Assembly (NCBI GenBank): GCA_013180625.2
Contig: SNVD02004473.1
Location: 1 to 64,000 of the forward strand
DNA length: 64,000 nt
Direction of reading: 5' to 3'
Source: Boswellia sacra
Taxonomy: Eukaryota; Streptophyta; Magnoliopsida; Sapindales; Burseraceae
A model generated the notes under the pieces. It ran no database searches, was not told the DNA's origin, and saw only the letters and a program-made list of their open reading frames with translations. This document shows positions 1 through 64,000 of this stretch, piece after piece (within the stretch, counting starts at the first letter, position 1; every line of letters starts with the position of its first letter). Made by a program: the position numbers and the translations under genes.

Positions 1-1317
1 CTGATTTAATTGTCTACAAGATTGCATTTCACAAGTATCATCAAATTCGGGCTCTTAGTGGACCCAAATTGGGCTTGAAGTGAACCCATCTATAGTCTCA
101 GCCTAGTCTGACCAGGCCTCAGTATTTGGACCGTATCTCTCAAAATACATATCCAAATTGTGCAAATCAATATGTTCTAGAAGCTGAGAGAAATATCTAC
201 AACTTTCATGAAGACATGTGATTAAAATTCACAACATTTCGATGTCAAAAATTGATGGTCAAAGTCGGTGCCTAATGATCCCAATTGTCAAAGATATTTA
301 CAACTAATATTTGACAATTATGCCCTTGTAATTTGACAAGTTTGCCGCTGGATGTATCTATAAATAGAGGTGCCTTGTGACCCATTAGGGCATCTTGGCC
401 TTGGCTGGAACATTTTGGCTTTGGCTAGGATCTTGTATTGTGTTTTGTGTGTTTATGTTATTAATGAATTTCCTTTTTCTTGCATTTTATTTTCTTTCTA
501 TTATAATGTTCTTCTAATTTCTCTTTTGCTAATGTGAAAGGGTGAAACCCTTGATATGAGAATAAGGATTCTCTAACCCTTAATATGTTCTTAATAATCT
601 TAATCTTATAATGTTTATTCAAGATGATTTATATTTAATTTCTTAATCAATCTTGACACCACTCGTAAAGTGGAGGTCTTGATCTATTGTCGACAATCCT
701 TGGCACAACAAATGCTTGGATCCTTTCTAGATGATGTATGGTTCTTCCTTACCGACACGAATCTAGTTAGGAACCTTGATTTGTTGTAGACATATGGTGA
801 TTGTCACATTGGATGCTTGAACCCATTTACAAGAAGTGGTATAAATATTGGTAACAAAACAAATATAATTCATATAACTAAAATGGGTTAATTATCCTTA
901 TTTGAAATATCAAGGGTGGATCCCCTAACTTAGCCTTCATTGTTATTGTGTTAATTCTTCTTGTATTTTAATTATTCTATTGTTTATGAACTTTTTATTT
1001 TATTTACTATGGTAGGTTCTACCACCTTATGAAATTGTTCTTTGATTTACTATGGTTGGTTATACCACCTATCTCCATGGATGGTTTTACCTCCTCTTGC
1101 TTTTTGTTTTATATTTGAATGGTCGGTAATACCACCTACCATCTTACATACTTGTTGATATTATCATGTCACCTCTTTGAATCATCCATATCATATTTGT
1201 TTAGCTTATAATTTGTAACGCTTAAATTCCCTTCCTCGTGGATCGACCCCGGTCTCACCGGGTTTTATTACTTCGACACTCCTATACTTGGGAGACAATC
1301 CTTTTTCGGATGTGTCA
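1..1317 (+). mobile_element. LTR of an Athila-like gypsy retrotransposon, cut by window start
   Basis: The sequence is a diverged copy, in the opposite orientation, of the LTR at 13054-14286. Both share the tract ending CTTTTTCGGATGTGTCA here and TGACATATCCG in reverse at 13054, the TATAAATAGAGGTGCC promoter-like block (357-372) and the same unusual phrases throughout. The right end, CA at 1317, is followed by unrelated DNA rather than a primer binding site, so this is a 3' LTR or a solo LTR. The left end lies outside the window. Confidence 0.8.
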
Positions 1318-1819
1318 ATAAGGTTATGAGAGTTCATAGATTTGGATAATTCAAAGTGAAATGAATAAGACCTCCTTGTTATGAAATTCAAAAATCAAGT
1401 CTAAATAATATCAAGTTAGCTAAAATGAGTTCATAAGATCAAAATAAAATGACAAATTGGTTAGAATGTGTTTCAAGAGTTCAAACTGGCCCTCCCTACT
1501 CTGCCATTCCTGACCCAGAATGCGTCTCAAGAGGATTTGAACTCCTTACACTGCACTCTGAATTTAATTACTAACTCGCTAAAATTCAAGACATACTTAT
1601 GTCTACTATCCTTCCCCCCCAACCAAATAAAATATTGTCCTCAATGTTTAAATGTAGAGAGATAAAGTATAAGAGACATTACCTGAAGCTTCTGTTATTC
1701 AAGAGAGATAACCTGAATGACTCATAAAATAAAATGTTAATAAAATAAAACAAAAGACAAGAAAAAAATTACAAACGGAGATTCAGATCCAATTTACACT
1801 TTTTGTTTTGCCCTCCTGA
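1318..1819. other. Intergenic, nothing recognised
   Basis: AT-rich spacer between the LTR end and the 3' end of the LOG-like gene. No coding signal or repeat could be supported. The LOG-like gene's 3' UTR probably lies at its right-hand end. Confidence 0.5.
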
Positions 1820-2419
1820 CTAATTAATTTGAGTACTAGTTGGGTCAAGTTTATACTCGACTGCTTGTAATTTGTCAAGTAACTCACCAGCAGAAGTGGC
1901 AGAAACAAGGATCTGTCTCACCAAATGAGGGATAAAATTTTGTTCTACAGCTGCATCAACAAAACTTATTAAAGGATCAAAGAAATTTTTTACATTCAAC
2001 AAACCTATGGGTTTTTTATGGACATTCAGTTGGGCCCAACAGGCAATTTGAAAAATTTCTTCAAGATTACCAAAGCCATCTGGTAAAGTAATAAAGGCAT
2101 CTGAATTGATAAGCATATGTGTCATGCGTTCATGCATAGAGGAGACTTGTAACTCTTTCCCAACCGCTTTTCCAACGACGCTTTCTATAGCCAAAGCTTT
2201 AGGAATAACTCCTAAAACTTGACTACCTCCTACATGTGCAGCTATTGACACACAATCCATTAACCCGAGGCTACCTCCCCCATAAAACACATGAATCATT
2301 CTTTTAGCCAGTAGCCTACCAAGATAATTTGCTACTTCGACAAACTCTTCACTTTTAGCCGATCGAGATCCACAGAATACACATATCCTTTGGATTCGAC
2401 GTTTTGAAGTTCCCTCCAT
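1820..2419 (-). CDS. LOG-like cytokinin riboside monophosphate phosphoribohydrolase, single exon
   Basis: This 199-residue protein has the length and fold signature of the LONELY GUY (LOG) family, which releases active cytokinin bases from their riboside 5'-monophosphates in the cytosol. Visible hallmarks are ICVFCGSR near residue 12, YGGGSLGLM near 46, the MHER block near 94 and LEEIFQIACWAQL near 117. The family signature PGGxGTxxE reads PDGFGNLEE here: the second glycine is Asp and the threonine is Asn, while the MHER arginine and the LEE glutamate are kept. Plant LOG genes usually have several introns, but this copy is one uninterrupted frame, which suggests a retrocopy or an intronless paralogue. 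No poly(A) tail or target duplication was evident. The start at 2419 fits the family N-terminus. Activity is uncertain because of the altered motif. Confidence 0.88.
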   Translation of the reverse strand: MEGTSKRRIQRICVFCGSRSAKSEEFVEVANYLGRLLAKRMIHVFYGGGSLGLMDCVSIAAHVGGSQVLGVIPKALAIESVVGKAVGKELQVSSMHERMTHMLINSDAFITLPDGFGNLEEIFQIACWAQLNVHKKPIGLLNVKNFFDPLISFVDAAVEQNFIPHLVRQILVSATSAGELLDKLQAVEYKLDPTSTQIN

Positions 2420-2635
2420 GTCTATGCAACTCTCTAACTATGTGTGAAGAAGAGAACAAGAGATGTGATATTTATGGAGTGCAAAAAGGTATGCTAATGA
2501 TGACATTAATATAGGTAGCTCGGTTGTTTGTTGAAAAAGTTGATAATAATGCATAAAAATTCAAAACAAGATGATAAAATAAGACACCATAAGTCAAATA
2601 AAAGATACAAATTCAAAAATGATAGCTATGAGGCA

Positions 2636-2749
2636 TTAAAATTCAAATATGATGGCACGCATGCATATGTACAGGTAGTTGTGACTGTAGCTCACATCTT
2701 CCTCTGGTTTTATGTCTAGAAATGGCTCAAACACCTTTAATGAGTTGGG
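2636..2749 (-). pseudogene. Distal part of coding sequence split by a CACTA element
   Basis: Read on the minus strand from 2749, this stretch stays open for 37 codons to a TAA at 2638-2636. It is in frame with the sequence ending at 10247 once the CACTA element and one copy of the GAT duplication are removed (...GKYI then PNSLKVFEPF). It is therefore the downstream piece of the unidentified gene described at 10247-10828. The protein family was not recognised. Confidence 0.6.
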
Positions 2750-2767
2750 GATCACTACAAGAAAATT
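2750..2767. repeat. Left target duplication and terminal repeat of CACTA element 1
   Basis: GAT (2750-2752) is followed by the terminal inverted repeat CACTACAAGAAAATT starting at 2753. The same 15 bases appear inverted at 10229-10243, followed by GAT. Confidence 0.92.
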
Positions 2768-5700
2768 AGGTTTATGTGTCACTTTATTTGTGTCGATTTC
2801 TAACAAAGTGACATGTATATTTCAGTCAAATCTAAGTAAAATCATATGTGTCACTCTTCCGGGAGTCTGTACCCTAATTTTTTCCTCCCTAACTATCCAT
2901 CTCCATCTCAATCTCCCTAACCCAACATGGCAGCAGCCCTTGTAGAGTCCGTCTAGTGTTTCGATCGTAAGAAGACTGCCGTCGTCATCGCCAACTATCC
3001 ATACACACTTTCTTTAATTTTATTTTTACATAAAAATGAAATATTATTGTTTTATTTTTTTTCTTTTTCTTTTTTTTTGTGGGCTTTCAAATCGAATTTC
3101 AATTTCTTTCAGACAGTCAAAAATGGAAGAGGCAAAAGCACGAGCCGCAAAAACCCAAGCACAAAGACGACGACGTAGAGGACGAAGACGAGGAACAAGA
3201 CAACAACAACAACAAAACGGACAATCACCATAATAATAACGGTAACATGGACAACGGCGACGACTTGCAGCATGCCTCCACGACGCCAGATCCGACAGTG
3301 AACGAGAGCGAGTTCTTAATTGACGGTGAGACCTGCATCTACGACTTCCCTCCGGTGGTCCAACGCGCTATCAACCGGCCGCACGCCTCCGTGTTGAATG
3401 TTGTGGCGATTGAGAGGGCAAATTTGGTCGGTGCGACTGGCGATAGTGCTAGGGGTCGTGGCAGCGTTGGAGAATATTTCGTACAGCCAGCTGCAAGCTC
3501 TGTCGGCTATGACGATGGATTGCGTGGCGTTATATCCGGATAGGAGTGATGGCAGGAGTTCAGCGTCGTGTGTGATTACTCCGCCGCAAATTATGGAAGG
3601 AAGGGGAGTCATTAAGCGGATCAGAAGTAGAGTTCATGTAGTACCTATGCATTCAAGTTCAGCTCTATCTCTGTTGTGTCCTTTATTTTGTTGGAAGTAA
3701 CTAGCAAACATTTGTGCCCTAGCAGCTTCATGGTGCATACGATTGCTTTTGAGTATTAAAATTCCTTTGTATGGTATTGATAGATAAAAATATTTGTTAA
3801 AATTTTACTCCCCTTCATCTTTTGAGTAACAGAAATTAAAAAATAAGAAATTGGGATGCTTAAGAAACAGAGGGAGAGGGAGAGGGAGAGTGAGAGAGAG
3901 TAGGGAATTAAGTCACTTATATTCTTGTATGGAGCTGGTTGTGGCCGGTTTGAAAAAGTTCAATTCGCTGTAGCAGGAAGTTAGTCTAGCGACTAATTTG
4001 AGGAATTTTAAGTTGCAAAGTATCTGGAAATTACATTTAGGATGGTGTTTACATTTATGCATCTTAGACGTTAAGTGAAGAGTCTTTGTGTGATTCATAT
4101 ACAGCTATGACTTTTCATTTGAAGTATGATTTCTCTATTTTGAGGTCAAAGGATCCAATATCTAAACTGATTAATTATTTAAATGGTTTTTGTGATAAAT
4201 TATTTGTCACCATTTGAATTATACCAAAAAGATGTTGCTTGGCATTTTCTTTGATATGCACATGTATTTGTTGTGTATGTGCATTTGTAATTATTATTTT
4301 TTTCAGTTTTTTGTGGGTTTATCCTCCCTCCCTTGCAGATTGGTTTTCACCAGCCACAGTGTATTGATTGGAGAGATAAGTGGTGCCACATTTTTTCTCT
4401 AGAAAATCACTAGAAAACACACTAGAGAAATACATGGAATGTAGGAACTATATTGTTGCTAAATACATGGATAATCCAGAGAAGAGGCTCACCGTTTCTG
4501 ATTGCCAGGGATTGGTAGATGGTATCAACTATGAAGACCTAAGTCGAATTTTTTGGTTTCTTAATCACTGGGGCATTATCAATTACTGTGCTTCTGCGCC
4601 AAGTCCTGAACCTTGGAATGGTGGGTCCTACTTGAGGGAGGATTCAAATGGTGAGGTTTATGTGCCATTAGCTGCTTTAAAGTCTATTGATAGCTTGATC
4701 AAATTTCACAAGCCCAAGTGTAGACTCAAGGTAGCTGATGTTTATTCATCATCCTCATGTCATGATGATGATTCCTTTGACTTGGACAACAGAATTCGAG
4801 ACCGTTTATCGAAAAATCATTGCAATCATTGTTCTCAGCCTATTCCAATTTTGTACTATCAGTCACAGAAGGAGGTAGGCTACATGCTCTCTTTGTTAGT
4901 ATTTGTTTTTTTTTTTTTGTCATTAGACTTTCTTGTTCGTATAAAGAACTAAACTGCATAAAAGTATCTCAATTGCTGAAATATTTTTCTCCAAAATTTT
5001 GTAATCGTGCATGAAATTAGCTAAAACTAAGTTCTTGCTATATCATGGCATACATTCTTTGTAGATTTTAATTAAATGGTGTGGATTTCTCTCTATTTGT
5101 TGAGTGACTAATAATTGTGGTCTGGATCTTTGAGCTGTCATCTTATATCGTATGACTCTAAATCATGGGTATAATCTGATGAAAGTTGTTCTAGATTTTT
5201 ATTTCTTTAACAAGAAGTGAAAATGTTCTATTGGGACCATTCTTGCTTTGATATACACTTCAAGGTTTCTCTTCCTCCGTAAAGTGTCATTACAATAGTT
5301 CCTTTAACAATGAGATTCCCTTAGCTTGCATTTTACAGATATCTATAAGACTGCAGATTCATTGCTATTAGAGTAATAGTTGTTTTGAATCTACTGATGG
5401 AAATTAAATTTGTAAGCTATAATTATTACCATTGCTAATTATGGACTTGAAAAGAACTTGTTTAAGAAGGTGAGTCAGAAATACTTTGCACTGCTAATGA
5501 CACTTGTTATTTTGTTGTGGTTAAGTAGTTTAAGAACCTATATAATTCACCAAAAGAAAGCGGAATTGCATTACTTTTTTGTTGAAGAAACCTTGTCTAT
5601 CAACTTTACCTTTGATAATCTTGGTTTAGCATGCATTCTGATGTATATTACTATGCTTACATCTACTATTTGCTGACTATTATTTAAATTAACAGGTTGA

Positions 5701-7714
5701 TGTACTTCTATGCTCTGATTGTTTCCATGAGGGAAGATTTGTTGCTAGTCATTCAAGTCTAGATTTTATTAGGGTGGATCCTGCAAAAGATTATGGTGAT
5801 CTAGATGGAGAAACTTGGAGTGATCAGGAAATGTTTTTGCTGCTTGAGGGCATAGAAATTTACAGTGATAATTGGAATGAAATTGCAGAGCATGTTGGCA
5901 GCAAGTCAAAAGCACAATGCATCCTTCATTTTGTTCGTCTGCCTATAGAGGATGGTTTGCTGGAAAATATTGAGGTTCCCAACATGTCCAATCCATCCAA
6001 TTTATCAAGTAGAGATGATTATGGAAGATCACGTTCAACTCTAAATGGTGATTTGCCAGGTATTCTTAAATGTTGATGATCTCTATCCTTCCAAATTATT
6101 ATTATGATGTTTATTCAAGATTTTTATGTTTACTTGTCTCTTTATATTTGCAGGATCAAGCTTTCAAGAAGCTGATTCAGAAAGTCGGCTCCCATTTGCA
6201 AATTCTGGGAATCCAATTATGGCTTTGGTAAGTGATTAGCATTTAATAATTGACGTTTGGGCTTTAAGATGATTTTGGTGATTATGTGAAAATAATTTAT
6301 ATTGAGTTTGAGATAAATTATTGCATTTGATTTTGACCTATGTGGTCCAAAATGGTTTGATGATTAGGATTTTGAAATACTGTCTCTTAACTTCATTCTA
6401 AGTAGGTTAAAATTTCAATTTCTTTTGTTATAGAAATAATTGTGAAACGAGTTCAACTTTTTCAATTTGCACTGAAAATATTTGGCTTGACTTCCATTAA
6501 TAGTGAAACTACATTTTGTAGACTTTTTACCAAGCAGCAATGATGCTCCATATATACCAGCTACTTCTTGTTATTTTGCCTCATAGCTATAACCTTTATT
6601 GAATTTGAGGCCATTGGCTTGATCACTCTCTTTCATTGATCTTTTAGTCCTTGCTCTTTTTATTGGAGCTATCTTTGGTAACCATTGATGACAATTAACA
6701 GAGGCAATATGGTTTAGAGAGATTACTATATCTTTACCAATTGCAAGTGTTGATACTAACTAGAAGTTTTAATGCCTTTGATACTAGCTGTAGTTCTTAT
6801 TTTTTTGCTTGCTTGAGTTTTGTGTTTCTAATTCGATAAATGTTCTAGGTTGCTTTTTTGGCCTCTGCTGTTGGACCAAGAGTTGTTGCAGCTTGTGCCC
6901 ATGCAGCCTTGGCCTCACTGTCAGAGCAGATAGAAGGACCCAGACACGGTAACAGGTTAGTGTATTTTCTTCTAATTCTCTTTCCCCTTTCTTGTTTTGT
7001 TTTTGTTTTTGTTTCTTGTTTTTTGTTTTTGTCTTTTGCTTGAATATATCCAGTATTTCAAGTGATTTCGTATAAATTTTTTGATAGGATTATTATGAGA
7101 TAAAAAGTCTGCCTAATTTTTTTGAGTCATAGCGATGGGCCAACTCATCATGCATAAGTTCTCCATATTATAAGTATACTATGACTTATGTTTGTTGGGT
7201 AAGAGTTGTGTAAAAAACAGAGGAAGGTTTCATTGTAATGTGTCTTTTTATTGGCTAGAAATCTAGACCTTTTTCATTGGAATTTTTGTATATATTTTTG
7301 CTTTAGTCTGTTATTTATGCTCAAAGATTTAAGCATTCCTTTTTACCTATGTAGAATTAACTCAGAGAATATACAGGGAGAAATTGCCAGTTCTATTCAA
7401 CAAAAAGGTATAGTATAATATTTAGTTTCCCTGTTTTCTCCATATTTTCTTCCTTTTCCCTGTGGTTTGAATTAATTTGTTTGATTATTTCTATGATTTA
7501 AACTTCAGGTAAGAACTTAACCGGTCACGGTTCAAGGAGCCAAAATGGGGCAGAGGTTGCTCCAATATCTGCAGATAAAGTTAAAGTTGCTGCTGAAGCT
7601 GGTCTTGCTGCTGCAGCCACGAAGGCAAAACTGTTTGCTGATCATAAAGAACGAGAAATTCAAAGGCTATCTGCTAATATAATAAATCATCAGGTATTGT
7701 TGTCTCTGTTTCAG

Positions 7715-7737
7715 ATATATATATATATATATATATA
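7715..7737. repeat. (TA)n microsatellite in SWI3C intron
   Basis: Simple TA run just after the exon ending at 7693. Confidence 0.9.
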
Positions 7738-9432
7738 AAAGGAAATTTATTCACCTCTTGGCCAAATTACTGACAATGCCACCTAGTTTAGAAGATAAGC
7801 TAAGATTTGCCAAACCTTAGGGAGGCCATTAAAACTTTTCCTATTTTTCCAAATCTAATTAAATTTCTCTTCTAATTTCTTTGATGTCTTTTAGGGAATG
7901 AGCTTTACATTTGTATTTGTCTTTGAATATATGTCCTTGGCAGTGCTTAGTTCTTGACTGTTAGTTGTTAGCTGTGATGATGGTGTCAAATTTGACTTGA
8001 ATTGTTGGTTCTGATATTGTAGAACATTTTCTGCCAGCGTCTAGAATTTGGCAGATTTCTGTTTTTAAAGTTTGTGCACAGGAATTTTTTCCAAATGTTC
8101 TTGCTATGTATCATGCATGAGTTGATATATTTAATCTTGGATTGCCAGTGTGTCTTGTCTCTTCATGTTGGGAGTATACAGGTGTATAGGTAAATCTGCA
8201 GTATCAGATGTGGCATTTTAAGTGTGAAGAACTTCTGATTTCTGGTTTAGTTTTCAGGTTGGGATGGGCACTTATAGATAATAAGATTACTCGTAGGTCT
8301 GGAGGGTGATTTGAGGTTCGTTAAAATTTTGGTTCTCTTTCTATTTAGAACTGTGTCTTTTCCAAATCTTCCTTTTTCGTAGTTTGTCTACTTGCTGTCT
8401 GAATGAAAAGAAGAGATGAGACTAATATGAACCAGAACAAAATGAAGCTGCTAATGCTATGACTCTATGAGGGTAAATAATCTGATATTGAATGGTCTAA
8501 CCCCTATGTTCTCGGGAATTGGGGTTTTTCTATGCACTATAAGCACCTTATTTTGAATGTCATTGCTTCTAATATTCTGCTTTTGGTTTAAATCTCCTAG
8601 AACTTTAAGTGCCTTATATGACAAACTCTAATAAATTTGGCATCGAATTATGATGTGAGAGCATACCATATGGGTAGCATGACTGGCAAATTTTGATTCC
8701 AGTGGATTTAAAGTTTTTTATTGTATTTTTATTTCATCATTTTTGTGCCATGGAAATGCATTTCTGGTAGATGACATAATCACATAATGCTACTGGGTAG
8801 ATTTTATCTCTGATTAAATTGGATATATGCTGGTGCATAAATGCCTAAAATATTTATTAGGTTTCTGCTTTATCTTGATGGCTTGTTCTACCTTTCAACA
8901 GATTCGTGCGTTCAAAATTTTTCAACAGGATATTGAAAAATTAAATTTGAACTTTTTGGGATCATTTGACTGAGAACATTTATTTATGAATCCAATATTG
9001 TAGTTCACAGTTTGACATTGCTATCAAATCAAATTCACTGGAGCTACCTTAGGATAGAATTATATTGCGCAAATTTTTTGGCCACCAAAGTTACAAGGTC
9101 TGAGATTGGTACTAGTTCAGATGGAACTCAGTGAGAACGGAAAAGGCTCTACAAAACTATTATATTTCATATTCATCTATAGGTGCTCTTTCTTTCTTTC
9201 TCTTTTTAACTGTTTATCCAGGAAATTAGCACTTCATTTGGGATAAGTTTAAAGATAAAATGGAAATTAATTTGTGGATCTCATAACTGTTGTGATGCTG
9301 TATATATACATGAAAGGAGATGTTGAGATAGATATGCTGTTTCAAACAGTATTATATGTATTTTGGTGATTCTTATTGTAAGCAAGTTAGTAGATTTTGT
9401 TCAACTGACAATTAAATGTTTTTCTTTTGCAG
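7738..9432 (+). other. Long last intron of the SWI3C-like copy
   Basis: About 1.7 kb of AT-rich sequence with no coding signal, between the donor at 7694 and the acceptor-like TTTTGCAG ending at 9432. It contains no recognisable nested element. Confidence 0.6.
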
Positions 9433-9776
9433 TTATGCTGGAGGAGGAATGGAAGTTAGATGTATCGATTTTATGGTCTTAGAGAGGTTTAAAAGTTCTA
9501 AGGCAGAGTTAGGATGTTAAGAGATGTAATCAGAATGCTTGTGCAACTTCTGTCATACAATTTTGTGCTTGACTTTTCCCTTTAGTTGAAATTTCTGCCC
9601 TTGTCATTTATGGTTGAGGAAATATAATGAGTTGATTATTTGCTACTTGTCTGGGAAGGAATAACCCTAAAATATGTATTGTATTGCAATGTGTTTGACA
9701 CTTTAAAGCTTGCAATAGGGCTCATAACATGTTATAACCATTTCATCTCTCATCATTTTATAGCAAAATAATATTT

Positions 9777-9780
<4 letters not shown>

Positions 9781-9826
<46 letters not shown>
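9781..9826. repeat. (TA)23 microsatellite
   Basis: Uninterrupted TA dinucleotides directly before the subterminal repeat zone of CACTA element 1. Confidence 0.95.
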
Positions 9827-9831
<5 letters not shown>

Positions 9832-9839
9832 CTGGGTTG

Positions 9840-10230
9840 ATGCAAGCAAAGGGTCGGTATCAGCCCAGTATTATATATTTTTAACAACAAATACATGTCG
9901 GTTTTTAACACTCACATATAATGCTGGGATATTAACAAATACATGTCGGTTTTTAACACTCACCTATAAGTTCAAAAAATATATGTCGGTTTCTAACACT
10001 CACATACTATTAGGACAACTTGTCACTTATAAACCCTTATCTTATGTAGTCAAATAGCTAAGATACATGTCGGTTTTTACCAGACAAGAGACCGACAAAA
10101 GGAATCGACATAAATTTGTGTCGGTTTGACCAACCGACATATATAGAATACACGTCGGGTCCATAAATGTCATATTGAAACCAGCATGTATACATATATA
10201 TGAGGGTGGAAAATCGACATATATAAGGAA
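9840..10230. repeat. Subterminal repeat array of CACTA element 1
   Basis: At least five copies of ATGTCGGTTT(C/T)TAACACTCAC-like units occur at about 9894, 9945 and 9984, plus shorter TGTCGGTTT and inverted ACCGACA copies to 10215. A related TGTGTCGATTTCTAAC lies near the left end at about 2791. The position and both-strand distribution match CACTA subterminal motifs. Confidence 0.8.
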
Positions 10231-10246
10231 TTTTCTTGTAGTGGAT
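10229..10246. repeat. Right terminal repeat and target duplication of CACTA element 1
   Basis: AATTTTCTTGTAGTG (10229-10243) is the inverse of the left end. GAT at 10244-10246 repeats the left target duplication. Confidence 0.92.
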
Positions 10247-10828
10247 ATACTTCCCATCTAGTTTTCTTATAAACTGACAAACAGGGTCATTTTGAGTTAG
10301 ATTCTCAAGACTATAGCATTCCTGCTCATCTCGGAATTGTGTCCACAATTTAAAAAATTCACGTTACACAAGTCCACAAGAATGCGTCTCAAGAGTCATT
10401 TGGATATCATCCAAAGACTCCCTACTCAATCCATTCTTGATGAATTGTAGTTTATCCTCTCGATTATGAGACAAATATCTCAAGGAGAGGCAACGCTGAT
10501 TACAAGTCTATCTTGCACATTTGTGACAAACTTGTAACCTTTTCACTCTTTGCTTTTTGGCGTAAGAGCTTTTTCCCAAACCTGGCATGTGAGGAACAAG
10601 ATTATTTGAAAATTCACAAGAAAATCGAACCTTGGCTTCAATTAACCATCTTACATTAGCAGGAATACCCTTACACATCAACATCGTTAGTCTTTCTCTG
10701 CAAGCTTTGTAAATTTTGAACAAATCATTTTGAGGAAGAGAGGGAAAATGTTTGTGCAATTTTGAGAGAATGGTATCTATGTGAAGAAAATGAGAGAGAA
10801 GAAAAGAAAATAGATGCAAGGTGAGCAA
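10247..10828 (-). pseudogene. Unidentified plant coding sequence, proximal part, split by CACTA element 1
   Basis: One minus-strand frame runs from about 10828 to the CACTA insertion. It shows a helical N-terminal part (LSKLHKHFPSLPQNDLFKIY), a basic segment, and a cysteine cluster CHKCAR..TCNQRC suggestive of metal binding. It ends ...QFIRKLDGKYI at the transposon and resumes at 2749. Two in-frame stops, TAG after KCAR near 10505 and TAA near 10353 after SCGLV, mark it as decayed. The long open frame on both sides of the stops and of the insertion argues for a real former gene. I do not recognise the family. The ATG at 10828 is only the first available start and may not be the original. Confidence 0.6.
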
Positions 10829-11264
10829 CAGTTTTTAGGGAATTGACGAATTTAAAAGCCACGGAGTACCGTATCCGCCACTTGACCGGGAAATAAAATA
10901 AAAACACACAAAATAAAACAAAAACAAACTAGAAATGATAGCAAAAATCAAGAATAAAAATATGGCACAGAGAGATGAAATTTGATCAATCGTAATAAAA
11001 AAAGGCCAGAAGAGGAATCTCTTCGAAAGTAATTTGCCACGGTGAAAAATATACCATTGAGGTGGTACCTATTTTTTTCCTTTATTTGTGAGAATGAAAG
11101 AGATTACCACTAGTTGAGTTTGGTTGTCGTTGAGTGTGGATGTTTCTTCTTGCCTTTTTTCAAAACATGGCTCCCAACTCTTAATTTCCTTCACCTATAC
11201 AAAATCAAGCAATGAAATTTCTTTAGAAGCAATGGGCATTAGTTGCATACTTGGTTCAAATGAA
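10829..11264. other. Spacer, nothing recognised
   Basis: AT-rich stretch between the unidentified pseudogene and the truncated gag region. The left limit of the Athila-like element must lie here, but no LTR end or duplication was found. Confidence 0.4.
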
Positions 11265-12775
11265 CTAGTTAACCCAATTCTGAAGGACTTGAAAAATTCT
11301 CATTTTGCATATAGTTTTCCACATTAGTTTTAGTCCTTTTAGCTTCCTCATTTTCATCATGCTTGAAAAATTCATCAATGTCAAAATTTTGGTTAAGTTC
11401 CTTTGCATGATGACATGAGGGCATAAGTGAGGATTCGATCTTTTCCTTGTTAGGTGTAGGTTTATTAACCTCTTCCTTACCCTTTGAGATTGATTCATCA
11501 TCTTTCTCATAAGGGTTAAGAATATGTTCTTTATCAACCTTACCATCGTGAAGATTACTGACCGAATCTTCATCTAGATGTTGGCCATTTGGATTACTCA
11601 CATATGGATTGATAGAGTTTGGCTCAAGTTGAGATGGAAACTCACCTTTCTCATGAAGACCAATTGTAAATGCAAGTTTTCAAGAGCATCGTTCAAGTTC
11701 GCCATAGTCTGAGCAGTTTGACTATTAAAAGCCTCTTGCTTTGCAATGAATGAATTCAATGTTTCTTTAAGATTCTCATAAGATGCATGATCATGAGATT
11801 TTTGAAAATTTTGATATTATTGAAAGGGAGGTTGGTAAGATTGTGCATGATTATCATTCCTCCAATCAAAATTCAAGTGATTTTTCTATCCAAAATTTTG
11901 TTTGTAAGGATTAGTATTTGACCTTTGAAAAGTGTCTAAAACATTGGTTTGTTCATGGAGACTTTTCCCAAAGGTAAGCATAATTGGGCAATCATCCACA
12001 GGATGATCACTAGAATTACAAGTGTGACAGAAAATTTCTTGCATAGACCACATTTCTAAGTCCTTGACTTTTCTAGCTAGGGATGTAAATTTAGCATGAA
12101 GATTGTAATTATCCCTAAAGTTATAAATGCCTCTACTACATGTTCTTGGTACCTCATAGGTGCCAACATTGTTCCAATTTTGGGCATTTTTCGCTTGTAA
12201 GTCTAGGTGATGGCTTCATCAGGGTCTTTATTTTCAAATTGTCCATTACACATTAATTCTACCATTTGCCTAGCTTGATATGTAATACCTTCATAGAAAA
12301 TTAAAACTAGTCTCCATGTTTTCAAACCATGGTGAGGACAAGTAATAAGCAATGCTTTATACCTATCCCAACATTGGTAAAAGGTTTCTCCTTATTTTTT
12401 AGTGAAATTGATAATTTGCTTTTTGAGATAATTTGTTCTATAGGGAGGAAAGAATTTTTTAAGAAATTGTTTTTGTATTTCATCCTATGAGCTAATGGAT
12501 CCTGACCTAAGATTTTGTAGCCATGTTTTAGCTTTATCTTTTAAAGAAAAAGGAAAAAGCTTTAATCTAAAGATGTTTATGCTACAATTTAGGTCACTAT
12601 ATGTGTTACAAAACTCTTTAAATTCTCTCAAGTGCAAAAATGGGTTTTCAACATCTAGGCCATGAAAGTGGGGTAAGAATTGAATGAAATCCGGTTCATG
12701 GTTGAAATATATTGCATCATGAGGGAAGACTATGCATGATTGTGCATAAGTTCTTGTAAGATTTATGGAATCCAT
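11265..12775 (-). pseudogene. Gag of an Athila-like gypsy retrotransposon, decayed
   Basis: The N-terminal part (12775-12485) is clear plant gypsy gag: FIQFLPHFHGLDVENPFLHL, then LFPFSLKDKAKTWL and LRSGSI. Further segments follow in shifting frames, including FYQCWDRYKALLITCPHHGL-like sequence near 12350. A zinc knuckle with C-x2-C-x4-H-x4-C spacing (CHTCNSSDHPVDDC) lies near 12030-11985. The C-terminal acidic region extends to about 11265. Several stops and frameshifts occur. Protease, reverse transcriptase and integrase are absent, so only the 5' part of the element is present. Confidence 0.8.
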
Positions 12776-13029
12776 TTATGTTCTTAGTTGGGTTTGAGCA
12801 TGTATTTAAAGAAGATGAGTGACTCCTAACAATTCTACCAACTAATGCAAAGAGAAAGAAAAGATAGACACATGCAAGAAAAAAAATAGAAATGGGGAGA
12901 GAAAAGATGTACGCATACAAGAAATATAAAAATAGAAATGGGAAAAAGAAAAGATGAACATATGCAACAAAAATAAAAATAGAAACGGGGAAAGAAAAGA
13001 CTTACAATTTTGTACGCCAAATTTTACCT

Positions 13030-13047
13030 TCCCTAGCAACGACACCA
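13030..13047 (-). other. tRNA-Asp-type primer binding site, decayed
   Basis: On the minus strand this reads TGGTGTCGTTGCTAGGGA. It differs from the tRNA-Asp primer site TGGCGCCGTTGCCGGGGA typical of Athila elements by four C-to-T or G-to-A transitions, consistent with cytosine deamination. It lies seven bases inside the LTR end, as expected. Confidence 0.75.
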
Positions 13048-13053
13048 AAAATT

Positions 13054-14286
13054 TGACATATCCGAAAAAGGATTTTCTCCAAAGTATAGGAGTGTCAAAG
13101 TAATAAACCCGGTGAGATCGGAGTCAATCCACGAGGAAGGAGATTTTAGCGCTACAATTATAAGCTAGGCAAATATGATATGAATAATTTAAAGAGATGG
13201 CAAGATAATATCAACAAAGATAAGTAAAGAACAAGTTCATAAATAATAAATTAGAATAATTAAAAAACAAAATAAATTAACACAATAATAATGAAAGCTA
13301 AGGTTAGGAGATCCACCCTTGATATATCAAATAAGGATAAGTAGCCTGTTTTAATTATATGAATTATATTTGTTTTGTTACCAATATTTATACCACTTCT
13401 TGGAAATGGGTTCAAGCATCCAATGTGTCAATCACCATATGTCCACTACAAATCAAGGTTCCTAACTGGACTTGCATCGGTAAGGAAGAGCCATACGACA
13501 TCTAGAAAGGATCCAAGCATTTGATGTGCCAAGGATTGTCGATAATGGATCAAGACCTCTACTTTACAAGTGGTGTCAAGATTGATTAAGAAAATAAAAA
13601 TAAAACATATAAAATAAACAACACAAGATTATAATTATTAAGCACATATCAAAGGATTAGAGAATCCTTACTGGTTTCACCCTTTCACCTTAGCAAGAAA
13701 AAATTTAGCAAGACATTATAAAAGAAAGAAAATAAATTGCAAGAAAAGAAAAATTCATTAATAACATTAAAACACAAGAAAGAAAAGCACAATAACAAGG
13801 GATCCCAGCCAAGGCCAAGATACCCTAATGGGTCACAAGGCACCTCTATTTATAGATACATTCAGGGTCAAACTTTTCAAATTACAAAGGAATAATTGTC
13901 AAATATTAGATGCACCAACTTTGACAATTGGGGTAATTAGGTGAACCAACTTTGACCATCACATTTTGACATTGAATTATTGAGAATTTTAATCACATGT
14001 CAGCATGAAAGTCATAGATATTTCTCTCAGCTTTCTAGAACATCTTGATTCATATGATTTAGATACGTATCTTGAGAGATATGGTCAAAATACTGAGGCA
14101 TGGTTAGGCTAAGCTGAAACTACAGATGGGTTCACTTCAAGCCCATTTTTGGCCCACTAAGAGCCCAAATTTGATGATGCTAAATACAATCTTATAGATA
14201 ATTTAATCAGCTTTCCAAAACATTAAGATTTGCACCATTCTGATCTATAAATAGGAAGTTATGCCCATTTCACTAAACCTGTAACA
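13054..14286 (-). mobile_element. 5' LTR of the Athila-like gypsy element
   Basis: Read on the minus strand, the LTR runs from TGTTACAGG (14286) to ATATGTCA (13054), about 1.23 kb, with TG...CA ends and a TATAAATAGAGGTGCC promoter-like block near 13850. It precedes the primer site and gag. It is homologous to 1-1317 in the opposite orientation. Confidence 0.8.
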
Positions 14287-14404
14287 AAACCAAAATTAAG
14301 AGAAAGTTAATTCCAAAGATACAAAGACTACAAATATGCTTAAGTTGAGGAATTTAATGATACTATTAATGCAATATGATGAATTAAGCTCTTATTAAAC
14401 ATAC

Positions 14405-15405
14405 ATATTTAAGTATTCATCAGAAGGATGCAATATGGGTAATTACAGATAGGTTAACCAAAGTATCACACTTTCTTCCAATACGTACAACCGATTCAGT
14501 AGATGTTTTAAGTCGGTTGTACGTTAAAGAAATTGTGGGATTGCATGGAGTTCTAGTTTCAGTGGTGTTAGACAAAGATCCCAGATTTACAACTCAATTT
14601 TGGCAAAGCCTTCAAAGAGCTATGGGCACTCAGTTGTTATTTAGTACGGCCTTCCATCCTCAGACTGATGGTCAATCAAAGCATACTATTCAAAATTTGG
14701 AAGATATGTTGAGGGCTTTTGTGATGGATTTCTAAGGTAATTAGGAGGATCATCTTCCACTTGTGAAATTCGTATACAACAACAGCTATCAGTCAAGTAT
14801 TGGAACGGCACCTTATGAGGCACTCTATGGTAGACCATGTAAGTCCCCTTTATGTTGGGTAGAAGTGGGAGAAGGTTCCTTATTAGGACCTGAGCTTCTA
14901 TGAGAGAAAACTGAAAAGGTGAAATTGATATGTCAATGTTTACTTACAGCCATAGTTGATAGAAAAGCTATGCAAACAAAAGGAGACGACCGTTAGAATT
15001 CAAAGTAGGTGAACATGTGTTTTTAAAGGTGTCTCCACGTAAAGACTTGATGCGTTTTTGGGCAGAAACGTAAACTTGCTCTACGCTATATTGGTCCATT
15101 TGAAATCCTAAGGCGGGTAGGTGAAGTAGATTATGAACTAGCATTGCTGCCACGACTATCGGGAATTCATAACACATTTCATGTATTGATGCTGAGAAAG
15201 TATAAGCCTTACCCAACACATGTGCTAGATTGGAGTGACTTGGATATTCAACAAGATGTTTCGTATGAAGATGTTCCTATTCAAATCTTGGACTCAAGAG
15301 TGCAAGTCCTACGTGGCAAGACCATTCCATTACTCAAGGTCTTGTGGAAGCATCATGACATTGAAGAAGCCACATGGGAGTTATAGTTAGAGATTTAGAG
15401 AAAGT
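14405..15405 (+). pseudogene. Integrase and chromodomain end of a gypsy chromovirus polyprotein
   Basis: The sequence opens inside the integrase core (KDAIWVITDRLTKVSHFLPI). It continues through LDKDPRFTTQFWQ, the FHPQTDGQSKHTIQNLEDML motif holding the catalytic-glutamate region, and YNNSYQSSIGTAPYEALYG, then an SPRKDLMRF-like C-terminal block. From about 15260 a chromodomain-like tail appears (VLWKHHDIEEATWEL). Stops and frameshifts after 14735 break the frame repeatedly. Everything upstream of mid-integrase is missing; the copy starts about 120 bp from the Athila-like LTR. Confidence 0.85.
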
Positions 15406-16239
15406 ACCCTGAACTTTTGAATGCAAGAGGTAATTTCTGACTCATATTTTCAAATTTCGGGGATGAAATTTTTTTTAAGAGGGTAGGTTGTAGAGTCTCA
15501 AAAGAAAATTAATATGTATGCATTTATATATTGCAAAATTTAGAAATTTTGTCTAAAGGATTGAGTGGGTTGGAAGTTGGTGGGTCTAGGCCCATAAACC
15601 AAGGCCTTATGTTTATATAAGAGAGGGTTTTCTAGAATTAAAAAGAAGAAAAAAAAAGAAAAAAAAAGAGAGAAGAGTTTCACGGTTCCAGGAAGAGAAG
15701 AAGAGAAGAGAGAGAAGAAGAAAAAGAGAGGGAAGAAAATAGAGGAAAAATTTTAAAGAACTTTATAAGCTTGGAAAACAAGTAGAGATTTTCTAACACT
15801 ATGCTTATCTCATGTCATGTAGTGTGTTGTTTAATTGATATTGGTTTGTTATGCATGTGATCTATTCTAAATTGATTATTTTGTTGCTTGGATGATGAAC
15901 TATGAGTGAAACTATTTATTGTAAGTTGATTGTTTGTGGTTTGAATGAGGAATTATGTGTAAAAACTAAGTGTTTATAAAGTGAAGTAGAGATGGTTTTG
16001 AGAGGAGTTGTAGTTCATGTGACTGTCTTGAGTTGTTTGAGTTGATGTATTTTTCTGGATTGAGAATTGTATGGCTTTTCATTTGTTTGGACAAATAGAC
16101 ATATGAAGCTTTAATTAGCCGTTGATTTTGTTGAATTTGGAGTTAAAATGGATTTTTGGTGAATTTTTGAAGTTTGGGAGTTGAAATCTGGAAATGGGAT
16201 GCTTTAACCAACTTAATAGAACAAGTTCACAACTCTAGA

Positions 16240-16780
16240 TTCAATTCTGATGATTCCCTCGATAGCACTCGACATTCGTTTGTCGAGTGTCAAGTGAAAA
16301 ACGTCGAGTGCCCGTGACGTGTCAAGTGTCGAGGGTGACTCGACATGAAGTGTCGAGGGTCTAGTTGTTAACGTGTCGAGTGTTGAGGGTGACTCGACAT
16401 GATGTGTCGAGGGTCGAGCATGACGTGTCGAGGGTCGAGTCGTTAACGTGTTGAGTGTCAATGGTCGAGTATGACATGTTGGGGGTCAAGCCTGACGTGT
16501 CGAGGGTTGAGTCGTTAACGTGTCGAGCATCGAGGGTGACTCGACATGAAGTATTGAGGGTCGAGCATGACATGTCGAGGGTTGAGGGTGACGTGTCAAA
16601 GGTCAAGTCGTTAATGTGTTGAGTGTCGAGGGTGATTCGACATGAAGTGTCGAGGGTCGAGCGTGATATGTCGAACAAATAGTGTCATACATTGCATGTG
16701 CGACTCGATGCGCATGTCGAGTGTCATGTGTCGGGTGTCGAGTGTTGAGCTGCATAGTGTCGAGTGTCGAGCGAAACTAT
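16240..16780. repeat. GTCGAG-rich minisatellite inside the chromovirus LTR
   Basis: About 540 bp built from variants of GTGTCGAGGGTCGAG, GACTCGACATGAAGTGTCGA and GTCGTTAACGTG. The phrase GTTAACGTG or a near match recurs at about 16367, 16442, 16514 and 16610. The spacing is irregular, so this is a scrambled higher-order array. CpG is unusually common for the window. Confidence 0.85.
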
Positions 16781-16892
16781 AGAACCACCCAAATCGACTG
16801 TACACTTCCCAAAAAGTTCTGGATTTTGCATAAAAATTGTATTTTCTTGAGATTTATCATAGTAATGATATTGGAAGGTTGTAAATGTATGC

Positions 16893-17146
16893 ATTGGACC
16901 TTAGATGGGCTGTTATGTATACGGATCCAAGGAGAATGCGGATATAAAATTTTTGGTGTTGGATCTTGGATGGGCTGTTTTGTATACAGATCCAAGAGGA
17001 GCACGAATACTATACACATGATGTGTTGGACCTTGGATAGGCCGTTTCGTATACGGATCCAGAGAGAACGTGAATACGATAAACATGTTGTGTTGGACCT
17101 TGAATGGGTCGCTTTGTATACGGATCCAAGGGGAACACGATTATAA
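16893..17146. repeat. Four-copy tandem repeat, about 66 bp
   Basis: TTGGACCTTGGATGGGC-like units start near 16893, 16959, 17025 and 17092. Each is followed by a GTATACGGATCCA-like block and an AACACGAATA-like block. Copies differ by scattered substitutions. Confidence 0.88.
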
Positions 17147-17500
17147 ACTTGATGTGCAAATAAACATAGTTGTTGATTTATTATTACTGGGTGTGAAATT
17201 CTGTATTTGAGTAATTGTTGAATGCGTGTGAGTTAATATAATGTTAGAATTTTTCAACTGGGCTTTATGCTCACCCGCTCCCTCCACAAGTATATAGAAG
17301 GATATTCATACTAGTGATGTCCCAGAGCTTTCCTAGGGAGTCTGAAGTCTGCATGCACGCCATGATTTTTGGGGTCAGTTTTCTTTCTTTTAGCTTATGA
17401 TGGGAGATTTTGTTATGTGACTAGCAATTTATGTATTGAATTTAGTCACCAGTGTATGTAAAATTTATTTTGAACAAATAGTCATAAGTTGTGATAAATT

Positions 17501-18008
17501 CGTGTGTTATATAAAAAAAAAGTTGAGATATTGATGATGTATGTTTATTATTTTTCTTAATCAATCATCCTTAAAGTCTCTAAATAAGAGATTTTTTTTA
17601 ACTTTTCAAGTTTCAACTAGTCAAATTTAATCTTATATGATTTTACCTTTTATTTGTTTTTACTATTTTGTTTCATTCAATCAGAACCCAAGTTATTTAG
17701 GTTCTCTCCAATTCTTAAATTAAATTCTAATTTATAATAGACCTAATAGATTTTAATCTAGAATTTAATGACAATCATAATTCATCCATCTTTCTCTATG
17801 GCCTCTTTTCGTTTCTTAGCTTTTAATTAACCAATTGAAGTTTTGATTGTTATTAAAAGATTAAAATTCAATAAATTTCTAGTGAACAGTAATTTTTTCC
17901 TGTTTCTATAAATTTCTATTGTAATTATATTCTATATTAATTTTTTTATGTCTTTTAGTGAGCAATTTTTTTAATAGAAAAGAGCTTATATTATCCATGA
18001 ATTTCTTG
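17501..18008. other. Spacer, nothing recognised
   Basis: AT-rich sequence between the chromovirus LTR and solo LTR A. It may include the true end of the chromovirus LTR. Confidence 0.4.
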
Positions 18009-19618
18009 TGTCACACCCCAATTTCTATGTAATCTAAGTGTAACTACAAATAGTCATCTTAAAATGAACTCAGATATTTATCACATTTTTTCAAAAACTG
18101 AGTTCCAAGTTGCAGCCATAAAATATCATTTCATGTACAATAATAAAAAAATACTCTAACAAATAACAATCACAAAATCGTATCGTAGTGGTCCGTGGTT
18201 GTCAATGGAACTCTGTTGGTCCTGCCAAGAATCCTCCATCTACCTCCACTACTACTGTTCACCTGAGGTACACAATAAATTTAATGAGTATAACTCAGTA
18301 AGTAAGCTAAATGAAAATGTTAAAATAGTCAATTAACAGCACTAATCATGTTCTAGTACGATTATTGTTCATTTCTTATTATATAAGTAATGAATAAATT
18401 GTTAAAGAAGTCAAAAAACAGTATTCACTGTGCAGGGATTGTGCTCCTGCGTGAAGGAATCTGCGTGACAGTGCTCTGTTTCTTGTTCGTGGCCATTTTC
18501 AAATTTTAGTTTGGCGCTCCTGCGCCATGTGAGTTGCATGCCTACGCCAACTTTTTTGCTACACCTATTTAGGTCGATTAAGGCTGCACCCATGTGCCAC
18601 CATATTGGCGTGCCTGTGCCAATTCTATATTTGGCCTATAAATTTTCACTCTTATCTGACCCTCACATACCAACACCCTTACTAATTACAATCCATACAT
18701 GCACTTCTCAAGTTATTTGCATTCTTTGCACACACACTTGCAAATGTATAGCTCACTTTGAATATGCTTTTCTCAAGCCAGTACATTGTCATACACATTC
18801 ATGAGTACATGTTTCAATACATACATATGCTTTTCTCAAGTAATGAATACCATTCCCCCATATATGCTTATTTTATGTCAATGAAATCTCAAAGACTCAC
18901 ATCGCATAGTATTACACATGTGACACATAGATCTCATTCATTTCACATAAATCGATAGCTTCTGTGATACTTATCAAACATACACTTAGGAAATTGTGCT
19001 CTTTAATTAAAGTAGGACTTTCATATCGCATTCATATCACATAATTAGGCCTATATAATCAACCATCGGTGGTATCCGTAGGCAAGGCATCGCCTCAATG
19101 ACCATTTCTCATATAAGCGGATCCGCCATCACGTAAGGTGATAGCCATTATAGTCCCACCAGACCCTGTCCTGCCATATGGAACATATACATGATGATGC
19201 CTATCCTCATAATAACTCAAGGTTAGTCTGACAATCTAGGTGATACCGGCCCATGCTATTGAATCCCATATAGAGAAACGCATGGTCCAAACCTCCCTTC
19301 AAGCTATAAGAGCTTAATGTCCTAAGGTTTGGCATGCCATTCATATATCACAATTTACATTTTAGTCACACAAACGAAGCTTTAAGTTAAGCTTCTCATT
19401 CGTCACAACACATCACATTCAATACTTGAGTTCACATTTCAACCTCATAACACAAGCTCGAGGTCAAGCTTTCCATTCATCACTACCACAACAACATAGT
19501 TGCTATACCAGCATGTAGCAGCTTTACATTACACAAGTATAATATAAGGCGCAATAATAAATTTATTGTGTTTCATAAGGGTTTAGCTTACTTACCTTAT
19601 AAACACTACGGGAAAATC

Positions 19619-20035
19619 GACTTTTTGCGACGAAATATTTCGTCGTAAAAAGTCAAAATTTTGTCGCAATAGGTTTTTGCGACGAAAATAAATTCGTCGC
19701 GTTCCAGTCGCAAAATGTCAGTAGCAATAGGTTTTTCTGCGACGAATCTTGAATTTTCGCAAAAAGACTTTTTACGAGCAAATTTTTGTCACAAAAAGTT
19801 ATATCTTGCGATAAATATTTTGTCGCAAATAGAATTACGTCATGTTAACTTTTTGCGACAATATAAAATTCGTCGCAAAAGAGAATATTTTGCGACAAAT
19901 TTGAATTTTGTCGCAAAAAATTTTGTACCAAAATCGTATTTAAAACAAATTATTTTCATTGCAAATATCTTTTGCAACTATTTTTTTGTCACTAAATCCG
20001 ATCTTTAGCGACAAAAAATTCGTCGCGAAAGACCT
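19619..20035. repeat. Left subterminal TTTTTGCGACGAA array of element 2
   Basis: More than ten direct and inverted copies of TTTTGCGACGAA or AATTCGTCGCAAAA. Adjacent inverted copies form hairpins such as CGACGAAATATTTCGTCG (19628-19645). Confidence 0.85.
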
Positions 20036-22860
20036 AATTTTTTTAACATAATTGATTTTTTTAATAATTCATAAAATTTATTTTAATTTGTTATATATTT
20101 GAAAATAAAACAACAAAATTATGTCATTATGCAACATAATTCTTTGTAAGAATAATTTTATTAAATAATAACAAATTACAAAAATTTAATACAACATAGG
20201 AACTTTGGTTGTACATGGAAAAATAAACAAAATAAAAATATAAGATAACACAACAAACACAAAACTTTATCCTCCACTAAATTTTTTGTTGCTTGATTTT
20301 ATATCAATCTTCAAGCCTTCAAATGTACCACATTTTCAATTATACCTAATAAAAACAAAAAAGAAGTAAAATATTAATTAGTAATAATTAAGGATATGAG
20401 AGATAAGTGTATACAAGAAAAAATGTTAAAGAAATAAAAAAGTTAAGATTTTTAATTGCATTCCCTCTTCCAAAATACCAAGTAAACAAAAAAGTGTAAT
20501 ATTAATTGACAATTAAAAAGTAAAAAATATATGAATCTTGTAAGTAAATATATTACAACATAAAAGAAAAAATGAGTAAAAATATTTACCTTGATAATAA
20601 TGTTAGGGAAAGAAGAGAAGTAGTTAAAAATAAAAATGAAGAGGAAATTATAATATATAGATGGAAGAAAATGAAGTAAACCAAAGAATTAGGTGGTGTA
20701 TATATAATAAAGGCATTGATTTTTTACGATGAAATTTGGACATTTTGCGACGAAAAATTTGCCGCAAAAGAATTTAAAAAAATGAAATAAATAGGAGTGG
20801 GTAAAAGTTCGCCTAAAATTTTCTTTTTGCGACAAAATTTTGGTCTGTAGCGACAGAGTTTTTGTCGCTAAAGGTGTAAAAATTTTGAAATTTAATAGGC
20901 GAAAAAAATCCGCCTAAAATTTAGTTTTGCGACAAATTTGGATTTAAATTTTCCTCGAGAAAGACCCCATTTTGCAATGAATTTTAAAGTGGTCACTAAA
21001 AGTCTAAAATGCTAATCTTTAGCGACAAAATGTTAATCTTTTGCGACAAAAAATTTGTCGCTATAAGTCTTTAAAAAAATATTAAAATAAAAATCTAAAT
21101 CTAAAATTAAAAATATTTAAATGAACCATACTTAGACTTGCATAATTATAAGTTTATTTATTAATTAAATTTTCATCCATAATTAAATTTATATAATATT
21201 GGATTGATATTAAATAATTTGATGACAAATTAATAAATAATATAACAACCATATGCAATAGAAATATAAAACATTATATGATATTTAATTATTTTTTATT
21301 ATATATTAAAATGTTAATAAAATAGGTACAACAACTCAAGAATTATTTAACAAATGTAAACTATAGTTAGACATTTATACATATGTCATAGTTGTTATTT
21401 GAGGAATCACAAAAAAAAATTTCTTTAGTGATCAATAAATAATTAATTATTGATATTATAATCATATATGTAAAAAAAAGATTCCATTCATTTTAGTTAT
21501 AATTTATTTTAATTATCTATTTCTTTTAAAAACACTAAAAATATGTTTTACAAATTTAAAAAATTATTTTGTGATGGAGGTAATTTAATTATTAACATAT
21601 AAACGTATGTTATAATTGTCATATGTATTAAAGTATTAATAAATGCATAATGCTTAGACATCTATACATATGGCATAATTGTCATGTGCGAGTTATTAAA
21701 AATAAGTTTTTAATACTTTGATAAATAAATGATCAAATATTCATATTATAATTATTATGTAACAAATGCATTTACTTTTAGTGAATATTTTTTTATTATT
21801 TATTTCTTTTACAAATGCTAACAATTAATATTTAAAATATCTTGACAAATGCAAATCATAAGTTTGTAATAGTTGTAATTTAATAATTAGATATCTATAT
21901 ATTTCATAGTTGTTATTATAAGAAATTGAAAATAAGCTTTTCCAATTTGATTAGTAAATGATTAATTATTTATATTATAATCATATAAAAATGTAACAAA
22001 ATTGCATTTATTTTCAAGTATAGAATGTCTTTAAATGAATTATCCATTTTTTTATAAAAATAACAATTATTAAAAATATTTTTTACAATTATAAAAAATA
22101 ATTTTTTCATAGAAGTAATTTAATTATTGGACATATATACATATACATATGTTACAAGTATCATGTGTATTAGGAATTGAAAATTAGTTTTTGCCATTTA
22201 CCAATAAATGATTAATTATTTATATACTAATCGATATACAACTAATGCATTTATTTTTTGTTATAGAGTTCATTTTAATTATTTATCTCCTTTAAAATAA
22301 ACTCTAACAATTATTTAAAATATCTCAACAATTTACTCAAAGCTATACGATAAAAATTAAAAGTCTAAGAAAAATATACTGTCTAAATTAATATACTTTA
22401 TAACAAAAAAATAAAAAACATAATTATAGGTAACATTACATAATTATTAATTAATTATTTATTTATTTTATTTGACATATAATTAAACATTGAAAAATAA
22501 ATTAGATTTTTAGAAGTTGGATTTTTTTTTCAATCTCATTTTCATCAATTAAAAATTAGTCATAGTTATAAGTTTATCATAATTGTAATTTAGTAGTTAG
22601 ACATATATAAATCACACATAAATTAGATTATATATAAATAATTAGCAATAAATTTTATGCTTGATTATTGGATTATTAATGGTTCATATCTTGCACACAC
22701 ACACACACACACACACATATAGAGTTTATTTTAATTATTTATCTTTTTTACAAACACTAAATTTAGAATATCTTAATAGTTTTTCACATTTAAGAGCATG
22801 AATGGAATAACAAAGAGAGGAAAAGAAAAGAGAAAAGTTATTAAGTTTTAATTTTAAAAA
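20036..22860. other. AT-rich interior of element 2
   Basis: No reading frame or captured gene piece is recognisable. A few further subterminal-type copies lie at about 20740-21065. A (CA)12 run is at 22693-22716. The recurrent phrase ATACATATG(G/T)CATAATTGTCAT suggests old internal repeats (about 21600-21680 and 22140). Confidence 0.5.
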
Positions 22861-22869
22861 AATTACTTA

Positions 22870-23640
22870 TTGCGAGGAATTTTTTCTCGTAACAGGTCAT
22901 TTTTTGCGAGGAATCATATTTTCATCGCAAAATGTCTAGTATTGTCACATGTTCATAATAAGTTATAAGGGCTTTTTGCGAGAAATTTTTTCTCGCAAAA
23001 GATTGCAGTTTTTGCGAAGAATTTATTGTTGCAAAAGGTTACATTTTGTGACGAATCAAATTTTCGTCGCAAAATGTACAGTATTGCCACGTGTGCATGC
23101 TAAATTAGAATGACTTTCACGAAGAATTTTTTATCCCAAAAAGTCTATTTTTTGCGAGAAAATTTTCCTCGCAAAAGGTTACATTTTGCGACGAATCAAA
23201 TTTTCGTCGCAAAATGTATAGTATTGCCACGTGTGTATAGTCAATTAGAATGGCTTTTCGAAAGAAATTTTTTGTCGCAAAAGGTTTCTTTTTTGTGGAA
23301 AATTTTCCTCACAAAAGGTATCATTTTGCGGGGAATCATGTTTTCGTCGCAAAATGTCCAGTATTGCCACGTCTGCATGATAAATTAAAATGGCTTTTCG
23401 CGAGGAATTTTTTGTCGTAAAATGTCTCTTTTTTGCGAGAAACTTTTACTCGCGAAAGGTCACATTTTGCGAGGAATCATGTTTTCATCGCAAAATGTCC
23501 AGTATTGTCACGTGTCCATGATAAATTAAAATGGCTTTTCGGGAGGAATTTTTTGTTACAAAAAGTCTTTTTTTCGCGAGAAATATAATTTTATCGCAAA
23601 AAATGTTCATGTTGCTACAAAATTTTTGTCACAAAATCCC
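22870..23640. repeat. Five-copy tandem repeat, about 140 bp, with internal palindromes
   Basis: CAGTATTGCCACGTG or a close match recurs at about 22932, 23079, 23219, 23359 and 23500. Each unit holds a palindrome of the form TTTTGCGACGAAT...ATTTTCGTCGCAAAA plus a second GCGAGAAA...TTTCTCGCAAAA inverted pair. It forms the right subterminal region of element 2. Confidence 0.88.
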
Positions 23641-25270
23641 ATTTGTGTAATATCTTTTGCGACGAAAAGTTTGTCGCAATAGGTTTTATCTCGTCACAAA
23701 AAAATTCTTTCCAAATTAGTCACTCGAGTTTTTAGTGAGGAAATAAATATTCATCGCTAAAGGTTTTATTTTGCGACAAAAAATTCCTAGCAAAATATCA
23801 TTTTTTTTAAATACTAGCTTTTGCGATGAAATAATAATTTTGTTGCAAAAGCCCTTTTTTTGCGACAAATTTTATATCAATTTCGCAAAAGACTTTGTCA
23901 CGAAAAATTGTTTTTTTATAGTGAAAGTTTCGTTGTTGAATTATAAGTTCAACCTAGAGTACATAACAAATCTCTTTGAGAATCGTCATACCACAAGGAC
24001 AAATAATTCTCTTTTATGCCTTATTTCTATAAACACTCACTTGGACAACCTCAAGAAGGTAATTACCCATCCAACATCTATACAACTTTGTAGATGACAC
24101 TTATCCACTCATAACATGTCTCATGTAAATTTTCAAAACAAAACGAGGTCATATTCCCTATCAATTTCACTTATTTCATTACTTTAACATTTTTGTCAAA
24201 GTATTCTTTCCACTGAGCAACATGTCTTTAGTAATTTATAGAATCTATAATCCTACTCAAATGGCTATAAATTCTTATAGACTAATACAAAACGCATACA
24301 ACATTCTCTATACGAACATTCTTATAGAATCTATAATAGGTTTTGGCCATCCAAAAACAATTTATTCTACCTACTCTGTTCTGAAAGTTAAAACTCTCAA
24401 TTTTATGAGCCCAAATTAGAAAAATCACAACAATTCGTACAAAGCTTCAACAGCCATTGAAAATTTCCAGTCTCAAAGAAAACATGTTGAAAACTTTGCA
24501 TACAAAAAATCAAGCATCGTTATGAAGATTTGTCCCCTCAAATCAAGTTTGTTCCTCCTGCTTTGTTTTAAAATAAAGGAAGTCCAAATTTCATGTCAAA
24601 ACCTCAAAAATTCACCAAAATTCACGTACTTTGAACTTTTAAGTGATTCAAAATTATATATAATCCTAGGCATGTCTATTTTAATCAATAAAAATTTCAT
24701 AGGCAAGGAACAACTCTACAATTTTTTGAAATTTTTGTACTCTCTACTGCTCAGTGTACAAACTCTATTGAACTTGAACCCAAATCTCATTTCTTACTCT
24801 CTAATTTCATCCAGTCCTCCTAATTTGGCCATAGCTCACTCTAATAATCTTTCCTAGCAACATTTCAGTATTACATGATATAAAACACCTTAAGCCACAA
24901 AATTTCTAACAATTTTCATACTCCAAAGCTAGAACTATGAGAAGAAAGTAGGTGTTAACTTTCGCTTCCTTTGTCATCTTGAATTTCTTGGCAAAATGGA
25001 GAGGAAAGAGTGGAAGAAAGCACTAGAGGATTGAAGGAGCGAAGAACTAATAACGAATTTTCTAGAGGCTCTCCCCTTAAATAGACAAGCATGTAGGGAC
25101 AAAATTCATTTCAGGCCCTAACTTCCTTAATCTTCTATTTAAACCCTCCAACAATTTAATTCACTGCATACGTTTAAGCACGCACACATATACAATAATA
25201 CTTATACATTATAATACAATCATATCATGTCACTTATAAAATTTAGGATATCACATCTTCAAATCCATTG

Positions 25271-25493
25271 TTATATAGTGTCAGCCAATTCTCGTCCTTT
25301 GATTTCATATGGGAGCAGTAGTATGCAAAATAGTGTGAGAAGAATAACAAATCCGAAGAGAAATATGGCAGCTGCTTGATGGCAACCAATCACCAATCCA
25401 ACTGCTACAAGAGGGCATGCCATGCCACCAACTCTTCCCACTGCATTTGCAATGCCGCCAATAGTTACCCTCAAAGAAGTTAGATATACCTAA

Positions 25494-25529
<36 letters not shown>

Positions 25530-27715
25530 TAAATAACTAACTAGAGAAAAAATATTGAATTTTAATGTCATTCATTGCAATGGAAATGTAAATAATCTGT
25601 TTACATGAAGCAGTATAACTGTTTGTTAAGTAAATACTTAGTTATATGAAGCATAAGTTTAGTTAAGGGCCCAAATTATAATCTTATCAAGTTCTCTAAT
25701 AGGCTTCATCATATGCAATATTCACTAGACTAAATGAAACCCTGATGCAAACAGAAATGTAGAGATGAATTTGAGTTTGATATATATCAAGGTGAGTAAC
25801 CATTTGACTCAAAAGATTAAGCTTGCAATTATAGATCTAATATTAATATTAAGTTCTCTAACACCATCTATATATATGTGTGGAACAAATAGAAAGTAAC
25901 TGTAGCAAAAGAACTGAACAAATATAACTCACAACAAATTTACTCACGAGAATGGAAACATAACTGTCCTATATGCTGCAATGTCAAAAAAAAAAAAAGT
26001 AATATCTCTAGAGATATCCTTACATAATTAAGAAACATCAATGACTGCCAATGCAAGCGCGCACACACACATATATATATAATGTTTATGCAAGTTTGGT
26101 CCTTTAATGTTAATAAACCTAGAAAGTAGAACATACCTTTCTAAGTGAATTTCGAGCTTTCAGATGTGCAATAATGCTCTTGAAGAGTACCAAAACAAAA
26201 CACTGAGATTTCTCAAAAAGAACAAGGAAATTCATTAAAACTTTCTCAGCAATAGACACTAGAAAGTGCGTAGATACAATTGCCAAAAATTCAAGCTCCA
26301 AATAGTAGTACTATTGTTAAAGTAACAGGCTAATAAGTAACCAATGGTAGGACAAACATGAAAGCGAAAACAGATAAAATTGCCATGGAATTCTTGCAAT
26401 CAACTTTTGCCACAATTACAGTAGAGAGAAGACACCTTAGAAGCTTTGGAAATGAATTTTTAGGATAAATGTTACTGAACCATTACTCAATTAATCAAAA
26501 GTGGTTAAAAATGATCACTGTAAGTAACAAGTACAAAAAATGAATATGATCACATATGCATTACCTGCCAAGCTAGTGATGAACACATTCATGTATGGGC
26601 TTATATTCTCGTCATTTTCCAAATCGAAGAGGGATGTGCCACATTTAGTTTGTCCACTACTAAGCTCTGAAGTCAGCAGTATAACGCCATAATATAAGAA
26701 TGACTGTGCAAAGAGTAGTACCCAAATCAAAAAGGTAGCTTTAATGAGTCTTGGAGATAAAAGCATGAAAAATGATAAGAATGCTTATTTTACTTCTATG
26801 GTTTCTCTATAGTTGAAGAAAGAAGACAGATATGCCCATGAAAACAAAAGATTCCCTATCTATTGAAGCAATGTTACAAAAAATAAGCATTCTAGGCGGT
26901 AAACCTATTCTATTTGAAGCTATTTTCCCTAGAACATGATGAGCATCAGCAATTCTACCAGCCATGTATAGGAACCATGGAGACTTTGGGGCAAGACCGT
27001 GAAAAACAAGTATATAAAATGATGGTGAAGTGGAAAGTGTTAGTAGCCACCCCAATTCAACCTTGGCATGACAATCTACAGTAGGAACAAGATTTTCAAA
27101 TTTTATGCTTAATATCTTTTGAGTCTAACTTATCACTAACATATCATTTTATTGATTTTAGAACTCAAAAGATATCATAATTGTTACAATTCAAACTAAC
27201 AAAAACTGATACATATATGCTTGAATTGGACTCCTTATCAATCATATGGAGGGAATAAGTTCAATAAAAATCATCAAAATTATACTACGTGGCCTCAAAC
27301 CAGGCAGATTATCCATTTCTAAGGGATGTGGAGCTGATTCTGATTGTCATGTGCATGAGGAATAGATGCATTTTTCCATGGAAAAAGACTAAAATTGATG
27401 TGGGAGATAGAAACAAACCCAGGCAAGTGAAGCCTCAAATACTGTTCCAAGTGTCCAGAAAATTGCTATGACTACCAACCAAATGCTTCTATTGGAAGCA
27501 AGAACAAATTCTACAAACCAGGATATAAATAGAGGGCCACCGCCAAGGCCAAAATGAACCAAACCACAGAGAGTCACCAACGATATGTAGTTTGGGGAGA
27601 ATGCACCTAATAATCCAACTACACTAGCAACTACAGATATGCCAAGAAAACCCTTCTTGGAAAGGGAAAATGGAATAAGGCCATAATTAGAAATAAGATT
27701 GGCCAACATGATCAA
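25271..27715 (-). pseudogene. OCT7/NIAP-type MFS transporter remnant
   Basis: The family contains plasma-membrane or vesicular MFS carriers of organic cations, or nicotinate. Exon blocks on the minus strand: 27715-27419 (LLGAFSPNYISLVTL, FGLGGGP, GTVFEASLAW); 27075-26810 (IVMPRLNW, then shifted frame LLTLSTSPSFYILVFHGLAP); 26766-26560 (FLYYGVILLTSEL, YMNVFITSLA); about 26300-26230 and 25985-25950 (degenerate; AAYRTVMFPFS); and 25487-25271 (GIANAVGRVGGMACPLVAVG to KGRELADTI stop). Lesions: a one-base loss near 27050 breaks the frame after MPRLNW, the fourth block is barely alignable, and the N-terminal third is absent. The usual GRRKG loop reads SKKGF. A CACTA-like terminus at 27744 adjoins the missing side and solo LTR A adjoins the stop. 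Confidence 0.82.
25496..25530. repeat. (TAA)n microsatellite in an intron of the transporter remnant
   Basis: About twelve TAA units next to the final exon. Confidence 0.9.
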
Positions 27716-27743
27716 GAGCTCAAAGGTTTGAAGAATAAAGATA

Positions 27744-28330
27744 CACTACAACAAAAACACTAATTTCCAAGGGCCAAATGCTCTCGCTAAACTAAGAATC
27801 CCCTTAGAAATATGTATTTCTGACTGCTAAAGGCGCTCAAAGGTCGTCGCTAATATCTTGGCTAGCAATTTTATTTTTTTGACAAGCCCTCATTAAGAAC
27901 ATAATTTCGAGGATTAAATGGCCTTACTGAAGTTATTGGTAATATTATTGATTTGATGGCCAAAATATTTTCGAGTCTCTTATTTTATTAGAAATTATTT
28001 TTTTCCAAGGATATTATCCCTTGCAAACAAAATTTAAAGCCATCAAAAATGTATTTAAATGACAATTAAATACTATTGCGAGAGTTAAAATTCCCTAGCT
28101 AACATGTTTTAGTGATGGAAAAAATTATTTCGAGGCTTATATTTTGTCAAACGTTAACCTTTTTTGGAGGGCTTTTACCTCTTGCTCATTGTCACTAATA
28201 TTACAAAAACAACGATTAAGATAATTTTTGAGAGTCATAGCTTGTGGGAAATAATTCTATTTTCGGGAATAATTTCCCTTCTAAATGATATTTCAAGTTA
28301 TTGTAAAATTATATATATGTATCAAATAAT
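27744..28330 (+). mobile_element. Left end of a CACTA-like element (far end not found)
   Basis: CACTACAACAAAAACAC at 27744 is a CACTA-type terminus. It is followed by about 400 bp rich in repeated short words (TTTTCGAGG, TTTCCAAGG, CCCTTGC and inverses) resembling a decayed subterminal array. No inverse GTTGTAGTG end was found before the copia element, so the right boundary is open and the end given here is only where the repeat character fades. Confidence 0.55.
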
Positions 28331-29104
28331 TATAAAATTCAAGCCAATATGAACAAATTTTTAAATAAAATACCATAGTTATACCAACTTCTAATATTAA
28401 CCTTACAAAATGCATCTGATTAAAAAATAAATAAGAACGCATAAATTTTAAAAGTAAAGTGATACATTAAATTCCTCCACTATACATCTTTTAAGTCTTC
28501 AAAATGTTTTTTGTTTTTAAAATTGTGCATATGTCAAATACCTTTCATCTATATATAAAAGTAATAAAACCCAAAAGCACTACTTTTGGTATCACATACC
28601 AAATCAATGCAAAATATTGTTGTGCGATAGCCCTTTGTATTACTGACTCATTCCTTTGCCAAAACTTTATTTCACCTGTAACACACAACAGTGACTTAAT
28701 TAGAATTATACAAATCTGCAATGTGAAATATTTGCAAACTACAAAAGATTTTTGTATAAGGCTTTACAAATCTTTTTCATACATTTACCAACATTTTTTA
28801 CTTAATACCATGGAGTTGTTAGATAGAAAGATACCTGCTTCGTTGTTTATTCCATTCTAACATCATATACTCAAAAGAATTATCACAACCTTTAACTAGG
28901 ATAGAGATAAGGAAATTGATAAATTGTTCAAACATTTGGGGCACTTATATAAACCTACATTTTAATCACTTTTCAAATGTAAAGGCAAATGTTAGATCAA
29001 TAGAACATGATAAAGCTTCTAACATCTTAGCCGCAACATAAGAGATAAGGGGGAGAAAAGTTTGATTAAAATATAACACACACACACACAAAAACAAAAA
29101 GGAA
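28331..29104. other. AT-rich stretch, nothing recognised
   Basis: No coding or repeat signal. It may be interior of the CACTA-like element that begins at 27744. Confidence 0.4.
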
Positions 29105-29372
29105 GTAAAAGAGGTTAAAGCTTTTGCAGAAGTTGATAAATTGAAAAATGATACCAATCTAGCAAAATAAGCAGTAATAAGTTTCTCAAACTTGATATTT
29201 AAGCATATCACGAGCGGCTAACAAGAGCAGTAACAAGGTCCCTGATATGCTCCACCATTTGTGATGGAAAATGCAAAATGAGTTGCGGTATATAAGTCCC
29301 AACAAATAGTGAGCTAGAGCTTTCCAAATTAGGATCAAGAAGCCTGCATTTAGATTGCTCAAAACTTAGTAT
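29105..29372 (-). pseudogene. Importin-9-like exon fragment
   Basis: After an acceptor-like TTTCCAG, one minus-strand frame reads CRLLDPNLESSSSLFVGTYI, then PQLILHFPSQMVEHIRDLV, then LRNLLLLIFARLV. This matches a HEAT/ARM-repeat segment of plant importin-9-type nuclear transport receptors, which carry proteins through nuclear pores. Two in-frame stops (TGA and TAA) lie between the DLVTALVSR and LRNLLLL segments, at positions where glutamine is expected. No other importin exons were seen nearby, so this is an isolated fragment. It lies about 1.4 kb inside the CACTA-like terminus at 27744 and was possibly captured by that element. Confidence 0.72.
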
Positions 29373-29720
29373 CTGGAAATCAAAATATATAGCATGTCAA
29401 AGGGGGCCAGAAAGAAGCAATTACTATATTTGTCTTATCATTTATCAGAGGTTATTCTGTATTCCTAAAGTACAAAATGATTCATCGATATAATTTTTAA
29501 TTTCATAAAATCAATTTCATTTCATTTTAAAAGAAATGACTAAAATAATCTTTAAGATACTTCTTCCCATAGACAAATTCATACTCTTGTCACAAAAACT
29601 CACTAGTCCAAGGACTAAGCCTAAAATTGTTCAAAAAATCCAAAAGGTGGAAAATAATTTATCAAAACATGAATTGGTTAGCCGTATGTTATAAGTATTG
29701 TTATATTTGTGGTTATTTCT
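29373..29720. other. Spacer before the copia element
   Basis: AT-rich, nothing recognised. It could be intron of the importin fragment. Confidence 0.4.
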
Positions 29721-30457
29721 TGTTAGAATGTTACGCAATATAGAATTTTTTTCTATATTAGAATTAAAACAAATCGAAATTTGTATCAAACTAGGAAGTT
29801 AAGTTTGATTGTAATTTGTTTTAATAGGGTAATCTTGGATACTCATAATCTAGCAAAGAAACTAAAATAGGAAGAGTATTGATTATACTTCTAGTTTAGG
29901 AATCTTTGTTAGACTAGGAAAGAAACTCAAAGGCCTATGTAAAGCCTTGTTCATATGAGTGAAAGAAAAAACAAGAAGAGAAGTGAAGAGAGAACGTTTC
30001 AAACTCCTTAGAATAAAAAAGGTTGACAACGTGTGGGGGTGATCTTGGAGGTCCACAATTTTTAGTCTCTTGGAAACAAACATCATAGGCATGGTATCTT
30101 TGGGGTGTTGTTAGAGAGATAATCATTCTAGAGATTTGGTGCCTAATGAGTTCTTCTTGTTTAGTCTTTCCTTAGAAGCATATATCATAGATTGATGAAT
30201 ATCTTGGGCTCTATGCATGTGAAGGCTATAAGATTTAAAATCTTTGTAATTGTTGCTTGTATTCTTGTAAATTTTCTTTATTATTGATTGGAATAAAGTT
30301 GTTGCTGAGATCTCCAAAGTGGACATAGGTTTGATTGGTCGAACCACTATAAATCTAGTGTCGTTTGTCTTATCTATTTTTTTGCTCATTGTTTCATCAT
30401 AATTTTGTTAAGATCATGGATAGAATGTTTTCATGAATAGTTCCAAATTTCACAACA
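29721..30457 (+). mobile_element. 5' LTR of the copia element (candidate)
   Basis: Begins TGTTAGAATG and ends TTTCACAACA two bases before the primer site, giving 737 bp with TG...CA ends. The last 200 bp have the look of plant copia LTR R-U5 sequence (GGAATAAAGTTG, CCACTATAAATC). No matching copy exists downstream of the coding region. Confidence 0.6.
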
Positions 30458-30459
30458 AC

Positions 30460-30471
30460 TGGTATTAGAGC
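30460..30471 (+). other. Initiator-tRNA-Met primer binding site
   Basis: TGGTATTAGAGC differs from the plant copia consensus TGGTATCAGAGC by one C-to-T transition. Confidence 0.85.
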
Positions 30472-30491
30472 TATTGGTTATTGGATCTGAG

Positions 30492-33400
30492 ATGGCTATA
30501 ACAAAGTTTGAGATGGAATGGTCTAATGGCAAGGGTGATGCTAGTGGTGGGAAAGAATGATTTGAGCTTAAGGTGGAGTCCTATTCAAATCATGATCCAA
30601 AGACTAGTGGAATAGATGAAGCACCCAAAGAGATTTATGAGGAAAAGATGCCAGAATGGTTTGGTAGGACAGTTAGCAAGTTCAAGCATTGCTTGGACTT
30701 TATCCAAATGAAATGCTTAACAAGTGGTTTAAAGCAATTGATGGAAGACTGAAAAGTATGCAAGATGAAAAGAATTGGGAGAAGATAGATGGTGATACGA
30801 TGGCAAGTCTGCATCTAGCAGTTGCAGATGAAGTGCTGTCAAGTATTCAAGAATTAAACTCTGCAAAGGAGATTTGGGATACGTTGACAAGCTTGTATGA
30901 AGCCAAATCTCTGTACAACAAAATTTTCTTAAAAAGGAAGCTGTACACTCTTTGTATGTCAGAAACCATATCGGTGACTGAACATATCAACATTTTGAAG
31001 ACGTGATTCTCTCAGCTCTCAACCATTGAGCATAACATAGAAGAGAAAGAATGTGCTGAGCTTCTACTTCAAAGTCTACCTGATTCATATGATAATCTTA
31101 TCCTCAACTTGACAAATGGTTTGATGAAGTCATCTCTAGTCTTTAATGATGTTGCGACTGCTGTCTTAGAAGAAGAAAGCAGACGTAGAAATAAGAAAGA
31201 TAGAATAATGACTTCTCAACAAGCAGAGGCTTTATCCGCCAACAGAGGGAGATCAAGGGAATGTGGTTTCAGTGGGAGACACAATCAGAACAAGGGAAAG
31301 TCTAAAGGAAGGAAGTTTGTTAAATGCTACCATTGTGGAAGGCAAGGGCACATGAAAAACGAGTGTTGGTATCTTAAGAAGAATGGAGAGGGAAAAAAAC
31401 AAAGGAAAAGAGTCTGAGTCGTCAGGATCTTAGGGTTGTGTAGCCAGTACTTCAGGAGATAGCGAAATCTTGTGCAGCGAGGCAACAACAGCTACAAAAG
31501 GCAAAAAAAGGTTTGCTAAAATCTAGTTAATTGATTCAGCAGTAACATGGCATATGAATTCTAGAAGAGATTAGTTCTATCAATATAAGCCTATCTTAGA
31601 AGGGTCTATATACATGGGTGATGATCATTGCTTAAAAATTGCTGGTATTAGAACTATCAAAGCAAAAATGTTTGATGGTATGATTCGCACTATCCAAGAT
31701 GTACGACATGTGATTGGCTTGAAGAAGAATTTGCTATCGATGGGACAGTTGGATGACCTCAGATGTGAGTTCCATACAAAAAATGGGACTATGAAGGTTG
31801 TCAGAGGCGCGCTTGTGGTGATGAAGGTAGAAAAGATTCTAGTAACCTATACATCCTCCATGGAGAAACTGTTCAGGAGGTAGAAACAGTAGTTGCTAGT
31901 TTTGGAGAAGAATTATCTATGATATGGCATCGAAGACTTGGCTATATGTCTGAAAAGGGTTTGAGAATTCTCTCTGATCGAAAACTGCTTCCTAGAATTA
32001 AAACTGTAAGTTTACCATTCTTTGAGCATTGTGTTATTAGCATGCAGAATATACTGAATTTAATAGATCTATTTCTAGGAGTAAAAATATTCTAAACTTG
32101 ATTCATTCTGATGTTTGTGAATCACTGGTTACATCCCTAGAAGGAGCAAATTACTTTGTATTGTTTATGGATGATTATTCTAGGAGATATTGGGTATATG
32201 TCATCAAGAAAAAGTTAGATGTATTTCCAGTATTTAAAGCCTTCAAAGCACAAGTGGAACTTGAATCCAGAAAAAGGATCAAGTGTTTGAGGACAGATAA
32301 TGGGAGAAAATTCTGCAACAAGGAATTTGACGTATTTTGCAGTCAATAAGGTGTGAAACGGCAGAAGACAGTTGCTTACACACCACAACAAAATGGAGTG
32401 GCAGAGTGGATAAATAGAACTCTCGTAGAAAGAATGAGAGCGTTACTAAAAACTATAGGTGTACCAAATACATTTTGGGTAGAAGCAGCCACCACAGCCT
32501 GTTACTTAATAAATAGGTCTCCATCAACAGCAGTTGAGATGAAGACACCTCTGGAGATATGGGCTGGTAAGCCAACTGATTATTCTTCTCTTCATATTTT
32601 CGGATGTCCTGCTTATGTGATGTATCATGACCAAGAAAGAACGGAGTTAGATCCAAAATCTAGGAAATGTATCTTCTTGGGGTATACTGATGGAGTAAAG
32701 GGGTATCACCTATGGGGTCCTCTGCCCTTAAGGTTTTCATCAGCAGCGATGTTGTCTTTGTAGAAGACATGTCTAAATGTGAAGAAAGTGATAGCACGAA
32801 GAAAAATGTTGAGACTGTATCAATAAGGAAGAAACAGTTTCTTCTGAAGCAATAGCAAAACACGATGATTAAGAACCATTCGAGTCTGAAGCACCTGAAG
32901 TCCATCGATCAACCCGAGAAAAAAGGGAACCTTCTTGGCACTTAGAGTATGTGATGGTGAGCAATATTGCATACTGTCTCCTATCAGAAGATGGGGAGCC
33001 TTTAACCTTTCAGGAGGCTATAACAAGTTCTAATGCATCTCTATGGATGACAGCAATGCATGAAGAGATAGAAGCCTTAGACAAAAACAAGACATGGGAA
33101 CTTGTGTCACTACCACATGGAAGAAAAGCCATCGAAAACAAATAGGTCTACAACATCAAACGTGATGGCAATGATCAAGTGAAGCGGTATCGTGCTAGAC
33201 TGGTGGTCAAAGTATATGCTCAAAAAGAAGGAGTTGATTTCAACGATATATTCTCTCCTATGGTATGACTTACAACAATTATAGCAGTCTTGGCTATGTG
33301 TGCTACATTTGACTTAAACTTAGAGCAGTTAGATGTAAAAACTTTGTTTCTTCATGGAGAATTTGAAGAAGAAATTTATATGCTCCAACCGGAAGGTTTT

Positions 33401-34555
33401 ATTAAAGAAGGAAATAAGAACTTGGTTTGTAGGTTGACCAAATCTCTACATAGCTTAAAACAGGAGCCAAGGTGTTGGTACAAGAGATTTGATTCATTCA
33501 TCATCAGGCTTGGGTACAACAGACTCAGTTCAAATCATTGTACGTATTACAAGAGATTTGAGCAAGACTTTGTCATTTTGCTATTGTACGTGGACAATAT
33601 GTTGTTAACAGGCAATAACAGAGATCAGGTCCAAGAATTAAAGGCACAGTTGGCTAGGGGATTTGAAATGAAGGATTTAGGATGGGCAAACAAGATTTTA
33701 GGGATGCAAATTCATCGAGACCAAAAAAACAAGAAGATTTGGCTATCTCAAAAGAACTACTTCAAGAAAATCTTGCACCGCTTCGACATCCAAGATTGTA
33801 AGCTAATTTCCACCCCACTTCTGTTAATCATAAATTATCCTCAAGTATGAGTCCTAGCAATGAAGTGGAGAGGATGAAAATGTCTCGAGTATCGTATGCA
33901 TCAACAGTAGGGAGCCTAATGTATGCTATGATTTGTACAAGATGAGACATTACACAAGAAGTGGAAGCGGTTAGTAGATTCATGGCTAATCTGGGGAGAG
34001 AGTATTGGAATACTGTTAAGAGGATCCTTAGATACATCAAAGGGACCTATAATGCTGGGCTATGCTATGGAGGATCAGAGTTCATTGTCAAGAGCTATGT
34101 TGATTCAGATTTTGTAAGAGACATTGACAAAAGGAAGTCCACTACAGGCTATGTGTTTACACTTGGAGAAGGTGCTGTGAACTCGGTATCAAAACTAAAA
34201 ACTGTTGTGGCTCTATCTACAACAAAAGTAGACTATATGGCAGCTACATAATCTTACAAGGAAGCTGTCCGGATCAAAAGGTTATTGGAGGAACTCGGGC
34301 ACAAACAAGAGAAGATTTCTTTATTTTGTGACAGTCAGAGTGCCTTGCATATCGCAAAGAATCCAGCCTTTCATTCAAGAATGTAGCACATAGGAGTTCA
34401 ATATCATTATGTACGAGAAGTAATAGAAGATAGAATAGTGGATATGCAAAAAAATCCACATGAAGGACAACATAGCAGATGCATTGACCAAACCAATCAA
34501 TGCTAACAAGTTCATCTGGTGTAGAACGTCTTGTGGCCTGTTAGAGAAGTGAGCA
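30492..34555 (+). pseudogene. Ty1/copia gag-pol polyprotein, decayed
   Basis: Order is that of copia. Gag (about 30690-31410) has EIWDTLTSLYEAKSLYNKIF and a zinc knuckle CYHCGRQGHMKNEC. A GAG-pre-integrase block lies at 31614-31990. Integrase (32098-32700) keeps the Asp, Asp and Glu motifs IHSDVC, LRTDNG and NGVAEWINRT. Reverse transcriptase (32951-33850) has FLHGEFEEEIYMLQPEGF and LLYVDNMLL. RNase H (33960-34555) ends in an ADALTKPI-like block. There are many breaks: an early stop after the gag start, a TGA near 31003, a TAA near 32347 in integrase, several in RT and a TAG near 34384. The reverse transcriptase YVDD box reads YVDN, so a catalytic Asp is gone. Confidence 0.92.
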
Positions 34556-34593
34556 GCATGTATAAAGACAAGACTAAAAGTAAAAATGCCTTC

Positions 34594-34999
34594 AAGTAGG
34601 AGAATGTGAAGTGTGAAGAGTGTGAAGACATTTTTGCCTTTCACACAATCCAATGTTGGTGGGAAGTAAAGTGTAGGTGGGAAGGTTTGGCTATATAATA
34701 AAGTCTCTTCCTCCCCTTTTACTTGTCCTAAGCTTATGTATTAAGTTTTTCTCTCCTTTCTCCCTTGTTATCTCCTCCATTCTAATTGTGAGAAAGATTA
34801 TATATTTTTCTTCATAGTAAAATATTTTCGGTCTTAGCCTGTGGAGGTTTTCCTCAAATTGAGGGTTTTACCACGTTAAATTGTTGTATCTTTATTTTCT
34901 TTGTTGCCTTTAAATTATTTATGTGGAAGGCTGAGCCGTCCAAGTTATCTATTTTATTTATTGTGGTAGGCAGTGCCACCCAAATTGTTATTTCTAACA
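34594..34999 (+). mobile_element. Polypurine tract and 3' LTR of the copia element
   Basis: The purine tract AAGTAGGAGAA (34594-34604) leads into TGTGAAGTGTGAAG at 34605. The LTR shows a TATATAATAAAG promoter-like block near 34692 and ends TTTCTAACA at 34999, about 395 bp. It does not resemble the sequence before the primer site at 30460. Immediately to the right lies NB-LRR sequence. Confidence 0.65.
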
Positions 35000-35035
35000 T
35001 AATAATTTGTTTCTTGTTTTTTATTTGAGCTACGG

Positions 35036-36083
35036 TGGGAGTGATCAATCTCCTAACATCAGCTACTATGACAATTGCAAGAGGCAAACAAACATATTGC
35101 TAGACAACAAATTTTATTATTTCCTCTAAAGTTGGACTTCGTACAATAATATTGTTCCCTACTTGATGTAAGTATAACTTCAAAGCTTCATCCTGTGGAA
35201 GTTGTTTCACATTGATTACTTTGTAGCCCATAAAGCGACAACCATCTAGTAAACGAGTTGTTGTAATCAATTTGCATCCATTTTGTTTAGTAAGCTCAGA
35301 GATTCCCACATCCTTGAGTGAAAAGCTTCCCACATATCGTCTAACATCAAAACAAACCTTTTTCCTTTCAAAATTTCTAATACCTTGCCTGCTTGTTTCT
35401 TTTTATCTTCAATTCTTGGAAGATTTTCTTTTAATGTGATTGCAATTTGATCCTACAATTTCATATGATCAAGTAGTTGGGATACGGTCACCCAAATCAC
35501 ATTCTTGAATATATTTGTTTCTTTTAGGAGTTTGTTGCTGATATGTGTTACTATAGTTGTTTTTTGAGCTTCGTCCATGCCATAAATACCTATATTTATG
35601 ACCTAGTTGCCCATCAAATATTCAAATATCTTTTTTTTCACTGTTGTTTCACCAACTAATGGTGCTGTTGGTAGTACCAATCCACTTGATGGAGCTGCAT
35701 CAGTTACCAAACTCTCAAATGAACACCACTCTGATAATGATCTTCCGCTTCTTGAATCTTCTCTTCACAAAAGTTCTCCTAGACATGCCCATGAAAATTA
35801 TTTCACTTCCTAAACTTCTTGCTTAACTTTTCTCACCACCTCATTGATCCTTAAGTATTTTGCAACCGTTTAATGACTTCAGCTTTTGGTTATTTTCCAA
35901 CATAACTTTCCATGATCAATTTTATAGTTCAATATCTTCCTTTTGACTATTTAACTACTACTTTAATTTTCTTCTGAGAATTTCCATATTTTCATGAAGT
36001 TCTTTAAGGTATTGACGATGTTTGAATAATGGAGGTCCTATGCATTTAAAAATTTCAATGATTGCCCCTATGGTAGCATCCAT
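35036..36083 (-). pseudogene. CC-NB-LRR resistance gene fragment (copy A)
   Basis: The minus-strand start at 36083 (MDATIGAIIEIFKCIGPPLF) is a coiled-coil N-terminus. It is followed by a degenerate P-loop (GIYGMDEAQKTT for the usual GMGGVGKTT) near 35590, kinase-2 (RFVLMLDDMW-like, near 35340), TTTRLLDGC (RNBS-B, near 35260) and LPLAIVIVA (GLPL motif, near 35080). The sequence then ends close to the copia 3' LTR. Internal stops (tandem stops after ILRRKLK, near 35955) and frameshifts are present. Intact relatives are intracellular immune receptors of the RPS2/At4g27190 type. The LRR half is absent. It is a relative of copy B at 56910-63401. Confidence 0.85.
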
Positions 36084-36212
36084 TGTCTGGTCCTCATACA
36101 CATGACTAGAGTTGGATTAGCAGGATGTTTTCTTCGTTTCGTTAGTTTGATATTGCAGTTTCACAAAAATAATCCTAAATAATTAAAACTAGATTATCGA
36201 TGGTTAAAACTG

Positions 36213-36235
36213 CAAAAAAAAAAAAAAAAAAAAAA
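36213..36235. repeat. Poly(A) run
   Basis: About 22 consecutive A residues on the plus strand, 130 bp upstream of the NB-LRR fragment start. No retrocopy could be tied to it. Confidence 0.85.
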
Positions 36236-37166
36236 ACTACAAAATTATGACAAAACGAAAATAACGATCACATTGACCTATATGATAGTATAAGGTTAAG
36301 AAGTATGATAGAACATCTTTATGAAAATTAGATAAAATCTACTTATTATACATAGCACTAAAATATTTCTAGAAGTTGTATGTGTTGGATATTTTCCAAT
36401 ATTCCGGAAAACAAACCTCAACCATTAACAAAGTAATTTTCCCTATTCCCCCTTAATGTGAAATTCTTCAAAATAGCCAATCTAAGAATTCGTTTCACAC
36501 AAGTAGCTTCGCTTAAAAATACATATATAAATAAACAATTTTAACTTTAATTTTCTATTATTACACCCCTCATCGTTATTAACTTTAGCGGTACTAACAC
36601 ACATGGCTTATAAAAAATGACCTTAATCTACATTTCAAACTTCAAAATAATTAGATAATTGTATCACCAAACTTATTATTAACCAGCTAATTAATATATG
36701 CATTATTGGATAATTTATTAGTCGAAGATTTCTATTCTAGTCGACCTCAAATGAAAATTCCTGACATCATTTTCATATGATTAATGGTTGACAACTAAGC
36801 ATGCATTCAGCCTACCGCTTCCACAAAATTGGAGAGTGTTGTTAGAGAGAGCTCAATTTCCAGTAAGAGTATTGTCCCCACCAAATCTTTTTTGAGCCCG
36901 GCCCCTTTCTAAAGAAATATTATATATATATATATATCATCTGTTTATTAATTTGTTTCCCAATTACCCTTCCTCTATTATTCTTCTGTTATTTTTTTCT
37001 TTATTTGATATACTTGCGTATACCTATTTGAATCAAAATAAAACTACCGTAGTTTGCCTTCTCGTCTTCTACCATGGATTTTACATCATAAAAAATAATT
37101 TTATTATCAAAGTACTAAAATCAAATACATCCCAAATCGGCATCCAGATTATCATCTGTTAATTCC
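36236..37166. other. AT-rich spacer, nothing recognised
   Basis: A short (TA)n run at 36921-36937 is the only simple feature. Confidence 0.4.
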
Positions 37167-37358
37167 CTATATATTGGTGCTATCAACTACTCTAATTGTT
37201 CTATAGAGGAATCGATGCATTCTTTGTTGTATGAATCCAGATGGCTTGATTTCTTCAATAGCCATGCAATTCCTGGCTACACGGAAGATCTTGCTTGTTG
37301 AAGTTTTTACACCTTCAAAGATTCCTAAAGAAACAAGAGCAGTCCTTTCTTTGATATG
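37167..37358 (-). pseudogene. Unidentified coding-like exon, about 63 codons
   Basis: From about 37358 a minus-strand frame reads KERTALVSLGIFEGVKTSTS, continues KIFRVARNCMAIEEIKPSGF and stops at 37167. Composition is protein-like rather than AT noise, and the frame is open to a natural-looking stop, but no neighbouring exon or family was recognised. It could be a gene relic or chance. Confidence 0.3.
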
Positions 37359-37838
37359 ACATTTGCAATTGCAATGAAAAACAATATTATATCCAATTAA
37401 TTCATCAAAGAATATTGATTTATATTTTCACTTTTGACTTTATTTTGGACATGATATCACCCTCTTCTCTTTGTCGGTTTGTCGGTTAAAAGTTGCGATC
37501 TGCAATGCTTTTTGACTCCTCCATCTTGATGATAGGTCGTTTTAGTAATTTAAAATTTGACTATAATTTTCATATAAAGAAATTGATTTGAGGATATTAA
37601 AAAGAGTCTTTAAGAGATTTAAATAAAAACACTCTCGAAATTATAATATAAATTTAGTGAAGCCCAATCCATATTTCTTTAAAAAAATGAGCCCAGGCCC
37701 ACATCATAGCAGACCACTTCTCTAATTCGGGTTTATCCCCTTCACATAAGTCGAGTGTCATATTTGACTTTGACCATCAAACGGGACTCAAGACAAGTGT
37801 CAACACAAGTGAAGCCAAATTGATACGTTAATTGCATG

Positions 37839-37889
37839 AATCACGTGGAGACAAGCCATGGACGTGCAATCACGTGGAGACAAGCCATG
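37839..37889. repeat. 22-bp direct repeat, period 29
   Basis: AATCACGTGGAGACAAGCCATG occurs in two perfect copies (first 20 bases AATCACGTGGAGACAAGCCA; 37839-37860 and 37868-37889). Each includes a CACGTG E-box/G-box core. Confidence 0.9.
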
Positions 37890-38170
37890 AATTAGGCCAA
37901 ATTTATCATGTTGTGTACCTTCAAATTAGGCGAATTACTGATATTTCTAATTAAAATTAAGTTTAAATAGCTTAATATCGAGGCTAATAAGGAGTTTTGG
38001 AAAGTTTCATAAATGAATTGAAATCTAGTCAAAATTATAAAATTGAAATAATTTTGCGGATTTTCTTTGGTTGCGAAAGAAACCATTATGAAATCCTTGT
38101 ACTTTCCTCATTAGTGCAATTTATAATTTATTATAAGTAGACGTATTTTTACAAAATTTATATATAAATC

Positions 38171-38230
38171 AATGTGATATCGCTCATTTATTTATATATC
38201 AATGTGATATCGCTCATTTATTTATATATC
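38171..38230. repeat. Perfect 30-bp tandem duplication
   Basis: The unit beginning AATGTGATATCGCTCATTTA is repeated twice without mismatch (38171-38200 and 38201-38230). Confidence 0.95.
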
Positions 38231-39537
38231 ACCAATTATCATTAAAAAAATTACTTTTAGATATCTATAACTCTAATAATTTTATAACACATCAAGTTTG
38301 AATGTAAAAATTTGTTTATTAAATTTGTAAGACTAACATTATTCTTTTATTAATTATAATCATTTAATTTAAATTCTATATATATATAAATTGAAATTTT
38401 AGAAATACAATTGCTTTTTTTTTGTCCTTTTCTTTTTCATTTGTTTTTAACAATTCAGCAACCACTAAAATGTAAGATCAGTAACTTCTACAATCTTCGC
38501 CAAGGGAAAGGATTATAAGAAGGCATTCCGGATTGTTGATTGGCTTTGACTTTTGAGTGGCGACATCCTCCAATCATTCATGGGTAGCGATTGAATCTGC
38601 AACAATGGTTTCTTATTAAAATAAAGAAGTAATCTAAGTACCCTCGGGTACTTCATCAAATCCTACTTCTTCCAATGGGTAAAGCGGCTGCTGGTTGTCT
38701 TTCTCATTTTATTATATATATATCACAATGTCAGTACGTACCCTCAGTGTACAAAATATCACAGCCCAGCAATTTTACAAAACGTAGAATTAGCAACACT
38801 TCTCAAATTCTCCTAGAGAATCAAAATCCATCAAAATTAAAAAAAAAAGAAAAAAGATCTCAGTGGATGGTGGGTTGTGGCTGGCCACTACCAGATCGAG
38901 CTGGACACAACACCCTGCGAATGCACATTGCCCATCACGATTTGATCATGGACGCCAACATTCACCCAATCTCACCTTGCTAGATCATGCGCACTCTCGC
39001 TTTGATGGTGGTGGCTATGGCTAAAATCGCGGGTTGCGACTTATGGGCTATTTCTGAATCTTCAGTGTTAGTGGCTGGGAGTGTCTTTGAGATGAAAAGA
39101 GAGAGCAGAGGGCGGAGAAGATTTAGAGAAAGAGAAGAGAACAAAGAAGAAGCAAGGGAAAAAGAGTAGATGACGAAGACAATTGAAAGAGGAACGAATA
39201 AAGAAGATTTAAGGGAGAGAGAGCAGACAATGGAGAAGATTGAGAGAGAGAAGCATGATATTTGATTTTGGGCTCTTGTATGGCGGTGATGAAAAAGTGG
39301 TTTACGTCTAGGGTTATGGCGGATCAGGATAGGGTTCATGTGAATTTAAGATAGGATTTTGGATTTCATGATTTTTATTATTTGATAAATGAAGATTAGG
39401 GGTATAAAATTAATTTGGATGATAATTTTAAGATAAAACTCATGGGTGTGATTGATTAAAAACGCATAATTATTCTCAACTTGACAGACCTCCAGGATAA
39501 TTATTAATATTGTCACATATATATTGTATTAATTATT

Positions 39538-39960
39538 AAGACAATAATAATAAGTATTCTTGAGTTTTGCTTTAGTCTCATCTAAAGAACAACTATCAGT
39601 TTTTGATCAATAAACCCTGAACTTACATCAAAATCATCAAATAATATTTTCTATCAAGTACAGAAACAGACAAGGGTAATATCGAAATTTCATGCCAATA
39701 GTAACATTTCAATTCAAAATTTTTAATTAATTAATCAAAATTAACTAAAATAAAAAATAGAAAAAATTATAAGCCATCCAAAAATATCCCAATCACCCGT
39801 GTCTGATGCCGCGAACCCAATCGAACTTTATTAACAGAAACAAAAATTAATGAAAAGAATAAATTAAATTTAAAAAATACAAGCAAAATCGGTACCAACC
39901 CCCAGCTCCAGCCATCCACCACCACCCACAATCTGATCTATCACACCACGGAATCTGTCA

Positions 39961-39995
<35 letters not shown>

Positions 39996-40826
39996 CTTGC
40001 TTACCCCTATTGACAATGTAGAGGAGGAATTAAGGCTGGTGGCGGTAATGCAGAGCCCTAAGGCGGCACAAGCCAAAACGAGCATAATTTTTTTCTATTA
40101 TCACAAATCGTATGTTGTGGTATAAATAATACACGTACAATAGGTCAAAAAACGAAATGACTGGATCAATGGGATTAACAACAGCTTCGGGCCTTGGCAA
40201 CTCGATCTTCAACCACCCTCACCTCTCTATGCTTCCCCGGACCTAGACTTCCATCTCTAGCTCCACCAGTGCCGTTGAAGTACCAAACGCCCACTGCTAC
40301 TGATGGGTCGAAAGGGAGATGCTACTTCCATCACCAAAATAAAACCTGACAATTGTTCAGTCAAACACAAAGCTACACAAACTAAAACCTTTGATTCATC
40401 CTCCACGGCTTCTCCACACCTAACCATGGCAGCTGTCGATTGTTACCTGATTTGTGGCAAGCTTCCTCGTAAATCTGAGAATAAAGGTGAAGAAAGATGT
40501 CTTCTTTGCTAATTTTATCATTGAATATTTGGTTTTCCATCGAGTTTAAAAATGAGGAATTGGGTATTAAGGATTTGGGTGATGTATGCAGCTCGAATAT
40601 GTAAAGAAGACTAAGTTAAGAAATTAGGAGATTATTTCTTTTAAATTATATATAGTTTTTTTTTTATTTTATAAATTACAAAGTGTAAGGTTAAAATTAT
40701 CATTTCAATTTTCTGTAAGGGTTTATGATTTTCATGCAAACTCAAGGGTGTTATTAATTAAAAATGAATAGTTATTATTCGACTGAGATTAGAGCAAAAC
40801 CCGAGGGTATTTATTAATATTGTCTT
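39538..40826. mobile_element. TIR transposon or MITE, Mutator-like
   Basis: The left end AAGACAATAATAATAAGTAT and the inverse of the right end AAGACAATATTAATAAATAC are related terminal inverted repeats. They extend about 46 bp at roughly 80% identity, with the shared core GTTTTGCT(C/T)TA(A/G)TCTCA. Both sides are flanked by ATTAATTATT (39528-39537 and 40827-40836), a 9-10-bp duplication of Mutator size. The AT-rich flank weakens this evidence. The 1.29-kb interior has a (TA)n run (39964-39993) and no recognised gene. Confidence 0.65.
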
Positions 40827-40836
40827 ATTAATTATT

Positions 40837-41916
40837 GCTTTCAAAAATAGCAAGACGTAGTTTACATTTTGAAAATAAAAGATTTGCTTTTTATAGTAAG
40901 TTTACTGCATAAATTAATGCATGGCCCTCGTAACAACAAAAGTAAAGTAAAATTAAATCTATCTTAATGATGTGATGATCATAGTCAATGAATGGATCAA
41001 AGTATAGCCAAAGGTATGCCCACCTTTAATTTTTATTTTTATTGTAACATTGTGATTGAAAAACTTGAGTTCATTCTTATCATGTTTTTTTCAATATTTT
41101 CAATGGTCACACGAAGGGTTGACAATTTTTGTACACAAATTTTGTTTTCAAAATTAGAGGAGGAATAAAATTAGAGCCTTTAGGGAGAGCTTTTATTTTC
41201 AAAATACTTGAGGCTTGTGTAATTTTGTGAAACCTCAAGGGATGTCAGAAAATGAACCTAGCTATCAATACATGATTTGAGAAATACTTATATAGAATAG
41301 ACTCACAAAATAATTTTGATGATTTGGTGAGTTTATTTAATTAGAAGTTAGAATATTATCACAAACGGTTACTAAAATTATATTAGTTAATGAGAAATGG
41401 ATTGAGAAAAAATGGGATTGAATACAACAACAGTTAGAGTTGAAAAAACAATAATATTTTTCAACTACTTTTGTACATGTGAAAAATATGAATGGTTTCA
41501 CAGCACTTTAACTTGATAACGTAGTACGTAGCCTTATAAGTATTTCTCGGTTTATTGGCAATAACTTTTGACTTGATGGTTCTTAGTGCATGATCTTTAA
41601 TAGATTATGGACAATTCCGAACTATCATGGTGGATGAATGATATTGCGCTACTCAACGTCTAATGCCATCAAATGTGTGTATATTTATGGGATTACTATA
41701 CAACTTAATATTTACAATTATTATCATAAAATACTATCAAAGAAGTACGAAACAGTTTTGAACAGTGTATATTAAAAATGAATGGATGTTTAATTAATAT
41801 TTGATTTAATTTTCTTTCATTTTAGTCATCTGCTTTTGATTAATTAACAAAAGGCATGCACTACCATCCTAATTGAAGTTTTTGTTCCCCTTCTTACTTA
41901 TTAGGCTTTGCTACCC
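40837..41916. other. 3' flank of the ankyrin gene, nothing recognised
   Basis: AT-rich. The left part of the ankyrin gene's 3' UTR should lie just before 41917. No repeats or coding segments were supported. Confidence 0.45.
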
Positions 41917-44900
41917 TCACAAACAACATCCCCACCACAACCCCCCAAATCCCCACCCCTCCGCCTTCCTCTTCTTTTTGTTAGGAATCCGGAAAAGAGT
42001 GCCTTCACGTGATGACTGGAACTCGTAGAGGATCCTGTGAGAGAAAATTACCTTGAAAAAGAAAGGAATCTGTAGAATGGCGAAAACGATTAATATCGTA
42101 TAAGCTATGACGCTTATGTAAACAGGAGTACTGCTCACTTGCTTCCCATCTTTGAAGAGAATGGAAATAGTTTCACAAAATGCTGACAGCATTGCTAAAA
42201 CTGAATAGTAAAGTGCAAAAAATCCAAAAGCCAGTCTTAAAGGCAACGACACAAGGAAATCTTTTTCTTGAAATCGTGAATGGTAAATGGATAAGAAGAT
42301 CAGTATCGAGCAAGTGGAAAGCAGCAGAGATACTGAATCACCTCCAACAAAAGACTTGAAGGAAGAATCTTCCCCGAGATTAGCAGCCCCCGTGTCCTCT
42401 TTCGTGCCACCTGGTACCTGGAAAACTGCTGCAAAGGTCATGGTGGCAACAATTGTTGCCGCCACCAGACTTGAACTCACGGAGTCTTTAATCCATCTCT
42501 CACCTTTTTGCTTTAACTCTTTGTGTTGCTCCGTAAATATGTCTCTAGCGGTTTCCCCTTTGCTATTTTTAGCTTCAGCAATTGATGGATGTAAAATCCC
42601 ACTTACTTTCTACAGTTAATGACAAGAAATATTTTAGAAATGGAAGAAAAGAAAATTCCACACAAAAAGTGGAGTAGTTAAATAGTTACCTTAAACCACG
42701 CTATGTCCACCATTAGCTGGAAAAGTGCTCCTGATTCAGTATTGCGCCGATCTGGTGGTGGCAAACTTGCAGCCAAATGCAAAATAGTGTTCCCTTCTTT
42801 ATCTGCTCTCTGAATTAGCAAATCCTTTGAGGAACCAATTTCATGTACGATTCTGAAGATGTTGATGTGACGATACTTAACAGCAAAATGAAATATGCTA
42901 TAATGATTTTCGTCAACTTCAAATATCAGATCAGGAAAGTCATAAAAAATAATGTTTAGGAATTCTATGTTTCCTTGTTTTGCAGCAGCAAATATCAGTG
43001 AACTAGGTTTTCTTATAATTTCTGGGATGTCAGATCCACACAAAAGCGTAACTTTTTCCCATAGAAGTTCGACTAGTTTAAGTGCTTGAGGGGGCATCTT
43101 CATCTCTTCATAGCCTGAAACGTGTAGTTTGGCTGAGATGATTAATGATCACAGGAAAAATTGCAATTCATTCTAAAATTATAGAAAAACAAAAGATAAT
43201 ATACTTCTACATCTAAAACACGCTTCTCTCAAATCACACATTTAATATGCTGCAGTCCCATGTACAATCAAGAGTGTGTAATCTGCATTAATATCTCTAG
43301 TGGCACTCACTCTCTCTCCACTTATAGAAACACACAATAAATAAAATAGTCCAAATGGAAATGTAAATCACAATTATGAAGGCACGCTGCAGCCGAAGGT
43401 GTACTTAATAGACGAAAGAACTACATACCAAATACGTAACGGTATACCCTCCACCAAAATCCTTGTTGAGCTTTTAGAGGCATTTGAGCCAACAAATGCA
43501 ATGCTGTCGATTTATTTTTATCACTTTTAGTGGCTGTCTCTGGGTATTCCTGTACCAACTGCAGCGCAATATCTGCGAACACATAAATCAACACCAAAGA
43601 TAATGTCTAATCAACGTTAGACTTGTTGCTTCAAAATAATCAAAGAACGTGCACAACTACTCATGTAGAATAGTGCTTACCAAACAAACTGCTTTTTATC
43701 AGAGCAGTAAGCAACTCGACCAGATCCTCGGCAGTTAAGGGAGCTTCATTCATTCTATATAGCTTGATAGCATCCTCACTACTTAAAGGAGCTGTAGTGA
43801 CTTTATAAAGGTGCTCCACCATCTTTCTCCGCCCGTTCAGGGCTGCCTTATAAAGTGGTAACTTAGCCTCTTCACCTCGGATGAATGCTAAATATTTATC
43901 CTCCTTCAACATTACCTTGGCAAGTTCCACATTTCCCGATGCAGCAGCAATGCAAAGAGCCGTATTGCCAGCATTATTTTTCATGACTAGAGCAGCATTA
44001 TGTTTCTCTTCTACCAGTTTTATCCCAAACGTAGAGCGCTCTAATGCAGCTGCAATGTGCAGAGCAGTGTCCCCTTCCTTGGAAATCTTAGCTAAAATAT
44101 CATCGGGATATTTATCAAAAATATCTTTAGCTATTTCCCAATCGCCTTTAAGGGCAGCTCGATACAATTCGGAGTGTCTTTTTCTCTTTTCGTTCTCTGT
44201 CAAGAACTCTGGTGGAAACAAGAGCAAGTTTTATCAAAAAGATTTTTGGTAATTGGTACATTATAATTAATGCATTAGTTGAATTTACACTAACCGCAGA
44301 AAATATAGACCTCTTGTGATGCATTATCAATCTTTGATAATAGTATAATTTGTTAGACCTTAATTTGTTCACGATAAATTGCAAAATATTTTTCAAGATA
44401 AATTATAAAATTAAAAACACATATTTATAATATATGTGTTTTTAATTTTATAATTTATCATATATTCATATATGCATATATTCAGGAAGAGTTGTGTCTA
44501 CAAAAAAGAGATTTATTGTTTACAATATATATCCTATATCCAAGTCGAATTTTTAAGATAAATTTGGATCGAGTCGTTATTTGTCAAAATGGATAGCAAC
44601 TCAATTAAACAATTGCCTAATTCACTCCCAAACAATTTGTAAATGTCATTTTAGAATTTATTTATTAATTATACTAGTCCTCCAGAAATTTTAATCCATT
44701 CGTACTGGAAAAGCGACTTTGGGTCGACTTGAAAAAAGACTGTTCTCTTCATACTCACCTATTAGCTTTTTAACGGTTATTTCAATTAACGTAGGTAAAA
44801 TTGTCTTAGAAACCAATACTAGGTAAAATTGTCATAGAAACCAATAATATTGATTAAGCTTGTTTGAACTTAAGACTTTAGCGAAAGATTATTTGAATTT

Positions 44901-45114
44901 TTGCATTTTACTAAAGAACAAACATTATGATTAATGACCCTACACTGAGGCTTAATAGAGATGATCACCTGAGGTTTCTCATATATAAACAGGGACTCTA
45001 CTATTTGTTAATTTGGTTTGAACCAATAAAATTAGTATTTGACCATTTGGAATTAGAAAGAAAAAAAAAGACTTGTACACGCTTATTTTATCTTTGATAA
45101 ATATCATTTTCGCC

Positions 45115-45145
<31 letters not shown>

Positions 45146-45944
45146 CTTGACATTTACTTATTAATTATTAGAATTTTTTAATTTTGAGGTCATAAGTTGT
45201 TCTAATTTTTTAATTCAAATTAATATTACTGATGCCTAAGAATATTTAATTATCAAAATTTTTATCATCTAAATGAGATTTTAATTTTTTAAATTTTCAA
45301 ATTAATATTATTGATGCTTAGGAGCTAATTTTTTCATTATTTTAAATTATTATGATTTTGTTCTTTTAATTAAAAATTAATTAAAGTTGGGACTAGTTAA
45401 TAATTTTTTATTATTTCTTTAATTTAAATTTTAGACTAATTGGTGTTGAGACTAATTAATAATTTTAATGTGGACAATTTTTTGGTTATTTTGAGATTTA
45501 ATTTCTATTTTTTTCAGATTTATTAATTAAGGCTTAAAATTATTATTTTTATTATTTTTTTATCAATAAAAGTTTGTGCTCTCGCCTTGGATGAGACATG
45601 TGGCAACAATTTACAACATAATTAAATTAATTGAATCCTTTAATGACACTGTTCACTTGTCTAATTTTTATAAACGAACCATTATTTTTCCTTTTCATTG
45701 TCTGAAAATAAAGGTCACTAGAAAGGAAACTTATAAAGAATAACAAAAAAGAGAAAAAAAGCACATAAATCATTTCACTTATAAAGTATAATGCTTTCAA
45801 TATCTAAACATACGCACCAACTAATTGTTTTCTATGATGTGGAGGAATTGCAATCTCAACATCTTCTCTTTTTTTTGGAAAAATCTCAACATCTTCTCGC
45901 TCGTGCACAATGATATTTCTCGTGATTTCAGTACTAGCCGACAT
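41917..45944 (-). CDS. Ankyrin-repeat membrane protein with PGG domain (ACD6/ITN1-like), five exons
   Basis: This is the best-preserved gene in the window. Predicted exons: 45944-45818, 44208-43681, 43572-43429, 43114-42690 and 42609-41917. All introns are GT-AG and phases agree, giving a 1917-bp CDS of 638 residues. The N-terminus (MSASTEITRNIIVHEREDVE) is followed by ankyrin repeats in exon 2 (GDTALHIAAALE, GNTALCIAAASGN, PLYKAALNGRRKMVEHL), more in exon 4 (GNTILHLAASLPPP), and the PGG block with about four membrane segments in exon 5 (SSLVAATIVATMTFAAVFQV then PGG, LLLSTCSILIFLSIY, LAFGFFALYYSVLAML, ISVIAYTILIVFAILQIPFF). The family includes ACD6 and ITN1, membrane proteins acting in defence signalling, salicylate responses and salt tolerance. 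The C-terminus (KKKRKAEG then a Gly/Trp-rich tail) is unusual. Exon 1 is inferred from splice and phase consistency across a 1.6-kb intron and is less certain. Confidence 0.88.
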
Positions 45945-46607
45945 ATGTGGTACAGAGGTAAATCCGCAACTAATTTTTGTGAAATATAGATTAACTGAAG
46001 AAGCTTGAAAGGCAGCAGCAAGATATAGAAGTGAAATGTCCCTTTAAAAAGTGAATTTAGAAGAAGAGAAATTTGGAGCAATTTGCAGGATGATTTTAGT
46101 ACTCTTCAACATTGTGATCAAGAGTAGGAAACCAAAGTTTGGAGTTAAGATAAAGTGGTTGGTACCTGTTCGTAACAAAGCAAAGGGAATGCATCCATGA
46201 AGAGATGAAGCAAGGCATCAAATGGATTTGCGTCATAATCAAGGAAAGAAAAGAATCTATGTTAGAAGTTGGCAAAAAGAAAGCAATATGATTCTTGGTT
46301 GAGGTTTTAAACATCAACCAAATAGTGAAGTGGCTGTTTGAAATTTATTTTACCAAGGGATGAAGCAAGGCAACAAATTGGGTAAGCCTCATAATCAAGG
46401 CAAGAAAGGAATCAACGTTGAAGTAGGTAATAAAATGTTAATTAATATTTATAATTAATTCTTGGTTGAGATCTTTATTCATTATTTAACAACAATTTAA
46501 TGGTTAATAATTTCTATTCTGATCAATCTCAAGTAGCCCAAAATCAACTTAAAATTGATAGATAAATACATAAACTTAATTCTGAATGCAGGCATAGCAT
46601 CATATAT
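45945..46607. other. Upstream region of the ankyrin gene
   Basis: AT-rich; presumed promoter and 5' UTR of the minus-strand gene. The near-duplicate phrase GGATGAAGCAAGGCA...TCATAATCAAGG at about 46203-46245 and 46358-46400 is the only repeat noticed. Confidence 0.4.
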
Positions 46608-47218
46608 TGTGACACCCTAAAACTTGTAAGTGTGTTGAATCTTTTTTGCATCATAATGTACGTATTACTATTATTAATTGCATATAGGCATGCATGGGAA
46701 TCATATGTACAAAGATAGGAGTTGGAGGGATGAGGAGAAAGTTAGAAACTTGGGGGACTTAACAAAAAGTTTTGCTTATTTGGATAAATATAAAAGGAGA
46801 GGGTTGGAGAGACTTCTAGATAATTTTATTTTGGTTTATGCTCAAACCCTCCAGTACACACTCATCCCCTCTAGTTTTCAAGGCAATTGAAGGTGAAATT
46901 AGAGGCTTTAGAAGAAGGAAAGGTAGACTTTACTCTTTGTCTACTTCTAGTCCATAACCATGGCAAATAATTATGAAATTGACATTCCATGAAAGTTGTT
47001 GGAAAACTTGAGTTATGATGAAGTATGAAAGAATTAAGGAGATTGGGTGTGGTTAGGAAGCTAGAAGTAGAGTTAGAGTTTAAATTCTGCCATAGTTTAT
47101 TTCCTGGGCAGTACTGAGTATGAAATTTCTGAAAAATCCTAGGATTGTCATTCGATTATGAAATTTTTATATGTGAAACTAGACATGTTTAGGGGTTTCA
47201 CTACAAGAAAAATGGGCT

Positions 47219-47715
47219 ATGGCAACGCGCATTCCGTGTTGCTAAAAGGTTTTCGCAACGCGTAGGTGCGCGTTGCCGTTCTTACTGCTGCGAAAAGTCT
47301 TTCACTTTTAGCAACGCGCACATGCATGTTGTGAAAAGTGATTTTGCACGTTGCAAAATATCTTTTGGCAACATGCATTGCGTGTTGCTGAAAGACAAAG
47401 TAAAAGAGTTTTAGCAACACACAATGCGTGTTGTTGTAGACATCAATGGCAACACGCAATACGTGTTGCTGTAGACATCAATGGCAACGTGTAATGCATG
47501 TTGCTGTAGAGATCAATGGCAACGCGCAATGGGTGTTGCCAAAAGATTATAAGTAATATAGTTTCTGCAACATGCAACGAGCGTTGCCGTAGACATCAAT
47601 GGCAACGCGCAATGCGTGTTGCAAAAAGATTAGAATTAATGTAGTTTAGCAACATGCAATGCACATTGCTGTAGATTTAAACATATGAGTTTTGGCAACA
47701 TGCGCATGTTGCCAT
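47219..47715. repeat. Left subterminal palindrome array of element 3
   Basis: About a dozen copies of GGCAACGCGCAATGCGTGTTGC-like half-sites (20-base core GCAACGCGCAATGCGTGTTG) occur on both strands. Many show C-to-T decay (GCAACATGCA, GCAACACGCA). Confidence 0.85.
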
Positions 47716-48213
47716 TTATTTGTTGTAGAAATATATTGTATTTATAATCAAATACAATTTTTATTAATATGTAATACCTGCTTATTATTTATTATACAAA
47801 TTGGTATATAAATTATCTCAGAATACATAATATATAATAAATGTACAAATTTGTATTATGTTAATAATATCACAAATATTATTAAAAATACAAGTACTTG
47901 TAATTAATATGTAATACAATTCTCAATGACTTAAGGAAAATGAAATCAAGTAAAACATACTTAAGCACAAATTTGTACATAAGCAACAAAATCATCATCT
48001 TATTTTAGCATCTTGATTGATGAACTTTCCAAACAAACACAAACAAAGCCTACACAAGCAATTTCAAAATGTTACATAAGCAAGATAACAATAGGCATAT
48101 AGAACTTAGAGATGTACATTTAAAATTGAAAACAAATGGGTACAACTTAGATTCCCCGTAGTGGCAAAGTTCACAAAGTGTAGTACAAGTGTAAGCATAA
48201 TAAAAATAACTCA
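47716..48213. other. AT-rich interior of element 3, nothing recognised
   Basis: Between the left subterminal array and the first exon-like piece. No feature was supported. Confidence 0.4.
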
Positions 48214-48315
48214 CTAGCCAAATTCTTCATAGAGCTCCAGAACTTTGCCCTTAACTTGCACTTCCTTTCTTCTTTCGTTAATCACTTTACCAATCTTCTC
48301 TACATCAATTCCAGC
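48214..48315 (-). pseudogene. Terminal exon-like fragment inside element 3
   Basis: After an acceptor-like TTCTTGTAG, the minus strand reads AGIDVEKIGKVINERRKEVQ, then VKGKVLELYEEFG and stop. It is charged and helical, like a protein C-terminus. I do not recognise the family. It may be the end of the same captured gene as the Nudix-like exon or an independent capture. Confidence 0.45.
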
Positions 48316-49763
48316 CTACAAGAAGCAATGAATAGAGTAAAAGTAAGTTCATTTATTGTGCACAACCAGTGGTAAAATAACAAGAAAAAAAAACAAGGTA
48401 AGTCAAGTACTAGCAACTTTTTGCATAAAGAACTAAATTTCAAGCCAGATTTGCTAGCCATATTTCTAATCCACACCACTTTTACTTAAAATGTTAGGTT
48501 GGGTATGTATGGAGAAAAACAAACAAAACAATATAGTTGACACATTAGTAGGATGATATATATATATATATATGAAAGAACTCAAAAGGTATATCCCATT
48601 ATTTAGATAGAGTTGGCAGATCAAATACTATAGAGCTTTTTTGCAAAAGTTGCAGGGGGTGTGGTAGAGTTGCTTGGAACCAATGTCGATGCAGCTCGGC
48701 ATTTCTTTCAAATACACATATATGTTTGGCCATCAAATACAATTAACTAACCATCTGCACTAATCCCCTTATTCTTTTTCAAGTTTTTCAATGTGCAAGC
48801 TTAGATAAAAAATGACTCCTTGGCTTTGCTTCTCGAAACTCCTCCAACGAGTGCCAGTAAGCATCCTAATTGTGCCTTGGGAAGAATTACCGTTTCTTTA
48901 TTTTGGACTCAATCATTTGTCTTGGGATTTTGAGTCATGAATCATTATCCATCATACTAGTGATAACAACCACGCTCTTATATATGTAAATTAATTGTAA
49001 TTTGTACATTAATCTCACTCCAAATACGAATAGATAGCAAGCTTGTAATTAATCTTAACATGAGACTGATCAAAAGCTAGAAGTGCTACAACCTAATCAT
49101 TAAAAACCAGATAATATATGCAATAGCACCATGTAGAGATCTTTAATCTTCTTGATATAAGTACAATGGAGATATTAATGAGTATGTACTATTTTTAACG
49201 TATCTATGGACAATAAATTGTGTTTGATGGTGTATTAATTAATATTCCTATTGTATTGAACACATATACAATAATATATAAATTGTATAGCCAAGCATGT
49301 AGGTTTAGCTAAAAAGTGGCGTAGATTTTCATGTTGACTGATAATTCACTTAGTAAAATTCCAATCAAATTTGATGAGTTGGGTTTCATTGATTACTAGC
49401 CCATTTGTTTATTTAGTTTATTCAAATAGTTTTTTATCATAATGAAAGTTCATGAAGAAAAATCAGCATACATTTTTGTCATCTTTTTTCAATAAAAGAT
49501 ATAACTTCAGAAGGATATCTATATATGTTTTATAACTCCTATTGAAGACATTGACGATCAATAGTACTTAATTATCAAGTCAGGCTTAAAGATATACAAA
49601 GATAAGCAATTATATAAAGAACAGAGTAATAATAATAAAAATGATATGTATAGGAAACATGTGGAGTGACTAATTTACTTGACTTTCTGCATTTCAAATG
49701 ATCAATCAAGAGTTAACAAAACATGAAGCTCTGCCAATCCTTACGAAGATGTGAACCTCTCAC
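48316..49763. other. Interior of element 3 between exon-like pieces
   Basis: AT-rich, with a (TA)n run at 48557-48572. No coding segment was supported. It may be intron of the captured gene. Confidence 0.4.
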
Positions 49764-49835
49764 CTCAATAACGACGCCAGTAGGTAGCTTCCAAATTCCT
49801 CTGAATCTTTCTTTGCTCTCTTGGACTACTAAAAC
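49764..49835 (-). pseudogene. Nudix hydrolase exon fragment captured in element 3
   Basis: A 72-bp minus-strand exon with acceptor-like TTGGTAG before it and GTGAG donor after it encodes VLVVQESKERFRGIWKLPTG followed by VVIE. This matches the segment just before the Nudix box in plant NUDT2/NUDT10-type hydrolases (VLVVQE...WKxPTGVV). The Nudix box itself (GxxExAxxREVxEETG) would lie in the next exon and was not found, so the fragment cannot make an enzyme. Confidence 0.72.
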
Positions 49836-50853
49836 CTACCAAATTGGAATAATTCAACTTTAGATAAATATCTGAAGTGAAGGTGATCAAGAATTCAACT
49901 TCACTTTACCAATCTCACTTTTGTTTTCATTTGATTGGTTTTCTCAGTCCTAGCTAAAAAAGTTGGTGGCCTCCACTACCATTTATTGTTAATTTATTGC
50001 TATGTTATGCCACTATGGTGTAGCTTCACTTTTGCAACACCATGACTAACCTCAGCACATGCAGCTCACAGTTCTTAACAACATACAGACACAAATTAGC
50101 CAATGGTCATGCAGCTCACTCACCTCCCTCATGCATCTTCAACTCACAACACATGAAGCTAACCCATGTAACAACTCGGTCCACTTGCAAACCATGTGCA
50201 CAAATATTATGATCAGTTTCATCTTCACATGTTTAGCTTTAGTCGTTACCGTAATTCTAGGTGAGATACCGTGAATCTAGGAACAATGCTTTCACGTGTT
50301 CTTGAGTCTATATGAAGTGCAATGTAATCTATTCACTCATTTTCATACAATAAGAATCTGGCTTTTACTTCATTTTTTTTTTTTTTTCACGATGCAGTGA
50401 ACTGATAACTTGATCGAACAAAATTCTTTTGCCTCGTTATACAATATGAATTTGTAATGATTGTCTAAGAAGACCTAATAGTATAATAAGACAAATGAGA
50501 AAATTTTTTAAAAAAAAAAAAAGCAATTCACATTAGGAGAAACTAATATCGACATACTTCACAATGGAATTAGAAATACCAAAAATCTAATTTATTAAAA
50601 TCTTCACCAAATGGTGTACGAAAACATCAACGCCTAAAATCTCGATTTCAAAATCAATCAGAGCCAAACCTTAGCACCAATACATAGAAATCTTGATCTC
50701 AATTTAAATTTAAAATATAGAAATTATACAATTAGGTATAGAAAGCATCAAATCCATCCATCCAGCATTAAGCCATCAAACAACAGCAACAACAAAACAA
50801 AATTATTGGAAAGTTGGAGGTGTACCAGAGTCCTTTTTAATGTCTTCTCTCCG
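49836..50853. other. Interior of element 3, nothing recognised
   Basis: Mixed-composition sequence with short poly(A/T) runs near 50373 and 50508. No coding piece was supported. Confidence 0.4.
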
Positions 50854-51024
50854 TCATTTGCAGTTGCGGGCCCAATTAGCGATGGTGGAGCAAGCATCGC
50901 CATCGGAATTAGTCTCAGGCAAATCAGGCAAGATTTCTATCCTCAAGACTTGATCAAAGAAGTTGTCGTAGAAAGTAAAGTGGAAATCAAAGTCAAGGCC
51001 GCCCAGAGAGAGGTTTGAATCCAT
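50854..51024 (-). pseudogene. First-exon-like open frame inside element 3
   Basis: ATG at 51024 opens a 56-codon frame (MDSNLSLGGLDFDFHFTFYD... to NWARNCK). Composition is richer in G+C than its surroundings, as for a host first exon. No family was recognised. It lies upstream, on the same strand, of the Nudix-like exon, so it could be the 5' exon of the same captured gene, but that is inference. Confidence 0.35.
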
Positions 51025-51481
51025 GAACATTCGCGGATCAAAAGAGATTCACGCTCGAAACTTTCATACCCAAACGTAAACCCAAGAGCGCAAGTGAAAA
51101 CACAGGGAGAGGGAAAGTAAGATCAAAGAGGGTCTTTAGATTCATTTTTGTCTTGAGGGGTTTACATATTTGTCCTTATCGGTTAAAATGACCAATTTGG
51201 AAATGGACAAGCCAAAAATATGAATGAAAATAGGGTTTGACTTTTAACTACGGGTTATATTTATTTTTAAATTTTATTTATGCATCTTGTTTATTAAAAT
51301 TTATTGATAATTATTTAAATAAATAAATGAACTATTTATCTTGCAATTTTAATTTCTTAATATTTATTTAAATAAATAAATGAAATTACTATAGTTTTAT
51401 GTAAATTTTAACTTTAAATTATTTCAAAGATTAAAAATTCTAATAAGCTAAGAATAAAATTAAAAAATAAATTAAGACATT

Positions 51482-51690
51482 TCGCAACGTGCAGAATGTG
51501 CATGTTGCTAAAACTCAGTTTTAGCAACATGCACATTCTGCACGTTGCGAAATATAATTTTTAGCAACACGCCTTCCATGCGCGTTGCTAAAAACTAACT
51601 TCATCAGTTTTTCGCAACACGCAAGAAATGCATGTTGCGAAAAGTATCATTCAGCAACGTGCATTTCTGTGCGTTGCGAAAAACCTGTTG
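51482..51690. repeat. Right subterminal palindrome array of element 3
   Basis: Alternating direct and inverted GCAACGTGCA/GTGCGTTGCGAAAA words. Several form hairpins with 6-8-bp loops, such as GCAACGTGCAGAATGTGCAT (51485-51504). Confidence 0.85.
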
Positions 51691-52328
51691 CTGTATCTTC
51701 TTTTCTTGTAGTGTTTATAGAATTTTGAATCACTCAAAAATTCGAAATGAGTGAATAATGGTGAATTTTTGAAGTTGCTGAACCGAATTTGAATCTCCCC
51801 TGTTTTGAAACAGAGTACGGGAAACAGGTTTCTTTTGAGGAGTCAATCTTTCATGAAAAATTCTAGTTTTTGGTATGCAAAATCTTGATTGTGTTCCTGT
51901 TGAACTAGAAATTTTCAGGATTTTTGGAGTTTTGTATGAATTTATATGATTTTTCAAAATTGTGGTTGTGAAACTGAAAATTTTAACTTTGAAAATAGAG
52001 CAAGCTTACTAAATTGCTTTTGACTGACTTAAACTCATTAGAAAATTGTGATTTTTGGTAAATGACTTTTATATTTGTCTAGTTTTAGACTGAAAAGTTT
52101 GGCAAAGATTTGATAAAGTTGAATTTTATAAAATTCTTCAAAGTACTGCTGCTTAGTTGAAAAGCCTGTAGACAGAAATTGTATATGGTCAAAATTAAGG
52201 GATTTGAAGAGGCATATGGCCTCCTTTTAATCCAATAAAATTTATGAGATGTGATACATGTATTTGTGTGAATCCCATGAAATTTGGGGATGATTGGAAT
52301 AGGTACCCTCGTAATATAATTATCCAAC

Positions 52329-52349
52329 CAATGTGTGTGTGTGTGTGTG
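52329..52349. repeat. (GT)n microsatellite in LTR B
   Basis: About ten GT units. Confidence 0.9.
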
Positions 52350-52779
52350 AGATTAAATAGTAAATGATATTATTGGTTGGTTGAAGTGTTGCTAACCCTT
52401 AAGAGGTTTAATGATTTTTTTGGGTGAAAATCAAGGTCAAGGCATAAAGTAACTAGGTAAATAGCTATACCATGTCTGAGGGCACAAGAGATTTTACGTT
52501 GAGTTATGGTTGTGCCGGTTTCCTTATAATTATGTATATTATGGATGCATTTAATTGGAAATGCCATAAATGTGTATGGTTGGAAATGTGAATGTAGCTA
52601 TATGTTTGTGAACTTTAGAATGGAATGGCATATGATTAATAAATGCCTCTGAAGCATTATGTGTATGAAAATGCCATAGAATGGGTATGCCTTTGCACCC
52701 TCGCATGTGATGTGTTATGGAATGTGGAATTGCATGCCAAAACTTGAAGAAACCATTTAATGTTTATTATGTACGTAGC

Positions 52780-53000
52780 TCATGTATGGATTGGGTTGTG
52801 GAAGTGTCTGCCCTAAGCTAATGAAACGAATTTTGAGGCTAGGTTGTGGAAGTGTCCGTCCTAAGCTAGTGAATGCATTGGGTTGGGTTGTGGAATCGTC
52901 CACATGAGCTAAGGAACGTGTTTTGGTTTGGGTTGTGGAAGTGTCTGCCTGAGGCTAAGGAACATGTTTTGGGTTGGGTTGTGGAAGTGCCCGCTTGAAA
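52780..53000. repeat. Five-copy tandem repeat in LTR B, about 45 bp
   Basis: GGGTTGTGGAAGTGTCTGCC-like units begin near 52793, 52841, 52886, 52931 and 52976, followed by variants of CTAAGCTAATGAA. Copies are imperfect. Confidence 0.88.
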
Positions 53001-53908
53001 ACAAAACCGTGAGAAAGCTTTTCAATTTATATGAATGGTTTGGAAAGCAGTTTGACAAAAGATGGATTATGAATAAGCTATTTGTGTGCCCTTTTGACAA
53101 TAAGTAATATATATGTGCTTATGATGTGTTTAAATATGTCTAAGATAGGTTAAGCACAATTTTTTATGTGTTGAACGGAATATAAGTGTTATATGGGCAG
53201 AGAAAATGACTTGAATATAATGACCAAATCAGTGAATTGGCATAGCAGCGCCATATGGGGTGCGCAGGAGCACAATCTCCGTATTGTATGTGAGTTGAGG
53301 CAGAGAGCTAGCTTTGGAGTGCGACTCAAACGGTGTAGGAGCACCAACCCCTTTGTTAAAATTCTGTTTCAGGCCGAGACTTGGCGCAGTTGCGTCAAAT
53401 CCTTTGCCGTGAACCCTTTATTGTGCATTGGGCTTTTTGTCTTAAAAATAAAGGAAATGATTAGTTGTAAAGCAAGAATTGGATTGTGTATCATGGGCGA
53501 ACTATTATTTTCTGCCTAGTGTGTCATTATTAGTTACATCTAGCTACTTATTGATTGTTTTACTCATTAAATCTATTATGCACCTCAGGTAAGCGTTAAT
53601 TGATTGTACATAAGGAGGATTTCGATAGAACCACATCAGCGTTCCCTTGCCAACCAGTATACTACTACAACACTCTAGATTATTTTGTGTGAATCATGAA
53701 ATTTGATTCTTTTGGGCTTATCATGGTGAATAGATTTATGATATGTGGTTGACATGATAGCAACTTTGTATTTTGGGATGCAGATTTTAATACAAAGTTT
53801 TAAAATTTTCTTCAATTATTGTATATATTGTTCAAACACCACTGCTTGTTATCTTATGTGAATGCTTAGCTTTACATTTTGGTTGCTTAAAGGGTACGGG
53901 GTGTTTCA

Positions 53909-54310
53909 TACACGGAGGACATGAGATTGATATACAAGCCCACCTTCCTTTGCAATAGTTATTCTAAGCACTATGGTGTCTAACAATGATTTACATACAA
54001 TAAACAGCAACATTAGAAGAGCCGAAATAATGGTGTGTGCTAAATACATCTACATCCAATAAGAAAGAGACATGAACAATACACTCTTGCAAAAATAAGT
54101 AAATTTGATTAAAACCGCTAAAAAAGAATTAACATCTTATGCTTTCTCAGTGAATAACATTTAAATCTTATATAATTTTGACCTTTGAGATTGCACAGTC
54201 AAAACAAAATTTTGAAATGGCACTAACCCACCAAAGTTTTCCGAATAAAAAGTTACTTTTTAGCCTAAGTTATCAGAGAAGAAAAGGTGTTGTTTAAGGA
54301 CTAAGAGCCA
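53909..54310. other. Spacer, nothing recognised
   Basis: Between LTR B and a probable MITE. No coding signal. Confidence 0.4.
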
Positions 54311-55128
54311 ACCATAGGCGGACCCATGCTTGACTGGAGGGCCCGGGCCCCCACTGAATATTTGAAAATTCATTGTACCCCTAAAATTTGAATACTCACA
54401 AGTATACCCTTATATAAAAATTATTTGATTTTAATAAATATATCTTCATTTAAAGATTACCTAATTTTAATAAATATATCTCCTACCCTTAGGTTCACCC
54501 TTCACTTTAAGTATTGTTTTTAGGTAAGTCTGTTTATGTGCCTTCATTTTATGTTATTATATGATTGAAATTTTATGATATATTTATTCATATAATTTAT
54601 TTGGAAGTCATTTAGAATATATATAATCATAATAGATTTGAAAAATTATTTCCAATATATAGAGTACTCAATCAATATTTTTACAATTATTCTTTAAACT
54701 CAATTCATCATCAATATATTAATTTACATAGAATCTTAAAATTTAGATAATTAAATAGTAAAAAAATTCTCTTGGTATAAAATATCAAAATCCAAATATA
54801 TTATATATTTAGCTTTTATATAATTTTCTAAAACAATATTATTCAAAACGTATTAATGTAATTATAATTAAAAAACTTTAAAACTTATATATACGTTAAA
54901 ACTTTTTCAAACAATAATATATTATAACGTTAGTCTTATATATATATTTATGTATGTATGTATGTATGTATGTATATAAAAAAGAAATAATTATCTTAAT
55001 TTTAATTTATCTAAAAATTATTTTAAATATAATTAAATCTTAATGATTATATTTAGCTATATATTTACTTAAATTCTAAGTTATGTGGTGCCCCCTTTGA
55101 AAAAAATTTTTGGATCTGCCACTGGCGG
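54311..55128. mobile_element. Probable MITE with GGCGGATCCA-type ends
   Basis: The left end TAGGCGGACCCATG...GGGCCCGGGCCCCC and the inverse of the right end CAGTGGCAGATCCAAAAATT are similar over about 15 bp. Both then run into G/C blocks (left GGGCCCCCACTG, right inverse AAAGGGGGCACCA). The interior is extremely AT-rich with a (TATG)n run at 54952-54974. Target duplication not clear, so the family is uncertain. Confidence 0.5.
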
Positions 55129-56909
55129 CAACCCCTTCTGTACCAACCTCTCCTGCGTGACTTTTGTTTCGAAATATATGCTGCATAAACTTTTCTCGAT
55201 TATTATTTCACAAACTGCCTGCCGGCAGATACACCCGGAGCAATTGCTGCTAAAATACTTACCACAGCCCCTACAAAACAAAGTAGAAGAATAGTAAGTT
55301 ATTTAATTTTAAATAGAAAAATCTGAAGGAACAGAAACCTTGGATCCTCAAATTAAATGTAGAACATGCAAATCCTTTTGTTTAAAAAAAAAAAAATTGT
55401 TAAAGGCAGCGCCAACTCGAATCGCTAATCCATCAAAAGCTGAACTAAAACGAGTACTCCATGACATTATAAAGCTTTACTACATCTAACTAATTTTAAT
55501 ACAAGAAATTTTCTTTTATTACCCATATAAAACCAATTTCCATCTTCAAATTAAACAGAAGAGCTCATACATCATCATTAATAAAACGATTGCTTTCCAA
55601 CTTCAAACTGAATTGAAGAAAACATGCGCACACACTAAAAAGTTTCTTGTAAACTAAACTGTTGAAGTGAACTTAAATAAGACCATATATTTCTGTTGCC
55701 TCGCAACTCATAGCTGAGAAACATTGCCCACAAAAGGAGCTAAAAGCCAAAGACTACGTTAAATGTTCCCCACAATCTTAGCACTCCGATCTTGCAACTT
55801 GAATCCTGGTAACATAGAAATTCTTGCTAGTCAAGTATATTAATTCTAGGAACTTTGCAACCTCTTACACAAAAATGAGGCAAAAAAGAAAAAAGTAATC
55901 TCACAACGCATGTAAATACCTTGCAATTATAGAAAGTCAAAATAAAGAACCGTGTGCGATTCGGACAGAGGGTGCACGAAGGATCAGTAGATATTGTGGG
56001 TCACCAATAATCTGAAGGCTAAACTTACTCCATAGATGACAAGGTCCAAAACGGTTGTAAAGAAGACACTGTTGGGAAGGAGAAGAATTTTTGGTTGTTG
56101 AAGCTTTTGCCAATGTTAAGTTCTCTAAGGTTTAAAACCTAGTGCTGAGGTATGTATGTTGGCTGGGTTGGGCTGACCACAACGCAACTTAAGCATGTAT
56201 ACAATAAGCCAAAGAAGTCAGGCATGAAATCAAAATGATATTTTCTATAACACAAAAGGAAGCTTATCAAAAGAACTTTCAAAATGAACAGAATCCAAGA
56301 ATCACAAGCTTTTATCGAAGAACTTTCAAAATGAATCAAATGGGTGAAGCATGAGTTAAACTTCAAACAAGAAACAGGATCTAAAACAATGAACAAGTGG
56401 AATCAACTGTAACTTCAGCCGGTGCAGTTTGAATTTCCCACAACATATATTATTAATTCTAATGTCGGAATGTTGTAAAATCTAGAGCAGCAATTTAACA
56501 GAATTTCTAAGGGACACACCACAATATTTAAGTATAGCAACAAGAAGCACCACCCCGAAATTATGTTTGTTTACATGATTCCATCAATATGATGTAGAAC
56601 ACATAATTATATGTACAAATTACTTCAAACATTATACCTAGTATAAAACAAGCAAACAAACATTACAATTTACAAAGATGAGTTTCACAGAGTGATCCCA
56701 TTATGTCCTTCCAGTTTATTATAGAAATTTCAGAATGTAAAAATTATGTGGTACAAAATGATAATTATACCTATTATTAACTTAAACTGGTTGTTTCACA
56801 GCTGCAAAATTACTCCTCATAAAGCCACCTGCAAAATTGTCAAATAAATCGTTGATGAGGAAATTAACAATATATAATAGATGAAGAGATACTTAATTTC
56901 TAAACTTGA
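55129..56909. other. Region downstream of NB-LRR copy B, nothing firm
   Basis: A short minus-strand exon-like phrase (VVSILAAIAPGVSAGRQFVK then stops) lies near 55275-55211 behind an acceptor-like TTTTGTAG, but its family is unknown. The rest is AT-rich. The duplicated phrase TCGAAGAACTTTCAAAATGAA-type (20-base core AAGAACTTTCAAAATGAAC) occurs at 56270 and 56317. Confidence 0.35.
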
Positions 56910-57889
56910 TTAAATTTTGTAGTTAAAGTGAACATGGCAAGCTAGGAATTTACCGACAGTAGGCTGTAGAACATTTTTTGCATTGGGAACATCCCACTCC
57001 AATGGTTTCCACCAATAACTTATTACCTTGATTTCTTTAATTGCAGGGAGCGGAAGAGAAAGAGACAGCCTTTTAAGTTTTTGGCAGTGATATATGTCCA
57101 TTTGTTTAAGAGAATCACAAACCATTACTCCACTACTACTGCAAATGCTCTTCAATTTTAAAATGCAAACGCATCTTTCTCAAATTAGGAAAAGTGAATT
57201 TGATGGTATCAGGATCACTCCTTCCTGCTTTCCTATTATTATTATTGTTTTCTTCTAATTCATCGACATCTATTCTTATTATCTCCTCTATTTCATCACA
57301 AAGACTAACAACAATCTCTTCCAAGTTTTGGAGAGCCCGAGACAACTTAGGTGAGAACAAGTTCTTCAAACCTTGACAATAGTATAGCTCGAGAACTCTA
57401 AGATCTGAAGTACACTTGCCACTCATTCCTCCTTCCTTATACAATCTGTTGAATAGAAGAACATCACTTAAACATGTTATATCCTCGCACCTAACAATAA
57501 TTAGACGCTGGACTTCTTCCAAAACATGAACGGAGTCTTCTCCTTCACATATGTTGTAGTTCCACAATTCTACGTGTTTATTAACATTAACGTATTCTAC
57601 ATCTTCCATAAATCATCCGGTGCCAAGCGAAGCTGGTAATTTTGAGATGTTGGACTTTGACTCTCTAAGTATTTCACGTATTGGTTAAAGTCTTCTATAT
57701 TACAAAAATGCCCTTCAAAAGTTTCTAATTTACTCAATTTCCTTACCTCTTCTATTGTTGCTTGTGAAGTTTCTGATCCCAAATTTTTCTCAATTTTTGA
57801 AGACCAAATAGTTTAGGTAGTAATCCACTTGGAATACTATGCAACCAGATTGAGTAAAGATGTACTAGTAAAAAAATAAGATACAGCAA

Positions 57890-58096
57890 CATGGCTTTCG
57901 CAACGTGCATTGGTTGCACGTTGCGAAAGCCCTTTTTTGGCAACGTGCGCTCTATGCACGTTGCGAAAAACGATTTTCAGCAACGTGCATGTGTTGCACG
58001 TTGCTGAAAGACTATATCGCAACGTGCATTTTCTGCACGTTGCGAAAAGTGTTGAATTTAGCAACGTGCATATGCTGCACGTTGCGAAAAGTTTTG
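57890..58096. repeat. Left subterminal hairpin array of element 4
   Basis: Five consecutive palindromes of the form GCAACGTGCA-loop-TGCACGTTGC, with arms of 9-10 bp and loops of 3-6 bases (57899, 57940, 57979, 58018, 58059), spaced about 40 bp and joined by GAAAA(G/A) linkers. It is strikingly well preserved. Confidence 0.92.
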
Positions 58097-58980
58097 CACT
58101 TTGAATTTTATAATTAAATATTAAAATCAAGAAAATGTAATTTTTATATTAGTAACTTAAAAAAATCTTCTTAAATTATTAAAAGATAATAAAAATTACT
58201 TTGAATTTTAAATGTTATGGAAAAAAATTTTTAAATGTTATGGAAAATTACACTAATTTCATATTTTGAAATTAAATAAAATTAGAAATTAAAAATATAA
58301 GAATATTAATTAAATAATTTAATTTAATTTATGTTTAAATATAAATTTAAAAAATTTTAACAATATTTAAATAAAAATATAATATTATTTTCTATATAAA
58401 ATAATGAATTTTTAAATATAAATTTTTTAATGTCCAAATTGTATGAAATAAATGAAATTATTTTACAATGAAATCACATCATATATATATATATTTTTTT
58501 GTAAAATTAAGAAATTAAAAATATCAAATTAAATTTTATTTTGAAATAATATAACTAGTACAAGGAAGAAAATGACATATTTATCCTAAGCTTTTTTATC
58601 AAAAAAAGGGATAGCCATTTATAATACAAAAATTACTAAAACTGTGTCGTTTTAATACCTTTTGTTTTTGTAAAGAAAGAGTCAAAACGACGTCGTTTTG
58701 GCTAACATTAGGGTAAATAAAGAATGAGGATTGATCTCCTCTTTTTAGTTGTCTGCCGCCTCCCCCATCTCCATTACTCTCTTCCATTCACTAGATTCTC
58801 TTTCTTTCCTCCATCGCATCTCCATACCCTGCTATTTCAACGACTTTGTTAATTAGCCTCCTGCCCACTCACTGCAAAATACACACTCTTCTCTCTCTCT
58901 CGCTATCTGTTTAATTTAAAAATCTGAGACAAGTTTTCTATTTGTAAAATTTTTAGATTTCGATCTTACATTTGCTTGAG
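58097..58980 (+). other. AT-rich zone and 5'-UTR-like segment in element 4
   Basis: Up to about 58600 the sequence is AT-rich with no feature. From 58740 it becomes CT-rich (CTTCTCTCTCTCTCGC near 58889), resembling a plant promoter/5' UTR, ending at GAGAGAA just before ATGGCACAG at 58984. This suggests a captured gene front end. Confidence 0.4.
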
Positions 58981-58983
58981 AGA

Positions 58984-59145
58984 AATGGCACAGGTTAGCA
59001 TTCATAGAGCTATGCGCTTTGTTTTTTTTTCTTGGTGTTGGTTCTCATAGTGATGGCAGTGAACGTGCAGGAGGGTATTGGCGCCGTCGCCGAGTGTGGA
59101 TGCTAGAGCTACAATGCCGGTAATGGCTTCCAAAGAGACTTGAGG
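58984..59145 (+). pseudogene. Captured gene start-like exons in element 4
   Basis: ATGGCACAG is followed by a GTTAGC donor-like site. A G+C-rich piece after GTGCAG (59071-59145) reads EGIGAVAECGC then TAG, or in another frame RVLAPSPSVDARATMPVMAS, and ends at a GTGAG donor-like site. A further open piece near 59319-59410 reads KSYVGRPRGRVLELVKEEIN. No family was recognised. Exon-like borders suggest a decayed captured gene. Confidence 0.35.
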
Positions 59146-59179
59146 TGAGTTGACTAAGTGGAGTTGATCTAAGGCTCCG

Positions 59180-59224
<45 letters not shown>

Positions 59225-59260
59225 TATGTGATTATTATTATTATTATTATTATTATTATT
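59180..59260. repeat. (TA)n and (ATT)n microsatellites
   Basis: TA run at 59180-59220 and ATT run at 59230-59260. Confidence 0.92.
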
Positions 59261-59419
59261 TTCTTGTTATTATTTTTGGTGTGAGTGGAGATAATGTCTT
59301 CATTATTTGTATGAGTAGGAAGTCATATGTTGGGAGGCCGAGAGGTAGAGTGTTAGAATTGGTCAAAGAGGAGATCAATTTGAGAGAAATCGGAGATGAC
59401 TTTTTCACTTAGATTCCTT

Positions 59420-60690
59420 TTCAAGTACTTCAACGCTAATCTCTCTTTCTCTCTCTCGTTCAGAACTTATTTACTTAAATTATTGTTTGATTGCAGCCTT
59501 GTGAATGATAACTTATTACAGATTGTTTAATGTTTCTATAGCCTTATGATTTGAATGATAACTGGTGCTTATTGTTGCTACAAAAATTAAAGGAATTTTT
59601 GAACTGATTTTGAAGCAACTTGTTTAGGGATTCAGTTTAAAAAAAAAAACTAAAAATAATGACTTCTTACAAGAATAAAATGTCGATTTGAATTACATAG
59701 TTTAATTTAAGAAATGATGAAGATAATGTTGTAATCTGGTTAATAATATTGTTTTCTAATGATTAGTTTGCTTTTATATTTATTGGCCTGCTTTTAAGAT
59801 TAGACCGAATTGAAAGATTTAAGATGTGAAGAATTGAGAGTTGGCTTTCTTGTTAAAACGTGTGGTATGGAGTTACTTAATAAAGTGAGGTGGCTGTAGT
59901 GGACTTTGTTTGGACTTGCTGAACTTTTTATAAAGTTATTTAGATAATTTATGATTAATTTCTAATTGTGAAAGTGCCTACAAACCGGTTTACAAATTGA
60001 TTAAAATAATCAATTGATTGTAAGTGGCAGACATGAGTGCATACGTCCACCTTGCTTTGTTTGGCAATTGATGGAGACAAACTTAGGTGGCTGAATTATT
60101 TATTCATTACCAACTCCAATTATGGCTTGACTTCATGGCTAGCTCAATATAAGACATATTTAGTGGCTAGATTTTTACTCCATTACATGAGAGATCTCTA
60201 GAATTTGTAGAAGACTTTTTAGAATTTTGTATATGTGGGAAATCTTCTAGATTATTGCATCATTTTTTAATAGAAGCAGATAAGTTTTCTAATTTTTATG
60301 TTCTTCTTCTCTTTTCTACTATAGAGTCTATTAAACTATGATGTAATGTTCTGGAACTCGTGCATCACATTAACAAACTGTTATTCATGTGCTAAAAATC
60401 CTGGAAATCTCCAAGTGTACTGCCTGTTTCTAGCTGCATAGAAATTGGGTGATTTAATATTTTTATTAACTTATTATTTTGTGGTCTTGCTTATAAAATG
60501 AGCTCCAGACAAAAGAAGTAAACTGTTAATGATATGATTTCCATAATTTGGTTGTGTTCATGTGAACATTACAGATGCATGATACATAATTTAACTCCCC
60601 CTACTTCTTTGATGAAAATCTCGTGATAGTTGATCTCACAATTTTTTCCCCTTTTTACTTCCTCAGATTTGTATTATATTTTTTAGCATT
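59420..60690. other. Interior of element 4, nothing recognised
   Basis: AT-rich; plausibly intron of the captured gene. Confidence 0.4.
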
Positions 60691-60850
60691 GTGTGATGAA
60701 GTCAATCACGCAAATAAGTTGCTACATGCAGCCTTGAATGCACTTCAAAAACTAGTTACTGGAAATGGTGAAAGAAATTCCATAGTTCAAGATAAGGACA
60801 CAGAAGAAGTAAAACCCAATTTACTTTGGAGTGCTATGTTCAGGATCTAA
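60691..60850 (+). pseudogene. Exon-like fragment in element 4
   Basis: After an acceptor-like TATATTTTTTAG the plus strand reads CDEVNHANKLLHAALNALQK, then LVTGNGERNSIVQDKDTEEV and stops at 60850. It is helical and charged, clearly protein-like, but of unrecognised family. It is on the same strand as the 5'-UTR-like segment at 58740-58980 and may be its downstream exon. Confidence 0.4.
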
Positions 60851-61339
60851 TTATGGTATGTTACTTGATATTATACTGTACTTTGTCAGTATGCATAACA
60901 TCAATGCTCGCATCAGTTTGACTTGTAATATTATACTGTACTTTATGCAGGATTTGTTGGTGTTTGCTTGAGAAAATATCTATGAAATTGCTTCAAAAAG
61001 ATGAGAGTAGAAGATGAAATGATTGGGAGATTATGGAAGAGTTGTTTCAAGTGTATCGGCTCCAAAATATGTGATGCCCCATAATTTAATTATATAGTGT
61101 TTTTTTTTAGTTATTTTAAGTTATTTAGGATTATTCTTTGTAAACAAGTACTTGTATTTTGAAAATTCTGTAATAATATTTTTGTTAATATGAATGAGTA
61201 TTTTGATGTTATATTTAATATTGAATTTTTGTGAGTTTATTTGTATAGTAACTGGTAAAATTATAAATGCTATAGGTACTACAAATTAAAAAATATAAAT
61301 ATAAATATTTCTAAAAAAATTAGTAAATGGGTTAAGATT

Positions 61340-61580
61340 TTCGGCAACGTGCATTGCATGTTGCCTTTTAAGATATTGCAACGTGCATTGCATGTTGCCT
61401 TTTAAGATATTGCAACGTGCATTGCACGTTGCTAAAAAGTGTTCTGCAGCATGTAATATAGTCTTTTGCAACGTGCATTGCATGTTGCAGAAAGTAAGGG
61501 ACTTTCAGCAACAGGTAGAACAGTAACGTGCGTCCGCACGTTGTGAAAGCCCTTTAGCAACGTGCAATGCACGTTGCCGT
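61340..61580. repeat. Right subterminal array of element 4
   Basis: GCAACGTGCATTGCATGTTG-like units repeat at 61344, 61379, 61414, 61468 and 61558. The first two are near-identical 35-bp tandem copies. Confidence 0.88.
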
Positions 61581-63401
61581 AGGGCATTTTTCTACTCAAG
61601 TGTATCTAAGTTTTTCCAACATTTCTATTCCAGCGGGGACTTCTATTATTGCTGTTTCCCTGAGATCCCACTTCCAAAGAGATGAAAGCTTTGCTAGAGA
61701 AGGAACAGGCTGTAATTGCCTACAGTAGTTAAGTAGCAATGTTGTGAGACACCTAAACTCAGAGATGGAATCTGGCAAATCCTCAATTTTGGTGCTAGAC
61801 AGATCTAGAATCATCAAATTGGGCATGTTGACAAAAGGGATTTTTTTGTAAAAACAAAGTTGTAAATGACTGGCAATTGGGAGAAAAATTTGAAGGAAAT
61901 TTTGATAATTCATTCCTCATTAAAGAAACCTTCTCAAGATTTTCCTTCCGTTCGTCCTCCCTAGGAAATTCTCGCAATTGCACGCCTGCTTTTATCATGA
62001 ATAGAGGAGTTTTCCTTGTAATTTGTAATGCCATATCTCTTGTAAGATCATGCAGCTTCACACTTGTTCCATTACCACCACTCTCCAACAAGCAATTGCT
62101 TACAAGTCTGTTTAATATAGAATGGCCCCCTGTCATGTGTTGCTTGTATACTGCGTCTTTTATCCACAAGTCCTTCCGCAATCCAATGACTTATTAGCTC
62201 CTTTTTTGGGATTTCGAAGTCTTCAGGATATAATGCACAATACAAAAAACAATGTTTGATCTTGTCATCCTTTAAACGATCATAACTGAATTGTAAAATG
62301 CCTCTAACATTTTCTATGTTTTGAGACAATTCCTCAAGTGTAATCCTCCATTCACAAATGTCTTCTTCTCCTTTCATGGAACGAGCTACTGTAACAATTG
62401 CAAGTGGTAAACCCGCACATTGCTTGACCATAGGTATCACAAATTCTTCTAAAATTTTATTTTTTGAGGTAATGTCCCCCACTTGATGAAAGAATAACTT
62501 CAATGCTTCATTCTTTGGAAGAGGCTTCACTTGGACTATTTCACAATCCATAGAGCGACATACATGCAATAGACGAGTTGTTATCACCAATTTGCATCCA
62601 TTATGTTCAGTAAGCCGTGGGATTCCTACTTCCTGAAGATGAAATGGTTCCCACATATCATCTAATATCAATACAAACCTTTTTCCTTCCAACATTTCTA
62701 ATACCTTTCCTGCACGTATCATCTGATCTTCATTACTAGGAAAATTTTTATTCAATGTAGCTGCAATTTGATCTTGCAATTTCATAAGATCAAGTGGTTG
62801 AGATACTGTGACCCATATCACATTTGTGAACTTTTTTGTTTCTTTCAGCAGTTTGTTGTTGATAGTTGTCATCATAGTTGTTTTTCTAGCTCCCCCATGC
62901 CATAAACTCCTATCTTCATCACCTCATTACCCATCAAATATTCCCAAATTTCATTTGTAGTTTTCTTTGTCGTAGTTTCACCAACTAATGGTATTGTTGG
63001 TAGTACTACTCCACTAGAAGGAGGTGCATCAATTACCAAACTGCCAAATGAGCTGCCACATATTATTCATGCACTTCTTTAATCTTTTGTAGAACAAGTT
63101 TCCCAAGACGTGCACGTGAGAAATACTTCACATCTTTAACATTTTGCTCAATCTCCAGCACTTCACCGTTAATCCTTCCTGTATTTTGTAACCAATTATC
63201 AACTTCAGATTTTCGTAATTTTCCTGAATGACACTCTGTTTGCAACATTCTTTCAATATCTTCCTTTCGACTATTTAACTCCCCCAATTTTGTTGTGAGA
63301 TCCAGATTTCCATGAAGTTTTCTATGATATTGAACACATCTACATAAGGGAGGCACCACGCAGGTTAAAAGTTGACTGATTGCCGCTATAATAGTATCCA
63401 T

Positions 63402-64000
63402 TTATTGGTTCCTATACATAGATAGCAAGAGTTCAATTAGCAAAATATTTCATATGGTGTGTTAGAATTTTATATCCTCAAAGGTAATTCTAATTAGGAG
63501 TTCACAAAATGTAAAATATATAGAATTTAAGAACTGCTAATCGGAGAAATTGTTACGAAAACTCATTGGAGCTGGGGTTAAACTATAGTGAGGTACGAGT
63601 ATCGATGAAGCTTGGCACTGTGAGAACTACTCAGCGAAATTCCCATGAGGCAGGTGCTGCTTATTCATTTCTTTAATACGAGGAAAAAATGGGTAATGCT
63701 AAATGGGCATTTCAGGTTTATGAAATATTTATTATTTTACTTTCTAAAGGAACACTACAAGCGAGAAATAATGGCATCTCATTTTGAAAGGAACTATTGA
63801 AAATAAAATAAAATAATTTACAAACTAATGAGAATAACAAAATGGTATATATAAAAGAAATAGATTTCTTAGTAAAATAAATTAGTTACAGAACTTGTAC
63901 ACAAATATTAAGATCTATGATCGAATTCTAAAGAGCAACTATTATAACATTCCCTTGTGTTAATTACACACAACTTGTTGTTATTTAAAATCCAAGGAGC
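63402..64000. other. Upstream flank of NB-LRR copy B
   Basis: Presumed former promoter of the minus-strand NB-LRR gene. AT-rich, with no coding or repeat feature supported to the window end. Confidence 0.4.

Follow-up and report, generated by a model that had tools for sequence, protein, structure and literature searches.

The 64,000-nucleotide stretch of Boswellia sacra DNA analyzed here (hereafter the window) raises the question of how most of a chromatin-remodelling gene, introns included, came to lie between CACTA ends at positions 2753 to 10243. The original prediction saw there a CACTA transposon carrying a nearly whole SWI3C gene, and our analyses agree that a CACTA element carries a large SWI3C segment with its introns. 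We conclude that it is very probably a non-autonomous Pack-CACTA element, unusually large, that was built stepwise by serial capture. Gene capture by CACTA elements is already known, and the window element represents a well-documented new example.

Termini and insertion site

A match search of the window placed the terminal inverted repeats (TIRs) CACTACAAGAAAATT at 2753-2767 (+) and 10229-10243 (-), identical at 15/15 bp. The GAT target site duplication, read directly, occupies 2750-2752 and 10244-10246, with a single GAT at matched empty sites. Both the perfect 15-bp inverted ends and the flanking GAT copies had been correctly read in the original prediction. Allowing at most two mismatches, the window contained four TIR matches, two of them belonging to a second element, against a mean of 0.63 and a largest value of 3 in shuffled sequences. 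In the host genome, the 15-mer of the TIR occurred 336 times versus 4 for its reversed control, and these counts rule out a chance match of the ends. A repeat search also identified four direct repeats resembling ATACATGTCGGTTTTTAACA in the right subterminal region at 9891-10082 (+), and one similar 20-bp motif was present on the left subterminal side (2786-2805). The element thus combines the CACTA-beginning TIRs, 3-bp target site duplication and subterminal repeats of the CACTA superfamily. Its left end (2753-2871, +) is common to many other elements, while its right end (8992-10243, +) is also found in the SWI3C-less elements C1119, C960, C6145 and others.

The element sits in an abundant repeat. 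When its flanks were joined with a single GAT, they matched 299-300 of 300 bp at 93-94% identity in 40/40 scored repeat copies (40 places scored among 2,431 candidates); we are therefore dealing with a true insertion, the empty copies of the target repeat standing in for relatives or other haplotypes of this exact locus.

Composition of the interior

The homology to SWI3C covers about 6.0 kb (2995-8991), starting in native intron 1 and taking in exons 2-8 of 9, and includes neither the promoter, nor the start codon, nor the last coding exon. The predicted length of about 6.4 kb was hence somewhat too long, and the promoter-proximal sequence attributed to the capture is absent, as homology begins inside native intron 1. 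Protein and native comparisons confirmed the seven predicted exons with GT-AG introns between them, amounting to approximately 1.86 kb of captured coding sequence (CDS). Following the native gene on the plus strand, we identified the 3' part of intron 1 (2995-3112; the native ATG-bearing exon 1 is missing), exon 2, shortened by a 2-nt deletion close to codon 118 (3113-3656), exon 3 with the SWIRM domain and two stop codons (4339-4874), exon 4 with the SANT/Myb domain (5696-6059), exon 5 (6154-6227), exon 6 (6849-6955), exon 7 (7355-7407), exon 8 with the start of SWIRM-assoc_1 (7509-7693) and a nearly whole intron 8 (7694-8991), which stops a few bases short of the last coding exon. Pfam detected the SWIRM and Myb/SANT domains and positions 2-33 of 84 of SWIRM-assoc_1, while a ZZ domain in the captured SWI3C scored under the Pfam cut-off. 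Position 3656, at the first intron junction, is an A. Protein data alone had placed the junction in the first coding codons, a position rejected because the captured part starts downstream of native exon 1. The six introns retained between exons 2 and 8 exclude a retrocopy or processed pseudogene. Three stop-to-stop ORFs of at least 120 aa lie inside the element, all of them SWI3C exons; no transposase ORF is among those of this size. An Rfam scan of 1500-10600 returned no match at gathering scores.

Capture of SWI3C as one block, as first proposed, is also not supported: the interior consists of a 5' fragment of RPS16, the SWI3C segment and the right end of another CACTA element. Comparison of the copies and of the intact gene at contig C6585 placed the RPS16/uS9 fragment at 2872-2994 (+), with a 5' leader, an ATG at 2927 and about 20 codons. 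The intact RPS16 gene (coding part only) covers positions 44-113 of this 123-bp piece, in a genome search with 31/31 candidates scored; the leader beyond 44-113 has no matched source at C6585. A query with the 20 residues retrieved five PDB sequences; four are uS9/S9 proteins and the fifth, at E 1.7, is a cyclase without relation to them. Pfam gave no match to the piece, which is too short. On the other side of SWI3C, positions 8986-10243 correspond to the right end of another CACTA element, joined at ATGAAT (8986-8991, +), a 6-bp match between the two sequences revealed by junction comparison. Region 9433-9780 had been considered as a SWI3C 3' UTR left after internal deletion, which is rejected because it belongs to this other right end; two frames at 9400-9600 gave no Pfam match.

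Parents, copies and probable serial capture

The intact locus that the original prediction called for was found on contig C5143, where native SWI3C is complete. The captured segment is about 95% identical to it over approximately 6 kb, and the exact CACTACAAGAAAA CACTA end was absent from the 19.8 kb fetched around the native gene. SWI3C-bearing elements are present at a minimum of four loci, the window and contigs C3431, C2572, C4406 and C7223 all having the SWI3C block and the left end. C3431 is a complete copy with both TIRs, its own ATT duplication and flanks unlike those of the window, so that further copies and mobility after capture, which the original prediction named as a check, are borne out by two or more complete insertions. 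The flanks of C4406 and C7223 are shared, making these two contigs one locus, two haplotypes or a larger duplication. C2572 has a weak right-end match (95 bp at 72%) and flanks without a matching duplication. These three copies have about 92 bp just after the left end that are missing from the window and C3431. The longer copies run past SWI3C into a SelO fragment, with the same SWI3C/SelO junction in two copies, and the RPS16/SWI3C junction is identical in all five. All these counts are lower bounds, as 40 of 103 candidates were scored for element copies, 40/144 for the left end and 40/319 for the right end. At the intron-4 donor (window position 6060), native SWI3C, C4406 and C7223 have TT, while the window, C3431 and C2572 have GT, a pattern that is not simply explained by a single capture.

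The RPS16 fragment is also common to CACTA elements without SWI3C: all six further elements sampled that have this left end contain it (6/6), and two of them (2/6) carry the whole CDS. Transposase_21 is abundant in the genome (150 scored of 1,265 candidates), and two transposase loci lie 5 kb inside the same 15-mer with subterminal sequences that differ from those of the element. No autonomous partner sharing the subterminal sequence was found among the 150 candidates scored. With host gene DNA and no transposase ORF of 120 aa or more inside, parents elsewhere and mobility after capture (GAT versus ATT), the element has the properties of a Pack-CACTA.

The anatomy of the element, its parents and copies, the empty copies of the target repeat, the junctions held in common, the neutral change and the contexts of mutation are all observed. 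From them we infer a history of five steps, the order of the first three being itself reconstructed and aberrant joining of neighbouring CACTA elements being the presumed mechanism. A CACTA group in this genome would first have carried RPS16 just inside its left end; the group looks older because its SWI3C-less members are more diverged. One such element would then have been fused, at about codon 20 of RPS16, to SWI3C from intron 1 into exon 9, followed by a SelO fragment. The window lineage would have lost some 92 bp close to the left end and exchanged the region past SWI3C intron 8 for another CACTA right end at the 6-bp match. Transposase supplied in trans would have mobilized the product, whose complete insertions, two or more in number, differ in their 3-bp duplications. 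Finally, the copies, evolving neutrally, would have been methylated as transposon DNA and decayed by C-to-T changes at CG and CHG. One genome holds the parents, a more diverged RPS16 group, longer RPS16-SWI3C-SelO elements and a shorter form whose right end came from another CACTA. Capture steps that are rarely visible elsewhere can be read here, with breakpoints at or near base resolution, one with a 6-bp match.

Pack-CACTA or Pack-TYPE elements of Arabidopsis, rice and maize are non-autonomous, with CACTA ends, a 3-bp duplication and host coding DNA from several donor loci, exist in several copies and are proposed to originate by fusion of neighbouring elements (PMC8903248). The window element is likewise non-autonomous and shares the ends, duplication, host DNA and several donors and copies, but differs from the elements described there in its single, seven-exon segment of about 6.0 kb from one gene and in a likely order of captures, which a single genome reveals through its diverged and its young copies. 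The soybean 5.7-kb CACTA element Tgm-Express1 also carries host gene pieces with exons and introns; there, five short pieces are spliced into host transcripts, whereas our element, in an abundant repeat, is known from its sequence (PMC1947982). On wheat chromosome 3B, 140 CACTA-mediated captures are reported, with a mean captured CDS of 488 bp and 3.05 exons (PMC4290129), compared with about 1.86 kb and 7 exons here, and purifying selection on a subset, unlike the copies described here. Grapevine transduplications involve CACTA and other elements in which fragments of host genes (exons, introns and 3' UTRs) are found, and in one CACTA family a PPR adjoins an oppositely oriented transposase ORF (PMC2528002), of which none was seen here. 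Our literature search found no report combining CACTA with SWI3C and none for CACTACAAGAAAAT.

Decay of the copies and its bearing on the native gene

Coding changes in the copies comprised 39 synonymous, 100 nonsynonymous and 6 stop changes, compared with 41.8, 95.8 and 7.4 in simulations; this count, the C-to-T counts and the lineage patterns were all restricted to alignment columns in which each of the six rows has a letter. The copies evolve neutrally, and the window copy, with its two stops and 2-nt deletion, has neither the complete open frame nor the purifying selection of a functional SWI3C paralogue. C-to-T changes per C on element branches reached 52/210 at CG, 60/382 at CHG and 60/1608 at CHH, an excess at CG and CHG that would be expected from transposon-type methylation of the copies. 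Candidates on the shared element stem were few (CG 3/123, CHG 11/215, CHH 14/1116). The native-side candidates (CG 2/103, CHG 1/192, CHH 16/1147) had no CG/CHG excess, in an unpolarised comparison where native change is not separable from early element change. The counts on element branches used two-state columns with a named pattern only, included 78 of 83 native-against-all sites, and started the exon set 7 nt inside intron 1. As a test that needs nothing but sequence, the CHG excess suggests that the captured gene was treated as a transposon and its parent was not. G+C content is 44% in exons and 31% in introns, a difference that on its own contributes to the faster change of exons in the copies.

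An influence of the element on its parent is a possible reading. Small RNAs from the element, already suggested in the original prediction, could silence or tune native SWI3C in trans, which we consider unlikely: about 6 kb of roughly 95% identity, exons included, and the transposon-type mutation contexts of the copies would suit it, but the native side has no CG/CHG excess, an argument against the parent having been durably silenced in the manner of a transposon, although RNA-level silencing would not show up in this way. More doubtful still is a wider scenario in which a CACTA lineage with the RPS16 leader and ATG could place this leader upstream of each next joined gene (SWI3C, then SelO), the ancestor of one lineage might have encoded a chromatin protein that was an in-frame RPS16-SWI3C chimera and has since decayed, and the remnants would still feed small RNAs matching a chromatin-remodelling gene. 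That the chimera still works, RPS16 giving leader and ATG and its GTAAGA donor splicing in frame to SWI3C exon 2, is very improbable. The phase at C2966, directly before GTAAGA, is in frame to exon 2 in the window, C3431 and C2572 (read off, not computed), six SWI3C introns are still GT-AG in the window and C2572, and four of the five copies have CAG at RPS16 codon 10 (TAG in the window). However, the window, C3431 and C2572 share a stop at SWI3C codon 194, C4406 and C7223 share three others and both also lack the GT donor, and coding change is neutral. A duplicate of the SWI3C gene, whether from segmental duplication or as a relocated pseudogene, flanked by chance by two unrelated CACTA ends would account for the introns and the native identity, but is scarcely credible given the same ends at C3431 with separate flanks and duplication, the 40/40 empty-site matches and the left junction shared by five copies; unrelated CACTA ends around a native locus are ruled out by the second complete copy and the empty repeat copies.

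The captured copy was also placed in a tree together with 22 of 120 proteins. Set against seven intact Sapindales proteins (P0001-P0007) of the 120 listed, the captured copy had private changes at 49/398 sites (51/400 with the two stops counted). Changes fitting C-to-T or G-to-A made up 31/49 of these, compared with 22/70 in the relatives. The lineage-pattern alignment of the copies contained 15 sites with conflicting patterns.

Ends, insertion site and captured SWI3C segment

The element is 7,491 bp long (window 2753-10243), and its 15-bp inverted ends are identical and flanked on either side by GAT, as originally predicted. In the host genome searched (638.6 Mb in 7,431 contigs, with the window at C2256:1-64000), the 15-mer of this CACTA end occurred 336 times versus 4 for a reversed control; close to the right end are four ATACATGTCGGTTTTTAACA-type subterminal repeats. 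We joined 150 bp of each flank with a single GAT as an empty-site query, and all 40 places scored (2,431 candidates) matched 299-300 of 300 bases at 93-94% over target lengths of 299-300 bp, indicating that the element inserted into an abundant repeat, other copies of which carry no insertion at this point. About 0.3 kb from the insertion, an intronless open frame at 1820-2437 (minus strand; Pfam Lysine_decarbox, 1.7e-32) is of the cytokinin LOG type. The usual LOG motif is PGGxGT; this frame has PDGFGN in its place and is thus possibly a decayed retrocopy.

The predicted seven SWI3C exons were all located, with six GT-AG introns. Their product matched SWIRM (4.5e-19), Myb_DNA-binding (1.8e-10) and positions 2-33 of 84 of SWIRM-assoc_1 in Pfam, while the ZZ domain scored under the cut-off; the best of 562 proteins found was Pistacia vera SWI3C (78% identity). 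An intact parent gene does exist elsewhere: the best match without CACTA ends, on contig C5143, starts with an ATG at 375538 (MPASPSFHS), is interrupted by introns and has a final exon that reads GTSSGGLG before the stop, and no exact CACTACAAGAAAA occurs in the 19.8 kb fetched around it. Homology of the copies to this native gene begins at native 375625-375627, within intron 1, and that of the window stops at 381654, a few bases short of the last exon, whose pistachio counterpart (157 residues) had no match within the element. These limits define the SWI3C piece as window 2995-8991, comprising exons 2-8 of 9 (about 1.86 kb of coding sequence in seven exons) and lacking the promoter, the start codon and the last exon, so that the proposed capture of about 6.4 kb including promoter-proximal sequence does not hold. 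After exon 4 (window 6060), the donor reads GT in the window and in the copies on C3431 and C2572, and TT in native SWI3C and the copies on C4406 and C7223. Splicing of the native gene may rely on a donor farther upstream; this seems to be so for one mango copy (P0003), a protein in which the matching residues are missing.

Composite origin and related copies

Capture as a single block is not supported on either side of the SWI3C piece, where the original prediction overlooked two further segments. On the left, window 2872-2994 adjoins SWI3C and encodes MAAALVESV*CFDRKKTAV, a fragment of the ribosomal protein gene RPS16/uS9. Searching PDB with 30 residues at E up to 10 returned six sequences, all named as ribosomal protein uS9, S16 or S9 (best 0.0029), and a 20-residue query returned four of these plus an unrelated enzyme at E 1.7; a Pfam scan of the piece gave no match. 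Its DNA had 33 genomic matches, of which 18 cover most of the piece, five of them in SWI3C-bearing copies. An intact intronless RPS16 gene on C6585 matches it in the coding part only. With the element's left end as query (40 of 144 candidates scored), we found 37 further places, 13 of which reach the SWI3C start. All six of those 13 fetched for inspection carry RPS16, and two (L049 on C3200, L050 on C3620) contain the whole coding sequence through the stop, with internal stops. RPS16 therefore most likely entered this CACTA group first and SWI3C joined afterwards, inside RPS16. Because five of the six have one stop in common, at an FYQ/FY* codon, the RPS16-bearing elements probably spread as pseudogenes. 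On C6514, an RPS16-bearing left end lies about 4 kb from SWI3C fragments.

On the right, window 8986-10243 also occurs in elements without SWI3C, for example on C1119 and C960 (about 95%) and C6145 (89%), and a search with the last 404 bp yielded 64 matches, the window and C3431 among them, with 40 of 319 candidates scored. C1119 and C960 each hold a copy (L046 and L047) of a 6.4-kb element; the two are 98% identical and share the window element's right end, and L046 contains no ORF of at least 100 aa. Both capture breakpoints could be placed, the left inside RPS16 and SWI3C intron 1, and the right at a 6-bp match, ATGAAT, exactly common to SWI3C and the C1119-type sequence.

Further elements with the same SWI3C segment were found, the left end plus SWI3C occurring at five places: the window, C3431, C2572, C4406 and C7223. 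The last two, whose flanks agree over 2.6 kb at 97%, are treated here as a single locus or as two haplotypes. The C3431 copy possesses both ends and an ATT duplication and carries the same borrowed right end; it has gaps internally, and its flanks do not resemble those of the window. In C2572 and C4753, the sequence extends across the beginning of the last SWI3C exon and then into a SelO fragment (Pfam SelO 5.1e-7 and 2.6e-10), with the junction at an identical place to within a base; farther along, C2572 also contains a brief GTPase-like stretch. We infer that C4753 may be the 3' portion of the C4406 element, lying beyond a repeat that inserted with a TAATG duplication. Short SWI3C fragments from the exons 7-8 region (86-96% to native), two in L056 (C6514:19600-22700) and one in L057 (C1806:22800-23800), may reflect a second uptake of SWI3C.

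The best model is a Pack-CACTA element mobilised by a CACTA transposase from another place in the genome. Transposase_21 occurs abundantly, with at least 150 matches over the cut-off (150 of 1,265 candidates scored), and had none in 14 control genomes. At two loci (L059 on C2924, L060 on C2480), it lies about 5.05 kb inside the same 15-mer end; these are possible autonomous elements. Their subterminal repeats differ from the element's, and no transposase partner with its subterminal sequence was found. One proposed route of capture by Pack-CACTA is that neighbouring elements become aberrantly joined (PMC8903248, PMC13317346); the common left junction and 6-bp right junction fit this route without proving it. 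Elements with several donor genes are already described (PMC8903248), and captures on wheat 3B have means of 488 bp (CDS) and 3.05 (exons) (PMC4290129), compared with about 1.86 kb and seven exons here. The element belongs to a known kind and is large and unusually well documented. Among open-licence papers, we found none treating CACTA together with SWI3C.

Divergence, decay and probable traces of methylation

Site patterns were counted over columns where each of the six rows has a letter: 90 derived sites united the window, C3431 and C2572, 67 united C4406 and C7223, 83 divided native from all copies, and 15 conflicted with these lineages. K2P distances were 0.016 (window-C3431), 0.019 (window-C2572), 0.005 (C4406-C7223) and 0.038-0.052 (native to copies). 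At 1.3e-8 per site and year, a rate quoted for LTR elements (PMC4290129), the window and C3431 would have separated about 0.6 million years ago, which we infer to be an overestimate owing to methylation. In protein trees, the captured copy paired with native (100/100) beside pistachio and mango (93/93), Anacardiaceae proteins being the closest sampled; its end branch was 0.10 versus 0.0047 for native.

The window copy was changed at 49 of 398 positions invariant in seven intact relatives, each relative at 1-22 of 399-420. A stop at SWI3C codon 194 is common to the window, C3431 and C2572, and stops at 267, 359 and 552 to C4406 and C7223: multiplication of the elements took place as pseudogenes. 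Coding effects in the copies (39 synonymous, 100 nonsynonymous, 6 stop) were set beside simulated values of 41.8, 95.8 and 7.4. Element-branch changes affected 145 of 1,763 exon columns versus 149 of 2,807 intron columns (Fisher p 1e-4), faster exon change that higher G+C helps explain; for native-versus-all-copies sites, the order was reversed (20/1,763 versus 58/2,807; p 0.02). C-to-T or G-to-A accounted for 172 of 294 polarised changes, amounting on element branches to 52/210 cytosines in CG, 60/382 in CHG and 60/1,608 in CHH. Unpolarised candidates numbered 2/103, 1/192 and 16/1,147, respectively, on the native side, and 3/123, 11/215 and 14/1,116 on the shared element stem. Silenced transposons typically carry CHG methylation. 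Judged from this mutation record, with its CG and CHG excess in the copies, the captured exons were thus probably handled like transposon DNA, unlike the parent. The record bears no sign of transposon-type methylation on the parent. The originally proposed influence on parent SWI3C through small RNAs, acting at the RNA level, is possible.

Other features in the window

The window contains a second CACTA element, about 4.5 kb long (47199-51713), which belongs to a different family and has ends CACTACAAGAAAAAT / CACTACAAGAAAAGA, a TTT duplication and GCAACACGCAATGCGTGTTGC-type subterminal repeats; no Pfam match was obtained for its longest ORF (126 aa). Ty1/copia-type retrotransposon pieces lie at 31007-33850 (RVT_2 4.5e-45 at 33269-33850; the others are ORFs only). 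On the minus strand, Pfam identified ankyrin/PGG gene pieces at 41917-44230 and 57136-62923, within which 57136-57612 and 61795-62190 are ORFs only, and an NB-ARC disease-resistance piece at 62072-62923.
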